From NCBI GenBank assembly GCA_014238155.1, contig JABABQ010000013.1, positions 62,001 to 126,000 of the forward strand: a DNA stretch of 64,000 nucleotides. Reading direction: 5' to 3'. A program made the position numbers and the translations under genes. The notes under the pieces are model-generated. The model worked only from the letters and a program-made list of their open reading frames with translations. It searched no databases and had not been told where the DNA came from. Positions 1-64,000 of this stretch are shown piece after piece. Within the stretch, counting starts at the first letter, position 1. Each line of letters starts with the position of its first letter. The stretch comes from Rhizobiaceae bacterium. Lineage in GTDB: Bacteria; Pseudomonadota; Alphaproteobacteria; Rhizobiales; Rhizobiaceae.

Positions 1-461
1 TCAACTCGCCCGGGTTTTTTTCGTTCCTGAAGGATGTCGCGTACCGACGAAACCATTATCGGTTTGGGGCGTCGTTTCTGGGCTGCTTTGAGCAGAGTTC
101 CCATTTCCAGACGAACCATGCGTCGGCCAAATGGAAATGCCTCCGTGATCACGATATCCGGGTTCAACTTGTCGAAGATAACTTCGATCTCTCGGGCTCT
201 TCGCATTTGAAATGGTTTGCCGAGTGGTTGATTATCTGCATCGAGATAGGCTGAATAGCTGTTGTCGGCAGCGCGGATGGGAGAAAGGAAATGAATGGAT
301 TCGGCGGCGAATTCCACCTCCTTCAGGACCTGTCCACCATAAATAATATCGACGGCAAATCCGTGGCGCGAAAAGCCCTCGATCAATCGCTGGGCCCGGA
401 ACACATGGCCGACACCGAGAAGATGCAGAAAATAGAACAAAATTCGTGGTTTATGATCCAT
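1..461 (-). CDS. MurG-like glycosyltransferase (COG4671 type), C-terminus cut by window edge
   Basis: This is the N-terminal 153 codons of a glycosyltransferase; the frame is still open at base 1. It starts with MDHKPRILFYFLHLLGVGHV, the Gly-rich loop of MurG/COG4671-type GT-B enzymes (GVGHVFRAQRL at about residues 16-26), followed by a YGGQVLKEVEF strand-loop. The family is predicted to transfer sugars from nucleotide donors at the cytoplasmic membrane. The ATG at 461 is the only sensible start; an earlier ATG in another frame stops at once. It lies 21 bp downstream of the GT4 gene on the same strand and is the last visible gene of the ugd-led operon. Seen: motif and open frame. Inferred: a role in surface polysaccharide. 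Donor and acceptor are unknown. Confidence 0.8.
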   Translation of the reverse strand, partial: MDHKPRILFYFLHLLGVGHVFRAQRLIEGFSRHGFAVDIIYGGQVLKEVEFAAESIHFLSPIRAADNSYSAYLDADNQPLGKPFQMRRAREIEVIFDKLNPDIVITEAFPFGRRMVRLEMGTLLKAAQKRRPKPIMVSSVRDILQERKKPGRV

Positions 462-482
462 CCAAAGGCATCCGGAAATTGC

Positions 483-1721
483 TCACACCTGCCTCACGAG
501 GTCAATCAACTGATTGATTTCGGTGGCTGCGTTGAACTTCTGATGAACGATGTCTATGCCATGCTGCCCCATCACCCTTCGGCGTTTGGGATTGCGGGAA
601 AGTTGGTCGATGGCCGAGGCGAGTTTCTCTGGCTGGTCGGGTTCTATCAGCAACCCGTTTGCGCCGTCTTCAATCAGTTCGGGTATGCCGGAAATTGGCG
701 TGGAGATCACCGGTACTCCCTGGCTTTGAGCTTCGACAATAACATTGGGCAAACCGTCACGATCGCCATCAGAGGCGATACGGCAAGGCAATACGAATAT
801 GTCGCATTCGCGATAGGCCTGCAACACGCGTGATTGGGCCTGGCTGCCCAGAAATTCAAGTTTTGCCGAAATACCAAGATCATCGCCTTGCCGTTTCAGT
901 TCGGCCAGCAAAGGTCCACCTGCGATGTGGACCCATCGCCAGTGCAGATCGGTCGGCAGCAACGACAAAGCTTGCAGCAGTGTGTCAAACCCCTTCTTTT
1001 CAACGGCTCTGCCGACGCTCAGAAATCTAACAGTCCCGTCAGGAGTGGAACCATCATTTAAACTGCCGATTTCCTCTTCGCCCGGAGCCGGAAACCGGGT
1101 CAGGTCGAGACCATGATACAATAATTTGACAGCTCCCTTGTTTGCCGCCAGTGATCCAAGATGATCAGCGCCGCCTTTCGTGCAGGTGACAGTCCACTGT
1201 GCATCGTCCAGCTTCTCAGACAGTTCCCAGTCGGGAGACGTCCAGATGTCCTTGGCGTGGGCGCTGATTGAAAATGGCAGCTCCCGCATTATTGCCGCAT
1301 AACGGGTGACGGAGCCTGGAGTGTGGATGAAATGTCCATACAGCCAGCCGACATCTTCACCCAGTTCGATGGCTGCTACCATCGCTTGAACAAATCGCCG
1401 CCCGCGATTCCGTGTCCGGTCTCGCCACAAATCGTTAAGCCAAATCTGCCGCGCCTTTCGATAACCGGGCAGACGCCGCGCCTTTAGCCAGGCGTCAAAG
1501 CAGCGTCGCGGTTCGTGGTGCACATATTCTGGCAAATAGCGAACCGGAGCGGTTATTTCTTCGTGCACCGGATGACGTTTTGTATCTGTGGGATGCCGCA
1601 GCGAAATCAACTCAAGATCAAGGCCAGCCGTTTGTAGCCCCAATATTTCCTGAGCGATGAAAGTTTCGGAAAGTCTGGGATATCCTTTGAGAATGACGGC
1701 TACCTTGGAACGCGATGACAT
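483..1721 (-). CDS. Glycosyltransferase family 4 (GT-B fold)
   Basis: A 412-residue GT-B glycosyltransferase. The N-terminal part carries GYPRLSETFIAQE (about residues 13-25), typical of the WcaL/exopolysaccharide branch of GT4. The C-terminal donor-binding half has SVGRAVEKKGFDTLLQAL and the EX7E-like stretch GLPNVIVEAQSQGVPVIS (about 323-340). Such enzymes transfer a sugar from a nucleotide donor with retention of configuration. Its start overlaps the stop of the upstream MurG-like gene by one base (TGATG), so translation is probably coupled. With ugd upstream and MurG-like genes on both sides it belongs to a small polysaccharide or glycolipid assembly operon. The sugar specificity cannot be read from the sequence. 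Confidence 0.88.
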   Translation of the reverse strand: MSSRSKVAVILKGYPRLSETFIAQEILGLQTAGLDLELISLRHPTDTKRHPVHEEITAPVRYLPEYVHHEPRRCFDAWLKARRLPGYRKARQIWLNDLWRDRTRNRGRRFVQAMVAAIELGEDVGWLYGHFIHTPGSVTRYAAIMRELPFSISAHAKDIWTSPDWELSEKLDDAQWTVTCTKGGADHLGSLAANKGAVKLLYHGLDLTRFPAPGEEEIGSLNDGSTPDGTVRFLSVGRAVEKKGFDTLLQALSLLPTDLHWRWVHIAGGPLLAELKRQGDDLGISAKLEFLGSQAQSRVLQAYRECDIFVLPCRIASDGDRDGLPNVIVEAQSQGVPVISTPISGIPELIEDGANGLLIEPDQPEKLASAIDQLSRNPKRRRVMGQHGIDIVHQKFNAATEINQLIDLVRQV

Positions 1722-2968
1722 CAGGAAACTATTTGCTCTTCTGCTGAGTGCGCAATCGCTTTTGATATATCTCCCTGTGCGGCTGCACTGCTCAATGCCT
1801 GCATTTCTTCAACACGCCTGCAAATCGACTGGAGGCCATCAAGGTGCAAATCGTAGTTGGATTGCGACGGCGCCGGCATATTTGGCAGAGCGTGCAGCGC
1901 ATCTGCCATTTTGGCTGGATCGATTGCATTATCCGTATCCAGAACCCGGGCCAGACCCAGTTCACTGGCTCGAGTTGCCCGAATCAATTGTTCCTTGCGT
2001 GGCCGTGTCCTGGGAACAAATAATGCCGGTTTGTTAAATGACAGGACTTCACAAAATGTATTGTATCCGCACATGCCAACAACGCCGGTCGCGCCGTCCA
2101 TGATGGTTTCCAGTTCATTGTCAAAATCGATGACAATCACGTCTTTGAGATTGTTGGCGCGCTGGTGGATTTCTTCGCGTTGCTCGCTTCTCATGAATGG
2201 TCCGGGGACCAGCACCAGTGGGTAAATGAGATTGCGGTCATGCTCGCGGGCAGCCAGAACCATGGACATCAGATCAGCGCCATCTCCACCACCGCCGGCA
2301 GTGACCAGAATGTAATTATTGGGCAGCGGTTGCTGGAACCGGTGATGTTCAGTTGAGGGGGTTTCGCGCTGCAGAAATCCGGTATAGCGCAGCTTGTTGA
2401 GGATGCGCTGTGGCGTCGTCAGACCTTGCAATGGATTCCAAAAATCTTCGGGGCCATAAATCCAGATATCATCATAAAGACCGGCAATCTTTTCCATGAC
2501 TTCCTTTTTACGCCATTCCTCCTCCAGCAATTCGGCAGAATCCATGACGTCGCGAAGTCCCAGAACCGTGGTGCATCCTTTCATTTGAAGCGCCACGAGG
2601 GTTTTTTCAACTTCGCCGCGCAACCCCATAGGTTCCTTATCGACGATGAAAATATCCGGGTCGAAAAACTCGGCGGTTTCGAGGATCAATGCCTCTCGAA
2701 TCGCCAGAGTATCGCCGATGTCGATGTGATTGCTTATCGACGTGTATTCACCGGAATAGAGTTTGATAACGCTGGGAATTTTGACGAAGTCCACGCGTGC
2801 CTTGAAGTCAAATGCGCCTGCAATTTGTGAGCCGGAAATGATCAAGACTGTGAGGCCCTTGAAGCGGTCAACCAGAGCGTGCGCAATGGCGCGGCATCGG
2901 CGCAGATGTCCGAGCCCGAACGTATCGTGGCTGTACATCAATATGCGGGCGTCGTTAAGGCGTTTCAT
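1721..2968 (-). CDS. MurG-like glycosyltransferase (COG4671 type)
   Basis: About 415 residues. The start chosen is the ATG at 2968, preceded by TTTAGGAA; this places the conserved YSHDTFGLGHLRRC motif at residues 12-25, as is usual in the family. An in-frame ATG at 3049 would add 27 low-information residues. The C-terminal half has the glycosyltransferase-28-like donor loop VTAGGGGDG and GYNTFCEVLSFNKPALFVP. The predicted role is transfer of a sugar from a nucleotide donor. It lies between ugd and a GT4 gene, all on the minus strand, and its stop overlaps the GT4 start. A second, truncated member of the same family lies at 1-461, so the operon has two MurG-like enzymes around one GT4. Confidence 0.82.
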   Translation of the reverse strand: MKRLNDARILMYSHDTFGLGHLRRCRAIAHALVDRFKGLTVLIISGSQIAGAFDFKARVDFVKIPSVIKLYSGEYTSISNHIDIGDTLAIREALILETAEFFDPDIFIVDKEPMGLRGEVEKTLVALQMKGCTTVLGLRDVMDSAELLEEEWRKKEVMEKIAGLYDDIWIYGPEDFWNPLQGLTTPQRILNKLRYTGFLQRETPSTEHHRFQQPLPNNYILVTAGGGGDGADLMSMVLAAREHDRNLIYPLVLVPGPFMRSEQREEIHQRANNLKDVIVIDFDNELETIMDGATGVVGMCGYNTFCEVLSFNKPALFVPRTRPRKEQLIRATRASELGLARVLDTDNAIDPAKMADALHALPNMPAPSQSNYDLHLDGLQSICRRVEEMQALSSAAAQGDISKAIAHSAEEQIVS

Positions 2969-3088
2969 ATTCCTAAATTGTGCGACCCTATCTCCACCGT
3001 GCTGAACTTTAGATTGCCCTGAAGATAACTGCAACGGTTGAGTCGTCATCCTGCAACTTCTGTGATGGCGACGTTGGTAACAATTCTG

Positions 3089-4423
3089 CTACTCCGCCGT
3101 CGGTCGACCCAGCGACAGGTATTGAAAGCCGAGTTTCGCCATCGATTCAGGCGAATAGAGATTTCTCAGATCGATCACCACCGGAGCATTCAAAAGTGTC
3201 TTTTTTTCGGCCCAGTTGATCATTTTGATCGCATCCCATTCGGTCAGTACGACCACGGCATCCGCACCCGAAAGTGCCTCGTCTATCTTTGTGGTGGTTT
3301 CGATGTGATCGATGGCGGCACCGGCTGCCGCTGCAGCTTCGGGATCGAAGCCTATGACACTGGCCCCCTGTTTGATCAACAGCGGGGCAATAACCGTACT
3401 GGCAGCAGATCTGATATCATCAGTATTTGCTTTGAATGCCAGACCAAGCACCGCTATGCGTTTGTCAATCATCGGGTGTTTTTTGTCTGTTTGCCAGCAA
3501 TCGGCGCAGAAATCGGCAATTTTTCGCCCAAGACGGCGAATATGATTGGAATTTGAATCAACCACGCTTTCGATAATCCGTGAGGGGGAATCGGCCTCCT
3601 GCGCCAAAATGGTGAGAGCCAGGGTGTCTTTGGGAAAGCAGGATCCGCCATAGCCAGGTCCCGGTTTCAGGAATGCAGCGCCAATGCGGGAATCCAAACC
3701 GATCCCCACCGCCAAATCGTCGACATTGGCACCGGTCGCATCGCACAAATTGGCCATTTCGTTAATGAACGCCACTTTTGCCGCCAAAAAGGCATTGGCT
3801 GAATATTTAATCAGCTCTGACGTTTCCAGCGACGTTTTGATCACCGGCACCTTCGTTGCTTCAAAATGTGCATATATTTCACACATAATGGCTTCAGCAT
3901 CGGTTGAATTTGTACCAAAGACGATGCGATCGGGCTGCATGAAGTCTGACACCGCGTCACCTTCGCGCAAAAATTCCGGGTTGGACGTGACGTGGAACGC
4001 ATGTTCAATGTCATGTTTACCCAATATACGACCTACCCGACGACAGGTTCCGACTGGCACGGTTGATTTGACGACGATCATCTTGTCGCCGTTAGCGGCT
4101 TTGGCAATCTGCTTGGCTGCGTTTTCTACCTGGGTTAAATCGGACCTTCCATCAGATGCCTGGGGCGTTCCAACAGCAAGGAATATAACATCAACCGATT
4201 CAACGGCTTGTGTGAGGTCTGTCGAAAATGAAAGGTGTCCATTTTGGACTCCCTGGTCAACAATTTCCTTCAAACCAGGTTCGAAAATTGGTATTGCGCC
4301 GCCACACAAAGCATTAATCTTGGTTTGATCCTGATCAACACAGATAATTTCATGGCCGATTTTGGCAAGGCAGGCACCTGTGACGAGGCCAACATAGCCT
4401 GTTCCGATCATGGCAATTTTCAT
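3089..4423 (-). CDS. ugd: UDP-glucose 6-dehydrogenase
   Basis: Oxidises UDP-glucose to UDP-glucuronate with two NAD+, supplying acidic precursors for exopolysaccharide or glycolipid. It is about 444 residues, normal for the family. The N-terminal Rossmann fold begins MKIAMIGTGYVGLVTG; the catalytic cysteine is in GYGGSCFPKDTLAL (about Cys262), and the C-terminal UDP-binding domain contains GLAFKANTDDIRSA. I chose the ATG at 4423, which has CAGGTG six bases upstream; an ATG three codons earlier (4432) is possible. It is the first gene of the minus-strand glycosyltransferase operon and is divergent from the GGDEF-EAL gene across about 160 bp. All key residues appear intact. Confidence 0.95.
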   Translation of the reverse strand: MKIAMIGTGYVGLVTGACLAKIGHEIICVDQDQTKINALCGGAIPIFEPGLKEIVDQGVQNGHLSFSTDLTQAVESVDVIFLAVGTPQASDGRSDLTQVENAAKQIAKAANGDKMIVVKSTVPVGTCRRVGRILGKHDIEHAFHVTSNPEFLREGDAVSDFMQPDRIVFGTNSTDAEAIMCEIYAHFEATKVPVIKTSLETSELIKYSANAFLAAKVAFINEMANLCDATGANVDDLAVGIGLDSRIGAAFLKPGPGYGGSCFPKDTLALTILAQEADSPSRIIESVVDSNSNHIRRLGRKIADFCADCWQTDKKHPMIDKRIAVLGLAFKANTDDIRSAASTVIAPLLIKQGASVIGFDPEAAAAAGAAIDHIETTTKIDEALSGADAVVVLTEWDAIKMINWAEKKTLLNAPVVIDLRNLYSPESMAKLGFQYLSLGRPTAE

Positions 4424-4584
4424 TACATACACCTGCTTTTGGGCGAATTGAGTGCCTGTTCCGGCATCGTGGTCATGGGATTAACCTTCGTTTAGCCATA
4501 AGATCAATCCATTTGGCGGATTTTATATAAAAGTTTAGGAACGTTACCTAGTCTGCCTTTACATAATCTGGGGGTGGCACATAA

Positions 4585-6909
4585 ATGATTTCACAACTGA
4601 AAATAGGTCGAGGATCCGACGGTCCTGTCTATCAGTCGTTTGTGTTGTCGATTTATTCTGACGATAAGCTGTTATTGCTGGGCGTGCCGACGACGGCCTT
4701 CGCCGTGGCGTTGACAGGATATATGTCCAATTCAATCGAACTTTATCTCGTTGCAACCGCAATGTTCGTTGTCGGCTGCCTTCGATATTTGCTGACCAGA
4801 TCCTTTCAGCGCACCCACGAACTCAGGAAATTTGCACATCAAGACTATCAGCGATGGGAAACCCGCTACACGATGGTGGCAGTATTGCATGGTTTTATCC
4901 TTGGTGCATGGTTTCCGGTGACAGTCCTATTCGGTAATTCATTCGCGGAATTTGTCAGCATTGCCTTCATTTTTGGCAATTTGATCGGTGTTTGTGGGCG
5001 ATGTTTTCCCATTGCACGGCTGGTTAACGGTCAGATTTTGGCCGTTGGTACTCCATTGATCGCGGGCCTGCTGTATAAGGGGGACGCCTATCTGGCACTG
5101 GCGCTTATGTTGATGCCCTATATATTCGGTTTGCGAAAACTTGCGGCGCGACAGCGGGAAAACCTGCTGAACAATGTGGTCAATCGACGAAAAGCCGAAG
5201 AATTGGCAACCCAACTAAATAATACCCTGGAAAATGTTCCCCAGGGCATTTGCATGTTTGACCATCGCGGATTTCTGGAAGTAGCCAACAAACATATCGG
5301 TTCGTTTGTCCGCAAGCCGCTTAGGTCTCTTCGAGGCATGTCATTGGACGATCTCATTCGACTCCTCAACGCAGATTTTGGCCTGTCAAATGAGCATGTA
5401 GCAGAAGTGCGGGAATGGGTTGCTGATCTAAAACAAAGTTCCATCGCTCTGATTTTCGAAATTGGAGCGAAGAAGAAATCCAGCATGAAATTTCGCGCCT
5501 CGCGCATGGAAAATGGCGGGATCGTCATGACATTCGAGGATATATCGCGTGAAGTGGATGCTGCCACGACGATCGAACACATGGCCCGCTTTGACCGTCT
5601 GACCGGGTTGATGAACCGAAATCAGCTGCCGCAACACATCGATGCACAATTGAAGGAGTTGGGCAAAAATCAAAAATGCGCCGTGCTTTTGGTGAATCTG
5701 GACCGGTTTAAACAGGTCAATGATGCACTGGGCCACAGCAAAGGCGATATTCTGTTGCGCAATGTTGCTGAGAGGTTGACGCGACTGGCCACGGGGCTGG
5801 GCGAATGCGCGCGGTATGGCGGTGATGAATTTGCCATTGTGATACGTGAAAAACATAGTCTGGACGTGGCAGCTCATCTGGCTGACTCCATTTGTGATTC
5901 CTTTGCAAAACCTTTCCGCCTTGGTGGTCGGAAAGTGCTTTTGGAATGCAGCATCGGTATTGTCCTGAGCAACGAAGAAAACAATACTGCGGAGAATTTG
6001 CTCAAAAATGCAGATTTGGCCTTGTTGAGTGCCAAGACCCACGGGCGTGGCGATTGGCGTGTGTTCAATTCTGAGATGAGTCGGGAAATGCAACGCCGCC
6101 ATAGATTGGAAAATGATTTGCGTGTGGCCTTGGCCAGCGATCAGTTTGAAGCGCATTTCCAACCGATTGTGAACGTCAAAAAGGGCAGGGTTACGGTTTG
6201 CGAAGCACTGCTGCGCTGGAAGCATCCGACAGCCGGTTACATCTCTCCAACAAGCTTTATTCCGATTGCCGAAGAATTGGGCCTGATATCGGAAATTGGC
6301 TCCTGGATGCTGTTTGAGGCCTGCGCTGCCTGTGCATCCTGGCCGGGCGGAACACGAGTTGCCGTAAATCTGTCGCCAATCCAGTTCAAACACGGCGACC
6401 TTGTGCAAACCGTAAAAGAAGCTCTATCGACCAGTGGTCTGGAACCGGAGCGACTTGAGCTGGAAATTACTGAGTCTCTCATGCTCGAAAATGTTGAAAA
6501 GACAATCGATCTGCTCAATCAATTCAAACGTATGGGTGTTCGCATATCGCTGGATGATTTTGGGACCGGCTATTCCAGCCTCAGCTACATGAATGAACTG
6601 CCGCTCGATAAGGTAAAAATCGACCGATCCTTCATTCTCGACCTGCATCAGAATTCAAACAGCCTTACCCTTGTGCAGGCGGTGACGGCGCTGGGTCAGA
6701 AACTCGGTTTGACGGTTGTTCTGGAAGGTATCGAAACCAAGGAACAGCTGCAGGTAATCTTAGCCCAAACACCGATTGACGAAATCCAGGGCTACCTGTT
6801 CAGCAGGCCGGTTAGTGGCGAATTGGTGCGTCCGCTTCTGGACAAGCGTCAAAGTGCAAACAAGTCAATGTTGGCGAAATTGACTGAATGCACGCGCATC
6901 GCCGCTTAA
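4585..6909 (+). CDS. Membrane GGDEF-EAL protein (cyclic di-GMP turnover)
   Basis: A 774-residue cyclic di-GMP enzyme. The N-terminal 200 residues hold several hydrophobic segments, followed by a PAS-like region. The GGDEF domain (FDRLTGLMNRNQL, then ARYGGDEFAIV) has an intact active site. The EAL domain carries EALLRW, AVNLSPIQF, LELEITESLM, LDDFGTGYSSLSYM, VKIDRSFI, VVLEGIET and QGYLFSRPV, so its metal-binding and catalytic residues are also present. Both synthesis and hydrolysis are possible. No RxxD inhibition site is seen just before GGDEF. A strong GGGGGTGG precedes the ATG. It is divergent from the polysaccharide operon, and cyclic di-GMP commonly controls such operons; that link is inferred. 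Confidence 0.93.
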   Translation: MISQLKIGRGSDGPVYQSFVLSIYSDDKLLLLGVPTTAFAVALTGYMSNSIELYLVATAMFVVGCLRYLLTRSFQRTHELRKFAHQDYQRWETRYTMVAVLHGFILGAWFPVTVLFGNSFAEFVSIAFIFGNLIGVCGRCFPIARLVNGQILAVGTPLIAGLLYKGDAYLALALMLMPYIFGLRKLAARQRENLLNNVVNRRKAEELATQLNNTLENVPQGICMFDHRGFLEVANKHIGSFVRKPLRSLRGMSLDDLIRLLNADFGLSNEHVAEVREWVADLKQSSIALIFEIGAKKKSSMKFRASRMENGGIVMTFEDISREVDAATTIEHMARFDRLTGLMNRNQLPQHIDAQLKELGKNQKCAVLLVNLDRFKQVNDALGHSKGDILLRNVAERLTRLATGLGECARYGGDEFAIVIREKHSLDVAAHLADSICDSFAKPFRLGGRKVLLECSIGIVLSNEENNTAENLLKNADLALLSAKTHGRGDWRVFNSEMSREMQRRHRLENDLRVALASDQFEAHFQPIVNVKKGRVTVCEALLRWKHPTAGYISPTSFIPIAEELGLISEIGSWMLFEACAACASWPGGTRVAVNLSPIQFKHGDLVQTVKEALSTSGLEPERLELEITESLMLENVEKTIDLLNQFKRMGVRISLDDFGTGYSSLSYMNELPLDKVKIDRSFILDLHQNSNSLTLVQAVTALGQKLGLTVVLEGIETKEQLQVILAQTPIDEIQGYLFSRPVSGELVRPLLDKRQSANKSMLAKLTECTRIAA

Positions 6910-6937
6910 AAATTTCTTAATCCACATCAGCCGAATT

Positions 6938-6958
6938 TGTTAACCAATTTGGTAAACA
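6938..6958. promoter_or_regulatory. Imperfect inverted repeat upstream of the FeeM-like gene
   Basis: TGTTAACCAA and TTGGTAAACA form 10-base arms with one mismatch around a one-base centre. The 11-mer ATTTGTTAACC overlapping it (6935-6945) recurs at 6989-6999, 54 bp downstream. It may be an operator for the gene at 7009. No regulator is assigned. Confidence 0.35.
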
Positions 6959-6982
6959 GATCCCGCAAACGCTTTACAACAA

Positions 6983-6997
6983 TTAACAATTTGTTAA
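6983..6997. promoter_or_regulatory. Perfect 7-base inverted repeat just before the FeeM-like gene
   Basis: TTAACAA-T-TTGTTAA is a perfect palindrome ending 11 bases before the ATG at 7009. It contains the second copy of the GTTAACC repeat and could block transcription or ribosome access. This is seen in the sequence; the function is inferred. Confidence 0.4.
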
Positions 6998-7008
6998 CCT
7001 AAATTCCG

Positions 7009-7779
7009 ATGAGATTGGGCAAGGCTCGGGGCGGAATGGTTAGTTTACATAAAATTGGTGCGAATAGTGCGTTGGCCGACATGGCTGCGAACTTAACTTT
7101 GGAAGATCGCGTAAAAGCTATTGCGCATCGTGTTGAATACCGTCGAATGGTGGATTTTGAAGACCGCGAGGCGATTTATCATCTAAGGCGGAGAGCCTAT
7201 TCTAAAAAATATGCCAACGTTGAAGAGTGGGCCGCTGAAGCTATTGATGATCCGCATGTAGACAATTCGGTGACTATTGGCATGTTCATTGATGGCCGTC
7301 TGGTTGGATCCGTGAAGGTGACAGTTGCCACGCTGGCATTTCCAGATTGTCAGAGCCGCACATTTGCGCCGAACGTGGTTGATGCATTGTTGGACAAAGG
7401 CGGCGTCTATATTGATCCTGGCAGATTGGTAGCCGATCCGGCTGCGACACGAGAGTTTCCGGAACTGCCTTACCTGTTGATCAAAATTCCGATGTTGGCG
7501 TGCCAATATTTTGAGGCACATTCTTGTTTTTCTCTGGTCGCGGCAAATCATGCTTCGTTTTATCGTCGGGTGTTCAAATCAAAGATGATATCGGGACCGA
7601 TCTGGTACGAGCCGTTGCAGTCCGATGTTTTGCTAATGTGCGGCAGCGTTGACGATGTGCGTGCAAGCATTCTCAAGCGCTTTCCGTTCTGGAAAGCACA
7701 GTATCTGGAAATGCGTCAGATGTTTGGCTCGTTTGACGAGTGGAAATGCATCGAGCAATCAAGCTGCATTGCCGCCTAA
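7009..7779 (+). CDS. FeeM-like N-acyl amino acid synthase / GNAT-fold acyltransferase
   Basis: A 256-residue protein that resembles the catalytic core of FeeM-type N-acyl amino acid synthases, relatives of acyl-homoserine-lactone synthases. Recognisable features: an early Arg-rich helix (REAIYHLRRRAYSKKY), a beta-strand GMFIDGRLVGSVKVTV, the loop YIDPGRLVADP, and a late hydrophobic strand followed by AANHASFYRRVF. The family moves a long acyl chain, usually from acyl-ACP, to an amino acid. A start at 7009 or 7036 is possible. It stands alone, between the GGDEF-EAL gene and oxyR, with palindromes directly upstream. The assignment rests on remembered family patterns; the acyl acceptor is unknown, and a plain GNAT acetyltransferase is the alternative. 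Confidence 0.6.
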   Translation: MRLGKARGGMVSLHKIGANSALADMAANLTLEDRVKAIAHRVEYRRMVDFEDREAIYHLRRRAYSKKYANVEEWAAEAIDDPHVDNSVTIGMFIDGRLVGSVKVTVATLAFPDCQSRTFAPNVVDALLDKGGVYIDPGRLVADPAATREFPELPYLLIKIPMLACQYFEAHSCFSLVAANHASFYRRVFKSKMISGPIWYEPLQSDVLLMCGSVDDVRASILKRFPFWKAQYLEMRQMFGSFDEWKCIEQSSCIAA

Positions 7780-7817
7780 GATATTAGAGCCTGTGGGTTC
7801 AGCAACATTTCTGCAAA

Positions 7818-8732
7818 TCAGACTTTGATTTGGCTTGTTCGCAGGCTTTCTGCGGAGCGCTTCACAACTTCTGCGACCTGCATCAATTGTTGAACGAGCG
7901 GGCTGGTTTTGCGCCAGATCATGCCGATTGTTCTCGATGGTTCAGGATGTTTAAAACGCGCAACCGATACCGCGCCTGAGCCAGATTCCAGAGCCACGGC
8001 CATTTCAGGTATCAATGTTACACCGATACCGGCGCTGACCATTTGGACCAGGGTTGACAGCGACGAGCCGTCCAATCCGCCATCGGATGGCGCTGACTGA
8101 ATATTACAGAAAGACAGGGCCTGATCGCGAAAACAATGACCTTCTTCGAGCAACAACAGGCGCAAGTTACGCAAGGTTTCGCCATCAGGAACAGGCTGGC
8201 CTGCGTCTGAATTTGGTCGAACAAGCACAAAGTTTTCGGAAAATAATCCGACTTCCGTAAATGAAGGTTCCGATACCGGTAGGGCGACGATGGCAGTGTC
8301 TATGCGCCCTTCGGCAAGTTCCTGAATGAGTTTTGAGGTCATGGTCTCCCGCACATGTATGTCGAGATCACCGTTGATGCGCTTAAGGTTGCCTATTATG
8401 GTCGGCAGCAGATAGGGAGCAATGGTGGGAATTACACCAATTCTCAACCGCCCCGACAATCGGTCACGCGAAGCTCGTGCCAGGTCTTGAAGTTCCTCCA
8501 CAGAGCGCAAAATATTCCGAACCCGATGGGCAAAGTCTTCTCCAAAAGTTGTCAGCCGAACCTGACGGGAGCCGCGTTCAAAGAGCACAATGCCGAGCTG
8601 AGTTTCCAACTCCTTTATCTGCAATGACAAGGCCGGTTGTGAAATAGCGCATGAATTGGCCGCCTGACCAAAATGACCATGCAGTGCAAGCGCTTCAAAA
8701 TAACGCAGCTGTTTGATGGTCAGATTGCCCAT
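7818..8732 (-). CDS. oxyR: OxyR, hydrogen-peroxide-sensing LysR-family regulator
   Basis: A 304-residue LysR-type regulator. The N-terminal winged helix-turn-helix is MGNLTIKQLRYFEALALHGHFGQAA onward. The sensing region contains LLLLEEGHCFRDQALSFC, in which the two cysteines are nine residues apart, as Cys199 and Cys208 are in E. coli OxyR. Peroxide forms a disulfide between them and activates transcription of peroxidase genes. It is divergent from katG, the classic arrangement. A palindrome overlaps its own start codon (8731-8745), which would suit autoregulation. Length and domains are normal for the family. Confidence 0.95.
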   Translation of the reverse strand: MGNLTIKQLRYFEALALHGHFGQAANSCAISQPALSLQIKELETQLGIVLFERGSRQVRLTTFGEDFAHRVRNILRSVEELQDLARASRDRLSGRLRIGVIPTIAPYLLPTIIGNLKRINGDLDIHVRETMTSKLIQELAEGRIDTAIVALPVSEPSFTEVGLFSENFVLVRPNSDAGQPVPDGETLRNLRLLLLEEGHCFRDQALSFCNIQSAPSDGGLDGSSLSTLVQMVSAGIGVTLIPEMAVALESGSGAVSVARFKHPEPSRTIGMIWRKTSPLVQQLMQVAEVVKRSAESLRTSQIKV

Positions 8733-8745
8733 AAGTGCAACTTAT
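8731..8745. promoter_or_regulatory. Inverted repeat over the oxyR start codon
   Basis: ATAAGT-GCA-ACTTAT, with perfect 6-base arms, covers two bases of the oxyR start codon and its immediate upstream region. It could be a self-repression site or an RNA hairpin hiding the ribosome-binding site. Inferred from symmetry only. Confidence 0.35.
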
Positions 8746-11154
<2,409 letters not shown>

Positions 11155-11166
11155 GGAATAATCTGG

Positions 11167-11210
11167 ACCGGCACTGCCGCCAGGCAGTGTCGGTCGAGGT
11201 CTTTTTTTTT
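11167..11210 (+). terminator. Rho-independent terminator of katG
   Basis: A 12-bp stem (ACCGGCACTGCC / GGCAGTGTCGGT, one G-T pair) with a GCCA loop lies 12 bases after the katG stop. A run of nine T follows after seven bases, a wider gap than usual. The T-run abuts the stop of the LysE remnant on the other strand. Confidence 0.65.
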
Positions 11211-11337
11211 ATTGCTGGCTCGTTGCCAGATTGATCCCCCATCCCACTAGCAAACCGCCGCCGATTCGCTGTGTCCATTTATGGGCAAACAGTGCCGAGG
11301 CCAAAAAGAATGATATCAGCAGTTCGGTATTCGGCAT
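11209..11337 (-). pseudogene. LysE/RhtB exporter remnant with a large internal deletion
   Basis: An intact 42-codon frame joins the two ends of a LysE-family exporter. The beginning (MPNTELLISFFLASALFA) matches the family's first membrane helix up to where its Pro-Gly-Pro motif would start. The end (WTQRIGGGLLVGWGINLA) matches the family's C-terminal helix. The roughly 160 residues normally between them are missing, so the deletion was in frame. It lies between the katG terminator and the amidohydrolase gene, pointing the same way as the catabolic operon. It cannot be a working transporter; whether a peptide is made is unknown. The recognition is by eye from family patterns. A full-length LysE gene lies at 33072-33710. 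Confidence 0.7.
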
Positions 11338-11350
11338 GTCTCGTCCCGGA

Positions 11351-12175
11351 TCAATTCAAACTGTAAAATTGGCTGGCCGTATTTGAAAATACGGCGCTTT
11401 TCCCGGCGTCACTCAATTGGTCGGTAAGCGACTTCGCGAGGCTCAGCCAATCGCCGTATTCCATCGACAGCCGCGATACCGGCCAGTCCGACCCCCACAT
11501 GATGCGATCAGCGCCAAAACACGCAACGACATGATCGATATAGGGTTGCATCGCCCGTTGGTTTGCCTTTTCAGCAGCCTCCGTCACAAGCCCTGATAAT
11601 TTGATGAAAGCGCTGGTCTGACTGGCCAGATTTTCAATATCTGTAGCCCAGTCATCAAATCCGCCATCTGCAATTTGTGGCTTCATGCAATGATCGATGA
11701 CAACTTTCATATCTGGATGGCGTTGGAAGACCTGCAAAAATGGCGCCGAGTGTCTGGGAAATCCCAATGCATCAAAGCAAATATCAAGTTCGATCACTGC
11801 ATCAAATGCCCATTTGATGTCATCTCTGAGCAACCAGTGATCGTCCTCGATATCCTGAACCATTGGGCGCACAGATTTGAATTTTGGATGGTTTGCCAGT
11901 CGTTCCAGTTGTTGCCGGTCATGTCGATCTTCAAAGTCTATCCAACCCACAACACCACCGATTAAATCGGTGCTGTCAGCGATACCCAGCATGTATTCAG
12001 TCTCATGCACACTTGGAGCCGCCTGCACCAGAATTGTTTGGGTGATGCTGTTCTGCTCGGTCACCGATATCAGGTCTTGCAGGCGATAGTGGCGCGACAG
12101 GGTGGCGTCATCTTCGGGCATCCAGCCGTAGTCGCCGCGGGCAGGATTCCAAAGGTGATGATGGGCGTCAATCAC
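11351..12175 (-). CDS. Amidohydrolase-2 family protein, sugar-lactonase-like (COG3618)
   Basis: A 274-residue TIM-barrel metal-dependent hydrolase. Metal-binding and catalytic signatures are visible: IDAHHHLWNP at the N-terminus, VIDHCMKP mid-protein and WGSDWPVSRL near the end. The closest remembered functional group is L-fuconolactonase and related lactonases that open aldonolactones. It probably starts with GTG at 12175, four bases after the stop of the upstream aldo-keto reductase, whose last codons provide the GGAGGAGAA ribosome-binding site; the pair is translationally coupled. A dehydrogenase followed by a lactonase fits oxidation of a free sugar to a lactone and then the acid. The sugar itself is not evident. 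Confidence 0.82.
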   Translation of the reverse strand: MIDAHHHLWNPARGDYGWMPEDDATLSRHYRLQDLISVTEQNSITQTILVQAAPSVHETEYMLGIADSTDLIGGVVGWIDFEDRHDRQQLERLANHPKFKSVRPMVQDIEDDHWLLRDDIKWAFDAVIELDICFDALGFPRHSAPFLQVFQRHPDMKVVIDHCMKPQIADGGFDDWATDIENLASQTSAFIKLSGLVTEAAEKANQRAMQPYIDHVVACFGADRIMWGSDWPVSRLSMEYGDWLSLAKSLTDQLSDAGKSAVFSNTASQFYSLN

Positions 12176-12178
12176 GTT

Positions 12179-13219
12179 CTATTCTCCTCCAGGAACTGGA
12201 ACATCTTTGCGCAACAGGCCTTTATCCATCAGATCACGCCAGAATTCGGCAGGGATAGATGCGTTTAAAATGTCTACCGAGCTCGATGCCTCTCTGGGTG
12301 TTTTCGATCCCGGAATAAGAGTTTTAACAACTGGGTGTGCCAGTGGAAATTGCAGTGCTGCATCGATCAAACGAACCTTGTGGTCGGAACAGACGGCTTC
12401 GATCTGCTTAACCCGATTCATCACATGGGGAGGCGCTGGATCATAATTATACCAGGCCCCTTCAACGGCACCTGTGGCCAATATGCCGGAATTGAAAGCA
12501 CCGCCCAGAACGATGCCAATGCCGCGGTCTTGGCAAAGTGGAAAGAGCTTGTCGATTGGTTCCTGTTCCAGCAACGTATAACGGCCGGCAAGAAGAAACA
12601 GATCCATATCGCCGCGTTCAGCCAGAATCTTGCAGGCCTGCCATTCGTTCAATCCTGCACCAAATGCCTTGATAACGCCCTGGTCGCGCAGCGACAGCAA
12701 TGCGTTATATCCACCATTCATGAACTCATCAATATAGTGGTCGCGGGCATCAATACTGCCATGGGTCCACTCATCGAGATCATGAGCAAACAAAATGTCG
12801 AATCGGTCCAATCCGGTTCGCTCCAAAGAAAATTCTATGGAACGCATGACACCATCATAAGTATAGTCATAGTGTTCCTGCCGGGAGGGCACGTCGTACC
12901 ATTTTCCAATTCCCAGCCGTTCATCAGCGGAGCACAATTTCAAGAGTCGTCCCACCTTTGTGGCGAGTATAAAATCATCGCGATTTTTGGTTCGCAGGAA
13001 TTGCCCGACACGTCTTTCTGAATTGCCAAGACCATATTGCGGTGCCGTATCAAAGTAACGCATCCCGGCATCCCAACCGGCGGCCAATGTATCTTGTGCT
13101 TCCTGATTGCTGATCGCTGATCCCAGATTGCCCAGCGGCGCCGCTCCCAATCCTAATTGGGTGAAGTCCAATCCACCATTGTTAAGTCGATTCCATTTGT
13201 TGGTTTTCAAAACATTCAC
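12179..13219 (-). CDS. Aldo-keto reductase, sugar dehydrogenase-like
   Basis: A 346-residue aldo-keto reductase. Family landmarks: LGLGAAPLGNLG near the N-terminus, YFDTAPQYGLGNSERRVG with the catalytic Asp/Tyr, LATKVGRLL with the catalytic Lys, and DILFAHDLDEWTH. It resembles the D-threo-aldose (L-fucose/galactose) 1-dehydrogenase and pyridoxal dehydrogenase branch, which oxidises aldoses to lactones with NAD(P). It is immediately upstream of the lactonase-like gene, supporting a two-step pathway. A paralogue with the same motifs sits upstream at 13340-14326. Seen: the motifs and the operon; the substrate is inferred only at the level of an aldose. Confidence 0.85.
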   Translation of the reverse strand: MNVLKTNKWNRLNNGGLDFTQLGLGAAPLGNLGSAISNQEAQDTLAAGWDAGMRYFDTAPQYGLGNSERRVGQFLRTKNRDDFILATKVGRLLKLCSADERLGIGKWYDVPSRQEHYDYTYDGVMRSIEFSLERTGLDRFDILFAHDLDEWTHGSIDARDHYIDEFMNGGYNALLSLRDQGVIKAFGAGLNEWQACKILAERGDMDLFLLAGRYTLLEQEPIDKLFPLCQDRGIGIVLGGAFNSGILATGAVEGAWYNYDPAPPHVMNRVKQIEAVCSDHKVRLIDAALQFPLAHPVVKTLIPGSKTPREASSSVDILNASIPAEFWRDLMDKGLLRKDVPVPGGE

Positions 13220-13339
13220 TTTCTATTCCAAGTCCTATGATTGCCCCAAGAGATTTGCCTTGCAAACGGGTGGTGTGGGTAAGAAATTCCCTTTCGCCAA
13301 ACGAATTTTGCAAAAGCCATCAGTCGAATACACGCCATA

Positions 13340-14326
13340 TTATAACGGCACGGGAGCATCCAATTCTATTAGCTGTTCTGATTTTAGTATCGACCAGAAC
13401 TCACCGGGAATCGCTGTCTTGTTCCAATCAATAATTTGTGCCAGTTCGGCGGCATCGCGTGGTCCCGGGATTACCGACGTCACCAGGTCATTGGCAAGCG
13501 GAAACTGCAGCGCTGCAGAAGCCAGCGGAACTGAAAACTGATCAGCTATAGCTCCCAGTTTTCGCACCTTGTCGACAATATCGGCCGGGGCCTTGTCATA
13601 ATTCCACATGTCCCGACCGGCGAGAATGCCGGAATTAAACGGCCCGCCACAAATGATCGTGGTGCCCGACTTACGACATGCGGGGAACAAGGAGTTTAAC
13701 GGTGTCTGTTCGAGCAGCGTATAGCGGCCAGCTAACAAAAACACGTCCCAGTCGCCGATCCCGAGCGCGTCCATGCAAACCTGGTTTTCGTTAACTCCAA
13801 TTCCGATCGCTTTGACCTGACCGGTTCTGCGCAACTCGTCCATTGCTCGATATCCGCCATCTGCTAGATCCTTGAAATGACGTGTGTTTTCCTCGCCGTG
13901 CTGAAAGGCACCGATGTCATGTGCTAGCAATATATCGATGCGATCGAGCCCAAGACGCTGCAGACTGTCTTCGTAAGTGCGCATAATTCCATCATATCCA
14001 TAGTCATAGACCACATGGAACGGCAGCGGATCGACCATGCCAAAATCGATTGGGTTTTCGACGGGGCCTGGTTCTAAAAGTCTTCCGACTTTGTCTGAAA
14101 GTATGTAGTCCGTGCCGCGCAACAAGTCGCCGATGACGCGTTCGGACCGGCCAAATCCATACCAGGGGGCAGTATCGAAAAATCCAATTCCAGCAGATTT
14201 GGCGGCCTCGATGAGTTTGGCAGCCTGTCCGTAATCCAGATCTACAAAATTGCCCCCAAGCGGTGCTGCACCCAGTCCAAGAGTCTCAATCATCAGCTCG
14301 GTGCGCCCGACCCTTCGTTTTTCCAT
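13340..14326 (-). CDS. Aldo-keto reductase, paralogue of the downstream enzyme
   Basis: A 328-residue aldo-keto reductase starting MEKRRVGRTELMIETLGLGA. The ATG at 14326 has AAAGGA nine bases upstream; a longer in-frame start at 14359 adds only poor N-terminal sequence. The catalytic motifs are GFFDTAPWYGFGRSERVIG, SDKVGRLLEPG and DILLAHDIGAFQHGEE. It parallels the gene at 12179-13219 closely in layout and motif spacing, so the two arose by duplication. The 120 bp between them could hold an internal promoter. Predicted to be an NAD(P)-dependent aldose 1-dehydrogenase of different substrate preference; that difference is inferred. Confidence 0.84.
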   Translation of the reverse strand: MEKRRVGRTELMIETLGLGAAPLGGNFVDLDYGQAAKLIEAAKSAGIGFFDTAPWYGFGRSERVIGDLLRGTDYILSDKVGRLLEPGPVENPIDFGMVDPLPFHVVYDYGYDGIMRTYEDSLQRLGLDRIDILLAHDIGAFQHGEENTRHFKDLADGGYRAMDELRRTGQVKAIGIGVNENQVCMDALGIGDWDVFLLAGRYTLLEQTPLNSLFPACRKSGTTIICGGPFNSGILAGRDMWNYDKAPADIVDKVRKLGAIADQFSVPLASAALQFPLANDLVTSVIPGPRDAAELAQIIDWNKTAIPGEFWSILKSEQLIELDAPVPL

Positions 14327-14392
14327 CTGTGTTGTCCTTTTTAATCCAAGCCCCTGCAACGATGGCCGCAGCCAAATCTGAAAATGGAGCGG

Positions 14393-15385
14393 TTAAACCC
14401 CACGTCGCAGACGTCGAGCTTTAATTGCCTGATCCGCTTCTGGCGACCCGTCGTGAAACGACCCAAACCATTTGTCCAGGGGAACCATCCCATCGGCGTA
14501 ATTCACTTCAAAATAACGATGGTGCAGATAATGGGCGTAGTAGGAAGCGCTCATGACTTTTTCTTCCCCAATTACCACCTGGTCAAATCCGGTGTGGCCT
14601 TGCGCCGGAGCAACCCCCAACCGTGAGGCCAGGTTGATCATGTGAATTGGATGGGAGGGAACGATGAAGAAAATCAAAATGGATGAAAAGTAAATCACAT
14701 GCTCGATGGGATGCATCGATAATCCGGACCATGGTCCCGGATTGATGTTCCTGTGGTGAAGTTTGTGGGCAATCCGATAAAGTGGAGGCCAGTGCAAGGT
14801 GCGGTGCGCAATATAAAAGCCGACTTCGTGAACAAAGGGTACAAAGAAGAACAGCGCGATGAAAGTAACGGGATTTTCGGTGGGGCTAATCATCAGTGTA
14901 TAGCCATTGGCATAAGACCAAAGCAGCAGCACTTCGTAAGCAGTCCAGATCGGAACACCGCTGGCGAGCGTCCAAAACACATTGTCGTAAGTCTGATTGT
15001 TGAATGTGAACGCTGAGGAATCGTCGCTTGGCCAGTTTCGATTGTATTTGAAAGTCGTGCCCTGTTTGCGCCAGATGTATAGCCACAAATGCCAAGCGCC
15101 ATAGACGCAGATGGCCAGAACGAGATTGCGGACCAGAATCACCCCGGCCCAGGTAAACGACAAGGTCTCAAACGTTTCCAGCGGCGGTGTCAGATATAGC
15201 CAAATAGCGATGGCAGCGAGTGCATAGGGAATATTCCAGGGCAACAGATATCCGGGGAAACCGAAGAACCACTTAAAAAGGGCGCGCGGTTGAGGTGGCC
15301 AGGCAAAAGCTGGCCCGTAACTTATCCGCTCATTCGGTGCCCAGTAGCCGCGAGAATCTTCGGCTCCGAACTTTGAATCATCCAT
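14393..15385 (-). CDS. Sterol desaturase / fatty acid hydroxylase superfamily membrane protein
   Basis: About 330 residues, starting MDDSKFGAEDSRG; the ATG at 15385 has GAGGGG six bases upstream. Several membrane helices surround the three histidine clusters of the di-iron hydroxylase/desaturase superfamily: HRTLH, HKLHHRN and HYLHHRYFEVNYAD. The superfamily inserts oxygen or double bonds into lipids at the membrane. It lies between sugar-catabolism genes on the same strand, an odd place for a lipid enzyme. It may act on a hydrophobic substrate of the pathway or simply be a neighbour. All His clusters are intact, so it is likely active. Confidence 0.85.
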   Translation of the reverse strand: MDDSKFGAEDSRGYWAPNERISYGPAFAWPPQPRALFKWFFGFPGYLLPWNIPYALAAIAIWLYLTPPLETFETLSFTWAGVILVRNLVLAICVYGAWHLWLYIWRKQGTTFKYNRNWPSDDSSAFTFNNQTYDNVFWTLASGVPIWTAYEVLLLWSYANGYTLMISPTENPVTFIALFFFVPFVHEVGFYIAHRTLHWPPLYRIAHKLHHRNINPGPWSGLSMHPIEHVIYFSSILIFFIVPSHPIHMINLASRLGVAPAQGHTGFDQVVIGEEKVMSASYYAHYLHHRYFEVNYADGMVPLDKWFGSFHDGSPEADQAIKARRLRRGV

Positions 15386-15531
15386 GTCATCCCCTCGTCG
15401 TGCAAACAACCAAGATACACATCCAAACGCAGAGATCAATTCTGACGATGGCTCACCTCTGGGCGTCCGCCAATCACAAACAGAATCGTTTCCATTTAAA
15501 CGTGAACGGCTTTAGCGAATACTCCCGCGGG

Positions 15532-16485
15532 TCAGTTGCTGGATTGTTCAATAACCATTGTCGCAGCACCGACCAGTCCGGAATCGTCTCCCAGATCGGA
15601 ACGAACCACACGGATTGTTTTGAAAGGAGCCATGGCGTCCGACTCGATCACTTCGTGAATACCTGCTTCAAAAAGGTCAAATCCCTGGGCAAGGCCGCCA
15701 CCCATAATCACACGTTCTGGGCTGAAGGCGTGTATGATTGAAGTGATACCCTGTCCGAGATACATGGCTTCCTCGGCAACAAGCGCACGGCATTGTGGGT
15801 CTCCGACTTGAGCCCCTTCTATGACGTGTCTCGCGTTGACGTCACCAGATTTTGAGGTGAGCTGAAGAAATTCTGAATCGGCGAGGCGACTGGCTGTTTG
15901 TGCACGTTCCGTCAGAGCCGTTCCGGAGGCAAAGGCTTCAAAACAGGCAGAGGCCCCGCAGCTGCAAAGAGGACCTTCCCTGGCCAGCCGCATGTGACCG
16001 ACATGGACCGCCATGCCCTGTCGACCATGAAGCAGCCGTCCATCAACTACAGCACCACCACCGATTCCGGTGCTGACGGTAATGTAAACCAAGTTGCGAA
16101 ATCCTCGGCCGGCGCCATGACGCCACTCGCCCAACGCCGCGGCAATGGCATCGTTCTCAATCTGCACAGGCAGGCCCATGCGATCAGAAAGCGCCTGGCG
16201 GATAGGAAACCCCTCACACCCCGGAATCGTTGGAATTCCCAATATGATACCGGCTTCGGTGTCGATCGGTCCGGCAGATGAAAGCCCTACTCCGACTATG
16301 CTGTTTTTGTCCTGACCCTCGCCAACGTGATCAATCAATGCCACTATCTGATCCAGAATCGCGGCCGGGCCGCCAGATATATCTGTTTTTAGGGCCGCCC
16401 GGCTTTGAATTTGGTGGCCCTCAACCAGCGCGACTCTGACTTGTGTCCCACCCAGATCAATGGCGATGACTCGAGCAGATGACAT
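15532..16485 (-). CDS. ROK family sugar kinase
   Basis: A 317-residue ROK protein starting MSSARVIAIDLGGTQVRVAL, which is the phosphate-1 ATP-binding motif. It also has IENDAIAAALGEWRHGAG, ITVSTGIGGGAVVDGRL, the zinc-type Cys motif GPLCSCGASACFEAFASG and PERVIMGGGLAQG. There is no N-terminal DNA-binding domain, so it is a kinase rather than a repressor. It would phosphorylate a hexose such as glucose, allose or an amino sugar. The start lies one base after the stop of the epimerase-like gene (TGACATG), so the two are coupled. Sugar specificity is not evident. Confidence 0.9.
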   Translation of the reverse strand: MSSARVIAIDLGGTQVRVALVEGHQIQSRAALKTDISGGPAAILDQIVALIDHVGEGQDKNSIVGVGLSSAGPIDTEAGIILGIPTIPGCEGFPIRQALSDRMGLPVQIENDAIAAALGEWRHGAGRGFRNLVYITVSTGIGGGAVVDGRLLHGRQGMAVHVGHMRLAREGPLCSCGASACFEAFASGTALTERAQTASRLADSEFLQLTSKSGDVNARHVIEGAQVGDPQCRALVAEEAMYLGQGITSIIHAFSPERVIMGGGLAQGFDLFEAGIHEVIESDAMAPFKTIRVVRSDLGDDSGLVGAATMVIEQSSN

Positions 16486-16486
16486 G

Positions 16487-17194
16487 TCAGCTCGGCCCCT
16501 CCAATCCGTGAACCCATGCGATCCGATCAGCCAGATTGTCAGCTCCAAATGCCAACGATCCCATGACAATCGTATCAGCCCCATGGCTGCGTAAACCCGG
16601 AACAGTGTGCTCCCTTATGCCGCCATCGGCCGCCAACAATATCCGTTGCCCACCTTCGATACGATCAATAGCCTCCCGCGCTGACGCCAACCGGGTTTCT
16701 GCAGTGTGATCAAGGCCGACGCCCTTAATGCCCATCCTGGTTCCCAAAAGCGTTAATATTGCGATGCGGCCAAGATAGGCCAGCGCGGACTGGACCGGTG
16801 TATGAAGCTGCAACACCACACCGGCTTTGAGACCGTGTGACAAGATTCGATCAAGACCTGCTTCGACGTTTGAATTCTCTGCATGGATGGAAATGATGTC
16901 GGCACCGGAATCGGCAAACTGGTCGATTTGGTTCAGCAGCACGTTGTCCTCGACCATAAGATGGACATGGATTGGCTTGCTGGTGATGGCTCGGACTTGT
17001 GAAATCAGATCTGGAAACAGCAGCAATGCCGAAGAAAAGTGCCCGTCCGCTACGTCGGCGTGATAAATGTCAGCAAAGCTGTCAACACGTCGAATATCGT
17101 CCGCCATCCGAACAAGGTCGGCTGACCACAAGGAGAACTCGGCGAGCAACCGATCCCGTGCCAGTTTCGAAAAATTACTCGCGCGGTCGGTCAT
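16487..17194 (-). CDS. Ribulose-phosphate 3-epimerase family protein, variant active-site loop
   Basis: A 235-residue TIM-barrel protein of the pentulose/hexulose-phosphate 3-epimerase family. The metal and catalytic residues appear as HADVADGHFSS, HVHLMVED and LAADGGIREHTV. The usual loop MTVNPGFGGQ after strand 6 is replaced by LLGTRMGIKGVGLDH, so the substrate is probably not ribulose 5-phosphate. A different ketose phosphate is likely, such as allulose 6-phosphate or a sugar-alcohol-derived pentulose phosphate. It overlaps the upstream hydrolase stop by one base and is followed by the ROK kinase. The family is clear, the specificity is not. Confidence 0.85.
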   Translation of the reverse strand: MTDRASNFSKLARDRLLAEFSLWSADLVRMADDIRRVDSFADIYHADVADGHFSSALLLFPDLISQVRAITSKPIHVHLMVEDNVLLNQIDQFADSGADIISIHAENSNVEAGLDRILSHGLKAGVVLQLHTPVQSALAYLGRIAILTLLGTRMGIKGVGLDHTAETRLASAREAIDRIEGGQRILLAADGGIREHTVPGLRSHGADTIVMGSLAFGADNLADRIAWVHGLEGPS

Positions 17195-18000
17195 TAGTCG
17201 ATCTCCATGGTGAAGTGGCGCAGTGCGTTTTGAAACTCTGCCCTATATTGTTCGACGTTGTCAGCTTTCGACGTGATCTCGACGAATCTGGCATTCGGAA
17301 TTAGGTCCGCAATCTCACGTGCCATAGCAATCGGGTGGGTGACGTCGCGTTCGGTTCCAATGACCAGCGTTGGACAATCAAGTCCAGCAATTTCTGCTCT
17401 GTTGACGCCCGGCCCGTCATTGGCAATCGCTGCCTGCAGAACCTGTGTCTCAGCGGCTGGTGTTCGCTTGAAAAATCCAAGCAGAGAAGCCAGATTGTCA
17501 GGCGCATCTGATGCAAGTTCAGCTGCCAGTACTGATCGCTCAAACTGCAACAGGGCTTCTGCGGGTTCGTAGGTGGCAAGATAGCGTGCAACTTCGCGAT
17601 TTGGGGCCAGATTTTCAGGTGCTGATTGATCAATCCATGCCGGGCGCGCAACCACCAGACCACTGACCAATTCAGGATATTTGACCGCCAGCCGTAGCGT
17701 GATGGCAGCCCCCATCGAAATGCCACCAACCAACACAGGGCCAATATTCAACTCGGAGATAAATGCTGCGAGGTCGTCGGTGAACCGACGAATTGATAGT
17801 TTCGAATGGGGGCCAATTTCTGACATGCCATGGCCACGACACTCCAGCGTCAGACACCGCCAGCCAATGTCCTGCGGAAAGACCTCGAGCGGCTGACTGG
17901 CTGATCCACACAGTCCATGTTGAAACAGGAAAGACCGACCCCGTCCTGAACTAGCAGTTGAAAGCTTGATATTCTTGATTGAGAAGATTCCGCGCAGCAT
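17194..18000 (-). CDS. Alpha/beta hydrolase
   Basis: About 268 residues from the ATG at 18000, four bases after the upstream stop; a longer in-frame start at 18078 lies inside the neighbour and is unlikely. The alpha/beta-hydrolase fold shows HGLCGSASQ (oxyanion-hole region), GGISMGAAITLRLA with Ser in the nucleophile elbow, an acid in LVIGTERDVTHP and a late helical cap. The usual catalytic His position near the end (ITSKADNVEQYRAEF) is not obvious, which leaves activity uncertain. In this operon it could hydrolyse a lactone or sugar ester. Function inferred from context only. Confidence 0.78.
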   Translation of the reverse strand: MLRGIFSIKNIKLSTASSGRGRSFLFQHGLCGSASQPLEVFPQDIGWRCLTLECRGHGMSEIGPHSKLSIRRFTDDLAAFISELNIGPVLVGGISMGAAITLRLAVKYPELVSGLVVARPAWIDQSAPENLAPNREVARYLATYEPAEALLQFERSVLAAELASDAPDNLASLLGFFKRTPAAETQVLQAAIANDGPGVNRAEIAGLDCPTLVIGTERDVTHPIAMAREIADLIPNARFVEITSKADNVEQYRAEFQNALRHFTMEID

Positions 18001-18004
18001 TGGA

Positions 18005-18832
18005 TTACAATTGTTCGAGTTCGTGACCCAGGAATTTGGCAACTGCAGGTGCATCGCTTTCCGAAATTCCATGGGCAATCAGTGGCCCATGAAACCCAAT
18101 TTGAGAAAGGCCCAGCAACACGTGGCTCCAACGAATTATGCCGGCACCTGCCGGGGCAATGCTGCCATCATCAAGCCGATCCTTGGCATGAGCAATAATA
18201 ATCTCTGGTCCCAGGATATCCAGCGCTTCGTCGATGGCTCTTTGCCGACTTTCTACCGGCACGCTTTCAATAATATTTGCGGGATCGAAGACTATGCGGA
18301 TTCTGCTGCCGGGAAAGTGTTTTAAGAGCCGAAGAGCCTTAGGTGCAGAATTCACGATATTGGCGTCCTCCGGTTCCACCCCAACCATAATTTCGTGCTG
18401 CTCGGCATAGTCGAGGATGATTTCGAACTCTCGGCACATTTCGGTCCATGATTGCGGTTCATCATTGGTTGGGTGACGGCGCCATTTGTCATGCGGGTCC
18501 ATGCTACCGGAACATACCGTCATCAGTTCTGTTCCAATGCCTGCGGCATTTTCGGCAATCGTTTTGAAGGCGTTGCGCCCTACTTTCCGGCGGTCATGAT
18601 CGGGGTCGGTCATGTTATAGGTGGCCGATACCGCAGCTATTTTAACACCGGTGGTGTGCGATGCGTAACGGATCTGTGCTGATGCTTCGTCTGAAATTGA
18701 CGTTGGCAAGGCATCGAGTCCGGAGCAAGACATGTTGTACTGGGCCAGTCCGAACCCGGCGTTCTTACATGCGGCGAGAATTTTGTCTGGGCGATCACCA
18801 GAAAATGTCTTGGCGAAAACCCCCAGCTGCAT
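18005..18832 (-). CDS. Sugar phosphate isomerase/epimerase-like TIM-barrel protein
   Basis: A 275-residue xylose-isomerase-like TIM barrel (AP endonuclease 2 superfamily). It starts MQLGVFAKTFSGDRPDKI, and conserved acidic/His positions include MVGVEPEDANIVNSAPKAL, RIVFDPANII and IIAHAKDRLDDG, typical metal ligands of ketose 3-epimerases and inosose isomerases. The ATG overlaps the upstream stop by one base (TGATG); a GTG one codon earlier is possible. It sits directly after a Gfo/Idh/MocA dehydrogenase, a pairing common in inositol and rare-sugar pathways. The reaction is probably a keto-sugar isomerisation or epimerisation. Confidence 0.85.
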   Translation of the reverse strand: MQLGVFAKTFSGDRPDKILAACKNAGFGLAQYNMSCSGLDALPTSISDEASAQIRYASHTTGVKIAAVSATYNMTDPDHDRRKVGRNAFKTIAENAAGIGTELMTVCSGSMDPHDKWRRHPTNDEPQSWTEMCREFEIILDYAEQHEIMVGVEPEDANIVNSAPKALRLLKHFPGSRIRIVFDPANIIESVPVESRQRAIDEALDILGPEIIIAHAKDRLDDGSIAPAGAGIIRWSHVLLGLSQIGFHGPLIAHGISESDAPAVAKFLGHELEQL

Positions 18833-19908
18833 CACAAGGCGCCAGATACATCAGCGAGTTTCACCGTGCGACCGGTTTGAGCTGATTCAGCAATCGCAAG
18901 CATTCCTCGCACCGACGCAATCCCGTCATCGACTGTGGCACCTTCGATTGGCGTGCCATTCAAAACGGCGTCGCCGAAACTCTCCAACTGCCTTCGGTAA
19001 AAATGTGCATCCGCACCCAGCACGCGCGATGATTCGCCGGTGGATTCGCGAAAAATGTCAACTTCGCTTGAACGAAAAAGCCAGGGATTGAAGGTCTTGG
19101 CCAGAACACTTCCACTCTGGCCATAAAGCTGGAACCCTTCGTGCCAGTCCATGCGAACGGCAACTGTTAGATCGAGATGGCCCAGCGCACCGTTGGCGAA
19201 TGTGACATCTACAAACCAGCAATGGGCGCCAAACCGTTCCGAATGCCTTGCCTGAACTTCTTCAATATCTCCGCACAGAAAACGTGCGGTATCGATCAGA
19301 TGGCACCCATGGGCCAGCATGTAGTAGCGCTTGAGATCTTGTTTGGGATCCTTATCGGGCTTGCGTGCTGCCTGGCTCTTGACCATCAGTGGCTGCACTG
19401 CGTCGGTCATGGCATATCGGTGGGTCGAATCGCAGTACCAACCTTTGAAGGCCAGCATCTCACCCAATTCCTCATCGATGAACCGCTTTGCACTTTCTAT
19501 GCCTGGATCGAAGCGCTTCATGTGTCCGACCTGTAGCAAGCGGCCGGATTTTTGCACTGCGCTTTTAAGCTCGCAAACTTCCTCAAGCGAGACACCAAGT
19601 GGTTTTTCGCACAGGACATGTTTCCCGGCTTCAAGGGCGGCCAACGTTGCGGGTACATGGAAAGCGTCCGCCGTGGCAATTATCACTGCTTCAACATCCG
19701 GATCTGCCAGCATATTCTCGTAATTAGAGAAGGTTCGCGCCGCGGCATGAGTAACTGCAAAGCGTTCCAGCAGATCTTCTGCAACATCGCAGATTGCATG
19801 TAGCTGAGTGTTTCGTGCTTTTGTGACGCTTTCAAAGTGGCCGGCCTGAGCAATTGGGCCGCAGCCAAGAACACCTATTCTCAATTGTCTTTCCGGCTTC
19901 GCAATCAT
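18832..19908 (-). CDS. Gfo/Idh/MocA family sugar dehydrogenase
   Basis: A 358-residue NAD(P)-dependent dehydrogenase. The start is taken at the ATG at 19908 (MIAKPERQLRIGVLGCGPIA); a longer open frame to 20082 lacks family character. The Rossmann motif is GVLGCGPIAQAGH and the catalytic Lys lies in VLCEKPLGVSLEE. The substrate-binding half has GCHLIDTARFLCG, with the usual His. It would oxidise a ring hydroxyl of a sugar or cyclitol, its product passing to the TIM-barrel isomerase downstream. It is the first gene of the long minus-strand catabolic operon (19908 to about 11351), divergent from the cupin isomerase gene. Confidence 0.88.
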   Translation of the reverse strand: MIAKPERQLRIGVLGCGPIAQAGHFESVTKARNTQLHAICDVAEDLLERFAVTHAAARTFSNYENMLADPDVEAVIIATADAFHVPATLAALEAGKHVLCEKPLGVSLEEVCELKSAVQKSGRLLQVGHMKRFDPGIESAKRFIDEELGEMLAFKGWYCDSTHRYAMTDAVQPLMVKSQAARKPDKDPKQDLKRYYMLAHGCHLIDTARFLCGDIEEVQARHSERFGAHCWFVDVTFANGALGHLDLTVAVRMDWHEGFQLYGQSGSVLAKTFNPWLFRSSEVDIFRESTGESSRVLGADAHFYRRQLESFGDAVLNGTPIEGATVDDGIASVRGMLAIAESAQTGRTVKLADVSGAL

Positions 19909-20130
19909 ATCAAACTCACGCAACTCGCGTCGGACAATTCCAAAAGTGTCATGGGGCAAGAAATAACTCTCGGCTTTGCAACAATCAACCCTCGCCTTCA
20001 ATAACGACGGTCTCCCAAGCGGATATGTTTCCTGCCCGTTTGGTTTTAAACCTCGGTCCGCTAGTGTACGAATGATGAACACAGCAATGATCCAATCGCA
20101 GCTGACGTCCCCTCAAGCTAACAGGTTGCC

Positions 20131-20700
20131 ATGTCTGAACTTTATCCCGCAGAGGTCATCATCGATCCCACCACAGGAGCGGTTTCTCCGGCTACCGGTC
20201 GATACGCCAAATATTTGAGTGAGCTTAGTGGGATTTTCTCCAACAGCGACGCATGGTCCCGCGCCATTCAGGATGAAAACGACCCTCTCGTCTACGAAGT
20301 GATTGAATGCAAGCAGGAAGGCAGTGATCTATTTTTCGGCACCACGACAATGCAGCCAGGCAAGATTGGAGAAGAGTTTTACATGACCAGGGGGCATTTC
20401 CATGAAGATCGAACCAAAGGTGAAGTTTATTGTACGCTGAGCGGCCAGGGTCTGCTTTTGCTTGAGGACCGCCAGGGGTGTTGCAGCACGGTTGAGATGC
20501 GTAAAGGCTCCATTGCCTTCATACCACCGGACTGGGCACATCGTTCCATAAATTGTGGTCCGATTCCGCTGGTTTTCACTTGGGTTTGCAGCGTTGCAGC
20601 CGGGCACGATTACGGTCAAATTCTTCAGCGCGGTATGCGTAAACTCATTGTCGAACGTGAAGGTGAAATCGAAGTGGTTACCAATCCAAAGTTCGATTGA
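20131..20700 (+). CDS. pgi: Cupin-type glucose-6-phosphate isomerase
   Basis: A 189-residue metal-dependent phosphoglucose isomerase of the cupin type, unrelated to the usual SIS-domain enzyme. It interconverts glucose 6-phosphate and fructose 6-phosphate. Metal ligands are visible in MTRGHFHEDRTKGEVY (two His and a Glu) and DWAHRSIN (third His), with the cupin strands between. These enzymes were first described in archaea, and scattered copies occur in rhizobia, so horizontal origin is likely. Located between the catabolic operon and the transporter genes, it fits the sugar pathway. Length is normal. Confidence 0.88.
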   Translation: MSELYPAEVIIDPTTGAVSPATGRYAKYLSELSGIFSNSDAWSRAIQDENDPLVYEVIECKQEGSDLFFGTTTMQPGKIGEEFYMTRGHFHEDRTKGEVYCTLSGQGLLLLEDRQGCCSTVEMRKGSIAFIPPDWAHRSINCGPIPLVFTWVCSVAAGHDYGQILQRGMRKLIVEREGEIEVVTNPKFD

Positions 20701-20951
20701 GTACTCTAATTACTGAGCCAAATCTTGTCGTCTCTCCGCTGCCTAAGTGAGCCCAAGATACGATAATACCACGAACCCCAATGGCGAATTCGGTTGTGAA
20801 CGATTGAGTTTCCACCCACCGATTTTGGCAGTTCCTATAGCAATCATGTTAAACCAGAACTTCTTGAATCGAGCTTTTGCATGGTAACAATCAATCCTTG
20901 CCCAAAGCCAGAATGGTACAACGTCAGTTGCTGAACTGTGCGTAGGCTCGG

Positions 20952-20981
20952 TTGACGCCTTCCTTACATTGTGCCTATGCT
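20952..20981 (+). promoter_or_regulatory. Candidate promoter of the GntR-led ABC operon
   Basis: TTGACG (20952-20957) and TATGCT (20976-20981) are separated by 18 bases, a good -35 and fair -10. The rest of the 322-bp gap 20701-21022 holds no gene that I can support. Confidence 0.5.
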
Positions 20982-20994
20982 AACATTCTAGCAT
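20977..20994. promoter_or_regulatory. Candidate GntR operator
   Basis: ATGCTA-N6-TAGCAT is a perfect inverted repeat overlapping the predicted -10 element and ending 29 bases before the regulator's start codon. Its position suits autorepression by the GntR protein. Seen: symmetry and position; the binding is inferred. Confidence 0.5.
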
Positions 20995-21022
20995 GCGAAT
21001 AGTGCCTGGGGAGGCGCATGAC

Positions 21023-21715
21023 ATGAGCGCGATTGGCGCCCACAAAAGTTCGACCAGAAAATCCAAAGTGGATATTGTTTACGAACAATTGCGCTCGTCG
21101 ATTATCACTGGAGAACGCGGCCCCGGCACACTCCTGGACAAGGCCCAACTCGCCGAGTTGTTCGAAGTTTCCCGCCAACCACTTGCCAATGCATTTGACC
21201 GGCTGGCCTATGATGGGCTGGTGAAAGTCATCCCCCAAAGGGGTTCGTTTGTGTCCAAACTTGAACCAACGTCATTGTACGAACACTTCTTCGTTCGCAA
21301 GGCCCTGGAGGTCGAGCTGGCTGCCTGCGCATCTACTGACATGACTGACCATACAATTGGCCTTATGGAACACAACCTTCGTTATCAAGAAGTCGCTCTG
21401 GAGGGCGGCGATCTGGATGGATTTTACGAACTCGACGTTCGTTTTCATGAACTGATCCACTCGTCGCACCCGGTTGGTGAAGCAGCGCGTATTCTGGAAC
21501 GGACACAAAGTTATCTGGAACGGGTTCGGCGGGTGTTGCTTCCAGAGCCCGGACGCCCGCAACAGACATTTGAAGAGCACAAAGCCATAGCTGAAGCCAT
21601 CAAACAAAGTGATCCGGTGAATGCCGGACAAGCGATGCGCTTTCACATTGATCAAGTTCAGCAACAAATTCAGAAATTCGTCGCCAAGAGATCCGAACTC
21701 TTCGAAAACGGATAG
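21023..21715 (+). CDS. GntR-family (FadR/FCD subgroup) transcriptional regulator
   Basis: About 230 residues. The ATG at 21023 follows GGGGAGG by eight bases; an in-frame ATG at 20993 is less well placed. The N-terminal winged helix-turn-helix is IVYEQLRSSIITGERGPGTLLDKAQLAELFEVSRQPL onward. The C-terminal FCD ligand-binding domain is all-helical with metal-type residues (DVRFHELIHSSH and FHIDQVQQQI). It precedes the sugar ABC transporter genes by 31 bp and probably represses this operon, and perhaps the divergent catabolic genes, until a sugar or sugar acid binds. Effector unknown. Confidence 0.88.
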   Translation: MSAIGAHKSSTRKSKVDIVYEQLRSSIITGERGPGTLLDKAQLAELFEVSRQPLANAFDRLAYDGLVKVIPQRGSFVSKLEPTSLYEHFFVRKALEVELAACASTDMTDHTIGLMEHNLRYQEVALEGGDLDGFYELDVRFHELIHSSHPVGEAARILERTQSYLERVRRVLLPEPGRPQQTFEEHKAIAEAIKQSDPVNAGQAMRFHIDQVQQQIQKFVAKRSELFENG

Positions 21716-21746
21716 TCAAACAAGAAGGTTAACCCAGGAGGAAACT

Positions 21747-23237
21747 ATGATTTTGGATAATATGAAGAAGGCGCTGCTTGGTGCAGCTGTCGGAGTCGGT
21801 GCCATTGCTGGCGCAGTGGCTCCATCAAATGCGGGCGAATTTGATGGCGTTACCGTCAACATCCTGACTCGTCCGGGCTATGTAATTGCTGGCCGGCTGG
21901 TCGAGCGAGGACTTGAGTTCCAGGAACAGACCGGCGGTAAGATCGTCGTCACCGAAGTGCCGTTTGCAGAAATTTTTCCGAAGATTCAAAATGACTGGTC
22001 AACAGGCACCAATTCCATTGATGTTGGAGTTTTTGCAGCTGGTTGGGGCGTTGAACTTGACGCTGCCGGTTTGCTTGAAGACATGGACCCTTATATCGCC
22101 AAAGACGACAAAATTGATCTGGCTGATATCGCGCCCTATTTCCGCGAGTTTGGTCAAAAGGTTGGCGGCAAAACGAAGCTGCTGATGGTCGATGGCGATT
22201 TCCAGATGGTGTACTATCGTAAAGACATTCTGGAAAAGGCTGGCCTCGAGCCGCCCAAGACCTGGGAAGATTATCTGGATGTGGCATCAAAGATCCATGG
22301 TCAGGATATGAACGGTGATGGAGAGGCCGATTTCGGTTCCTGCATCTTTAAAAAGCGTAACGCACAGTCTTACTTTGCGATCCAAACGTTTGCTGCGCCA
22401 ATTGTTCAAACACATGGCACTGGTCAGGGATTTCACTTCGACAACGCTACGATGAAACCCATGGTCAACAACGCAGGCTGGAAGAAGGCCATGGAGCTTT
22501 ACAAGGAGACCGGCAAATACGGTCCACCCGAAGAGCTCAACATGGATATCGGCGATACAAGAGCGATCTTCAAGGCCGGACGCTGTGGACTTCTGGTTGA
22601 GTGGGGCGACCCTGGTCCACTTCAGCTTGACGACGACGCGACCGCAATTAAGGGCTTGCTCTATGCGGTCTCGGCTGTCGGTTCCAAAGAGGTGCTGGAC
22701 CGTGCCACGGGCAAACTTGTTCCTGTTACCAAAGAAAGCGCACCCCATGCGATTGACGGTGTCAATTATGCTCCGTTTGCTGCCTTTGGTGGCTGGGCTG
22801 GCGCGATCAACAAACGCGCTTCCCAGAAGAAAAAAGACGCAGCCTACGCGTTTCTTTCCTACATGAACCAGGCGGCGCAATCGAGTGTCGATGTGACGAT
22901 TGGTGCGACCGGCTACAACCCGTATCGCCTATCGCAGTTGGCCAGCCCCGATTTGTTCGTCAAGGCAGGAATGCCTCAGGAACTTGCAGAGAACTATATT
23001 GGTGCGATCAATGGCGCGCTGAATAGCCTCAACATGGCTTCTGATATGAAAATCCCGGGTGCGCCGAACTATACCGGCGTCGTGCTGGACACTGAACTTG
23101 CTCGGTATCTGGCTGGGGAAATCACAGTGGATGAAGCCCTGCAGAATATTGAGGCAGGCTGGGAAGAGATCACCGAGGACTTCGGTCGCGAGGAACAGAT
23201 CAAATTCCAGGCCCTGGCATTCGGTTCCGGCAAATAA
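21747..23237 (+). CDS. Sugar ABC transporter, periplasmic solute-binding protein (family 1)
   Basis: A 496-residue solute-binding protein. The ATG at 21747 has CAGGAGGA upstream. The first 29 residues form a signal peptide (MKKALLGAAVGVGAIAGAVAP, cleavage near SNA-GEF). The mature part has the family 1 features FYRKDILEKAGLEPPKTWEDY-like hinge (here YYRKDILEKAGLEPP), MNGDGEADFG and FKAGRCGLLVEWGDPG. It captures a carbohydrate in the periplasm for the permeases that follow. It leads four tightly packed importer genes. The sugar is unknown; glycerol-phosphate or oligosaccharide binding cannot be excluded. Confidence 0.93.
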   Translation: MILDNMKKALLGAAVGVGAIAGAVAPSNAGEFDGVTVNILTRPGYVIAGRLVERGLEFQEQTGGKIVVTEVPFAEIFPKIQNDWSTGTNSIDVGVFAAGWGVELDAAGLLEDMDPYIAKDDKIDLADIAPYFREFGQKVGGKTKLLMVDGDFQMVYYRKDILEKAGLEPPKTWEDYLDVASKIHGQDMNGDGEADFGSCIFKKRNAQSYFAIQTFAAPIVQTHGTGQGFHFDNATMKPMVNNAGWKKAMELYKETGKYGPPEELNMDIGDTRAIFKAGRCGLLVEWGDPGPLQLDDDATAIKGLLYAVSAVGSKEVLDRATGKLVPVTKESAPHAIDGVNYAPFAAFGGWAGAINKRASQKKKDAAYAFLSYMNQAAQSSVDVTIGATGYNPYRLSQLASPDLFVKAGMPQELAENYIGAINGALNSLNMASDMKIPGAPNYTGVVLDTELARYLAGEITVDEALQNIEAGWEEITEDFGREEQIKFQALAFGSGK

Positions 23238-23248
23238 AGTCAGTATCA

Positions 23249-24403
23249 ATGTCAGACAACATCTACAATCGCCAGCCGGGGTTTGCCCCGGCTGGCACAT
23301 CTGCCGGAGACCGCTGGCGAGAATGGATTGACCGCCATTCGGGCACCTTCTTCATAGCTCCTGCGGTGACGTTGATTCTGGTTTTAGCAATTTTTCCAAC
23401 TTTCTATTCCATGGCTTTTGCCTTGAGTCGTGTGAGGTTCACTGGCGACGGTCTGCGTTTCCGGTTTGTCGGATTCCGAAATTTTGCCAAGCAGCTGTTT
23501 GGCAGCGATCAGGTGCATTTTTTGGGAAGGACTGAACCGGCCAGCATCTTCGGCACAATAATTTTTATTGCTGTTGTTGTTGCCGTCCTTTGGTGGCTTT
23601 ACCGCTCCCTGAAAACGGCAACCTGGGTCGGCATGATTGGGCGCACGATTTCTGCGGCCGCCGCAATATTTCTCACCTGGGTTTTGGCAGCATCGCTGCT
23701 TTCCGGAAACTCGATCGGCACGTTATATACAACCTTGTTTTATGTCCTTGTTGGCTGCTTCTTGCAGTTCATTATTGGGACGGGTCTGGCGTTCCTGTGT
23801 TCGCAACCGATTCAGGGCAAGAATTTTTTCCGCGTAATTTTCTTCATTCCGCTGATGGTAACTCCCCTTGGTGTGGGTTATGCGATGAGGATGGTCGCCG
23901 ACGTAACACGGGGGCCTTTCGAGCCACTTTTGGGAATACTCGGGTTTCAGGACTGGGTTTGGTCGGTGGATCCATGGTCCGCCCGATTTATCATGATGGT
24001 CTGTGATTCCTGGCAGTGGATTCCGTTCATCTTTATTTGCATGCTCGCCGCATTGGAAAATGTTCCGCGGGACCATGTCGAAGCCGCTCAAGTGGACGGA
24101 GCGTCAAGCGTTCATATCTTCCGCGAAATCACCTGGCCACAAGTTGTGCCGGTTGCCGTGACGGTCCTGCTAATCCGAGCGATTGAGGCGTTCAAAATTA
24201 TGGACCTTCCCAATATCATGACCGGTGGAGGGCCAGGTTCTTCCACAGAATCGATGACGCTGCATTCCGTCTACGTTTGGCGGGCCAATGATATGGGAAC
24301 GTCGGCGGCTATTGCCTATCTGCTACTGATCCTGACGGTCGTCGTCTGCGCGTCGTTCTTCAACTACGTGGTATTGGGTCAAATACGGAAAGCGCAAGCA
24401 TGA
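23249..24403 (+). CDS. Sugar ABC transporter permease, MalF/UgpA-like with extra helices
   Basis: A 384-residue inner-membrane permease. The EAA coupling loop is EAAQVDGASSVHIFREITWP, which docks on the ATPase. About eight hydrophobic segments are visible rather than the usual six. The extra pair lies around residues 90-150 (IIFIAVVVAVLWWLY and TISAAAAIFLTWVLA), before the conserved core. It overlaps the next permease by four bases and follows the binding protein by 11 bp. With its partner it forms the transmembrane channel of a carbohydrate importer. Confidence 0.92.
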   Translation: MSDNIYNRQPGFAPAGTSAGDRWREWIDRHSGTFFIAPAVTLILVLAIFPTFYSMAFALSRVRFTGDGLRFRFVGFRNFAKQLFGSDQVHFLGRTEPASIFGTIIFIAVVVAVLWWLYRSLKTATWVGMIGRTISAAAAIFLTWVLAASLLSGNSIGTLYTTLFYVLVGCFLQFIIGTGLAFLCSQPIQGKNFFRVIFFIPLMVTPLGVGYAMRMVADVTRGPFEPLLGILGFQDWVWSVDPWSARFIMMVCDSWQWIPFIFICMLAALENVPRDHVEAAQVDGASSVHIFREITWPQVVPVAVTVLLIRAIEAFKIMDLPNIMTGGGPGSSTESMTLHSVYVWRANDMGTSAAIAYLLLILTVVVCASFFNYVVLGQIRKAQA

Positions 24404-25584
24404 GCGATGCATCCTTCAAATTCGAGAAACAAAACAGAAGTCTGGTTGAGCGGCTTTTCGAGCCGCCCTCTGTCGGCAAAATGGCGCCGGTTGCAAAGGT
24501 CTTTGCCTATACGTTTCTGGCGATTTGGTCAGTGTTCGTTCTGTTCCCAATCTACTGGGTCATAATCACGTCGTTCAAGGACGCGGCGGCTGTTAATCAG
24601 GGGCCATTCTACCTCCCGTTTGTGGATTTTCAGCCCACTCTCGACGCGTGGCGGGTCCAATTCAACACAGATCCCTTCTGTGATCTGTCTTCCATCCTTC
24701 GGCAATTGTACCTGCTGGTGCACAACTCATTCGTTTTTGTTGTTTCACCGGTGGTGTCGCTGGAACCTTTGGAACCGCAAATCTGCAAAATCTATCTTGC
24801 CTTCACCAACTCTATCGTCATCAGCGTAGCGTCGACGGCATTCTGCATGGCCATCGGTTCCATGGCGGCCTATGCTCTGGCGCGGATCCAATACAAGCCC
24901 AAATTCGGTAACGTTCTTATCTTCGTCGGTCTGATTGTGGTGGTAATCGTGGCCACAACCTATGCAGGTGTTCCCTGGTGGGCTTCCTCCACCGTTGCTT
25001 TGGCGCTTTTCTTTTTCCTGGCACGTGCCTTCGGCCGGCACTTCAAGCTGGCGCTTGGCAATGGAGACATATTGTTCTGGATCATTTCCCAAAGGATATT
25101 GCCGCCAATTGTGGTGGTCATTCCGGTATATGTGATGTTCCAGGCAGTAGGGTTGCTGGATACCCATCTTGGCCTGATCCTGCTTTACGCGGTGGCCAAC
25201 CTACCGATCGTTGTCTGGTTGATGCATGATTTCTTTGCCAATTTGCCCATCGAACTGGAGGAATCCGCGCAGCTCGACGGCGCCACAAGGTTTGGTATTT
25301 TCTGGGACATCGTGATGCCGCTGACACGGCCTGGTCTTGCCGCAACGACGCTTTTGATACTGGTACTGAATTGGAACGAATATCTGTTCGCGGTCTTTCT
25401 CGCGACTGTTAAAGTTCAGACCATGCCGATTATGGTTGCTGCCAAAAACACCGGCGAAAAGGGCGTTTTTTGGTGGGAAATGTGCGCCGTCATCGTCGTG
25501 ATGATCATTCCGGTCATCATCATGGCGATACTGTTAACAAGATTTATTTCCAAAGGCGTCCTGCAAGGCGCGGTGAAAGGTTAA
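24400..25584 (+). CDS. Sugar ABC transporter permease, MalG/UgpE-like with extra helices
   Basis: A 394-residue partner permease starting in the ATGA overlap with the previous gene. The EAA loop is EESAQLDGATRFGIFWDIVMPL. Like its partner it has additional hydrophobic segments, here in the middle (LIFVGLIVVVIVATTY and STVALALFFFLARAF), plus an unusually long loop after the first helix containing FNTDPFCDL and LEPLEPQICK. About eight membrane segments in total. It forms the heterodimeric channel with the 23249 product and is energised by the ATPase encoded three bases downstream. Confidence 0.92.
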   Translation: MSDASFKFEKQNRSLVERLFEPPSVGKMAPVAKVFAYTFLAIWSVFVLFPIYWVIITSFKDAAAVNQGPFYLPFVDFQPTLDAWRVQFNTDPFCDLSSILRQLYLLVHNSFVFVVSPVVSLEPLEPQICKIYLAFTNSIVISVASTAFCMAIGSMAAYALARIQYKPKFGNVLIFVGLIVVVIVATTYAGVPWWASSTVALALFFFLARAFGRHFKLALGNGDILFWIISQRILPPIVVVIPVYVMFQAVGLLDTHLGLILLYAVANLPIVVWLMHDFFANLPIELEESAQLDGATRFGIFWDIVMPLTRPGLAATTLLILVLNWNEYLFAVFLATVKVQTMPIMVAAKNTGEKGVFWWEMCAVIVVMIIPVIIMAILLTRFISKGVLQGAVKG

Positions 25585-25587
25585 GAA

Positions 25588-26658
25588 ATGGCAGTTGGTT
25601 ACTCCAAAGCCTCAGTCAAATTTGATGCCGTGCAGAAGAGTTTCGGTGACGTAAAGGTGTTGGAAGAGTTCGACCTTGAAGTCGAACCTGGAGAATTCCT
25701 TGTCTTGCTGGGCGCCTCCGGGTCCGGCAAGACAACCGCGCTGCGCATACTTTCGGGGCTGGAAACGCCTTCTGCGGGGCGAGTTCATATCGGCGAGCGC
25801 GATGTCACCGACGTATTGCCGAAATACCGTGATATTTCGATGGTTTTTCAATCCTATGCACTTTATCCGCACAAGACAGTCGCGGAGAATATTGGCTTTC
25901 CGCTCAAAGTACGGAAGTTGGACAAGGCCGAAATTGATCGGGCCATTCTTGATTCTGCTAAGCAGGTTCAGCTTGAAACATTGCTTGAACGCTATCCTCG
26001 TGAACTTTCAGGCGGACAACGGCAGCGGGTGGCCTTGGCACGCGCCATCATTCGTCGTCCCTCGGTATTTCTTATGGACGAGCCGCTATCTAATCTCGAC
26101 GCCAAGCTGCGGGGTCATATGCGGGCTGAATTGAAGCATATGCAGGGCTCGCTGGGCATTACGACTATTTACGTTACCCATGATCAGATCGAAGCGATGA
26201 CCTTGGCCCACCGTGTTGCTGTCCTCGAAAAGGGCATATTGCAGCAATTGGCAACGCCCGCTGAAATCTACAACAATCCCGCTAATCTGTTTGTCGCTCA
26301 ATTCATTGGATCGCCAGCAATGAATGTAATTAACGGTGGTCTGGAAGGTGATCAGTTCCTGACCAATGGTGCGAATGTCAAAACCACTGTGAAGGGCAAT
26401 GTTCCAAGCGCGATTGCGGGTGTTCGACCTGAAGATTGCAGCGTTACGTCGCCATCAGAGGGAACGTTAAGCGGAAAAATCTACACGACAGAACTGATTG
26501 GCGATCATACTCTTGTGACGGTGGATTGGGGATCCGATCAAATTGTCGTCAAGGCACACAAGGATTTCGACGGCAAGCAAGGCGACGGTGTTGGTGTAAT
26601 TCTACCACCAGATAACTTGTTCATATTTGACAAGAATACGGGTCAACGAATTCGCTGA
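25588..26658 (+). CDS. Sugar ABC transporter ATP-binding protein, MalK/UgpC-like
   Basis: A 356-residue ATPase of the carbohydrate uptake type. Walker A is GASGSGKTT, the Q-loop lies in VFQSYALYPHKTV, the signature is LSGGQRQRVALARA, Walker B is VFLMDEPLSNLD and the switch His is in YVTHDQIEAMT. The C-terminal TOBE/OB region (about 235-356, with GVRPEDCSV) is characteristic of MalK-like subunits. It hydrolyses ATP on the cytoplasmic face to drive the two permeases. It starts three bases after the second permease and is the last gene of the importer operon. Confidence 0.95.
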   Translation: MAVGYSKASVKFDAVQKSFGDVKVLEEFDLEVEPGEFLVLLGASGSGKTTALRILSGLETPSAGRVHIGERDVTDVLPKYRDISMVFQSYALYPHKTVAENIGFPLKVRKLDKAEIDRAILDSAKQVQLETLLERYPRELSGGQRQRVALARAIIRRPSVFLMDEPLSNLDAKLRGHMRAELKHMQGSLGITTIYVTHDQIEAMTLAHRVAVLEKGILQQLATPAEIYNNPANLFVAQFIGSPAMNVINGGLEGDQFLTNGANVKTTVKGNVPSAIAGVRPEDCSVTSPSEGTLSGKIYTTELIGDHTLVTVDWGSDQIVVKAHKDFDGKQGDGVGVILPPDNLFIFDKNTGQRIR

Positions 26659-26902
26659 CAAAATTGGCGACGCGACTGTCCCTGAGGATAAAACTTCATC
26701 GAGTCGATTTCGACACCAGCCAAGTGAACCAATTGACCTTGCCGAGGTTTGGAACCAATCCTGTATCCATTCACCGACAATGACAGCACTGGTGAAGATT
26801 GAACTTCGATTTCCGAAAATCGAGATTGAGAGCTTATCATTGCAATTGGGGGAGGCGTGGGACACCCTTTGAGCGATGCCGGACAAATGAAGGAGGACAA
26901 TA

Positions 26903-27499
26903 ATGACGGATGCAGAAAAACTTGAGCTCGAAATTATGGAAAAGTCTCAGCAATTGGCCGCATTACGTGCCAAAGAGGCAGATCGTGAAGTTAAAGATTA
27001 CAAGTTTCAAACCCAAAGTGGTGAAATTTCCATGTCTGAGATGTTCGCCGGGCGAGATCGTCTTTTGATGATTCATAATATGGGGCAGGGCTGCCGCTAT
27101 TGTACCCTGTGGGCCGACGGCATAAACGGCATACTCGCTCATCTGGAAGATGCCATGTCCGTTGTTTTTGTATCAAAGGACCCACCCGAAACCCAAAGAC
27201 GCATGGCGCTTAACCGGGATTGGAGATTTCAGATGGTCTCACATGGGGGGGGCGATTATATGAGCGAACAATGCGCTGTAGGCGACCATGCGAATTATCC
27301 AGGCGCGGCAGTCTATCAACTCAACGATGGCAAGATTGTCCGACGGGCGGGGGCGCCGTTTGGCCCGGGTGATTTGTATTCGCCAATGTGGCATTTTTTA
27401 TCTTTGGCAGGCATCGGTATGTCTGACTGGACGCCACAGTTTCAATATTGGCAGAGACCGGCCTCACTAGATGATGGTGGAGAAAACGTTCGCGACTAG
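26903..27499 (+). CDS. DUF899 thioredoxin-like protein
   Basis: A 198-residue protein of the DUF899 family, which has a thioredoxin-like fold. Recognisable parts: FQTQSGEISMSEMF, LLMIHNMGQGCRYCTLWADG (a CxxC pair at the redox-site position), VVFVSKDPPETQ and a C-terminal WHFLSLAGIG. The N-terminal 30 residues are a charged helix. The family's biochemical role is not established; a redox or peroxide-related function is plausible from the CxxC. GAAGGAGGAC precedes the start. It stands alone, 244 bp after the ABC operon, and is convergent with the GGDEF-EAL gene, whose stop lies eight bases away. Confidence 0.82.
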   Translation: MTDAEKLELEIMEKSQQLAALRAKEADREVKDYKFQTQSGEISMSEMFAGRDRLLMIHNMGQGCRYCTLWADGINGILAHLEDAMSVVFVSKDPPETQRRMALNRDWRFQMVSHGGGDYMSEQCAVGDHANYPGAAVYQLNDGKIVRRAGAPFGPGDLYSPMWHFLSLAGIGMSDWTPQFQYWQRPASLDDGGENVRD

Positions 27500-27506
27500 C
27501 CCGATT

Positions 27507-29942
27507 TCAGGAGGCAGCCAGGGACGACTGCAGACCCGCCAGCTGTTTGCGTTGAGGATTGGTGTCGCGATCATTCAACCAGCCGACAAGATTATCAACG
27601 CTCAGGCTTTTTGAGAAATAAAAGCCCTGCAACGTGTCGGCACCAGCCTTTTCTGCCATTGAAACCTCTTCCAGCGTTTCCACACCTTCAACGACAACTG
27701 TTGACCCCAGTGCGTGGGCCATGTCGATGGCCGATTGCGTGATCACACGAACTCTGGAATCCTGGACCGCTTCATTGACCAACGACCGATCCAGCTTGAT
27801 GACATCGACGGGAACAGATGCCAGACGCGACAGGTTTGAAAATCCTTTGCCGAAATCGTCAATTGCGATGGAGAAACCGTGATTTTGAATCTTGTTGACG
27901 GTTCGTTTGAAATTGTCGCGGGACGCATCCATGACGTCTTCGGTTACTTCAATCTGCAGACGTCCAGGGGCAAACTCAGCGAATTTGCACAGATCAACCA
28001 GATTCGAAACGAAGTCAGCCTCGGCGAAATGTTCAGCGCCGATATTGACCGCCACGCTTAACTTGTGCCCGGCCCTTTCCAAAGCCTTGATATCATATGT
28101 CGCCCGATTGATGACCCACTCACCCAATTTGACCATTACATGTGTCTGCTGCACCGCTGGCAGGAAGAGATTTGGTGGCAAGCGTCCGAGTTTAGGGTGC
28201 ATCCATCTCAGCAATGCTTCAACACCGGTAACTTTCTGATTTGCAACGCAGAATTTCGGTTGGTACTCGAGAATTAGCTCGTCATTCTCAATCGCATGCA
28301 TGACGGCAGAAAGAATTTCGCTTTTACCACCTAGTGCATTTTCCTTGCTGTAAATTGAAAACTGACTTTTGCCGCTCATTTTGGCCCGGTAGAGCGCTAC
28401 ATCGGCGCGGCGGATCAGGTCCTCGATCCTGTCGCCATGGTCAGGATACACCGCCCCTCCTGCAGACAGCTCGCATGGTACTGTAATACCGTCGATATCG
28501 ACAGATTTTGGTAAGGAATCACGTAAGCGTGCGCACAGATCGGATACGTCGTCCATTTCTGTTACCTGATCTGGAATCGGCAGCAGAATGGCAAATTCAT
28601 CGCCACCGATCCTGCCAATTATCGGGTGGGCACCAGCCACACCTCTAAATTCCCGATCCATGAATTGCTTGGTAACCGGGTAAAGTTCCTTGGCAAATGC
28701 CTGCAGCACCTGATCGCCAGCCGCATGGCCCCGAATATCGTTGATTTCTTTAAATCCATCCAAGTCCGTAAATATCAGCACGCCTCTCTTGCCGAGTGGG
28801 GTGCGTCGATTAATCTGCATTTTTCCACGCTTAGTAAAATAACTTCGATTACCGATGCCGGTTACAGCGTCCTGAAAAGCCCGTTCGGCTAGTTCGGTCG
28901 CATTGTTTTGCACAATCATTGCCAGATCATTATAAGAATCAATTATGCCCTGCACCTCGTAGATATTGGTAGGCGCGCGATCTGGTGGAACGGCAGCCGG
29001 CTCTCCGTTCAGCGATTGCTGTTTCAGGTCAACGGTCAGGTTTTCCAATGGGCGAGCCAGCCCGTTGATCGATGTTTTGACCAGCAGCAAAGTGGCAATG
29101 GCCAACAATATGAGTCCATAAAAAATTGGCTTCAGGTTTTCGAATGCTTTGGCATAGAGTTCCTCTACAGGTTGCGGGATCATCACCCCCCATCCCGGCC
29201 CCTGAACCGATGTCAGACCGGCAATCATGTCGCCTTTCAGAGCGGGTGAATAAAATTGCTCAATACCGGTTTCGCCATTCATCATTCGGCGGACCGCAGA
29301 GACTTCTGAAATATTTTTTGCAATGGCAATCCAAGAGGGCAGAGGATGAGCCAGCACATTGCCGCTCTGATCTACAATCGCCGCATGTCCCTTCGCCCCG
29401 AAAGAAATCTGTTTGCCCAATTCGACAAAATACTTTGTTCCCAAGCAAGCGATTACCATTTTGTCCTGAAACAGACCGACGACATGGATGATGTTGCCAT
29501 GGTTAGTATTTTTCACCGGCATGAATGTAAGAACTTGGTGATTGGCCGCTTTCGTGGCTTCAGCCAGCAATTTTGCATCGACTGCATGTGTTTGTGGTCC
29601 GCTATTTGCGTTCATTGACGCTGTAACCGTGCCGCTAGTCGGGTCAATCAAGGATATCTGTTCAATTTGCAAAGTACGCAACAATTCTTTCGAACCGGCG
29701 TAATTGGTTGCGCTGTCCAACGAGGCGGCAACCGAGCGGATGGTTGCGCGAACGTCCTTTTCATAGCGCGATAATGTCGATGACAGATTCTGCGCCAGCA
29801 ACAGGTGCCGGTCATTAACTTCTTCGAATTCACGCGCCAGCGTTCGTTCATATGAATACCAGGCAAAAACCGAAAGCGGAATCAGCCCAATAGCCAGCAA
29901 CACAATAATAAACGCCGTTCTGATTCGGATTTTAAATCCCAT
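27507..29942 (-). CDS. Membrane sensor GGDEF-EAL protein with periplasmic Cache-like domain
   Basis: 811 residues. Layout: membrane helix 1 (about 5-27), a periplasmic double-Cache-like sensor (about 30-275), helix 2 (IFYGLILLAIATLLLV), a short HAMP-like linker, GGDEF with GRIGGDEFAILL, and EAL with GVEALLRW, AVNIGAEHF, LQIEVTEDVM, IDDFGKGFSNLSRL, VIKLDRSLV, VVVEGVET and QGFYFSKS. Both catalytic sites look intact, so it may make and degrade cyclic di-GMP in response to a small extracellular ligand. It is convergent with the DUF899 gene and divergent from the ECF sigma gene. The ligand is unknown. Confidence 0.92.
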   Translation of the reverse strand: MGFKIRIRTAFIIVLLAIGLIPLSVFAWYSYERTLAREFEEVNDRHLLLAQNLSSTLSRYEKDVRATIRSVAASLDSATNYAGSKELLRTLQIEQISLIDPTSGTVTASMNANSGPQTHAVDAKLLAEATKAANHQVLTFMPVKNTNHGNIIHVVGLFQDKMVIACLGTKYFVELGKQISFGAKGHAAIVDQSGNVLAHPLPSWIAIAKNISEVSAVRRMMNGETGIEQFYSPALKGDMIAGLTSVQGPGWGVMIPQPVEELYAKAFENLKPIFYGLILLAIATLLLVKTSINGLARPLENLTVDLKQQSLNGEPAAVPPDRAPTNIYEVQGIIDSYNDLAMIVQNNATELAERAFQDAVTGIGNRSYFTKRGKMQINRRTPLGKRGVLIFTDLDGFKEINDIRGHAAGDQVLQAFAKELYPVTKQFMDREFRGVAGAHPIIGRIGGDEFAILLPIPDQVTEMDDVSDLCARLRDSLPKSVDIDGITVPCELSAGGAVYPDHGDRIEDLIRRADVALYRAKMSGKSQFSIYSKENALGGKSEILSAVMHAIENDELILEYQPKFCVANQKVTGVEALLRWMHPKLGRLPPNLFLPAVQQTHVMVKLGEWVINRATYDIKALERAGHKLSVAVNIGAEHFAEADFVSNLVDLCKFAEFAPGRLQIEVTEDVMDASRDNFKRTVNKIQNHGFSIAIDDFGKGFSNLSRLASVPVDVIKLDRSLVNEAVQDSRVRVITQSAIDMAHALGSTVVVEGVETLEEVSMAEKAGADTLQGFYFSKSLSVDNLVGWLNDRDTNPQRKQLAGLQSSLAAS

Positions 29943-30317
29943 ATTCCGCCTTCTCTCGCCTAGTTAGCGGCGCCCACCTGTTGCAGAAGTCTGACGAGTA
30001 ATGATGGCAACGAGCTTAAAGCTGTTAAATAATCAATTTAATGCTTAACGAACGGCAAAAATTGCGACGACCATCAGCGACTAAAGGTTCGCAGTCTTGG
30101 CTCCAGAAGACTCAATACCGTTTTTAAACACTGACTGGAGTAACCAATCGAACAATTCGTTCAAAAATGAAAAATTGGCGCTGCCCGACGCACCAGATAC
30201 CAATTTTGCCTAAAACAGCCTCTACTAAACAGATGTTTGGATAGAAACCTGTATAGGGCGGGCAAAAATATTTCGACACAACCCAAGGAATGCTCGGCCG
30301 TCCGCGTCTGATATGTG
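29943..30317. other. 375-bp divergent intergenic region (GGDEF-EAL / ECF sigma)
   Basis: No gene is supported here. It must contain promoters for both neighbours. Visible symmetry: AGCTT-A-AAGCT at 30013-30023 and TTAAAT-N5-ATTTAA at 30025-30041, about 80-100 bp upstream of the GGDEF-EAL start. I could not find a convincing GGAAC...CGTC ECF promoter at standard spacing. Confidence 0.5.
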
Positions 30318-30875
30318 ATGAACGCCAATGAAGATAGTGATGGTCAGCTGGTGCAACGAGCGGTCGCGGGAGATCGGTCGGGCTTTGCCGCGCTGGTTTC
30401 ACGGCACTATGACATGATCTTTCGTGTGGCGTGGAAGTGGAGTGGAAACCGCGAAGATGCAGAAGATATTGCGCAGGACGTTTGCATTCGTCTTGGGCGT
30501 TCAATCGCCAGCTACGGCGGCAACGCCCGGTTCACAACCTGGCTTTATCAGGTGGTGTTGAATGCAACCCGTGATCATCATCGCAAACAACAAGCCACTC
30601 GTAGGAAGCTGGCAGAATTTTCCAATGAGCCAACGCATACACTTGCCCATGCTGCATCTGAAGAAAGTGACGAGGACGCGCTGACAAACCTTTGGCAGGC
30701 GGTAAGGACACTGCCCGCCAGGCAATGCGACGCAATAATGCTGGTTTTTGGCGAGGAGCTAACCCACAGCGAAGCGGCCAAAATAATGGGCTGCGCTGAA
30801 GGTACAGTGTCGTCAAACATCCATGATGCAAAAAAACGATTGAAATCACTATTAGTGCAGGAGGCGAGTATTTGA
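30318..30875 (+). CDS. ECF-type RNA polymerase sigma factor
   Basis: A 185-residue extracytoplasmic-function sigma factor. Region 2 is visible as LVSRHYDMIFRVAWKWSGN, EDAEDIAQDVCIRL and FTTWLYQVVLNATRDH (-10 recognition). Region 4 is ARQCDAIMLVFGEELTHSE then AAKIMGCAEGTVSSNIHDAK (helix-turn-helix for -35). There is no long C-terminal extension. The start is the ATG at 30318, with a GTG one codon earlier. The next gene begins one base after its stop and encodes a membrane protein with a cytoplasmic tail, so that protein may be the cognate anti-sigma or sensor. Regulon unknown. Confidence 0.92.
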   Translation: MNANEDSDGQLVQRAVAGDRSGFAALVSRHYDMIFRVAWKWSGNREDAEDIAQDVCIRLGRSIASYGGNARFTTWLYQVVLNATRDHHRKQQATRRKLAEFSNEPTHTLAHAASEESDEDALTNLWQAVRTLPARQCDAIMLVFGEELTHSEAAKIMGCAEGTVSSNIHDAKKRLKSLLVQEASI

Positions 30876-30876
30876 G

Positions 30877-32916
30877 ATGACAGATGACCAGCTAAAAGCG
30901 CTTTCCGGCATTGCCACAGCATCTCCAGATACTTCGGCGCGCGAACGAGGATTGGATGCCGCTATGGTAGCATTTGATCAGCACTATCCATCGGTCGAGC
31001 AGAAAAATGTGCTGCCAACCCAAGGATCGACCGCGCCAGAGCGTAACACCTCCACACTCAATCAATTGTGGAGCATGATTATGAATTCTGTATTTAAACC
31101 TGTCTGGAACATGAAACCGGCCAGCCTTGCGGCAGCAACGGGGGTCATCGCGCTGCCAATGGTAGCGATGGTCGCCTGGAACGTCATGGATCAGGAATTT
31201 CCAATGGAGAGCGGTCCTGTTGCGGTGCGGTCTCCAGTCGGGGACAAGAAGGCCAAGTCAGTCAGCGGATCGCCAGTTGTAGAAGCCGAAGTCCTGGGCG
31301 AATTGGCCCTTGCTCCGGCCGCGCCGAAACGAAACAGAGCTGTTGTGGAAAAACAAATCCAGGCCACCTTACAGGATCGGGCCGGCAATCGGCGGCAAGA
31401 TCTGCAGGCAAAATCGACACCCCACATGCCGAGATCCCTGGTCAAAAAGGAATCGCGCGAAGCCGATTCAATCTCCCGAATTCAACCGATACCCGCACAG
31501 TCGGAACGCTACACCCGGTTTGAGGATCAGGGTGTGACCTCGGTAGCGACAAGCCCCGTTTCGACTTTCTCAATTGACGTGGACACGGCTTCCTATGCCC
31601 GCATACGTGCCGCGTTGAATGCAGGAAATTTGCCACCCAAGGACATGGTTAGGGTTGAGGAAATGATCAATTATTTTGATTATGCCTATCCGCTACCGGA
31701 AAATCGTTCGCAGCCTTTCAAACCAACGGTATCGATCACACCGACACCCTGGAATGCTGATACCCAATTAATGACGGTGGGAATCAAGGGTTTTGACATT
31801 GCAGCCGAGACGCAACCGGACACCAATCTGGTTTTTCTGCTGGATGTTTCCGGTTCGATGAGCCAGTCCAACAAATTGCCGTTGCTGATTAAGAGCTTTC
31901 AACTATTGCTGCAGACACTCAAACCGACCGACCGGGTTTCGATTGTCACCTATGCAGGCCGTTCAGCAACCATTCTTGATTCCGTCAAGGCATCTGACCG
32001 CGCCACCATCAAGTCGGCACTGCTCAATTTGCAGGCTGGCGGCTCCACCGCTGGTGCTGGAGGTATTGAGCGGGCCTACCAGTTGGCAGAAAAGAATTTC
32101 ATCGATGGTGGCGTGAACCGGGTTATGTTGGCGACTGACGGAGATTTTAATGTCGGGATTTCAGACCCCGAAAAACTGAAAGACCTTATTGCCAAGAAGC
32201 GCAAAACCGGCGTTTTCCTGTCGGTATTCGGTTTTGGTCAGGGCAATTACAATGATGCGCTGATGCAGAAACTGGCGCAGAACGGCAACGGTCAGGCCGC
32301 CTATATTGACACACTGGCAGAAGCCCAGAAAACTCTGGTTGAAGAAGCCGGTGGCACCATGTTCACCATTGCCAAGGATGTTAAAATTCAACTGGAGTTT
32401 GACCCGACAAAAATCGCCGAATATCGCCTGATCGGTTATGAAACCCGTGCACTGAAGACTCAGGATTTCAACAATGACAAAGTCGATGCCGGGGAAATAG
32501 GTGCAGGTCATAGCGTCACAGCAATTTATGAACTGACGCCGGTAAATAGCCCGGCGGTTCTTAACAGTCCGCTCCGGTACGGATCTTCCAAAATCGCCGC
32601 AGCAGATAATCCTTATGGTGAAATTGGGTATCTGAAACTGCGTTATAAATTGCCTGACGAGTCGCGAAGCCGTCTCTTGCAGCAAGCCGTCATATTCCCC
32701 GAGCCCGGCGACGTTGCCGCAGACGTTTCAACGGATGCCGGTTATTCCGCAGCTGTTGCCGCTTTTGGGCAAAAACTGCGTGGCAATCCAGCCCTGGAAG
32801 AATTCAGTTTTGATCAGATAGGCACCCTGGCCCGCAATCACCGTGGGGACGACAAATTTGGCTATCGCAGCGAGTTTATTCAACTGGTTCGAATGGCCGA
32901 TGCTTTGTCAAAGTAA
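30877..32916 (+). CDS. Membrane-anchored von Willebrand factor A protein (YfbK-like), possible anti-sigma
   Basis: 679 residues. An N-terminal cytoplasmic tail of about 80 residues is followed by one membrane helix (about 81-103, PASLAAATGVIALPMVAMVA). Then come a low-complexity linker, a VWF-type N domain (FSIDVDTASYARIRAALNAG), the VWA domain with a complete MIDAS start (LLDVSGSMSQSNK, about residue 323) and a C-terminal DUF3520-like region. The helix orientation places VWA in the periplasm. The tail lacks the His/Cys zinc motif of common anti-sigmas. It is coupled to the ECF sigma gene (TGAGATG), suggesting it senses an envelope signal and restrains the sigma factor; that role is inferred. 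Confidence 0.87.
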   Translation: MTDDQLKALSGIATASPDTSARERGLDAAMVAFDQHYPSVEQKNVLPTQGSTAPERNTSTLNQLWSMIMNSVFKPVWNMKPASLAAATGVIALPMVAMVAWNVMDQEFPMESGPVAVRSPVGDKKAKSVSGSPVVEAEVLGELALAPAAPKRNRAVVEKQIQATLQDRAGNRRQDLQAKSTPHMPRSLVKKESREADSISRIQPIPAQSERYTRFEDQGVTSVATSPVSTFSIDVDTASYARIRAALNAGNLPPKDMVRVEEMINYFDYAYPLPENRSQPFKPTVSITPTPWNADTQLMTVGIKGFDIAAETQPDTNLVFLLDVSGSMSQSNKLPLLIKSFQLLLQTLKPTDRVSIVTYAGRSATILDSVKASDRATIKSALLNLQAGGSTAGAGGIERAYQLAEKNFIDGGVNRVMLATDGDFNVGISDPEKLKDLIAKKRKTGVFLSVFGFGQGNYNDALMQKLAQNGNGQAAYIDTLAEAQKTLVEEAGGTMFTIAKDVKIQLEFDPTKIAEYRLIGYETRALKTQDFNNDKVDAGEIGAGHSVTAIYELTPVNSPAVLNSPLRYGSSKIAAADNPYGEIGYLKLRYKLPDESRSRLLQQAVIFPEPGDVAADVSTDAGYSAAVAAFGQKLRGNPALEEFSFDQIGTLARNHRGDDKFGYRSEFIQLVRMADALSK

Positions 32917-32936
32917 CGTCCTGGGGCAGAAGTGTT

Positions 32937-32977
32937 GGGCGGCAATTGGATCTGACCACAGATATCGATTGTCGCCC
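32937..32977 (+). other. Hairpin after the VWA gene
   Basis: GGGCGGCAAT and ATTGTCGCCC can pair over 10 bases (one G-U) around a 21-base loop, 20 bases after the VWA stop. No T-run follows, so it is at best a weak or rho-assisted terminator. Confidence 0.3.
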
Positions 32978-33071
32978 CATCATTATAAGTTGGAGATCGT
33001 CCTTCAGCAAAAGATTTTTCTTTACAAATATTTTGATTGGCTGCTTTGTGAAGTCGGATTTTTGACTGGTG

Positions 33072-33710
33072 ATGGCGATGACGATTGAACTTTGGGTTAC
33101 ATTTGTGGCGGCTTCTACGGCTTTGCTGCTGATTCCGGGGCCAACTGTGCTTCTGGTTATGAGTTATGCTTTGGGGCAAGGCAGGCGGGTTGCATTGGCC
33201 ACCGTGGCTGGCGTCGCACTCGGAGATCTGATCGCGATGAGCGCTTCTCTGGCGGGATTGGGTGCCGTGGTGCTGGCATCGGCGCAATTGTTTGTTGTGC
33301 TAAAATGGGTTGGAGCGATCTATCTAATCTATCTGGGGTTCAAGCTGTTTCGCAGCGCCTCATCGGCGACGCTTGGGGACACTCTCGCAGCATCCCAAAT
33401 TCCCTCAAAAGGAGTGTTCAGTCATGCCGCGGCAGTGACGGCCCTCAATCCCAAGTCGATTGTCTTCTTCATTGCATTTGTGCCTCAGTTCATTACTCCT
33501 TCAAGCCCTCTCGCGACGCAGTTTGTAATTCTGATTGTGACGTTTGTTGGTTTGGCGGCCCTCAACGCACTGGCCTATGCATTACTGGCAGACAGTTTGC
33601 GCAATAAAATTTCCAAGCCATCTGTACTTGCTTGGCTGACTCGTTTTGGAGGCGGAGCGCTAGTTACCATGGGAATAGCTACTGCGACGATAAATCGTTC
33701 AAATGCCTGA
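33072..33710 (+). CDS. LysE/RhtB family amino-acid exporter
   Basis: A 212-residue membrane protein with six hydrophobic segments, normal for the family. The signature first helix and turn, ASTALLLIPGPTVLLVMSYA, contains the conserved Pro-Gly-Pro; LKWVGAIYLIYLGFKLFRS and the C-terminal LTRFGGGALVTMGIATA are also typical. It exports amino acids or small metabolites from the cytoplasm. Starts at 33069 (GTG), 33072 or 33078 are all possible, with a weak ribosome-binding site. It appears monocistronic. The substrate is unknown. The stub at 11209-11337 is a remnant of the same family. Confidence 0.88.
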   Translation: MAMTIELWVTFVAASTALLLIPGPTVLLVMSYALGQGRRVALATVAGVALGDLIAMSASLAGLGAVVLASAQLFVVLKWVGAIYLIYLGFKLFRSASSATLGDTLAASQIPSKGVFSHAAAVTALNPKSIVFFIAFVPQFITPSSPLATQFVILIVTFVGLAALNALAYALLADSLRNKISKPSVLAWLTRFGGGALVTMGIATATINRSNA

Positions 33711-33729
33711 ATAGTGTTTTTTACTGGCC

Positions 33730-33752
33730 GACAAACAATAGATTGTTTTGTC
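33730..33752. other. AT-rich hairpin between LysE and the patatin-like gene
   Basis: GACAAACAAT-AG-ATTGTTTTGTC forms a 10-bp stem with one bulged base, 20 bases after the LysE stop and about 110 bases before the patatin-like gene. It could be an operator or a weak terminator. Confidence 0.3.
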
Positions 33753-33864
33753 AACAGTTTCGACTGCCGAATTGCTAAATATCATGACCTGTGCAAATAA
33801 TTAGAACTATGCGGAACTGTGCGGGCCGGAATGCTTGCTACGATCATTACTTGGGAGGGAATTA

Positions 33865-35403
33865 ATGTCCGTTGCGATTGCACTGGGAGGTGGAGCCCCA
33901 AATCTGACATTGATGACCGGAGCACTGCTGGCTCTTGATGAAGCCGGAGTAGAATACAAGGTCATTACCACGACGGGCGCCGGCATGGTCGCAGGCCTGC
34001 TCTATGCGGCGCCGCGTCGCGAATCTAAAAAGGAATCATGGAAGACAGCTCGCCGACGCAGCCTAAAATCGACGCGGGAAATGGGTATAGATGATTTCAT
34101 CTACAACCAGTTCCCGGTCAATTATAAGATTTTCCAGAAACCCGGGAAACTGGCCGAAGCCTATGCCCATGCAGTAAATCCGACTGTCTGGGGGATACCG
34201 CGCGACACCCGCCGTCAAAGATTGTTGGGAGATATGATGGGGTTGTTTGCAGCCGCGATGCAACCATCCAGTCTTAGTTCCAGCAGCCAGGGTCTGTGCC
34301 AACCACCGCCCTGGATCAGCCTGATGGTTGATTTTGATGACCTGGAGAAAAACCTTAAAAAGGGCGACAAGGCGTTTGCGTTGTCTGCCTATTGTATTGA
34401 GGAGAAGGCAGAGCGCACTTTCAGAAAAAAAGAGATTACAGAGGAACATTTCAAAGCCGGCCTGGCAATGCCGTTTCTCTATGCGCCTTATAAACTGCGC
34501 GATACGGACGGGGTGGTGAAAACATTTCTGGAAGGGTCTGCAATCCGCACCATGCAGTTCAACCCTGACGATGTCATGGCAGACAAGAATGTTGATACGC
34601 TGATCTATTTTGACCTGATGGGCAATCGACATTTATTGGCCGAACCGAAAAACATCATTGATGCCTGGGGCAAGTCGATTGTCGCACCATTGACGCAACT
34701 GGCCTATCTGCAGGAACAATTGGTGGACATGAAGCGCTTTTCCTACAGCGCCATGAATTCAAATATGGAAATTATCGCCAATTACGACAACATGACTGGC
34801 AAGATTGAAGACCTGCTGAACGGGCTAAAAGCTGGTGACAATGATCAGGTGAAGGAACTTATCTCCGACGTACGAGAGATCATAAAGTCAGCCCGTAGTG
34901 ATCGCACCGAAATTCTCAACGAAACCGAGACCAGGTTGGAAAGCCTGAACAAGAGCTTTGCTGAAAGAGGTCCACAATACGACGTCGTTGCCGAGAAAGA
35001 GGATGACATATTGCCGAAATGGGTATTGGAAAACAACGACACCACTGGGTTGACCGAGGCCGAGAAAGCACTGCATTTGCGCCGCAAGAACTGGCTTCGT
35101 TATGCGGGCTTTACCATTGATGAACTGGAGAGAATATCCAGCTCCGGTGGTGAAACAATTCATGCAGACCGGCCGAAAATGTTGCGCATGCCATTCAGGC
35201 ACCACATTCCTGAAAAGCACTGGGAAACTGTATTGGACTGGTCACATTCCAACATGTCCAGCTTGTTTGATATCGGCTACGACACGGCTCAGGCATTTCT
35301 CCAGGACCATTATTTGGATGTGGGGCTTGATAAGCCTCCAAAACAAAAACCACTTCAGTATAAACGGATAAATGACGTCCATGAGATAGCTGAAACGGCT
35401 TGA
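33865..35403 (+). CDS. Patatin-like protein lacking the catalytic serine
   Basis: 512 residues from the ATG at 33865 (GGGAGGG just upstream). The N-terminus follows the patatin pattern: a glycine-rich oxyanion loop (ALGGGAPNLTLMTGALLAL), then the strand-turn ITTTGAGMVAGLLYA. There the usual G-x-S-x-G nucleophile reads T-T-G-A-G, so the Ser is replaced by Gly (codon GGC, one change from AGC). The later D-G catalytic motif appears as LEGSAIRT, with Glu. The C-terminal 200 residues are helical and charged, with possible coiled coil (about 300-370). It probably binds rather than cleaves lipid. It lies directly upstream of two small ORFs and the polyketide operon, in the same direction. The patatin relationship is by motif only. 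Confidence 0.62.
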   Translation: MSVAIALGGGAPNLTLMTGALLALDEAGVEYKVITTTGAGMVAGLLYAAPRRESKKESWKTARRRSLKSTREMGIDDFIYNQFPVNYKIFQKPGKLAEAYAHAVNPTVWGIPRDTRRQRLLGDMMGLFAAAMQPSSLSSSSQGLCQPPPWISLMVDFDDLEKNLKKGDKAFALSAYCIEEKAERTFRKKEITEEHFKAGLAMPFLYAPYKLRDTDGVVKTFLEGSAIRTMQFNPDDVMADKNVDTLIYFDLMGNRHLLAEPKNIIDAWGKSIVAPLTQLAYLQEQLVDMKRFSYSAMNSNMEIIANYDNMTGKIEDLLNGLKAGDNDQVKELISDVREIIKSARSDRTEILNETETRLESLNKSFAERGPQYDVVAEKEDDILPKWVLENNDTTGLTEAEKALHLRRKNWLRYAGFTIDELERISSSGGETIHADRPKMLRMPFRHHIPEKHWETVLDWSHSNMSSLFDIGYDTAQAFLQDHYLDVGLDKPPKQKPLQYKRINDVHEIAETA

Positions 35404-35408
35404 ATAAA

Positions 35409-35648
35409 ATGCCAGACCAAACCGGAATTGATAAATCGACGGTTCAAGGTCGTGCGACCTTGTTGAGTATTGCTGAATTTCGCGAGGCGTCGACTGATTT
35501 TTCTGATAACGCCACGGAGTTGATGGCCGCGACGGTTCGCATGCAGATGCTGATTTTGGACGATGCTCGCCTGACGTTATCTGAAGTCGCTGATTGTTTG
35601 TCCGTAGTGGCGCGCAACCGGCGGGCATCTGATGATACCTTTGGTTAA
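35409..35648 (+). CDS. Small hypothetical protein
   Basis: A 79-residue, mostly helical, soluble protein with no motif I recognise. The ATG at 35409 is five bases after the patatin-like stop; a TTG at 35400 overlapping that stop is an alternative. The spacing argues that it is a real member of the transcription unit. It contains the heptad-like run LMAATVRMQMLILDDARLTL. Function unknown. Confidence 0.6.
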   Translation: MPDQTGIDKSTVQGRATLLSIAEFREASTDFSDNATELMAATVRMQMLILDDARLTLSEVADCLSVVARNRRASDDTFG

Positions 35649-35741
35649 AAACGACCAATATACCTATATTGTTGAAACCGGTTACGAACTTGATTAACAA
35701 TGTAGATTGAAGCGCTTAAGTTCAGCAGGGAGTCAACTTGA

Positions 35742-36011
35742 ATGGCCAACAATGAAACACCGACGGGTGACGGAAAAAAGGACCCGGAAGACCGGCTGCT
35801 GGAAGCCGGTGAACAGACACTGCTGGAAATGCAGGATGCAATGTCAACGATGATGAGTGCCAGCACGAAGATGATGCAATCATTTGTCGATATGCGAATG
35901 AGCTATCTCAAAGTTATGCGGATGGGACTGGAAGATCCGCAGGCGTCATTCGATGTCGCATCCAAAAACATGCAGGACGTCGCCAAAGCCATGAAAAAAA
36001 GCTCGGAGTGA
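35742..36011 (+). CDS. Small Met-rich helical protein
   Basis: An 89-residue protein with about a dozen methionines, predicted to be one long amphipathic helix (LLEMQDAMSTMMSASTKMM and following). CAGGGAG lies upstream of the ATG. The pattern recalls phasins and other lipid-surface or coiled-coil proteins, but this is weak. It sits between the patatin-like gene and the AMP ligase, in the same direction. It may be a scaffold for the synthase; that is speculation. Confidence 0.6.
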   Translation: MANNETPTGDGKKDPEDRLLEAGEQTLLEMQDAMSTMMSASTKMMQSFVDMRMSYLKVMRMGLEDPQASFDVASKNMQDVAKAMKKSSE

Positions 36012-36068
36012 TCACCCGCCTGCCAGGCAATCAGGTGTGTTGTCTGGATCGGCTGTGTTCAGTTTGAA

Positions 36069-37427
36069 ATGAGTTCTGTACCCGACCACTGGTATCTGGA
36101 GAGAATCAACTCTCGCGGTGACAAGCCTGCCTTTTTCTGGGAAGGCAGTTCGATTTCCTATGATCAAGTCCATGCCGCTGCTCAAGAGTGGTTGATACAA
36201 CTGGATCACAGGGGCATCGACAAAGGAGATGTGGTGGTTGTGCAGGGTGATCATTCACCCTCAAATTTCGCCCTGATTCTCGCGCTGGCCATTAAAAAGA
36301 CAATTGTGGTGCCGCTGACCAAATTGCCGCCCTCAGTGTTGGACGCTCGCTGTGGCATGGCCGCTGCAAATTGGCTCATCAGCAACTCCGAAACGGGTGA
36401 ATCTGGATTTGACCAACGCACGGTGCGTTCCCGGCACGAATTGCTCGATCAACTCACAAATGAAGGACGAGCCGGACTTATCCTGTTCAGTTCGGGTTCC
36501 TCCGGTGTTCCAAAAACCTGCTTACTGGATTTCGATCGGTTGCTGGAAACGACCCGCACCGAAAAAAAGAGCTTCATCACCCTGGCATTTTTGTTGTTCG
36601 ACCACATTGGCGGTATCAACACGATGATCAATATTCTGGGTCAGGGCGGCACAATTGTGGTGCCAAAAGATAGATCCGTTGCTGCCACCGGATCCCTGAT
36701 CGAAAATCATCGTATTAGCCTGCTGCCGACAAGCCCCACCTTTCTAAAGTTGCTGTTGATGTCAGATGCTGCGTCAAATCATGATCTTTCCAGCCTGGAA
36801 TTGATTACTTACGGTACCGAAGTCATGCCGGAGTCAACGTTGAAAGCGTTACAGGCTGCCTTCCCGGACGTTCGCCTCAAACAAACCTATGGCCTTTCGG
36901 AAATCGGAATTGTGCCGACTCGATCAAAATCTGCCGGGTCGCTTTGGGTGGAGATTGGTGGCAAGGGCATCGAATACGAAGTGCGCGACGACATATTGTG
37001 GCTGCGCGCATCCACTGCGATGATCGGTTATCTCAATGCAGCAAGTCCGTTTGACGCCGAAGGTTGGCTGAACACCGGTGACAGAGTTGAAGTTGATGGA
37101 GATTACCTGCGTATTCTTGGGCGCGATTCCGAGTTGATCAATGTGGGTGGTGAAAAAGTACACCCAGCAGAAGTGGAAAATGTCTTGCTGGAAGCCCCCA
37201 ACATTATCGATGTGACAGTGAAGGCCCGACCCAATCCGGTAACAGGTTCTGTGTTAACGGCAACTGTAAATTTGGTGTCGGATGAAGACAGCCGCAGTTT
37301 AAAATCCAGATTAGGCCAATATTGCCGTGAGCGCCTGGAGCCTCACAAGGTTCCAATCATGTTCAAAATTTCCAATGCACCGCTCCATTCAGATCGATTC
37401 AAAAAAACCCGGGAACCGTATCGGTGA
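36069..37427 (+). CDS. AMP-dependent acyl-CoA/ACP ligase (ANL superfamily)
   Basis: 452 residues, short for the superfamily (usually 500-600), mainly through a compact N-terminal part. Core motifs: LFSSGSSGVPKTCLL (phosphate loop), YGTEVMPESTL, QTYGLSEIGIVPT, NTGDRVEVDGDYLRILGR (ATP ribose/hinge region), LINVGGEKVHPAEVE and a C-terminal DRFKKTREPYR that supplies the catalytic Lys. It would adenylate a carboxylic acid and transfer it to a thiol, here probably the phosphopantetheine of the ACP at 38191. It is the first of six genes that overlap or nearly overlap; its TGA overlaps the GTG of the SDR gene by four bases. The acid is unknown. Confidence 0.87.
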   Translation: MSSVPDHWYLERINSRGDKPAFFWEGSSISYDQVHAAAQEWLIQLDHRGIDKGDVVVVQGDHSPSNFALILALAIKKTIVVPLTKLPPSVLDARCGMAAANWLISNSETGESGFDQRTVRSRHELLDQLTNEGRAGLILFSSGSSGVPKTCLLDFDRLLETTRTEKKSFITLAFLLFDHIGGINTMINILGQGGTIVVPKDRSVAATGSLIENHRISLLPTSPTFLKLLLMSDAASNHDLSSLELITYGTEVMPESTLKALQAAFPDVRLKQTYGLSEIGIVPTRSKSAGSLWVEIGGKGIEYEVRDDILWLRASTAMIGYLNAASPFDAEGWLNTGDRVEVDGDYLRILGRDSELINVGGEKVHPAEVENVLLEAPNIIDVTVKARPNPVTGSVLTATVNLVSDEDSRSLKSRLGQYCRERLEPHKVPIMFKISNAPLHSDRFKKTREPYR

Positions 37428-38197
37428 CAACAAAACAACCGGATTCTCAAGGTACCGCAGATGCCCCTGTAGTGCTCATTAGCGGTGGAAGTCGCGGACT
37501 TGGATTGTCGCTGGTCGACAAATTTTTGGACATGGGCTGGCGCGTTGCAACGTTCAGCAGAAGCAAGACACCACAGATAGAACAAAGAGAGCAGGATCAC
37601 GGCTCGATCGGCAGCGGCCGATTTAGATGGTTTGCCGTGGATGGAACGGATGAGGATCAGATCCGTCTTACGGTCAAAACAATTGTCAAAAACTGGTCGC
37701 GGGTCGACACGCTGATCAACAATGCTGGTGCGGGCAATGATGGACTGCTTGCTCTGCAGCGGATGCAGGATGTTGATCAGCTAATCAACGTCAACTTGCG
37801 CAGCGCAATATTGTTGACGCAATTGTGTAGCAAAAGCATGATCAAAAATGGCCGCGGAAGCATCGTCAATATTTCTTCTGTCAATAGTGTCCGTGGACAC
37901 AGTGGTGTTGCGGTATATAGTGCAACAAAGGCCGCGTTGGATGGATTGACCAGAAGTCTGGCCAGGGAATTAGGACCCCGAAATATCAGGGTCAATTCAG
38001 TGGCTCCCGGATACTTTGAAAGCGCCATGGTGGGAGAACTGTCTGATGACGCCAAAAAGCGCATTCAGCGCCGTACACCGCTGGGACGATTGGCCCAAAC
38101 GAAGGAAATTGCCGAGGCAGTTTGTTTTCTTGCATCGGATCAGGGGTCGTTCATAACTGGCCAGGTACTGGTGGTTGACGGAGGATTGACATGCTAG
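37424..38197 (+). CDS. Short-chain dehydrogenase/reductase, FabG-like
   Basis: 257 residues beginning at a GTG inside the GTGA overlap with the ligase stop. Rossmann motif LISGGSRGLGLSL, NNAGAGNDG, catalytic Ser in VNISSVNSV, YSATKAALDG with the Tyr and Lys, and the C-terminal TGQVLVVDGGLT of the FabG group. It would reduce a 3-ketoacyl (or similar) thioester with NAD(P)H, most likely while carried on the stand-alone ACP encoded next (7-base overlap). This may make the starter unit for the synthase, or act in trans on the growing chain. Confidence 0.9.
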   Translation: MTTKQPDSQGTADAPVVLISGGSRGLGLSLVDKFLDMGWRVATFSRSKTPQIEQREQDHGSIGSGRFRWFAVDGTDEDQIRLTVKTIVKNWSRVDTLINNAGAGNDGLLALQRMQDVDQLINVNLRSAILLTQLCSKSMIKNGRGSIVNISSVNSVRGHSGVAVYSATKAALDGLTRSLARELGPRNIRVNSVAPGYFESAMVGELSDDAKKRIQRRTPLGRLAQTKEIAEAVCFLASDQGSFITGQVLVVDGGLTC

Positions 38198-38571
38198 CAA
38201 AAAATGACGCTGAAAATCGGGTAACTAAAACGGTTCTCGATACAATAACCGAGTTGTTGCACGAACAGGGGCTCGAGAGTGGCGGCATTGATGAATCAGC
38301 CAAGCTTGTCGATACGCTGGGACTGAAGTCCATGGATATCGCTCAGATCGTGCTGGTTCTGGAAGATGAACTGGATGCTGATCCTTTTCAGGAAATCCCA
38401 ATCACCTCAGTGCGCACGGTTGGAGACTTAATCAACGCCTATCGGGTTACTCTCAACCCCGACCTTTTGACGGATCCTCGGGTTTCGCTCATCAACGTCG
38501 CGCCGCCCTCGCCGCCCTCGACGCCCGCGCCGCCGCCGAGTACGTCTCGTCGTCCGAACCGACGCAGATAG
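38191..38571 (+). CDS. Stand-alone acyl carrier protein with an aberrant C-terminal tail
   Basis: Residues 1 to about 87 form a normal acyl carrier protein; the phosphopantetheine Ser is in DTLGLKSMDIAQIVLVLEDE, and helix 3/4 ends at VGDLINAYR. After this comes an atypical Pro/Arg-rich tail of about 40 residues (PPSPPSTPAPPPSTSRRP...). It is encoded by a stretch of roughly four-fifths G+C, unlike the rest of the window. In the -1 frame the same stretch reads as an ordinary Ala-rich sequence ending in TGA at 38586-38588, overlapping the synthase start. A frameshift between about 38440 and 38500 is therefore likely. The carrier presumably receives the acid from the AMP ligase. Confidence 0.82.
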   Translation: MLAKNDAENRVTKTVLDTITELLHEQGLESGGIDESAKLVDTLGLKSMDIAQIVLVLEDELDADPFQEIPITSVRTVGDLINAYRVTLNPDLLTDPRVSLINVAPPSPPSTPAPPPSTSRRPNRRR

Positions 38572-38587
38572 CGATTGGTGAGCGTTG

Positions 38588-41500
38588 ATGGGTCGGGACG
38601 AAGAACACCGGGGGGTCGCTATTGTTGGAATGGCTTGCCGGTTTCCTGGCGCTAACAGCCCTGATGAGTTTTGGCAAAATCTGTGCAATGGCGTCGATTC
38701 AATCAGTCATTTTGACGATGATCTGCTGCTCAAAAATGGGGTGTCGCCCAGAGACATCAAGCGCAGCGATTATGTGAAAGCTTCACCTGTTATTGAGGGC
38801 ATTGATCAGTTTGATGCCGGGTTTTTCGAATATTCACCCCGCGAAGCGCGACTCATGGATCCCCAGCAACGGCTCCTCCTTGAAGTGGCCTGGCATGGAT
38901 TCGAAGACGCCGGCTATGTGCCGGGAGAATTCGATCGTCGTGTGGGCGCTTTTGTTGGCTCTGGAGGGGTTGTAAGCAGTTATCTTCTGGCTCAGTCGGC
39001 GCTTCATGGTGGTGCAACCGGTGGAGTGGAACACCTGGCTAATGACAAGGATTTTCTAAGCACGAAACTGTCCTATAAACTCGGCCTGACGGGGCCGTCA
39101 GTGAATGTGCAAACAGCCTGCTCAACTGCCATGGTGGCTGTCCATCTGGCCTGTCAGAGCATCCTCGATGGCGAGTGTGAAATGGCTGTTGCCGGGAGTT
39201 CGGTTGTCCGCGTTCCGCATATCGTCGGCTATACCCACCGTGCCGGTGATATTCTGTCGCCTGACGGCAAGTGTCGGGCCTATGATGCAGCAGCCGAAGG
39301 AACGGTTTTTGGCAGTGGTGCAGGAATTGTAGTTCTTAAGCATATTGAAGACGCACTTGCTGATGGTGACCGCATCTATGCTGTCATACTTGGCTCGGCG
39401 GTCAACAATGATGGCGCCCAGAAAATGAGCTATACCGCCTCCAGTACAGAAGGGCAGATCCAGGCCATGGCGGCGGCATTTAAAGCAGCTGAAGTGCCAC
39501 CATCAACAATCGGATATGTTGAAGGACACGGCACCGGAACGGTCGTCGGAGATCCTCTGGAAGTGGAAGCCCTTCGACGTAGCTTCCTGAGTGACCGAGA
39601 TACCAAGACGGGAAGTTGTTATCTGGGTTCAGTAAAAACCAATATTGGCCACCTCGAGCAAGCTGCTGGCATAGCCTCTCTGATCAAGACGTGCCTGAGC
39701 CTGTATCATCAGAAAATTCCAGAATCTCTGAATTTCGTCAAACCAAATCCTCGTATGGATCTGGCCAAGGGGCCATTTGTTGTGCCCATCGAAACGGTTG
39801 CTTGGAAGAAAGGTGAGGTTCCCAGACGTGCTGCGATCAATTCTCTAGGTCTGGGAGGAACCAATGCTTTTGCCATTCTGCAGGAGGCTCCAAAACCTGT
39901 TTCACAACAGGTGCCGCAAAATCCGATCAACCTGTTGGCCCTTAGCGCGAATTCTCCAGATGCCTTAGGCAAATCCTTGAAACTCTGGCAGGAACATCTA
40001 ACCAATTGCGCTGCCGAAAAATTGTCCGGCATTTGCCTGGCATCCGCGACCACACGCAAACCCATGAAATACAGGCTGGCCGTATCCGGCCGGAATGCAG
40101 ATGAACTGATTGAATCATTGGCGTCGATGTCAGCAAAACCGACGCAACCGGCGGGCAACCGAAAGCTGGCATTTTTGTTTCCCGGTCAGGGGGCTCAGAC
40201 GCTCGGCATGGCCAGGGAGTTTTACGATACCGAAACACAATTTCGCGCGAGTTTTGACCGGGTTGCATCGCGATTGTTGGATAGGTTTGAACTTGATGTC
40301 AGGACGGCGATTTTTGGCAATCAGGATATCGACGTCCTGACTCACACCACCATGTTGCAGCCTGCACTTTTCGCTGTGGAACTGGGCCTGGCTGATATGC
40401 TCAAAAGCTGGGGCATTCACCCTGATGCGGTCATGGGGCACAGCGTTGGGGCATTCGCGGCAGCAGTAATATCGGGAGTTTTTACACCGGAAGAAGCTTC
40501 CGATTTGATCGCCGAACGGGGACGTTTGATGGGGGAATTGCCCAGCGGTGGAGCGATGGCCGCATTGTTTGGAGATGCAGATATTGCCAAAGACATGTGT
40601 CGGCAGGTTGAAGGCATTTCCATTGCCGCATTAAACAGCCCGATGAGCACCGTAATTGCCGGCAAAGAAGCGGCGGTTACTGCTGCCATAAGTCTGGCTG
40701 AAGAGGCAGGCGTGGCCTGCCGTCAATTACCCGTATCCCATGCATTTCATTCGTCATTGATGGAACCTGCTGCAAGGGCGTTTGAGAATTTCGCCGCGAA
40801 TGCCAAGGCCGAGACTCCAAACATTCCATTTGTATCTGACATGACCGGGGAGTTGCTGACCGCTGCACCCGATGGTGCCTATTTGACGCAGCACATTCTT
40901 AATCCCGTGCGATTTGCTGATGGTGTGCAAAAACTGCTTGAACTTGGCTGCACAGATTTTGTTGAGGTGGGCCCTGGAACCGCGCTGCGCAGTTTTGTGT
41001 CTGCGGCTGTTGGTGAAGGGTCCGTGGAAATGCACGGCGTGCTGGGTCAATCGGGGGATGATTGGGCCGCGACGGCCAAAACCCTGTGTCGATTATGGGA
41101 GAAAGGTCATCCACTCGACTTCAAGTCCTATTATGGCACCGACAACCCATCGCGGATCACCATCCCCAAATACCCGTTCGACCATCAGTCTTATTGGCTC
41201 GACCAACAATCAAATGCGGCAGCAGCAACGGCCAATAACCTGTGTGGTGAAGAACTCAAAATCCCCGGTGATAGTCATTGCTTTCAGGCCCGCTATTCAA
41301 CTTCACAACCTGGATGGTTGGCAGATCATCGGGTTTATGGCGAAATCACATTGCCGGTTGCCGCTGTACTGCTTGCTTTTATGGAGGCCGCTGAGCTGGT
41401 AACTGGAACCTCCATGGAAGTCGGCAATCTCACGTACCGGGAGGCCTGCCTGATCGGTGATGGAGAAATCAGGCGGTTGAATTTTAATCTTCCCCGGGAC

Positions 41501-44500
41501 CTCTCATCTGGAATTGCAAAGCTACAAAGCCTTGCAGATGATCGTGGTCGACAGGACGATTGGCGATCCCATTGTGATGCGTCGATAACTTCGTTTTCGA
41601 TGGAACCGCGACAAGTGGCTGATATTGAGGCCCTGCGTCGCCTGCACCTGCATGAGGTGCAGCCGCAGACATACTACAATGTGCTGGATCAGATCGGGCT
41701 GAGCTATGGACCGGGCTTCAGAAATGTTCGCCAGTTGTGGGTGGGTGATCACAGTGCCCTGGCCCGCATCAACCTCTCGTCGAACGCGGTTAAATCGGAA
41801 GCACCAATGCATCCGGCAGTTCTGGATGCTTGCCTTCATCTGTTCCCAGCAGCCACCGGCGACTATGGAGATTTTTCGGATGTCCCCACGGATATGGAAA
41901 CGACCTATCTCCCGATCACCGTGGAAAAGTTTGTCATCTATAGGGAAGTTCCCGACAGTTTGTGGTCCCATTGCAGATTGCGGCCGGTCGACCATCAGGA
42001 AGACGGTCGGCACATTGTTGATGTGGAAATATATGCAGAAGACGGCTCGCCGGTGGCCTCACTGACCGGATTAACGGTCAAGATGCTCTCCCGCGAGGAA
42101 TTTTTCCCGGTGGGACAGGCACGGGTGAAGGAATGGCTCTACGGTCTGGACTGGCGTTTACTTGACGCTGTCTCAGCTCCATCTGAGAGGCAACCAGCCC
42201 GCTGGTTGATTGTCGCCGACAAAAAGGGTGACATTGCACCGCTCCTCGAAGCCATGGACCATAGTGGCGATTCCTGGACGCTGATGTCTCAGCAAGCCCT
42301 GTTGCAGAAATCCGGTGACCAGAGCGGTGAGGCGGCCAGCGAAAGGAGTCTGTCCTTGTCCGGGCAATTGATTGATGGCATCGTGGTCGCTTCGTCCTTG
42401 TCATGTCCCCCGCTGGCATTGCTCAGCCCGGAAGATCTGACGGGCGAAACTCAATGGCAGTTCGACGTCTCAAAAGCTGTGCTGAAACTGGCAATCCATA
42501 TAGCTGAATCAAGCGATATCCAGCCAAAAATCTGGTATCTCACACGCGGTGCCCAAGCACCATCAGGTGATTATCTGGGAGGTGAAGCCATACAGTCGGT
42601 TCTATGGGGACATGGTCGGGCGATTGCTCAGGAACACCCCAACGTCTGGGGTGGCCTGATCGATATTGATGACCGCACCTCAGGGAACGAAATCCTGCAG
42701 GAATTGCAATCCCTTGACGGCGAAGATCAAATAGCGTTTCGCGACGGCAAGAGATTTGCCCCAAGACTCATTCGACGCGAGTTTGACGATTACACCCTGC
42801 CGGTAATTCCACCGATCAAACCAGATGCCAGCTATTTGATCACCGGGGGACTTGGCGCTTTGGGCCTCAAGGTCGCGCACTGGTTGGTGGCAGAACATGG
42901 TGCCCAGACAGTCTGGCTTGTCAGTCGTCGCACGCCTTCACCAGAACAGCAGCAAATGATCAATACACTGGAAGAGCTTGGAGCCACTGTACAAATCTCC
43001 TCAGTGAATATTATCGATCAACAGCAGGTGCAAAATCTGATTGCCTATATTTCTCAGCATGGCCCGGAGCTCGATGGGATCTTCCATTGTGCCGGATTGC
43101 TGGATGACGGCATCATGATGGAGATGGACTGGCAGCGCTATCATCGCGTCACTGGGGCCAAAATTGAAGGAAGCTGGGCTCTGCATCTGGCTGTTGAACA
43201 TCTGCAGCTTGGCCACTTCGTTATGTTCTCATCCATACTCAGCGTCATCGGATCCATGGGACAATTGAACTATGTCTCGGGGAATTCATTTCAGGACAGT
43301 CTGGTGAGCTATCGAAGACGACTTGGATTGCAAGCAACAGCAATGAACTGGGGACCTTGGGAAAATGGGGGCCTGGCCGTGGAATCCGGCGAAAGGGGTG
43401 AGGCTATATGGCGGGCTCGTGGAACCAAATTTATTCCAGCCGATATCGGAATGGAGGCGATGTCGGTGACATTGGCACAAAATCAGGAACATATGGTGGT
43501 CACTCACACTGACTGGAATCGCTTTGTTTCCCAATTTGCCAACGTTCCCAGATTGTACAAGGAACTCAGTCAGGCAGGCGCCGGTACCGGGCGTCAGATA
43601 CTGGAAGATCTCTCAGGCGCGATGGAGCGATTGCAGGCTGCCGATCAGGACGATCGGCAATCTCTGCTGATCTCAGCAATTGAGCAAATTTGTTGCGTCA
43701 ATCTGGAAATCGACAATCTGTCAGACCACAACCTGTCGCTTCGAGAAATGGGTCTGGATTCATTGATGTCGATTACTGTGATCAATGACATCGAAAGCGT
43801 ATTTGAGGTTCGGCTGCCAGCGCGTGAATTATTGCGCGGCCCGTCAGTCAATGAGCTATCTGATATGGTGGCACTGGCTTTACCCGCGATATTCAATTCC
43901 AGGGAAGCGACCGGTGGCGCTGAGCGGCTAGCCGAAAAATCTGCCAAGTCTGACAAGGATGGGTCGAACACACGTCAGACAAAAAGGTCCACAGGATCGT
44001 GGTTGGTGATTCAGCGTCCGCGGCCAAACGCGCGTTTCCGCCTGATTTGCTTTCCATTTGCTGGTGGCGGGTCGGCGGTGTTCGACAATTGGGGGGAGGC
44101 CTTTAATCCGGATATCGAGATTGTTTCGGTCGAAGCTCCGGGACGACTCGGCAGGATCGATGAAGAACCGGTGCGTACGATCGAGCAATTCGCCCGTGGT
44201 CTGTATCCTGAATTGCTTGAAAAGCTGGACCGGCCCTACGCGGTTCTCGGCCACTGTCTGGGTGGATTGACGCTCTACGAAACTCTCAGGTTCTTTCAGG
44301 CTCGGCATGATTCCATGCCTCAGCATATTTTTGTTTCGGGTGCGAGACCACCCAGTGTATTACGAGCTCCTGGAAATTTCGAGGAAGAACTCAACCAACG
44401 GCTAAAGTCCTACGTCAATTACAAGGCAGGCAGGTTGGGCTACCAGCAACCGGACGAAGTGTTTGCCGAGATTGTCCGTGCATTCGGTATTTCGGAAAGC

Positions 44501-44806
44501 TCGAAGATGCTTGAGGAAGAGGAGCTTCGACAACTGGTACTACCAACTGTCAGAGCCGAATTTGAGATGACAAGTCGCTATGTCTATTTGCCGGAACACC
44601 CCTTCCCGGTGCCAATTACCTGTTTTAGGGGCATGCGTGACGACTATTTCAGGCGCGTTCACGCATCGATCTGGCAGAAATTTACAACCGGAAATTTTGA
44701 ATTGTTTGAGCGCGATACCGGCCACTTTGCCATTGTTGAAGATTTTGATTTCATTCGCTCCAATATCGAAATGCGCCTGCTTCAGGTCGACGCAGTCAGC
44801 GCATGA
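38588..44806 (+). CDS. Type I polyketide synthase, KS-AT-DH-KR-ACP-TE
   Basis: 2072 residues from the ATG at 38588 (GGTGAG upstream). KS: Cys178 in QTACSTAMV, His314 in EGHGTGT, His355 in NIGHLEQ. AT (about 525-835): GQGAQ, Ser619 in GHSVGA, and HAFH, the malonyl-CoA signature. DH: His914 in HRVYGEITLP and Asp1080 in LDACLH. KR: TGGLGALG near 1419, LDD near 1504 (B-type, giving D-hydroxyl) and Tyr1562. ACP: Ser1725 in GLDSLMS. TE: GHCLGG with Cys1890 where Ser is usual, then DTGHFAI. No enoyl reductase or methyltransferase is visible, so the chain would stay unsaturated. With one module it may act once or iteratively. It overlaps the type II thioesterase gene (ATGA). The product is unknown. 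Confidence 0.95.
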   Translation: MGRDEEHRGVAIVGMACRFPGANSPDEFWQNLCNGVDSISHFDDDLLLKNGVSPRDIKRSDYVKASPVIEGIDQFDAGFFEYSPREARLMDPQQRLLLEVAWHGFEDAGYVPGEFDRRVGAFVGSGGVVSSYLLAQSALHGGATGGVEHLANDKDFLSTKLSYKLGLTGPSVNVQTACSTAMVAVHLACQSILDGECEMAVAGSSVVRVPHIVGYTHRAGDILSPDGKCRAYDAAAEGTVFGSGAGIVVLKHIEDALADGDRIYAVILGSAVNNDGAQKMSYTASSTEGQIQAMAAAFKAAEVPPSTIGYVEGHGTGTVVGDPLEVEALRRSFLSDRDTKTGSCYLGSVKTNIGHLEQAAGIASLIKTCLSLYHQKIPESLNFVKPNPRMDLAKGPFVVPIETVAWKKGEVPRRAAINSLGLGGTNAFAILQEAPKPVSQQVPQNPINLLALSANSPDALGKSLKLWQEHLTNCAAEKLSGICLASATTRKPMKYRLAVSGRNADELIESLASMSAKPTQPAGNRKLAFLFPGQGAQTLGMAREFYDTETQFRASFDRVASRLLDRFELDVRTAIFGNQDIDVLTHTTMLQPALFAVELGLADMLKSWGIHPDAVMGHSVGAFAAAVISGVFTPEEASDLIAERGRLMGELPSGGAMAALFGDADIAKDMCRQVEGISIAALNSPMSTVIAGKEAAVTAAISLAEEAGVACRQLPVSHAFHSSLMEPAARAFENFAANAKAETPNIPFVSDMTGELLTAAPDGAYLTQHILNPVRFADGVQKLLELGCTDFVEVGPGTALRSFVSAAVGEGSVEMHGVLGQSGDDWAATAKTLCRLWEKGHPLDFKSYYGTDNPSRITIPKYPFDHQSYWLDQQSNAAAATANNLCGEELKIPGDSHCFQARYSTSQPGWLADHRVYGEITLPVAAVLLAFMEAAELVTGTSMEVGNLTYREACLIGDGEIRRLNFNLPRDLSSGIAKLQSLADDRGRQDDWRSHCDASITSFSMEPRQVADIEALRRLHLHEVQPQTYYNVLDQIGLSYGPGFRNVRQLWVGDHSALARINLSSNAVKSEAPMHPAVLDACLHLFPAATGDYGDFSDVPTDMETTYLPITVEKFVIYREVPDSLWSHCRLRPVDHQEDGRHIVDVEIYAEDGSPVASLTGLTVKMLSREEFFPVGQARVKEWLYGLDWRLLDAVSAPSERQPARWLIVADKKGDIAPLLEAMDHSGDSWTLMSQQALLQKSGDQSGEAASERSLSLSGQLIDGIVVASSLSCPPLALLSPEDLTGETQWQFDVSKAVLKLAIHIAESSDIQPKIWYLTRGAQAPSGDYLGGEAIQSVLWGHGRAIAQEHPNVWGGLIDIDDRTSGNEILQELQSLDGEDQIAFRDGKRFAPRLIRREFDDYTLPVIPPIKPDASYLITGGLGALGLKVAHWLVAEHGAQTVWLVSRRTPSPEQQQMINTLEELGATVQISSVNIIDQQQVQNLIAYISQHGPELDGIFHCAGLLDDGIMMEMDWQRYHRVTGAKIEGSWALHLAVEHLQLGHFVMFSSILSVIGSMGQLNYVSGNSFQDSLVSYRRRLGLQATAMNWGPWENGGLAVESGERGEAIWRARGTKFIPADIGMEAMSVTLAQNQEHMVVTHTDWNRFVSQFANVPRLYKELSQAGAGTGRQILEDLSGAMERLQAADQDDRQSLLISAIEQICCVNLEIDNLSDHNLSLREMGLDSLMSITVINDIESVFEVRLPARELLRGPSVNELSDMVALALPAIFNSREATGGAERLAEKSAKSDKDGSNTRQTKRSTGSWLVIQRPRPNARFRLICFPFAGGGSAVFDNWGEAFNPDIEIVSVEAPGRLGRIDEEPVRTIEQFARGLYPELLEKLDRPYAVLGHCLGGLTLYETLRFFQARHDSMPQHIFVSGARPPSVLRAPGNFEEELNQRLKSYVNYKAGRLGYQQPDEVFAEIVRAFGISESSKMLEEEELRQLVLPTVRAEFEMTSRYVYLPEHPFPVPITCFRGMRDDYFRRVHASIWQKFTTGNFELFERDTGHFAIVEDFDFIRSNIEMRLLQVDAVSA

Positions 44807-45582
44807 TCGAACAGCAAAAGAGCGATGGTCGATTGTGGCTTGATTCCTGGCCTAATCGACTGACACCGCTTGTCGACTTGATCTGTATTCCTGGTGCCGG
44901 TGCCGGAGCATCGAGCTACAGGACCTGGCAGCACAAACTGCCGGGCTATTGTGCCATGCATGTGTGCCAGTTACCTGGTCGGGAAAATCGCATAGATGAG
45001 CCGGCTGTCGACAGTCTGAGTGTTGCGGTTGACCAAATATGCTCAGCCTATCTTGACCGCAGGACAATCGAAAAACCGCTGGTCCTTTATGGTCACAGCA
45101 TGGGAGGTGTGATTGCGTTTGAACTGGCCAGAAATCTGCAAGCCCGGCGGCGCGGCCCGGCTGCCATTGTCATGTCGGCTTCAACTCCGCCACGCCATTC
45201 AACCAAGGCACCGACATTGAGTGACGCTGCTTTGAAAGAAATGCTCCTGGCCTATGATGTCAACAATAGTTTGGTGGTGCAAAATGACGAATTGTTTGCA
45301 ACTCTTGCCCCTGTCTTGAAGGGTGATTTTCACCTGTTGCGCAGCCATGTCGTTACAGCGGAACCGAAATTAACGTGTGGCGGAATGCATTTATTGAGCG
45401 GCGAGGGTGATCCGGTTGTTCCAGATGATTCTGTCGCCGAATGGAAACGATATTTTGGCGGTTCGGTATCTCAGCACCCATTTCCTGGCGGCCACCAGTT
45501 TCCGTTTCGCGAATCTGAAACTGAGGTAATTGCATTGCTGGAAAACCTGGTGCGTCGGGTTGTCGGTTCGCAGGACTCGTGA
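44803..45582 (+). CDS. Type II (editing) thioesterase
   Basis: 259 residues, an alpha/beta hydrolase of the type II thioesterase group. Motifs: LICIPGAGAGASSYRTW, QLPGRENRIDEP, the nucleophile YGHSMGGVIAFELA with the normal Ser, and PGGHQFPF with the catalytic His. Such enzymes clear stalled or mis-primed acyl groups from carrier domains. It starts in the ATGA overlap with the synthase and overlaps the PPTase gene by four bases. This one keeps Ser, in contrast to the Cys of the synthase's own TE domain. Confidence 0.92.
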   Translation: MIEQQKSDGRLWLDSWPNRLTPLVDLICIPGAGAGASSYRTWQHKLPGYCAMHVCQLPGRENRIDEPAVDSLSVAVDQICSAYLDRRTIEKPLVLYGHSMGGVIAFELARNLQARRRGPAAIVMSASTPPRHSTKAPTLSDAALKEMLLAYDVNNSLVVQNDELFATLAPVLKGDFHLLRSHVVTAEPKLTCGGMHLLSGEGDPVVPDDSVAEWKRYFGGSVSQHPFPGGHQFPFRESETEVIALLENLVRRVVGSQDS

Positions 45583-46301
45583 CAGTGGCTGAAGCGATTC
45601 ATGTCTACTGGTACGGTCACTCGGTACCATCAAAAGAATTTTCATCGTGGCCCGACCTTCTTGATAAAACAGAATTGGAAACTTACCATTCAATAGAACG
45701 ACCGGAAGTTGCAGAATCGTTTGCCTATCGTCGCAGTTTGCTGCGGCGGCTTCTGGCGCGCCACTCGGGCACACCTGCTGATCAATTGACCTTTGATACG
45801 GAGCCGCATGGCAAACCGTCACTGATCGACACTCACCACAAACTCCATTTTAACACTTCGCAGACAAGAACCAGTGGTTTGATATCGATTGGTGACCAAG
45901 GTCCAGTTGGAATTGATATCGAAATTATGCGTCAGCTGGACGCGGCCGCGTTTTCTGAAAAAATTCTCTCGCCATCTGAACGCATTGAGTTTGCGGCTCT
46001 GTGTTCGAAGGACCGGCTTTCCACGATATTCGGATATTGGACTGCAAAGGAGGCCATGATTAAGGCAATTGGGCTTGGTTTGAATCTGAACCTGTTGCGT
46101 CAGATCTCGGTGCCGCTGTCGCCGCCGAACATGCTAATCAAGCAGGCTGAGTGGCTGCCAGTAAAACTAACCGGTCCGCTGGAAGGACATGGGGAGTGGT
46201 ACATTTGCACCCAATTTGTGCCTGCACCGTTTCCCCATCCCGCGATATTCAGCGTTGCCAGCCAAAAAAAGCTGCGGTTGAACATTCACCAAGTGTCGTG
46301 A
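45579..46301 (+). CDS. Sfp-type 4'-phosphopantetheinyl transferase
   Basis: 240 residues, the usual length for Sfp-type enzymes. It transfers phosphopantetheine from CoA to the Ser of carrier proteins, here the free ACP and the synthase ACP. Key motifs: EPHGKPSL, LHFNTSQT, VGIDIEIM with the metal-binding acids, and WTAKEAMIKAIGLG. It starts with GTG in the GTGA overlap with the thioesterase stop. As the last gene of the operon, it means that the cluster carries its own activation. It is convergent with the cyclase gene ending at 46354, 52 bp away. Confidence 0.93.
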   Translation: MTVAEAIHVYWYGHSVPSKEFSSWPDLLDKTELETYHSIERPEVAESFAYRRSLLRRLLARHSGTPADQLTFDTEPHGKPSLIDTHHKLHFNTSQTRTSGLISIGDQGPVGIDIEIMRQLDAAAFSEKILSPSERIEFAALCSKDRLSTIFGYWTAKEAMIKAIGLGLNLNLLRQISVPLSPPNMLIKQAEWLPVKLTGPLEGHGEWYICTQFVPAPFPHPAIFSVASQKKLRLNIHQVS

Positions 46302-46353
46302 CCACCACAGCCAAAAACGATACTTACCGGGTCGGCGAACAGAGTGTGCCGAA

Positions 46354-49300
46354 TTAAAGTTCAAGCTGTTTGGTAGCATCAAGAAGGATGGGCCAGGAAT
46401 GGCCTTCTTCAAACTTATCGTAGGCGGTCTGTAGAATCTTGCGACCCCTTGCGGTTTCGCCATCTTCGTTCAACAGGGCAAAAAGCAAAGATGCCGCGCT
46501 CAACTCTGCGGTCAGATGTCCCCGTTCCTGCGCCTTTGCGACGCCACGTTCAAAACAAGCACGGGCCTCGGTTCGATTGTCTTGCAGCAAATGTATGTGT
46601 CCTTGAGTGCAAATAATATCGACCTCAGAATACCGGGCATCATTCTCTTCGATGAGTTCCATCGCTTCAGCAAGTTTGTTGTTTGCTGTCGACATTTCCC
46701 CTGCGAGCGCAAGCGCCCGGGCATAAACCGGCAGGAGAACGGTTCTGAATACAGAAAACTTCAAAGTTTTTAGCAGTTCCAGTGCGGAACCCAGTTCCGG
46801 CAATGCTTCTTTTGCCTGCTGTTTGTGAACCATGCTTACCGCCAACGAAGCGTGGCCCAGGGCTGCCCAAAGGGGTGTTTCTTCAAGTTCACTGATTTCG
46901 ATACATTTTTGAGCAATTTTCTCCCCAATCGGCGATATTCTGGCCGCGCACAGGAAGCATGCCAAGTGTCCAAGCGCATAGCCCGACGTGTGGGGATGAT
47001 TGACGACATCAAGATCGTTCAACACCTTTTTGGCCAGTTCACCTGCCGTGTCCAGACGACCGTTCAATATCAGCACGCCGATCCGGTAGCACTTTCCTGC
47101 AATACTCACATCTTGCCCAAATCGCGAGGCAAATTGTTTGTGACGCTCGGGGGCGTAGTGATCGTCCACCTGGGAGAGAGCCTCCATAGCGGGCTCAATT
47201 CGACCCATCATGGTCAAAACAGTCCCCCGCAGCCTTAGGCCAAGCGCGACAGCCAGATCATCATTCGTTTGGCCGCTTATTTCACAAATATTGTTGGCGA
47301 TTTCCAGAGCAACCCGATTGCGCCCCGGTACGTATTGTCCAGCCCATCGTCCGTATAATCCATCAACCAGCAGAACAGCATCGTCGGTAACTTTGGCTAT
47401 CGTTTCGATTTCTGCATAGGTCTTCACCGTTGATTCCGCAGCATAGCCGAAATGGGCGATCCGGGCCTGACCGGAAAGCAGCAGCAACTGCTTGCGTTGT
47501 TGCAATACTTCGTTGCTGGGCTCCTGCTGATCCAGCAAAGCGATGGTTTTTTCAAGATGGGCGATTGCTTCGGCATAGGCAGGTCGTGACAGAGCCTGCT
47601 CGGCTGCGATACGACCGTAGCGCACGGCTTCAACCAGCATGCCGGCTTCTGCGGCATGGTGCGATAAAACGCCCGGCGTCGTGGCCTCCACTTCCTTCAG
47701 CACTTTGAAGATCATGCCGTGAATCTCCTGCCGTCGTCGATTGAGCAGGCTCTCGTAGGCCGCATCACGCACCAGAGCATGTTTGAAAATATGGGCCCCT
47801 TCAACACCACTGCGGGAAAAGACAAGTTCAATTTTCACAAGGCTTTCAAGCGACTCATTTATTGCCTCGGTTGAAAGTTCTGATACCAGCGCCAGGGGAC
47901 CGGCTTCAAACTCGCGACCAAATGCGCTGGCAATCTGCGCCACTTCCTTGACTTCAGGTAACTGGTCAAGGCGCGCCATCAAAGTATCATGCAGGCTCAC
48001 CGGAACACTCAGGTCACCGCTTTCGACCATAACCTTTGACAGCTCTTCGACAAAAAGCGGTACTCCGTCGGTGCGCTGCACAATGAGGTCGATCGTCTCT
48101 TTCGACAGCTTGTCACCCCCCATTCGGGACACGATTTCCTTTACTCCGCGTCGGCCCAATCGATTGAGCCGCACGCTGGTCGAATAAGAGCGGCTTTGAA
48201 AACCGATCTCCTTTTCCGGTCGGCAGGTAATCATCAGCATAATGCGTTCGCGTTCCAATCTGTCGACCACAGAGTCTATCAGTTCAAGTGTGGTCGGATC
48301 GGTCCAGTGCGCATCTTCCACCAGCATGATCAACGGCTGTTGTTTGGAAAGCGCAATGATATAATTGACAAGTGTGGAGAACGTGGCGGCGCGTTTGGCG
48401 GAGGGCGACATAGTCAACTCAGCGTCGGTACCCGCACAATCGACTCCCAACAGATCTGCAACAATACCAACTGATGTTTGGTCAACGACCCCGGCTTCGT
48501 CCAACAACCGCTGGACTTTGCCCAATTGCTCTTCAATCGAATCTTCGCTTTGGATACCGGTCGCCGCGGTCAACCGACTGGTTACCGGCCAAAAAGCGGT
48601 GTCCTGGTGATAGGGAGAACTGTGAAAAGCCGCGAAGAGATAGTCATCCGTGGACATGGATTCAAAAAGAGCACGGGTAATACGGCTTTTGCCGATCCCG
48701 GCCTCGCCAATAAGACTGACGACCTGCCCTTCACCGTCGCGAGTCAATTTCCACCTGTCGACAAGTAACGCCAATTCATTCGCTCGACCTACCAAGGACC
48801 CATAGCTTTGGCCCTTGCGTGCAGCAAAGCGATCATAATCGTGATTGTCGGAAACCAGGGCAAAGATGTGCTGTGATTGTGGAATACCTTTTAGGTTGTG
48901 CTTGCCGAGGTCTTCCAGTTGAAATGCATTGCCGAGCAATTGCCTTGTGCTATCTGAAATAACGATCTGATCGGTCTGCGCAAATCCCTGCAACCGGGCA
49001 GCAAAATTCAGCGTCTCGCCAATGGCAGTATTGTCGGTTGAATAGTTGCGGCCAATCAGTTCTCCGACCACCACCAGTCCCGTCGCTATCCCGATACGGC
49101 AGGCCATCGGTTCACCCAATAACTTGTATTTGGGGACGGCTTCAATAATTTTTAGCGCCGACTCGACCGCACGCTCAGCAGCGTCTTCCATGGCTTGTGG
49201 CCAACCAAAAAAGCACAACAACCCATCGCCCAGATATTGCGCAACATGTCCTCCAAACCGCGTGACATGACCAGATACCGTGTCCTGATAATCTCTGAGC

Positions 49301-49659
49301 GCATCGCTCCAGTCTTCAGGGTCGAGTTGAGTGGAGAGATTGGTTGAGCCCACCAGATCAACAAACATCACAGTTAACCGTCGCCGTTCACGCGACTCAT
49401 GGTGTTCAGATGCTGCCGGAGACGGCGCAACGTCTGGCGTGGTTTTTATGTCTACCGGGGAGGTGACTTCAGGCTCCACCGGAAACAGTAATTCAACAGC
49501 GCGTCGAAATCTAATCCTGTCGCCAATGTTGAGACCCAGCTCTTTAAGGTCGGCTTCGGTCAGGTCGTTGACCAGTTCGGTGGTGATGTCGTTTTCTTCG
49601 AAAACATCAACGTGACTCTCGCAGCCAATGGAAGTCAGCCAGCTCTTGATATCCCCCAT
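46354..49659 (-). CDS. SAM-class III cyclase-ATPase-TPR signalling protein
   Basis: About 1101 residues from the ATG at 49659; the frame stays open to 49803. Order: SAM domain (MGDIKSWLTSIG..., LTEADLKELGL), class III nucleotide cyclase (LTVMFVDLVGSTNLS; YLGDGLLCFFGWP; NFAARL), AAA/NACHT-like ATPase (SLIGEAGIGKSRITRAL Walker A; LIMLVEDAHWTDPTTLEL Walker B), then a long TPR-like helical tail. Both metal Asp and the transition-state Arg are present. The purine-selecting Lys expected before LGDG is Gln (HVAQYLGDG). It would make cAMP, possibly with altered selectivity, under control of the ATPase/TPR part. A paralogue lies at 52801-56037. Confidence 0.9.
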   Translation of the reverse strand: MGDIKSWLTSIGCESHVDVFEENDITTELVNDLTEADLKELGLNIGDRIRFRRAVELLFPVEPEVTSPVDIKTTPDVAPSPAASEHHESRERRRLTVMFVDLVGSTNLSTQLDPEDWSDALRDYQDTVSGHVTRFGGHVAQYLGDGLLCFFGWPQAMEDAAERAVESALKIIEAVPKYKLLGEPMACRIGIATGLVVVGELIGRNYSTDNTAIGETLNFAARLQGFAQTDQIVISDSTRQLLGNAFQLEDLGKHNLKGIPQSQHIFALVSDNHDYDRFAARKGQSYGSLVGRANELALLVDRWKLTRDGEGQVVSLIGEAGIGKSRITRALFESMSTDDYLFAAFHSSPYHQDTAFWPVTSRLTAATGIQSEDSIEEQLGKVQRLLDEAGVVDQTSVGIVADLLGVDCAGTDAELTMSPSAKRAATFSTLVNYIIALSKQQPLIMLVEDAHWTDPTTLELIDSVVDRLERERIMLMITCRPEKEIGFQSRSYSTSVRLNRLGRRGVKEIVSRMGGDKLSKETIDLIVQRTDGVPLFVEELSKVMVESGDLSVPVSLHDTLMARLDQLPEVKEVAQIASAFGREFEAGPLALVSELSTEAINESLESLVKIELVFSRSGVEGAHIFKHALVRDAAYESLLNRRRQEIHGMIFKVLKEVEATTPGVLSHHAAEAGMLVEAVRYGRIAAEQALSRPAYAEAIAHLEKTIALLDQQEPSNEVLQQRKQLLLLSGQARIAHFGYAAESTVKTYAEIETIAKVTDDAVLLVDGLYGRWAGQYVPGRNRVALEIANNICEISGQTNDDLAVALGLRLRGTVLTMMGRIEPAMEALSQVDDHYAPERHKQFASRFGQDVSIAGKCYRIGVLILNGRLDTAGELAKKVLNDLDVVNHPHTSGYALGHLACFLCAARISPIGEKIAQKCIEISELEETPLWAALGHASLAVSMVHKQQAKEALPELGSALELLKTLKFSVFRTVLLPVYARALALAGEMSTANNKLAEAMELIEENDARYSEVDIICTQGHIHLLQDNRTEARACFERGVAKAQERGHLTAELSAASLLFALLNEDGETARGRKILQTAYDKFEEGHSWPILLDATKQLEL

Positions 49660-49967
49660 ATCCAGAATGTTGCCCCTGTTTACGCCCTCTACTAGTCCTT
49701 CTTCAATACCAACAAACAGGGGTGGATACCATCCCATTCGACCGGATTGGTCGAGTTTGTCCTGGAGAAGATAATTGGCAGGTGCGTTGGATATTTTTGG
49801 CATTCGGTCAATATGGAAGGCAAAAGATTTATGTTGGCAGAACGGTGGATTTTCCGGTTCTGCAGCGATCGCTGTGCCATATCTGATTCAAGGGTTACTT
49901 GGCATAATCATGCCAGCCCGGAAGCCCTATTATTAGATGCTCGCTGGCACTTGACGACTTGGAAAAA

Positions 49968-50042
49968 TCAGAACGACTTGGTGTGTTGGACGTGCAGAAA
50001 AAACATGAATACGATCAATGCCGTGGCTGCTGTGATAAACAT
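49968..50042 (-). CDS. Candidate 24-residue membrane peptide
   Basis: ATG at 50042 is preceded by TGAAGGGAAATACC, a strong ribosome-binding site at good spacing. The 24 codons (starting MFITAATALIVFMFFLHV) encode one hydrophobic helix followed by a short polar, basic tail, as in known small membrane proteins. A CRP-like box lies 60-75 bp upstream. Too short to assign a family; evidence is the start signal and the composition only. Confidence 0.45.
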   Translation of the reverse strand: MFITAATALIVFMFFLHVQHTKSF

Positions 50043-50101
50043 GGTATTTCCCTTCACATGAATTAGTTGACGTGAATATAGAATACCCGGAGCTTTCCCT
50101 C

Positions 50102-50117
50102 TGTGTTCCACATCACA
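50102..50117. promoter_or_regulatory. CRP-like binding box
   Basis: TGTGT-TCCACA-TCACA matches the cAMP-receptor consensus TGTGA-N6-TCACA at nine of ten half-site bases, with symmetry extended by one base (CTGTG...). It lies about 140 bp before the CRP-like gene and upstream of the small membrane ORF. Binding by the neighbour is inferred. Confidence 0.5.
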
Positions 50118-50257
50118 GCTGGCGGTTATTTTGAAATACGTCGCAGAATTGCCACCCAAGCATCATTCGAGCACTCAAAATATCGTTCTTAAACAATGGA
50201 CTGTAGCAATGTAATCCGGTATCCTACTGATCGGAATATTTGCAATAGTGAGGGACT

Positions 50258-50950
50258 ATGGACGCAAACACTCTCGCACTACTGGCAGAAATGCCGCTGT
50301 TTCATGATATTGACGCTGAACAATTGTCATCGCTGGGGATCAGGGCACGGCTAAAAACTCTTGAGTCGGGTCAAATATTATTTGATCAAACCGACCGGTC
50401 CCGCGACGTCTATTTTTTGCTTTCCGGACGCCTGCTGGCAGTTCATCTGACCCCAGACGGGCGCGAAATGATATTTGGCCGTATTGATATTCGCACCTAT
50501 CAGGGCGAGTTGGCAGCTTTGGATAATGGCGAACGATCACTGTCGATATACGCTCACCGGCAGGCCCAGATATTGGTTGTGAGCCAGGCAGATTTTATCG
50601 CAGTGATGGACCAGATACCTTTGGTGCGTCAAAGAGTCGTACGTGATCTTGTGGCCACAGTTCGCAGCCTGACAGAAAGGCTATATGAGGCGACATTGTT
50701 TTCTGCAGAGCAGCGGGTTCGGTCCTATCTGGTGCGCCTGGCGCTTGAATCCGGGCAAATGCACAAAGGTGGTGAAATACTGGACGCTCCAACCCATTCG
50801 GAGATCGCCAATTGGGTCGGTTCAAACCGCGAAGTCGTCAGCCGGATAATGTCGGGTTTAAAAAAGTCAGGAATCATCCACACACAACGCAAGCTGATCA
50901 GATTTGATGAACCGGACATGCTACTTCAATCACTGTCCGAAGATGTGTGA
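50258..50950 (+). CDS. CRP/FNR-family cyclic-nucleotide-responsive regulator
   Basis: 230 residues. The N-terminal cyclic-nucleotide-binding beta-roll includes GQILFDQTDRSRDVYFLLSG, and the phosphate-binding cassette YQGELAALDNGERSLSIYA keeps the G-E-L and R-S residues that contact cAMP in E. coli CRP. A long central helix follows, then the winged helix-turn-helix THSEIANWVGSNREVVSRIM. There is no Cys cluster, so it is not an oxygen-sensing FNR. GAGGGACT precedes the ATG. Flanked by three class III cyclases, it is a natural candidate receptor for their product; direct evidence is absent. Confidence 0.9.
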   Translation: MDANTLALLAEMPLFHDIDAEQLSSLGIRARLKTLESGQILFDQTDRSRDVYFLLSGRLLAVHLTPDGREMIFGRIDIRTYQGELAALDNGERSLSIYAHRQAQILVVSQADFIAVMDQIPLVRQRVVRDLVATVRSLTERLYEATLFSAEQRVRSYLVRLALESGQMHKGGEILDAPTHSEIANWVGSNREVVSRIMSGLKKSGIIHTQRKLIRFDEPDMLLQSLSEDV

Positions 50951-51050
50951 TGTCATATAAGTCCTCGACGTTTTGAATTGCGTGACAATCTCAATTCCCA
51001 GCTGTTGAGGCAGGTTTTCCATGATAACTCGATCGACCGCCTGAGTTGAT

Positions 51051-52637
51051 TTAGGAAAGCCAATCAGAATCTTCTGATACAACGATAACAGTGGGCCGGT
51101 CGGCCACCAGTGCCGCTGCAATATCCCGTGCCAGCATGTCGGCGGAAGTGGGCACGGTGGCATGGCAGCGCATGGCCAAGGCCAGAGCTGGAAAATCAGG
51201 TGCGAGGGGGTCAACGCCAACCCGCGGATAGTTTCCTTCGCGCATGTCGTCGCGTATTTGTTGATAGCCGTTGTTGTGCCAAATGATCAACGGGATTGGC
51301 AACTTGTGCTGCGCGGCCGTGACCAGTTCCTGAATTGAAAACATTGAACCACCATCTCCGGCTATTGCCAGAACGGGAATCTCAGGTTGTGCCAGCTTCG
51401 CACCGATTGCATTGGGAAAGGCAAATCCCAGCGCACAATATCCGGTGGCATAATGCCAGCGCCTGGCCTGATTAACGGGCAGGCCAAATGATGCGGTGTA
51501 AGTGACCTGACAGGCATCGCCCATAATGACGGCATTATCCGGCAATGCCGTTCTGATCACCGCAAGCAATTTCATGTGTTTCGTTTGAGTCGGATTGAGA
51601 TTGGCGGAGATCGCACCTTGTATAGCGGCTACTTGTTTTGCCGCATTCAAAGTGGGTTTTACCGCACCCAATTTTTCTATCAAAGCCGCGACTGCTGGTG
51701 TGGCATCCGAAGCGATGCCAATATCCGCAGGATAGCGATCATTCATTTTTCTTGGATCGATATCGATTCGAATCAACGCACCAGCAATCGGCAGTTTTTC
51801 GATATAGCTATCAGTTTCAGAAAGTTCGGTGCCAATTGCCAACACAACGTCGGCTTCATCAATCAGGTTATGAGCCTCCGGCAGGCAGATAACGCCTCCA
51901 AGGTTGAGCGGATGATCCTCAGGCATGATACCTTTTCCGGCGTTTGATGAAATGACCGCTGCTCCCAACCGCTCAGCAAGACTGGCAATGTTTGCTCCAA
52001 CTGCGCCACCACCAATCAGCACCAACGGATGCAGGGCTGTTGCCAGGAGGTTTGCCGCAGCAATTATCGAATTTGGATCAGGCTGTGGTTTTGCTGGAAG
52101 TACTGTTGGCTGCCAGTCATCCTCGACCAACAGAGCCAGCACGTCGATTGGAATGGATATATGAACCGGACGAGGGCGCTGGCAAGCAAATATGGAAAAT
52201 GCCTGCCCCAACAAATCAGGAATGTCTTGTGCAGTTCGTGCACAGGCGCTTAATGCGGTCAGTGGGCGGGTTACGGCGTTCAGGTCACTGACCTCATGCA
52301 AAACGCCCCAACCCTTGCCCAGAGAATCTGAACGGGCTTCGGCCGATATCAGCAGAAGCGGAACGGAATCGGCATAGGATTGACCCAGAGCAGTTGCTGT
52401 GTTGGTTACGCCGGGACCAGAAATGGTGAGCGCAACACCGGGTTCGCCAGTAGAGCGTGCATATCCATCGGCCATAAACCCGGCACCCATTTCATTGCGT
52501 GCCTGAACATGATTTATCGGCGATCCTTCCGCCAGTCCTCGATAAAATTCCAGCGTATGGACCCCGGGAATACCAAAAATAGTTGTCACACCATAGCGGG
52601 CCAATAACCGCATCGTTGCTTCGCCAACGCTGATCAT
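51051..52637 (-). CDS. TPP-dependent acetolactate synthase-like decarboxylase (AruI-like)
   Basis: 528 residues, thiamine-diphosphate enzyme of the acetolactate synthase/benzoylformate decarboxylase fold. The catalytic Glu is in QARNEMGAGFMADGYAR; the central domain has LIGGGAVGANIASLAERLG; the TPP motif is AGDGGSMFSIQEL through IIWHNNGYQQIR (GDG...NN). It most resembles enzymes annotated as 5-guanidino-2-oxopentanoate decarboxylase (arginine transaminase pathway), but no transaminase or other aru gene is nearby. Its stop lies 100 bp from the convergent CRP-like gene. Substrate uncertain; a 2-oxo acid is safe. Confidence 0.83.
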   Translation of the reverse strand: MISVGEATMRLLARYGVTTIFGIPGVHTLEFYRGLAEGSPINHVQARNEMGAGFMADGYARSTGEPGVALTISGPGVTNTATALGQSYADSVPLLLISAEARSDSLGKGWGVLHEVSDLNAVTRPLTALSACARTAQDIPDLLGQAFSIFACQRPRPVHISIPIDVLALLVEDDWQPTVLPAKPQPDPNSIIAAANLLATALHPLVLIGGGAVGANIASLAERLGAAVISSNAGKGIMPEDHPLNLGGVICLPEAHNLIDEADVVLAIGTELSETDSYIEKLPIAGALIRIDIDPRKMNDRYPADIGIASDATPAVAALIEKLGAVKPTLNAAKQVAAIQGAISANLNPTQTKHMKLLAVIRTALPDNAVIMGDACQVTYTASFGLPVNQARRWHYATGYCALGFAFPNAIGAKLAQPEIPVLAIAGDGGSMFSIQELVTAAQHKLPIPLIIWHNNGYQQIRDDMREGNYPRVGVDPLAPDFPALALAMRCHATVPTSADMLARDIAAALVADRPTVIVVSEDSDWLS

Positions 52638-52800
52638 GTCTGGTGTTCTCCGAAAAGTTCGTTGCCCAAATTACCCACCACACAGAGAGTTTCAATGAAT
52701 TAAACCATTCCGGGACAGAAAATTTTAACGCAGATCAGGGCTGCTCTTGTCGAGCACAGCTCCATGACAGATTCTTCGCGACCATCGAAGCGGTATCACC

Positions 52801-55800
52801 CTAAAGCTTCAGTTGCTGTCGTAAGGTTTGAATGCGGGCTTCCAACAAAGGTGCCTGCTGCGATTCGGCGATTGAGGAGGCCTTATCCAGGGCAATGGTG
52901 GCCTGTTCCGGATCACCATTGGCTGCAAGTATCTGTGCTTCGACACCGTGAATCTCGGCAAGCGCCCATGTTTCGCCGCTCTGATGAGCCTGACTTAACG
53001 CGCGCCCAATGGCTTCAGTTGCAGCGACAATGTCATTGATGCGCAACAGGTGTTTTGCGGCTTCCGCCAAATAGAACGTCAACCACAATCCGCAACCACT
53101 TTCTTTGTAGGCTGCGAGTGCGTATTCCAGATTTTGATGCGCGCCGGGCTGATCATCCATGCAGTCGGCGATGGCATCGTGGATGTCACAAAATGTTTTC
53201 CACAAGACCATGTCATGTTCTGTCGCCAGCGCACGTAACTCTTGATTGATGGACCGAATGCGAAGGCTGTCCTGTTGCCAGATTGCAAGTGTGACGACGT
53301 GTAAGGCTGCGTAACAGAATGTGTTGGCATGTTTGATTTCGTGGGATCGCTGAAGCGCCTGCTCTGCCCTTTTGAGCGCTTCTTCTTCGTCTCCGGCCAG
53401 CCAGAGTGCGAGCAATTGATAGCACCAGATCTGCACCCCGGGGTCTTGGGCGAACTTGCTTGAAAAGTCGGTAAGATCCGCTGACAGATATTTTTCATAA
53501 GCGATGTCGAGATCGTCCAGCGCTTCTGTCGACCGACCCATGGCAATCAGAGTAGCGGCGCGCATGCGATGAGAAATCAACCTTGGAACTGGTTCTAATT
53601 CGTCTTTCATTTCGGCAACCAGCTTGGTTGACAGTTCCAGACTTTTGTACAACTCACCGCCAATATAGGGAGCAATCCATGTCCCATAATAGATTGCTAC
53701 CCTGATTTCCGCGTTTTCGGCGATATCAATACGCTCCAGCGCTTTTGCAAACGCTTCTTGTGCTTCGCTGGATTGGTAACCTTCCTTGGCCACATATATC
53801 TGGGCCAGTTGAACCAGCAGAAGAAGCTCTTTGCGGCGCCAGTCGAGCTGGGTCAGCAGAGGTTGGACTACGTCCAGAGCTGAGCGAATATGACTAATCG
53901 CTTCCGCATAGGCCGGTTGCGACTGAGCTTGTGATCCAGCTAAACTCCAAAGGTCGACCGCTTTCCCTGTTAGGCCTGCTTGGGTCGCATGAAATGCTAA
54001 AAGTTCGGGAGAGTTCTTGGCATCATCTGCCAGCCTGTCGAGTATCAGGCTGTGGTACTTCCGCCGACGTTGTTTCAACAGACTTTCATATGCAGCGTCC
54101 CGGACCAAAGCATGTTTGAACAAATAAGTCGCTTCTGGCGGCAACCCTCGTCGGTAAACCAGTTCGGCAGATATCAATCCGGCAAGCGCGCTCTCAAGTT
54201 CTAAATCCGACAGTGGTGATATTTTTGCTAGTAATTGATGGGGAAACTCGCGGCCGATACAAGCGGCGGCCTGGGCCACCTCCTTGATCGGTTGCAATCG
54301 ATCAAGACGGGCCATCAGACTGTCGTGCAAGGTGTTTGGAATAGCCAAAGTATCCAGTGCCCCGCTCAGCACCAGCGCGTCCCCTTCTTCGACCAGCACT
54401 CCGGTTTCCAAAACAGCTTTGGTTAACTCTTCAACAAATAGCGGCACGCCATCGGTCCGACTGATTATGATCTCCAAAACTTCCTCTGGCAGTTCTTTGC
54501 CGCCGGTAATTTTTTCGATGATGGCCAGGGTTTGCTCTTCGTCAAGTCGGTTGAGAGCGGTTCGGGTGACAATGGGATGCCCCCCAAATCCGTGTTCAAA
54601 AGTTGGTCTGGCAGTGGCCAAAAAGAGAATCGAGCTTCCGAGTATTTTGTCCAGAACGAGGTCGAGGAACTCCAGTGTCGTTGGATCGATCCAATGTAAA
54701 TCTTCAAACACGACTAAGAGTGGACTTGGTTTGGCCCGATTTTTCAACAAGTTCACTAACGCGTGCATGGTTTGCGCTCTAATTTGCGCTGGTGTTAGAT
54801 CAAGCGACGCGTACCGGTCCTGAGCATCAATTCCCAGCAACGAAGCCATGAGCGGTGCGAATTCTATATCCTTGTCAAGAAACTGCTCAAGCTTGTCCAG
54901 TTTCGACTCAGTGTTGTCGTCGGCGTTGATTCCGGTGACCAGGTTCATTTGCTGAATGATCGGATAAAAGGCGCTGTCGGCGTGGTAAGGTGAACATTGA
55001 AACGTGATGCGCAAATGTTCATCTGTTGCAATCCCATCAATAGCAGCCTGGGTAATGCGCGACTTGCCGATGCCGGCCTCACCCGTGACAACAATCATCT
55101 GTCCAGATCCGACTTTCGCCTTGGCCCAGCGCTCGCGAATTAGATTTAGTTCCTGTTGGCGCCCGACGATTGGGGTGAGTTCTCCAAGTTTACGGGCCGC
55201 AAAACGACTTTCCCGGGCAATTTCACCAACCACGACATAGGCTTCGACAGGTTCCGTCAAACCCTTGAGTTGATGCTTGCCCATTGGCTCCAACTCAAAA
55301 ATGTCTCCCAGTATTTTCTGAGTGACCTGCGGCAGAACCAGTTGATCGGGTTGGGCTATCGCCTGCAACCGCGCCGCCAGATTGGGAGTCTCACCAACCA
55401 CGGCGGCCTCCTGTGTGGCGCCGCTGCCAATGAGGTCCCCAACAATCACCACGCCAGTTGCCAGGCCGACACGCGATGAAAGTGGAATGCTGTCCAGTCC
55501 CACCAACCCTTTAACAGCCTCGATCATGGCAAGACCAGCCCGAACGGCGCGCTCGGCGTCGTCTTCACCTGCCTTCGGCCAACCGAAATAACACAACACT
55601 CCATCGCCCATGAACTTCGCAACAAAACCGTCAAATCGCGAGACGATACCGGCAATGATGTTTTGGTAATTGGTGATGACCGTCCGCATGTCTTCAGGAT
55701 CCATCTTGGTTGCCATCTCGGTGGAGCCGACAAGGTCAACAAACATCACTGTCAAATGGCGGCGTTCCGCCTCGCTGGACGGTGTGGATGAAACAACCGC

Positions 55801-56037
55801 TGGTTGAGCAACAAATTCTTCAGCGTCGGTTAATGATTGTACCGGAACGGTACCTACGGGGAGGTTGTGCTGAATTGATTGGGAAATTTTACGACGTGGA
55901 CCGAGTGGCAGACCCAGTTCCTTCAAGTCCGCCTCGGTCAGATGTTGCAGAGTATCGATGTCGATTTCGGCGTCTTCAAAAGTTGCCGTGTATTTTTCCA
56001 GACCAAGCTCGGTCAGCCAGCTAGCAATATTCGACAA
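52801..56037 (-). CDS. SAM-class III cyclase-ATPase-TPR protein, paralogue, TTG start
   Basis: About 1078 residues with the same order as the 46354-49659 protein: SAM (IASWLTELGLEKYTATFEDA, LTEADLKELGLPLG), cyclase (LTVMFVDLVGSTEMA; FVAKFMGDGVLCYFGWP; NLAARLQ), ATPase (VVTGEAGIGKSRITQAA; LLVVFEDLHWIDPTTLEF) and a TPR-like tail. Here the purine-selecting Lys is present (VAKFMGDG). No ATG or GTG lies before the SAM domain in this frame. The likely start is TTG at 56037, with GGGGATGGGA seven bases upstream; a TTG at 56085 is also possible. A cyclase fragment in the opposite direction lies just upstream, suggesting a rearranged 5' end. Confidence 0.88.
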   Translation of the reverse strand: MSNIASWLTELGLEKYTATFEDAEIDIDTLQHLTEADLKELGLPLGPRRKISQSIQHNLPVGTVPVQSLTDAEEFVAQPAVVSSTPSSEAERRHLTVMFVDLVGSTEMATKMDPEDMRTVITNYQNIIAGIVSRFDGFVAKFMGDGVLCYFGWPKAGEDDAERAVRAGLAMIEAVKGLVGLDSIPLSSRVGLATGVVIVGDLIGSGATQEAAVVGETPNLAARLQAIAQPDQLVLPQVTQKILGDIFELEPMGKHQLKGLTEPVEAYVVVGEIARESRFAARKLGELTPIVGRQQELNLIRERWAKAKVGSGQMIVVTGEAGIGKSRITQAAIDGIATDEHLRITFQCSPYHADSAFYPIIQQMNLVTGINADDNTESKLDKLEQFLDKDIEFAPLMASLLGIDAQDRYASLDLTPAQIRAQTMHALVNLLKNRAKPSPLLVVFEDLHWIDPTTLEFLDLVLDKILGSSILFLATARPTFEHGFGGHPIVTRTALNRLDEEQTLAIIEKITGGKELPEEVLEIIISRTDGVPLFVEELTKAVLETGVLVEEGDALVLSGALDTLAIPNTLHDSLMARLDRLQPIKEVAQAAACIGREFPHQLLAKISPLSDLELESALAGLISAELVYRRGLPPEATYLFKHALVRDAAYESLLKQRRRKYHSLILDRLADDAKNSPELLAFHATQAGLTGKAVDLWSLAGSQAQSQPAYAEAISHIRSALDVVQPLLTQLDWRRKELLLLVQLAQIYVAKEGYQSSEAQEAFAKALERIDIAENAEIRVAIYYGTWIAPYIGGELYKSLELSTKLVAEMKDELEPVPRLISHRMRAATLIAMGRSTEALDDLDIAYEKYLSADLTDFSSKFAQDPGVQIWCYQLLALWLAGDEEEALKRAEQALQRSHEIKHANTFCYAALHVVTLAIWQQDSLRIRSINQELRALATEHDMVLWKTFCDIHDAIADCMDDQPGAHQNLEYALAAYKESGCGLWLTFYLAEAAKHLLRINDIVAATEAIGRALSQAHQSGETWALAEIHGVEAQILAANGDPEQATIALDKASSIAESQQAPLLEARIQTLRQQLKL

Positions 56038-56163
56038 TTCGTGATCCCATCCCCAAAACAGAATGCCCAATTCGGGCCGATACAAGACTTTCTGGTGTCA
56101 AAGACACTATCTCAAATCGTCAGGCAGTCCTACCTAATTATTGGTTGGCGCATCCAATGTTGG

Positions 56164-56358
56164 CACATCAACGGGCACGCAGAACGGACTATGGCTGTCC
56201 ACATCGCGGCACGGATCATGGCTCAGGCCGACGCGGGATCGATTGCGAGCTCGCAGACAGTGAAAGATCTGGTCATCGGGTCGGGACTGGAATTTGCTCC
56301 GCTGGGAGCCCACACATTAAAGGGCGTACCCGGCGACTGGCATCTATATTCGGTTTGA
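56164..56358 (+). pseudogene. Fragment of a class III cyclase C-terminus
   Basis: The last 64 codons before TGA at 56356 read as the end of a class III cyclase domain: MAVHIAARIMAQADAGSIA, SSQTVKDLVIGSGLEFAPL, then GAHTLKGVPGDWHLYSV. Family members of the type 'GIAVHIAARV...VKDLVAGSG...GTHELKGVPGEW' end in the same way. The upstream part of the frame, which is antisense to the 5' end of the neighbouring cyclase gene, shows no cyclase sequence, so the catalytic half is missing. It lies between two minus-strand cyclase genes but points the other way, so it is a remnant, probably left by an inversion or deletion. Confidence 0.72.
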
Positions 56359-56383
56359 TCATCTGCAGGGAAATTAATTCGCT

Positions 56384-58123
56384 TCAATCGGGTAGGCCAG
56401 CGCGGCGCAGTCCATCTGCCAAATGTTCCCAATCGGACTCAAGACGCCATAACTTCTTATAATCAAGGGCGAGAGTTGCTATGGCATCCTCCGCGACATC
56501 AATGCTCCGACTGCTTAGTTCCTGACGTCGATGACTGATGAAGGCCGTCAGAGCAGTCGCCGATTCCACCTTGCGATCCGCTTGTGCCTGTGCGGCAACC
56601 AGAAAAGCATGAGCCACCGAATTGAGCAGGGCATTGCCGACCAAAGCCCGCACCGCGTCATCATACTGCTTCAAACAAAAACAAATCTGTCCGAAAATCC
56701 ACTGAAGCGATGGTGCGTGCAGAGGATCCAGTTGCATTGCCTTTTGCACAACCTGATAGGCTTTTTCATGCTGGCCCAGCAGCATGAAACCATATCCACA
56801 CCATGCCATGGACTCTGCTTCATTGACGATTTGTGACAGTGTTTTGTCAAACTGTATTTCGGCCTCTTCCCACATGCCTTCGCACAGATATGCAAACCCC
56901 AGCTGATCCTGAATGTATACGTCATTGGCATCCAGCTTGACGCCCGATTTGGAAAGTCTCCAGGATTCAAAAGATTCGCTCCCGGTTCCCAGACCAAGCA
57001 TCATGTCCACCACATAAGTATCGGCAAGGTACATGTGAACTCGGGCATGGCGTGGGTCGAGTTTCAGGGCCCTCTCAAGTAATTTCCGCGCTTTGAGATT
57101 GTCTTCAGCAGAAAGGCTGTCGCGCAGTGACTTGGCTCTCAACATCAGCTCATGAGTTTTCATATTGTCGGTTGGTTTCCGCGAAGCCTGTTCGGCAACA
57201 TCTTCCTGCACGCGTCCGGGTAAAACAGCGACGATGCTTTGGGTGACTTCATCCTGAACCGCAAAAATGTCCTGCAATTCGCGGTCATAGCGTTCCGCCC
57301 AAAGGTGGTTGCCAGTTTCCGTATCAACCAGCTGGGCGGTAATCCGAGCTCTATTGCCTGAAGTACGCACACTGCCTTCAACGATATAATGAGCTCCCAG
57401 CTTCTTGCCGATCTGCTTGGCATCCATTTTTTCACCTTTGAAAGTGAAAGACGAGTTGCGGGCAATTACGTGCAAAGTACGAAAACGGGAAAGCTGGGTG
57501 ATGATGTCTTCGCTAATTCCGTCCGAGAAATACTCCCGCTCTGCATCGCCCGACATATTGGTAAAGGCCATGACGGCGATTGTCGGCTTTTCAGATGACT
57601 GCATTTGCGTAGAGGTTGGGTGGTTACCAGAATTTGGCCACCGATAGACCTGGATTGGTTCGGCAAAATTTTTGATGTCGTGTCGGCCTCCGTCATCAAA
57701 TTTTTCTTCCAACCGGTTGCCAAGGCTCTCCAGCACGATTGAGGAAATACAAATTCCCCCCGGTTCTGCAAGCGTCTCCAGACGGGCAGCTATGTTGACA
57801 CCATCACCAAATATGTCTCCCGCCTGATGTATAATGTCTCCCAAATTAATACCGATACGAAATTGCAGATTGTTATCGTTATTCCCGATGTGTTTTTGCC
57901 ATGAAGTTGCACAATTGACCGCATCCATCACACTGCCGAATTCGGCGAGAATGCCGTCGCCCATCAATTTCACAACCCGGCCATTATGTTCTGTGATCAG
58001 CGGTTGGATCGACTTCTCGATTAGATCGGTAAGGGCATTCAGCGTGCCGGATTCATCAGCGGCCATGAGTTTGGAATATCCCACAACATCGGCAGCCAAA
58101 ATTGCGGCAAGTCTGCGTTCCAC
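56384..58123 (-). CDS. Class III adenylate cyclase with TolB-like and TPR regions
   Basis: 579 residues starting with GTG at 58123 (GGGAGG seven bases upstream). The N-terminal cyclase domain has LAAILAADVVGYSKLM and VVKLMGDGILAEFGS (the two metal Asp and the purine-selecting Lys), then GDIFGDGVNIAARLE with the second substrate residue and the Arg, a canonical adenylate cyclase set. Next is a TolB/FlgO-like region (IAVMAFTNMSGDAEREYFSDG; GAHYIVEGSVRTSGNRARI; HLWAERYDRELQDIF), then TPR-like helices. This architecture is common in rhizobia. It makes cAMP in the cytoplasm; the input signal is unknown. Confidence 0.92.
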   Translation of the reverse strand: MERRLAAILAADVVGYSKLMAADESGTLNALTDLIEKSIQPLITEHNGRVVKLMGDGILAEFGSVMDAVNCATSWQKHIGNNDNNLQFRIGINLGDIIHQAGDIFGDGVNIAARLETLAEPGGICISSIVLESLGNRLEEKFDDGGRHDIKNFAEPIQVYRWPNSGNHPTSTQMQSSEKPTIAVMAFTNMSGDAEREYFSDGISEDIITQLSRFRTLHVIARNSSFTFKGEKMDAKQIGKKLGAHYIVEGSVRTSGNRARITAQLVDTETGNHLWAERYDRELQDIFAVQDEVTQSIVAVLPGRVQEDVAEQASRKPTDNMKTHELMLRAKSLRDSLSAEDNLKARKLLERALKLDPRHARVHMYLADTYVVDMMLGLGTGSESFESWRLSKSGVKLDANDVYIQDQLGFAYLCEGMWEEAEIQFDKTLSQIVNEAESMAWCGYGFMLLGQHEKAYQVVQKAMQLDPLHAPSLQWIFGQICFCLKQYDDAVRALVGNALLNSVAHAFLVAAQAQADRKVESATALTAFISHRRQELSSRSIDVAEDAIATLALDYKKLWRLESDWEHLADGLRRAGLPD

Positions 58124-58261
58124 CCGTATTCCTCCCAGTCGGGAACTTTAGCTTTCGCAACTTCAAAAATCTACTGGCAGGTAGTTCCACCCAGCAACAA
58201 ACTGCTGTCCCGTAAGATGGTCGATTGGATGTTGACTATAAAACCAAAGAGGATGGTTATT

Positions 58262-58891
58262 TCATCCAGTCGGCATTTCGCCAACTTTCTTGGGCACATG
58301 GTAACCGGCTTGAACTGCAGGTCTTTGTGCAATCTGCTGGAACCATCTGCGCACATTAGGGAATTCGGTCAGATCAATGTTTTGCCACTCATAGCGTGAT
58401 ATCCAGGGCCAGCAGGCCATGTCCACAATTGAATATTCATCCAAAATGTAGTCACGATCTTCCAGGCGCGTGTCCAATACGGAATAGAGTCGTTTGGTTT
58501 CAGTCAAAAATCGTTCTTCCGCATAAGGTGCATTGCCTGGATTGAAATGAACGTAGTGGTGCGTTTGGCCCAACATTGGCCCAAGGCCGCCCATTTGCCA
58601 CATCAGCCATTCATTGGCTTCAGCACGTAAAAGTGAGTCCTTTGGAAGGAATTTTCCATATTTCTCAGCTAGATAAATCAGAATCGCACCTGATTCCATT
58701 AGCTTCAGTCCATTTTCCTTATCAACAATAGCAGGTATTTTATTGTTGGGGCTGATGGCAAGGAATTCCGGAGATTTCTGATCCCCCTGACCGATATTGA
58801 TTGCGTGAACCGTATATTCGATTCCGAGCTCTTCAAGCATGATGGAAACCTTGCGGCCATTCGGGGTAGTCCAGGTGTAGAGGTCGATCAT
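58262..58891 (-). CDS. Nu-class glutathione transferase-like protein (YfcG/YghU type)
   Basis: 209 residues. The ATG at 58891 follows CCGGAGTAAAAAG; a longer frame to 58975 lacks family sequence. The N-terminal thioredoxin-like domain has YTWTTPNGRKVSIMLEELG, whose T-P-N-G motif marks the disulfide-reductase (nu-class) group, and NNKIPAIVDKENG with the cis-Pro, plus ESGAILIYLAEKYG for glutathione binding. The C-terminal helical domain ends PAVQAGYHVPKKVGEMP. Probably reduces disulfides or peroxides with glutathione. It appears to be a single gene. Confidence 0.9.
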   Translation of the reverse strand: MIDLYTWTTPNGRKVSIMLEELGIEYTVHAINIGQGDQKSPEFLAISPNNKIPAIVDKENGLKLMESGAILIYLAEKYGKFLPKDSLLRAEANEWLMWQMGGLGPMLGQTHHYVHFNPGNAPYAEERFLTETKRLYSVLDTRLEDRDYILDEYSIVDMACWPWISRYEWQNIDLTEFPNVRRWFQQIAQRPAVQAGYHVPKKVGEMPTG

Positions 58892-58996
58892 CTTTTTACT
58901 CCGGTATTTATTGGCTTTGCCGGTGTGGCATTTTATTGGATGCATTCGTTTGGAAGCATGGAGGCGAAAAGGCAAGCTGTCCTCAGTTTCGGCAGT

Positions 58997-59881
58997 CTAC
59001 GGTTTTGGCAAGTATTGAACATAAGCTTCCAAAGCTTCTTCGAGTGTGCGCGACGCGTCCATATCTGCCCGTGTTTCCTGGGCAAAGGGAGTTTGTTCCA
59101 ATACTTTGAAAATATCGGCTGCGCCTTTGTGAAAAGCCGGGGTAACACCGGCCTGTTCAAACGTTGCGGCAATTTCTTCCATCTCTCCCACCCAGCGCGC
59201 CGAATCTGCCGGCAAAAAGGGGACGCGCGCGCGAATGGTTGATAGTGCCGCATCCTGACTGTGCTCGAATTCCGCAATCAGCGTATCCCGGATACCCAGA
59301 CGTTGTGCGGCCATCATAAGTGCGGTGTGCAACGTCCAAGTACCTTTTGTCAGCGCCGCATATACCATCTTGACTGCCGAAGCTTCCCCGACATTTTTAC
59401 CGGCCTCCAATACTTGAAATCCTTTTCCATTGAGTTCCAACATTGGTCGAACATCAGGTCCGGACGCATAAAACCGAGGTCCTCTGCCTTTGCCCGGTGC
59501 AGCGCCGATGATTCCGGCATCAATAAACAGGGATCCGCTTTCACTTATTGTTTTGCCCACCGTCTGCACGGTTTGGGGTGAGATTGCATTGCAGTCAACA
59601 TAGACCGGCTTTCGATCCAGCTGGGCTATTTCTTCTGCAACGTCTTGGGCAAGTGAAAGAGCAGAGGCGGGAGGAAGTATTGACAGGATAAGGTCTGCCT
59701 GCGCCACGATTTCGCTGAGTGAATCTACATCCTCAAGCCCACCGGTCAGCGCCAGATCTTTGGAATGTGTGCTGCGGCCCGTCAGATTTGTGATGACGCG
59801 ATATCCGTGATCTCGCAAAACGCGACCGACAGCATGCCCCATATCGCCTGGCATCAGTACTGCAATTGTACGAAGAGACAT
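58997..59881 (-). CDS. NAD(P)-dependent dehydrogenase, 6-phosphogluconate-dehydrogenase-like with DUF1932
   Basis: 294 residues from the ATG at 59881 (AAAGGAACGC upstream); the frame extends to 59914. The Rossmann domain begins MSLRTIAVLMPGDMGHAVGR, with ADLILSILPPASALSLA, and resembles beta-hydroxyacid dehydrogenases. The C-terminal part has AVKMVYAALTKGTWTLHTAL, carrying the catalytic Lys, and a DUF1932-type helical domain (RARVPFLPADSARWVGEM). It would oxidise a beta-hydroxy acid or similar. Divergent from the aspartate-dehydrogenase-like gene across a short region with a palindrome, it may belong to the same pathway. Substrate unknown. Confidence 0.84.
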   Translation of the reverse strand: MSLRTIAVLMPGDMGHAVGRVLRDHGYRVITNLTGRSTHSKDLALTGGLEDVDSLSEIVAQADLILSILPPASALSLAQDVAEEIAQLDRKPVYVDCNAISPQTVQTVGKTISESGSLFIDAGIIGAAPGKGRGPRFYASGPDVRPMLELNGKGFQVLEAGKNVGEASAVKMVYAALTKGTWTLHTALMMAAQRLGIRDTLIAEFEHSQDAALSTIRARVPFLPADSARWVGEMEEIAATFEQAGVTPAFHKGAADIFKVLEQTPFAQETRADMDASRTLEEALEAYVQYLPKP

Positions 59882-59939
59882 TGAAGCGTTCCTTTGAATA
59901 TGGGTCATTTTCAATTTCTACAATTGCAACCACAGATTA

Positions 59940-59968
59940 ATGCCTGCAACCTGCACAATCGCAGGCAT
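59940..59968. promoter_or_regulatory. Inverted repeat between divergent dehydrogenase genes
   Basis: ATGCCTGC and GCAGGCAT are perfect 8-base arms around 13 bases, in the 108-120 bp gap between the two divergent starts. It suits a shared operator. No regulator gene is adjacent. Confidence 0.4.
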
Positions 59969-60001
59969 GCTGCAAAAAACAACATTTAGATGAGACTGCA
60001 T

Positions 60002-60838
60002 ATGAACCACAATGCCATGGATGAGAAAACGCCCATAAATCTCGCAATTGCCGGACTTGGTGCCATTGGCATGACAGTCGCTCGAAGGGTCGACCGGGGA
60101 GAAGTTGAGGGCATTCGTCTGGTGGCGGTGTCAGCTGCCGATTTGGATCGGGCGAAGGGTCGTGTGGCTGATTTTGCTGGTCCACCAGCTGTAATGCCGC
60201 TCGCTGAACTGCCCAACCATGCAGATGTGATCGTTGAATGTGCCCCGTCAGCTGCATTTGCCGAATTGGCTGAATTGGCGTTATCAAAGGGCCTGTGTCT
60301 CATGCCACTTTCTGTTGGAGCGTTGCTGGAACGCCCGGATCTGGTTGACCTGGCACAACGCAATGGTGGGCGGATCATCGTTCCAACAGGTGCATTGATA
60401 GGACTGGATACAGTCCGCGCCATGGCCGTGGGAAATATTCGATCAGTAACGCTTGAAACCCGAAAACCACCAGCCGGTCTGGCAGGCGCACCGCATCTGG
60501 TGGCCAATAATATTGACATTAGCGCACTTTCAGAACCGCTTTGTGTCTTGCGTGGGTCAGCACGCGAAGCGGCAAGAGGATTTCCAGCAAATGTCAACGT
60601 GGCCGCAGCTCTGGCGTTGGCCGGTATCGGCCCTGAAGATACTCGCGTTGAGATCTGGGCCGATCCTACCATTGATCGAAATATGCAAACGGTACGGGTC
60701 GAGTCCGACGCCGGTGAGGCGATTATGATGATGAAAAACATTCCCTCAGAAGACAATCCCAGAACCGGGCGCATCGTTGCGAACAGTGTCATTGCCACGT
60801 TGCAACGTATGACTGCGACGATGACTGCCGGAACCTGA
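60002..60838 (+). CDS. L-aspartate dehydrogenase-like protein
   Basis: About 278 residues. Starts at 59990, 60002 or 60017 are possible; none has a clear ribosome-binding site. The Rossmann motif is NLAIAGLGAIGMTVARRV; VIVECAPSAAFAEL and IVPTGALIGLDTV match the NadX/aspartate dehydrogenase family. The C-terminal part has FPANVNVAAALALAGIG, DTRVEIWADPTIDRN and PSEDNPRTGRIVANS, also typical. The family reversibly deaminates aspartate to iminoaspartate or oxaloacetate; some members act on other amino acids. It is followed by a tripartite carboxylate transporter, which could import its substrate or a related dicarboxylate. Confidence 0.86.
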   Translation: MNHNAMDEKTPINLAIAGLGAIGMTVARRVDRGEVEGIRLVAVSAADLDRAKGRVADFAGPPAVMPLAELPNHADVIVECAPSAAFAELAELALSKGLCLMPLSVGALLERPDLVDLAQRNGGRIIVPTGALIGLDTVRAMAVGNIRSVTLETRKPPAGLAGAPHLVANNIDISALSEPLCVLRGSAREAARGFPANVNVAAALALAGIGPEDTRVEIWADPTIDRNMQTVRVESDAGEAIMMMKNIPSEDNPRTGRIVANSVIATLQRMTATMTAGT

Positions 60839-60971
60839 CAAAATCACGATTGGCGGAGTCAATCCTGCTGGAACCCGGCTTATTCAATTGAGCTTATCAG
60901 GCGCTTGACCTTGCGTGTGACCGGGTTACCATCAACCTTTCAAGAAAGTAAAACTCCGGGAGAAGAAGAAT

Positions 60972-61946
60972 ATGAAAATGGGCAAGACAATTATCGGCGC
61001 CTTTGCGCTGGGTGCAGCTTCGTTGATGTCAAGCGCCGCAAGCATGGCTTACGCCGCTGACATTCCCTGCAACACAGCAAAACTGATTGTTCCATGGGCG
61101 CCGGGTGGTGGGACACACATTATTTTTTCGATCTTTGAGGAAATTATCAACAAGCAGGATGGCCCAAAAGTTCAGGTCGTAACGATCAGTGGCCAGGGTG
61201 GTAACAAGGGCGCCAAGGAAGCGATGAAGGCAAAGGCCGACGGTTGTACGCTTTTCGCGATTCATCAAAGTGCCATTGTCAGCTATCTTGCTGGTCGTGT
61301 GGACTTTACCTGGGACGCATTTGACATGGTTGCGCAGGTGACGTCGACCCCGGAAGTGGTCGGTGCGTCTGGCGATGCGCCATGGAGTGATTTTAACGCA
61401 ATGATTGCCGACGCAAAGGCCAATCCCAACACCATTCCACTGGGAGCAACTTTAGGTTCCACAAGTCAGTTCATGTGGTTGTTGATTGAGGAACTTAATC
61501 CAGGTGCCAAGTTCAAATACATTCCGTTCGACGGCACCGCCCAACGTGTGACTGCGCTGTTGGCAGGCACTATCAAACTGGGAACAGTCAACATTCCAAC
61601 CGCCGAGAAAAACGTTGCCCAGGGAACACTGAAGGCGCTGGCTGTTGCTGCACCAGAACGTTTGCCGCAGTTTCCAGACGTACCGACTTTGAAGGAACTG
61701 GGCACCGATATGACTTATTCTCTTGACCGCGGCATTGTCGCTCCCAAGGGCACACCCAAGGATGTGATTGAGATGTGGTCTCAGCGGCTTAAGGCGGCGG
61801 CTGAAAGCCCCGAATTGCTGGATAAACTCAAGGCCAAGGGCACACCAGTTCAATGGGTGGGGCCGGCTGGCTATGCAGAATGGTTCCAGAATGAATATTC
61901 GGCTCACGAGAAAGTGGCGATCAAAATCGGCATGTTCAAAAAGTAA
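60972..61946 (+). CDS. tctC: Tripartite tricarboxylate transporter, periplasmic binding protein (TctC)
   Basis: 324 residues. Signal peptide of about 28 residues (IIGAFALGAASLMSSAAS, cleavage near AYA-ADI). The mature protein has IVPWAPGGGTH, close to the family's P-(F/W)-x-P-G-G ligand loop, and LGATLGSTSQFMW, RVTALLAGTIKLGTVNI, FPDVPTLKELGTDM. It captures a carboxylate in the periplasm and delivers it to TctAB, using an ion gradient. GGGAGAAGAAGAAT precedes the ATG. It heads the tctCBA operon. The substrate is not known; many homologues bind non-citrate acids. Confidence 0.93.
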   Translation: MKMGKTIIGAFALGAASLMSSAASMAYAADIPCNTAKLIVPWAPGGGTHIIFSIFEEIINKQDGPKVQVVTISGQGGNKGAKEAMKAKADGCTLFAIHQSAIVSYLAGRVDFTWDAFDMVAQVTSTPEVVGASGDAPWSDFNAMIADAKANPNTIPLGATLGSTSQFMWLLIEELNPGAKFKYIPFDGTAQRVTALLAGTIKLGTVNIPTAEKNVAQGTLKALAVAAPERLPQFPDVPTLKELGTDMTYSLDRGIVAPKGTPKDVIEMWSQRLKAAAESPELLDKLKAKGTPVQWVGPAGYAEWFQNEYSAHEKVAIKIGMFKK

Positions 61947-61964
61947 GAACCGATACGATTTTGA

Positions 61965-62009
61965 GGTTCGCAGGCTAGAGCTGTTCGCGCTCGATTTGGC
62001 TTGCGAACC
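61965..62009 (+). other. Hairpin between tctC and tctB
   Basis: GGTTCGCA and TGCGAACC are perfect 8-base arms, extendable inward by about four more pairs, in the 95-bp gap after tctC. No T-run follows. Such hairpins often stabilise the binding-protein part of a transporter mRNA; here this is inferred. Confidence 0.45.
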
Positions 62010-62041
62010 CATTTATTGCGACTGACCGGAAGGCAATTTTA

Positions 62042-62554
62042 ATGCGCGCCCTCGACAGGGACACGATCGTCTCGATATTGCTGCTCCTGTTCTGCGGGTT
62101 CCTGATCTGGTCCGGCACTTTGATCCGCGACCCTCAATTTGGAGAATTGTCACCTGCCGCCTGGCCGCAGGGTGTATCCTATGTATTGACGGCATTTTGC
62201 CTCATTTATTTTTTCCAAAATGTAATGCGAGCTCGCTCCTCTAAAGCATCCGGACCGGTCGATCCAGAGAGTGAAAATCCGGTCGGGCTAAAAGCCTGGC
62301 TGATACACTTTGCCAATCCGATTGCCTGTTTTGCGCTCTATTTTCTGTTCCTGATCACCTTGCCGTTCTTCGGTACTCTGATCGGAGGGTCCTTGCTGGT
62401 TTTTGCATTGCTCAGCCTGTTGGGAGGCATTGCTCCGCGGCAACTGTTCGTACACGCCCTGATTGCAGTGATATCCGTTGGCGCAATGTGGACGATCTTC
62501 ACTTTCGGATTAAGGGTGCTTTTGCCACGCGGCGAAATCATGCCGGGAATATGA
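62042..62554 (+). CDS. tctB: Tripartite tricarboxylate transporter, small membrane subunit (TctB)
   Basis: 170 residues with four hydrophobic segments (IVSILLLLFCGFLIW; VSYVLTAFCLIYFF; PIACFALYFLFLITL; LIAVISVGAMWTIFTFGL), the usual TctB layout. It has little sequence conservation beyond that; position between tctC and tctA supports the call. It assists TctA in the inner membrane. GGAAGGCAATTTTA precedes the ATG. Confidence 0.88.
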   Translation: MRALDRDTIVSILLLLFCGFLIWSGTLIRDPQFGELSPAAWPQGVSYVLTAFCLIYFFQNVMRARSSKASGPVDPESENPVGLKAWLIHFANPIACFALYFLFLITLPFFGTLIGGSLLVFALLSLLGGIAPRQLFVHALIAVISVGAMWTIFTFGLRVLLPRGEIMPGI

Positions 62555-62567
62555 GAGACAGACCGTC

Positions 62568-64000
62568 ATGATTATTGAAAACACCCTGGCTGCGCTTCAG
62601 GAACTTGCGACATTCAAGACGATCCTGTTGATGGTGGTTGGCGCGTCTGCTGGTTTGATCGCTGGTGCGATTCCGGGATTTACCATTGCCATGGCCGTGG
62701 TGCTGACCTTGCCATTTACATTTGGAATGGAGGCTTCACAGGGTATTGCGACGATGATCGGTGTCTATGTGGGCGGACTGTCGGGTGGTCTGATGTCGGG
62801 CATTTTGATAGGTATTCCGGGTACTCCGTCGTCGGTAGCCACGACCTTTGACGGATTTCCGATGGCGCGGCGAGGCGAGCCTGGATTTGCACTGGGTCTT
62901 GGCGTCTGGTCCTCGTTTTTTGGAGGTATCATATCGACAGTCATGCTGATCGCCGTTGCACCGCAACTGGCGCGTGTGGGGTTGGAATTTCAACCATGGG
63001 ACTATTTTGCGCTGATATTCTTTGCTCTAACCGTCACCGCCAGCCTGGCAGGTGAAAACATGATCAAAGGGCTGATATCGGGGGCGCTTGGTCTGATCAT
63101 CGCCACGGTGGGCGAGGATGACATCAACGGCGTGAAGCGCTTCGCCTTCGGCAATGACTATCTGGGTGAGGGATTTGCGTTTCTGCCAGTATTGATAGGC
63201 CTGTTCGCCTTTTCACAACTGATGTCAGATGTTCGCGACAGAGGGGCTGCCCGTAAGGCGCTAAGCGATATGCAAGAAGTCGATATTCGTATCGAGCATA
63301 TGCGGGCCATCAAGACGATTTTTGCCGATTGGGTCAACGTTGTGCGGTCGTCGTTCATTGGCGTGTTTACCGGTGTGCTCCCCGCCGCCGGGTCTTCGAT
63401 TTCAAATATTCTTGCTTATGACCAGGCAAAGAAAGCATCCCCAAACCCGGAGAAATTTGGCACCGGCCATCCCGGGGGTATCATCGCTCCCGAATCCGCC
63501 AATAACGCAACTGCTGGCGGTGCGCTGATCACGATGATGGCGCTGGGCATTCCTGGCGATGTTATTACGGCAGTGATGCTCGGTGCGTTGCTGATCCATG
63601 ACGTGGTGCCAAGCCCGGCCTTCATCAGCGAACAACCAAAGATAGCCTACGCAATTTTCATTGCTTTCTTTCTGGCCAATGTTCTGGTCTTGGCTTTGCA
63701 ATCCGGAGCCTTGCGCGGATTTGTGCTGATAACCAAGGTGCGCATGTATGTTCTGGCGTCCATCATTCTGGTCTATTGCGGCATTGGGGTATTTTCGCTG
63801 AACAATATTGTCAACGATATGTGGACTCTGGCGATATTCGGGATCGTTGGCTATGTGATGCGAATTCTCAAATTTCCGCTCGCTCCGATGATTTTGGGTG
63901 TGGTACTGGGGCCAATCGCTGAACGCTGGCTTTCCAGATCATTGGCGCTTTCTACCGATATTTCAGAGTTTTTTACGCATCCGTGGTCACTATTTTTCAT
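62568..64000 (+). CDS. tctA: Tripartite tricarboxylate transporter, large membrane subunit (TctA), cut by window end
   Basis: The first 477 codons are present and the frame is open at the window end; full-length proteins have about 500 residues. Start at the ATG at 62568, 13 bp after tctB. The family's duplicated signature is visible: GLIAGAIPGFTIAMAVVLTL and GILIGIPGTPSSVATTFDGF in the first half, GVLPAAGSSISNILAYDQ and ALGIPGDVITAVMLGALL in the second. It has about a dozen membrane helices. It forms the ion-coupled channel through which the TctC-bound acid enters. Confidence 0.95.
   Translation, partial: MIIENTLAALQELATFKTILLMVVGASAGLIAGAIPGFTIAMAVVLTLPFTFGMEASQGIATMIGVYVGGLSGGLMSGILIGIPGTPSSVATTFDGFPMARRGEPGFALGLGVWSSFFGGIISTVMLIAVAPQLARVGLEFQPWDYFALIFFALTVTASLAGENMIKGLISGALGLIIATVGEDDINGVKRFAFGNDYLGEGFAFLPVLIGLFAFSQLMSDVRDRGAARKALSDMQEVDIRIEHMRAIKTIFADWVNVVRSSFIGVFTGVLPAAGSSISNILAYDQAKKASPNPEKFGTGHPGGIIAPESANNATAGGALITMMALGIPGDVITAVMLGALLIHDVVPSPAFISEQPKIAYAIFIAFFLANVLVLALQSGALRGFVLITKVRMYVLASIILVYCGIGVFSLNNIVNDMWTLAIFGIVGYVMRILKFPLAPMILGVVLGPIAERWLSRSLALSTDISEFFTHPWSLFF

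Follow-up and report, generated by a model that had tools for sequence, protein, structure and literature searches.

A candidate mupirocin-type priming cassette joined to a single-module cis-AT polyketide synthase in a Rhizobiaceae genome

Organisation of the locus

The window, which is the whole 64,000-nucleotide stretch of Rhizobiaceae DNA analysed here, contains a block of six genes at positions 36069-46301. The ORF list places all six on the + strand. Pfam and NCBIfam matches identify an AMP ligase, an SDR, a KS-AT-DH-KR-ACP-TE synthase, a type II thioesterase and a PPTase, and a stand-alone ACP lies between the SDR and the synthase. A gene for a patatin-like protein and two small ORFs precede the block. 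The features are as follows.

33865..35403, + strand: patatin-like protein without the catalytic Ser, a probable pseudo-hydrolase of the cluster (sub-threshold Pfam Patatin match; relatives)
35400..35648, + strand: small ORF, 82 aa (matched in L016 at 74% and in L017 at 58%)
35742..36011, + strand: small ORF of 89 aa, immediately before the ligase (matched in L016 at 89% and in L017 at 74%)
36069..37427, + strand: AMP ligase, MupQ/TmlQ-like (Pfam AMP-binding, 107.5 bits)
37424..38197, + strand: SDR, putative MupS/TmlS-like acyl-thioester reductase (match to PDB 4yxf; MupS alignment)
38191..38571, + strand: stand-alone ACP, MacpD-like, with a C-terminal tail (ACP profile; motifs)
38585..44806, + strand: single-module cis-AT synthase, KS-AT-DH-KR-ACP-TE (Pfam; aligned active-site motifs)
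44027..44803, + strand: terminal thioesterase domain of the synthase, RifR-like, nucleophile Cys in GHCLGG (RifR match; alignment)
44803..45582, + strand: type II thioesterase, nucleophile Ser in GHSMGG (Pfam Thioesterase, 125.9 bits; motif)
45579..46301, + strand: 4'-phosphopantetheinyl transferase (Pfam ACPS, 54.3 bits)

The original prediction had named these six genes in this order, with four of the five junctions overlapping by 4-7 bases. The located ORFs and their domains agree with the order, and the junctions were remeasured with the same outcome. The overlaps are 4 bases for ligase/SDR, 7 for SDR/ACP, 4 for synthase/type II thioesterase and 4 for type II thioesterase/PPTase. The ACP/synthase junction is the exception, with a 13-base gap; an alternative start for the synthase is the ATG at 38588. 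In the loci read from Bradyrhizobium and Burkholderia, SDR and ACP likewise overlap by 7 bases, as they do on the thiomarinol plasmid pTML1. A foreign origin was not indicated by composition. The seven ORFs of at least 100 aa between the patatin-like gene and the PPTase, both included, have GC of 0.49-0.55 and GC3 of 0.51-0.58, like the rest of the window.

The synthase AT carries GHSVG and HAFH, and the KR and DH motifs are intact. We take HAFH to be a malonyl-type AT motif, and LDD to be a B-type KR motif. Alignment of the motifs with those of relatives supports a malonyl-type AT, a B-type KR and an intact DH. None of the 25 NCBIfam models shown for the synthase reached its own cut-off. The draft genome (97.75% complete) contains a single PKS-type KR domain at E 1e-20, that of the window, which leaves no candidate for a partner PKS.

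The terminal thioesterase finds its best solved-structure match in RifR (97 bits), with which its Asp and His residues align. A Cys nucleophile, within GHC[LI]GG, is present in 6 of 6 TE-bearing synthases. Hence, from these sequences, the RifR-like Cys thioesterase looks like a built-in feature of the synthase type. The PPTase has one relative in the Bradyrhizobium cluster, 37% identical over 120 aa, and another on pTML1, 25% identical over 216 aa. Together, the gene set supports the description of a compact cluster that brings its own enzymes for loading, editing and activation.

The patatin-like protein scored 24.8 bits against Pfam Patatin, below the cut-off of 27.7; its Azospirillum relative scored 43.4 bits. 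As had been predicted, the protein lacks the nucleophilic serine. It has TTGAG for GxSxG, with Gly replacing Ser, and EGS where patatins have DG[GA], with Glu replacing Asp. The Ser-Asp dyad is gone from the patatin-like proteins of the window, L009/L017 and Azospirillum. Among 61 related genomes, 3 had a match, namely the three carriers of the block, as did 1 of the 72,556 plasmid records. In Azospirillum B510 a 38% identical relative, likewise without the Ser, lies directly behind a homologous synthase. The serine-less protein thus looks to go with the cluster and to be built in. Its residues suggest that it is probably a pseudo-hydrolase.

Both small ORFs have matches within the genus only, and the 82-aa ORF had no Pfam match. 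ORFs of 96 aa in Bradyrhizobium and 93 aa in Burkholderia occupy the place of the 89-aa ORF, with no detectable similarity. An impression that the ORF before the ligase is a phasin was dropped, as Pfam returned nothing of the kind.

Relationship of the ligase, SDR, ACP and KS to mupirocin and thiomarinol genes

A three-gene set of this kind starts a side chain of the antibiotics mupirocin and thiomarinol. According to an excerpt of PMC10098928, MupQ, MupS and MacpD make 3-hydroxypropionyl-ACP (3HP) from malonyl-CoA, and the thiomarinol starter is 4HB. The order ligase-SDR-ACP-KS in the window is that of TmlQ-TmlS-TacpD-TmpF on pTML1. Identities between the two sets are 40, 51, 32 and 38% for ligase, SDR, ACP and KS respectively.

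The SDR gives the clearest signal. Among 371 sequences, its best solved-structure match is MupS (PDB 4yxf), at 252.8 bits, and the next match scores 165.8. The SDR also falls in a clade of seven that includes the thiomarinol SDR, with support of 86/99, which is below the tool's star. The original prediction had called the gene an SDR. Membership of the SDR family stands; by sequence, the protein groups with MupS and is more than one further ketoreductase.

The stand-alone ACP had no Pfam match at E 0.001. NCBIfam ACP models do match it, with a best E of 7.3e-6, and so do solved ACPs, with a best E of 1.3e-5. A profile was built from five cassette ACPs, leaving out the thiomarinol ACP. The best match of this profile is MacpD (6tg5), at 60.3 bits, and the next is at 37.2. 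It replaced an earlier, biased profile that included the thiomarinol ACP (MacpD 80.4 bits versus 38.6). In a single-sequence search with the window ACP, MacpD was not top-ranked. The cassette ACPs have an invariant Ser47, with DPF and ITS motifs in common, and the window and thiomarinol ACPs are 27-32% identical.

The ligase is less discriminating. It is 53% identical to that of Bradyrhizobium, 50% to that of Burkholderia and 46% to that of L077. Chloroflexota ligases of other contexts reach 48-50%, against 46-53% for the PKS-linked blocks. In a quick ligase tree, built without a MupQ sequence, the thiomarinol ligase sits on a long branch with weak support.

In the KS tree the window KS belongs to an eight-row clade with the pTML1 KS that follows the cassette (support 100/97). 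None of the other nine KS domains of pTML1 included in the tree falls in this clade. Six protein rows had no KS segment passing the length filter and were dropped (Streptomyces L108, two of L079, the KAS rows L133 and L135, and one pTML1 KS-like protein). The outgroup is one short, very long-branched KAS row, and the tree was made without characterised iterative cis-AT synthases.

On this sequence evidence, the best reading of the first three genes is a mupirocin/thiomarinol-type priming cassette, not a generic acid loader with a ketoreductase. SDR, ligase and ACP would probably build the starter from a dicarboxylic acyl-CoA. The starter itself is probably an omega-hydroxyacyl unit, 3-hydroxypropionyl or 4-hydroxybutyryl. 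The prediction of a starter handled by ligase and ACP is thus upheld as to the cluster having its own loading genes; the part in which the ligase picks up an acid is probably to be replaced.

Blocks of the form ACP-SDR(232 aa)-ligase in Chloroflexota, Bacillota, Desulfobacterales and others were considered as the same cassette and rejected. Their SDRs match that of the window at about 26-32%, and the nine put in the tree form a separate clade.

Distribution of the block

The order of the block is kept in two other genomes of the genus, with ligase identities of 82% and 73-75%. Five plasmids of Bradyrhizobium and one of Burkholderia carry ligase, SDR and synthase in this order, and a gammaproteobacterial MAG has ligase-SDR-ACP-synthase. 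All six genes are present in both Bradyrhizobium loci read, which belong to another family of the order. The Burkholderia stagnalis YJ-2 plas2 locus has five of the block genes, without the PPTase in the stretch read. Given this conservation across the genus, another family, Burkholderia and the MAG, the arrangement is not a chance one. The six-gene block is therefore conserved in relatives, though carried by only 3 of 15 genomes of the genus; the lack of conservation that would have counted against the original prediction is not what is seen. The Bradyrhizobium plasmid carriers are soybean-nodule bacteria.

The Burkholderia locus adds a second SDR, and after the block comes a gene of the acrylyl-CoA reductase family (406 bits, cut-off 297), a weak hint at C3 chemistry. 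An excerpt of PMC12195442 describes a B. stagnalis YJ-2 T1PKS cluster with 13% similarity to difficidin, for which no link to this locus was found. The literature searched gave no functional description of the Bradyrhizobium and Burkholderia plasmid clusters. Likewise, no cluster with the whole gene set appears as characterised in the open-licence literature searched, as the original prediction had supposed; the starter half is known.

Wider searches returned few matches. The class sample yielded the window's own genome only (1 of 337 at E 1e-85). The ACP profile, run over relatives of G010, matched 2 of 396, both known carriers of the block. A scan of viral contigs with the SDR gave no match. 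Besides its own, the SDR had four matches among 398 in the phylum sample and one among 397 in the order sample. These five were rejected as further clusters; no 20-kb surroundings held a synthase match by blastp. Four of the five surroundings contain the SDR at 40-43% (the L118 SDR was missed by the ORF picker). A ligase match of 26-41% also turned up in four of the five, and in three it adjoins the SDR; L117 has a weak ACP match as well. Such loci may be more distant relatives of the cassette that lack a PKS. Two further members of the order with a 41-42% ligase were also set aside, having no cassette or synthase match around the ligase.

Proposed pathway and comparison with known systems

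We consider it probable that a priming cassette of the MupQ-MupS-MacpD kind is joined here to a one-module cis-AT polyketide synthase. The chemistry that follows is inferred from what the genes are, how they are ordered and conserved, which motifs they carry and where they fall in the trees. The PPTase would arm both carrier proteins. The cassette ACP would carry a small dicarboxylic acyl unit, malonyl or succinyl, whose free carboxyl is activated by the ligase. Reduction of this end to an alcohol by the MupS-like SDR would then yield 3-hydroxypropionyl-ACP or 4-hydroxybutyryl-ACP. The KS would take this hydroxyacyl starter and extend it with malonate, and KR and DH would produce an enoyl chain bearing a terminal hydroxyl. 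A single round or several may take place on the module. The RifR-like Cys thioesterase would release the chain, possibly as a lactone, and the type II thioesterase would clear wrong chains.

In a special case of this scheme the synthase works iteratively and builds the same starter up to a longer omega-hydroxy polyene acid. The module stands alone, and its KR is the only PKS-type KR found in the draft genome. Furthermore, an excerpt of PMC10098928 has MmpF, directly downstream of the mupirocin cassette, extending the 3HP starter twice. Conversely, the authors of that paper presume that TmpF acts once only. Iteration is a serious possibility that we do not favour.

The original prediction had the starter loaded by the ligase/ACP pair. 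On that reading the ligase would load a free carboxylic acid onto the ACP, and the SDR would be a ketoreductase acting in trans or an enzyme of later tailoring. The ligase and SDR families do include fatty-acid, aryl-acid and FabG-type enzymes. Moreover, ligase relatives of 41-50% identity occur with another kind of SDR and, in the loci viewed, with NRPS, KASIII or MBOAT genes. However, the SDR is far nearer to MupS than to other SDRs of solved structure, the ACP is MacpD-like and the KS shares a clade with its pTML1 counterpart. A second ketoreductase would also be superfluous, because the KR motifs of the synthase are intact. Free-acid loading is therefore unlikely.

Transfer of the acyl product to a surface polymer or lipid, rather than its release as a free metabolite, would suit the TE-less L077 synthase downstream of a polysaccharide deacetylase gene, some ligase relatives beside MBOAT (L087) or glycosyltransferase and GNAT (L064) genes, and the lipid-acting family of the patatin-like protein, but is quite improbable given the TE on the window, Bradyrhizobium, Burkholderia and Azospirillum synthases and the block ORFs, in which Pfam recognised no acyl- or glycosyltransferase besides the synthase AT.

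Returning to the cassette-primed module, an orphan PKS cluster gains a concrete, testable starter chemistry. A mupirocin-type starter cassette would now be placed outside mupirocin and thiomarinol, ahead of a single cis-AT module, in a system small enough for full reconstitution. If confirmed, it would offer a compact route from malonyl-CoA to omega-hydroxy enoic acids or lactones, and would point to a family worth seeking in rhizobia and Burkholderia. The locus has two more oddities that can be checked, the conserved Cys thioesterase and the serine-less patatin. More speculatively, and with considerable doubt, we suggest a self-contained, partly plasmid-borne pathway family that derives an omega-hydroxy C3/C4 starter from a core metabolite and uses one cis-AT module and a Cys-TE to turn it into a small lactone. 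In some members the conserved serine-less patatin-like protein would be a non-hydrolytic partner, and in soybean-nodule Bradyrhizobium the product would act as a transferable metabolite for signalling or defence.

The thioesterase of ObiF, from the obafluorin NRPS, has a RifR-like triad with a Cys nucleophile in an excerpt of PMC6668435. The terminal TE of the window shares the Cys nucleophile and the RifR-like Asp position. Conversely, ObiF is an NRPS that closes a beta-lactone, whereas the window enzyme is a PKS known from its sequence alone.

The three Bradyrhizobium and Burkholderia loci read share ligase-SDR-ACP-synthase-type II thioesterase in order, with synthases 44% identical over nearly their full length. 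They differ in having no patatin-like gene in the stretches read (tblastn). Azospirillum sp. B510 pAB510d encodes a 40% identical synthase with a Cys TE (AZL_RS37570). A type II thioesterase-like alpha/beta hydrolase lies upstream of it and the serine-less patatin downstream. However, the 36-kb stretch read contains no ligase-SDR-ACP cassette, and its AMP-binding protein is 28% identical to the window ligase. Hence, the synthase type is not tied to the cassette.

The thiomarinol cassette on pTML1 and the window both have genes for a ligase, an SDR and a discrete ACP side by side, with a KS gene next; the window SDR and ACP are nearest to MupS and MacpD, and the KS falls in one clade with TmpF. 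The extension machinery differs. TmpF, a KS of 750 aa, has a degenerate AT region (GEGVG for GHSxG, and no HAFH), and MmpF is likewise described, in an excerpt of PMC10098928, with a degenerate AT region and trans-acting tailoring enzymes. Conversely, the window KS lies within a complete cis-AT module, where DH-KR-ACP-TE follow. The monic acid cluster is a multi-module trans-AT PKS, whereas the window's draft genome has one PKS KR domain.

A conserved block and its surroundings

The cluster is real and conserved. Re-reading of ORFs, domains and junctions bore out the six genes of the original prediction (36069-46301, + strand: AMP ligase, SDR, stand-alone ACP, KS-AT-DH-KR-ACP-TE synthase, type II thioesterase and PPTase), together with their order and junctions. 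The source genome spans 4.8 Mb in 77 contigs and is 97.75% complete. Searching for the ligase at E 1e-40 gave matches in 5 of 151 genomes, comprising the source genome and relatives. Three of these, source genome included, are among the 15 genomes of the genus; the remaining two are more distant (41-42% identity) and lack the block. Hyphomicrobiales MH2_Bin52 and Rhizobiaceae DT_97, the other genus carriers, keep the block in the same order, the DT_97 synthase being split over two frames. A cyclase gene convergent to the block is also common to the three carriers (74-89% identity). Hence, the conserved neighbourhood may be larger than the block itself. The downstream genes are as follows.

Genes downstream of the block in the window
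46354-49803, large SAM-cyclase-AAA protein (the convergent cyclase gene)
50258-50950, CRP-like regulator
51051-52637, TPP enzyme (NF005712, 5-guanidino-2-oxopentanoate decarboxylase, 585 bits against a cut-off of 500)
52801-56085, ORF resembling cyclase-like relatives at locus L008 in size and position, matched at 38%
56384-58123, ORF likened to the L008 cyclase-like relatives by size and position

The synthase, its thioesterase and the patatin-like gene

Motif alignment found catalytic motifs in the KS, AT, DH, KR, ACP and TE domains. The AT carries HAFH, which we take to indicate malonyl, and the KR carries LDD, presumably B-type. We built a tree of 24 KS domains, lacking characterised iterative synthases and rooted on one long-branched KAS row. 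Eight rows formed a clade (100/97): the window, its two genus relatives, Bradyrhizobium, Burkholderia, Azospirillum, L077 (Gammaproteobacteria MGR_bin175) and TmpF of the thiomarinol plasmid pTML1. None of the nine remaining pTML1 KS domains fell into this clade, nor did the cyanobacterial or Rhodococcus KS; next outside were one Planktothrix and one Rhodococcus KS. In Azospirillum a synthase of this type has no cassette (the ligase-SDR-ACP trio) nearby, which counts against a tie of synthase type to cassette.

The terminal TE is RifR-like (97 bits), and its Asp and His align with RifR. Cys replaces Ser in all six TE-bearing synthases examined, three of them from one genus. According to PMC6668435, the NRPS TE ObiF, with a Cys nucleophile and RifR-like triad, closes a beta-lactone. 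By analogy, the product here may be a lactone; both starter and product of the cluster are predictions.

Neither the catalytic Ser nor its dyad partner Asp is present in the patatin-like protein encoded upstream (33865-35403, + strand). Of 61 related genomes, the three block carriers gave a match to its gene, as did one of 72,556 plasmid records, from Azospirillum B510. There the gene overlaps the end of a synthase gene whose product is 40% identical to that of the window. That it accompanies the synthase in two lineages, in differing gene order, points to a role alongside the synthase. A search of the Bradyrhizobium, Burkholderia, L077 and pTML1 stretches did not find the gene, which is thus not required by every cluster member.

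Distribution outside the genus

The cluster family looks rare and scattered. The SDR was matched (tblastn, E 1e-60) in 6 of 72,556 plasmid records, five from Bradyrhizobium and one from Burkholderia stagnalis; four plasmids were typed as conjugative, one as mobilizable and the Burkholderia one as non-mobilizable. All six carry ligase, SDR and synthase matches consecutively in that order. Three loci were read, two from Bradyrhizobium and the Burkholderia one. Both Bradyrhizobium loci run ligase-SDR-ACP-synthase-type II thioesterase-PPTase, with transposase genes around. Behind the Burkholderia cluster lies an acrylyl-CoA reductase family gene (L100:29526-30539), which could be a trans enoyl reductase or a marker of C3 chemistry. 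L077 has ligase-SDR-ACP and a KS-AT-DH-KR-ACP synthase without TE.

Whole-genome samples gave matches in 1 of 337 genomes of the class (the source), 5 of 398 of the phylum (source and four others) and 2 of 397 of the order (source and one other); these samples held no further cassette with synthase. A ligase match adjoins the SDR in three of the five non-source genomes, and none has a synthase match within the 20 kb searched around the SDR. At L121:8322-10670, from the same order, ligase (41%) and SDR (43%) relatives adjoin without a synthase match. On a Rhizobium sp. T1470 plasmid (L104:7297-11693), SDR and ligase relatives lie near a gene annotated as a CmlS-type halogenase.

A different block, ACP (~100 aa)-SDR (~232 aa)-ligase (~448 aa), is widespread across several phyla (L024, L033, L048, L064, L087, L095). 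It looks like an acyl-ACP supply module; neighbours at the loci looked at are KASIII, NRPS, MBOAT, GNAT or glycosyltransferase genes. The two block types adjoin at L077:5845-17821, SDR232-ligase preceding ligase-SDR252-ACP-synthase.

Comparison with the mupirocin and thiomarinol cassettes

The original prediction did not recognise this as a characterised cluster, and we found no description of the whole in open-licence PMC papers. Among solved structures, the SDR matched MupS of the mupirocin pathway best (252.8 bits; runner-up 165.8). The ACP searched singly gave an ambiguous result; when five cassette ACPs were combined into a profile that excluded the one from thiomarinol, MacpD came top (60.3 bits against 37.2 for the next). 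The ligase identities count against the cassette reading, being no closer to PKS-linked cassettes (46-53%) than to Chloroflexota ligases of quite different loci (48-50%); the latter are nearer to the window ligase than is the thiomarinol ligase. The ligase tree resolved weakly around the thiomarinol ligase, with long branches flagged. The SDR grouped with that of thiomarinol at a support of 86/99, short of the level that the tool stars.

The ligase search of plasmids also led to pTML1. Its record gives generic product names only; the Tml/Tmp names, which we take to apply, follow the literature on the cassette. As in the window, ligase, SDR, ACP and a KS-type gene are consecutive (40%, 51%, 32% and 38% identity, respectively), with the same 7-base SDR/ACP overlap. 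Unlike the window synthase, TmpF has a degenerate AT. The best reading of this uncharacterised cluster is a one-module cis-AT variant that uses the starter cassette of mupirocin and thiomarinol.
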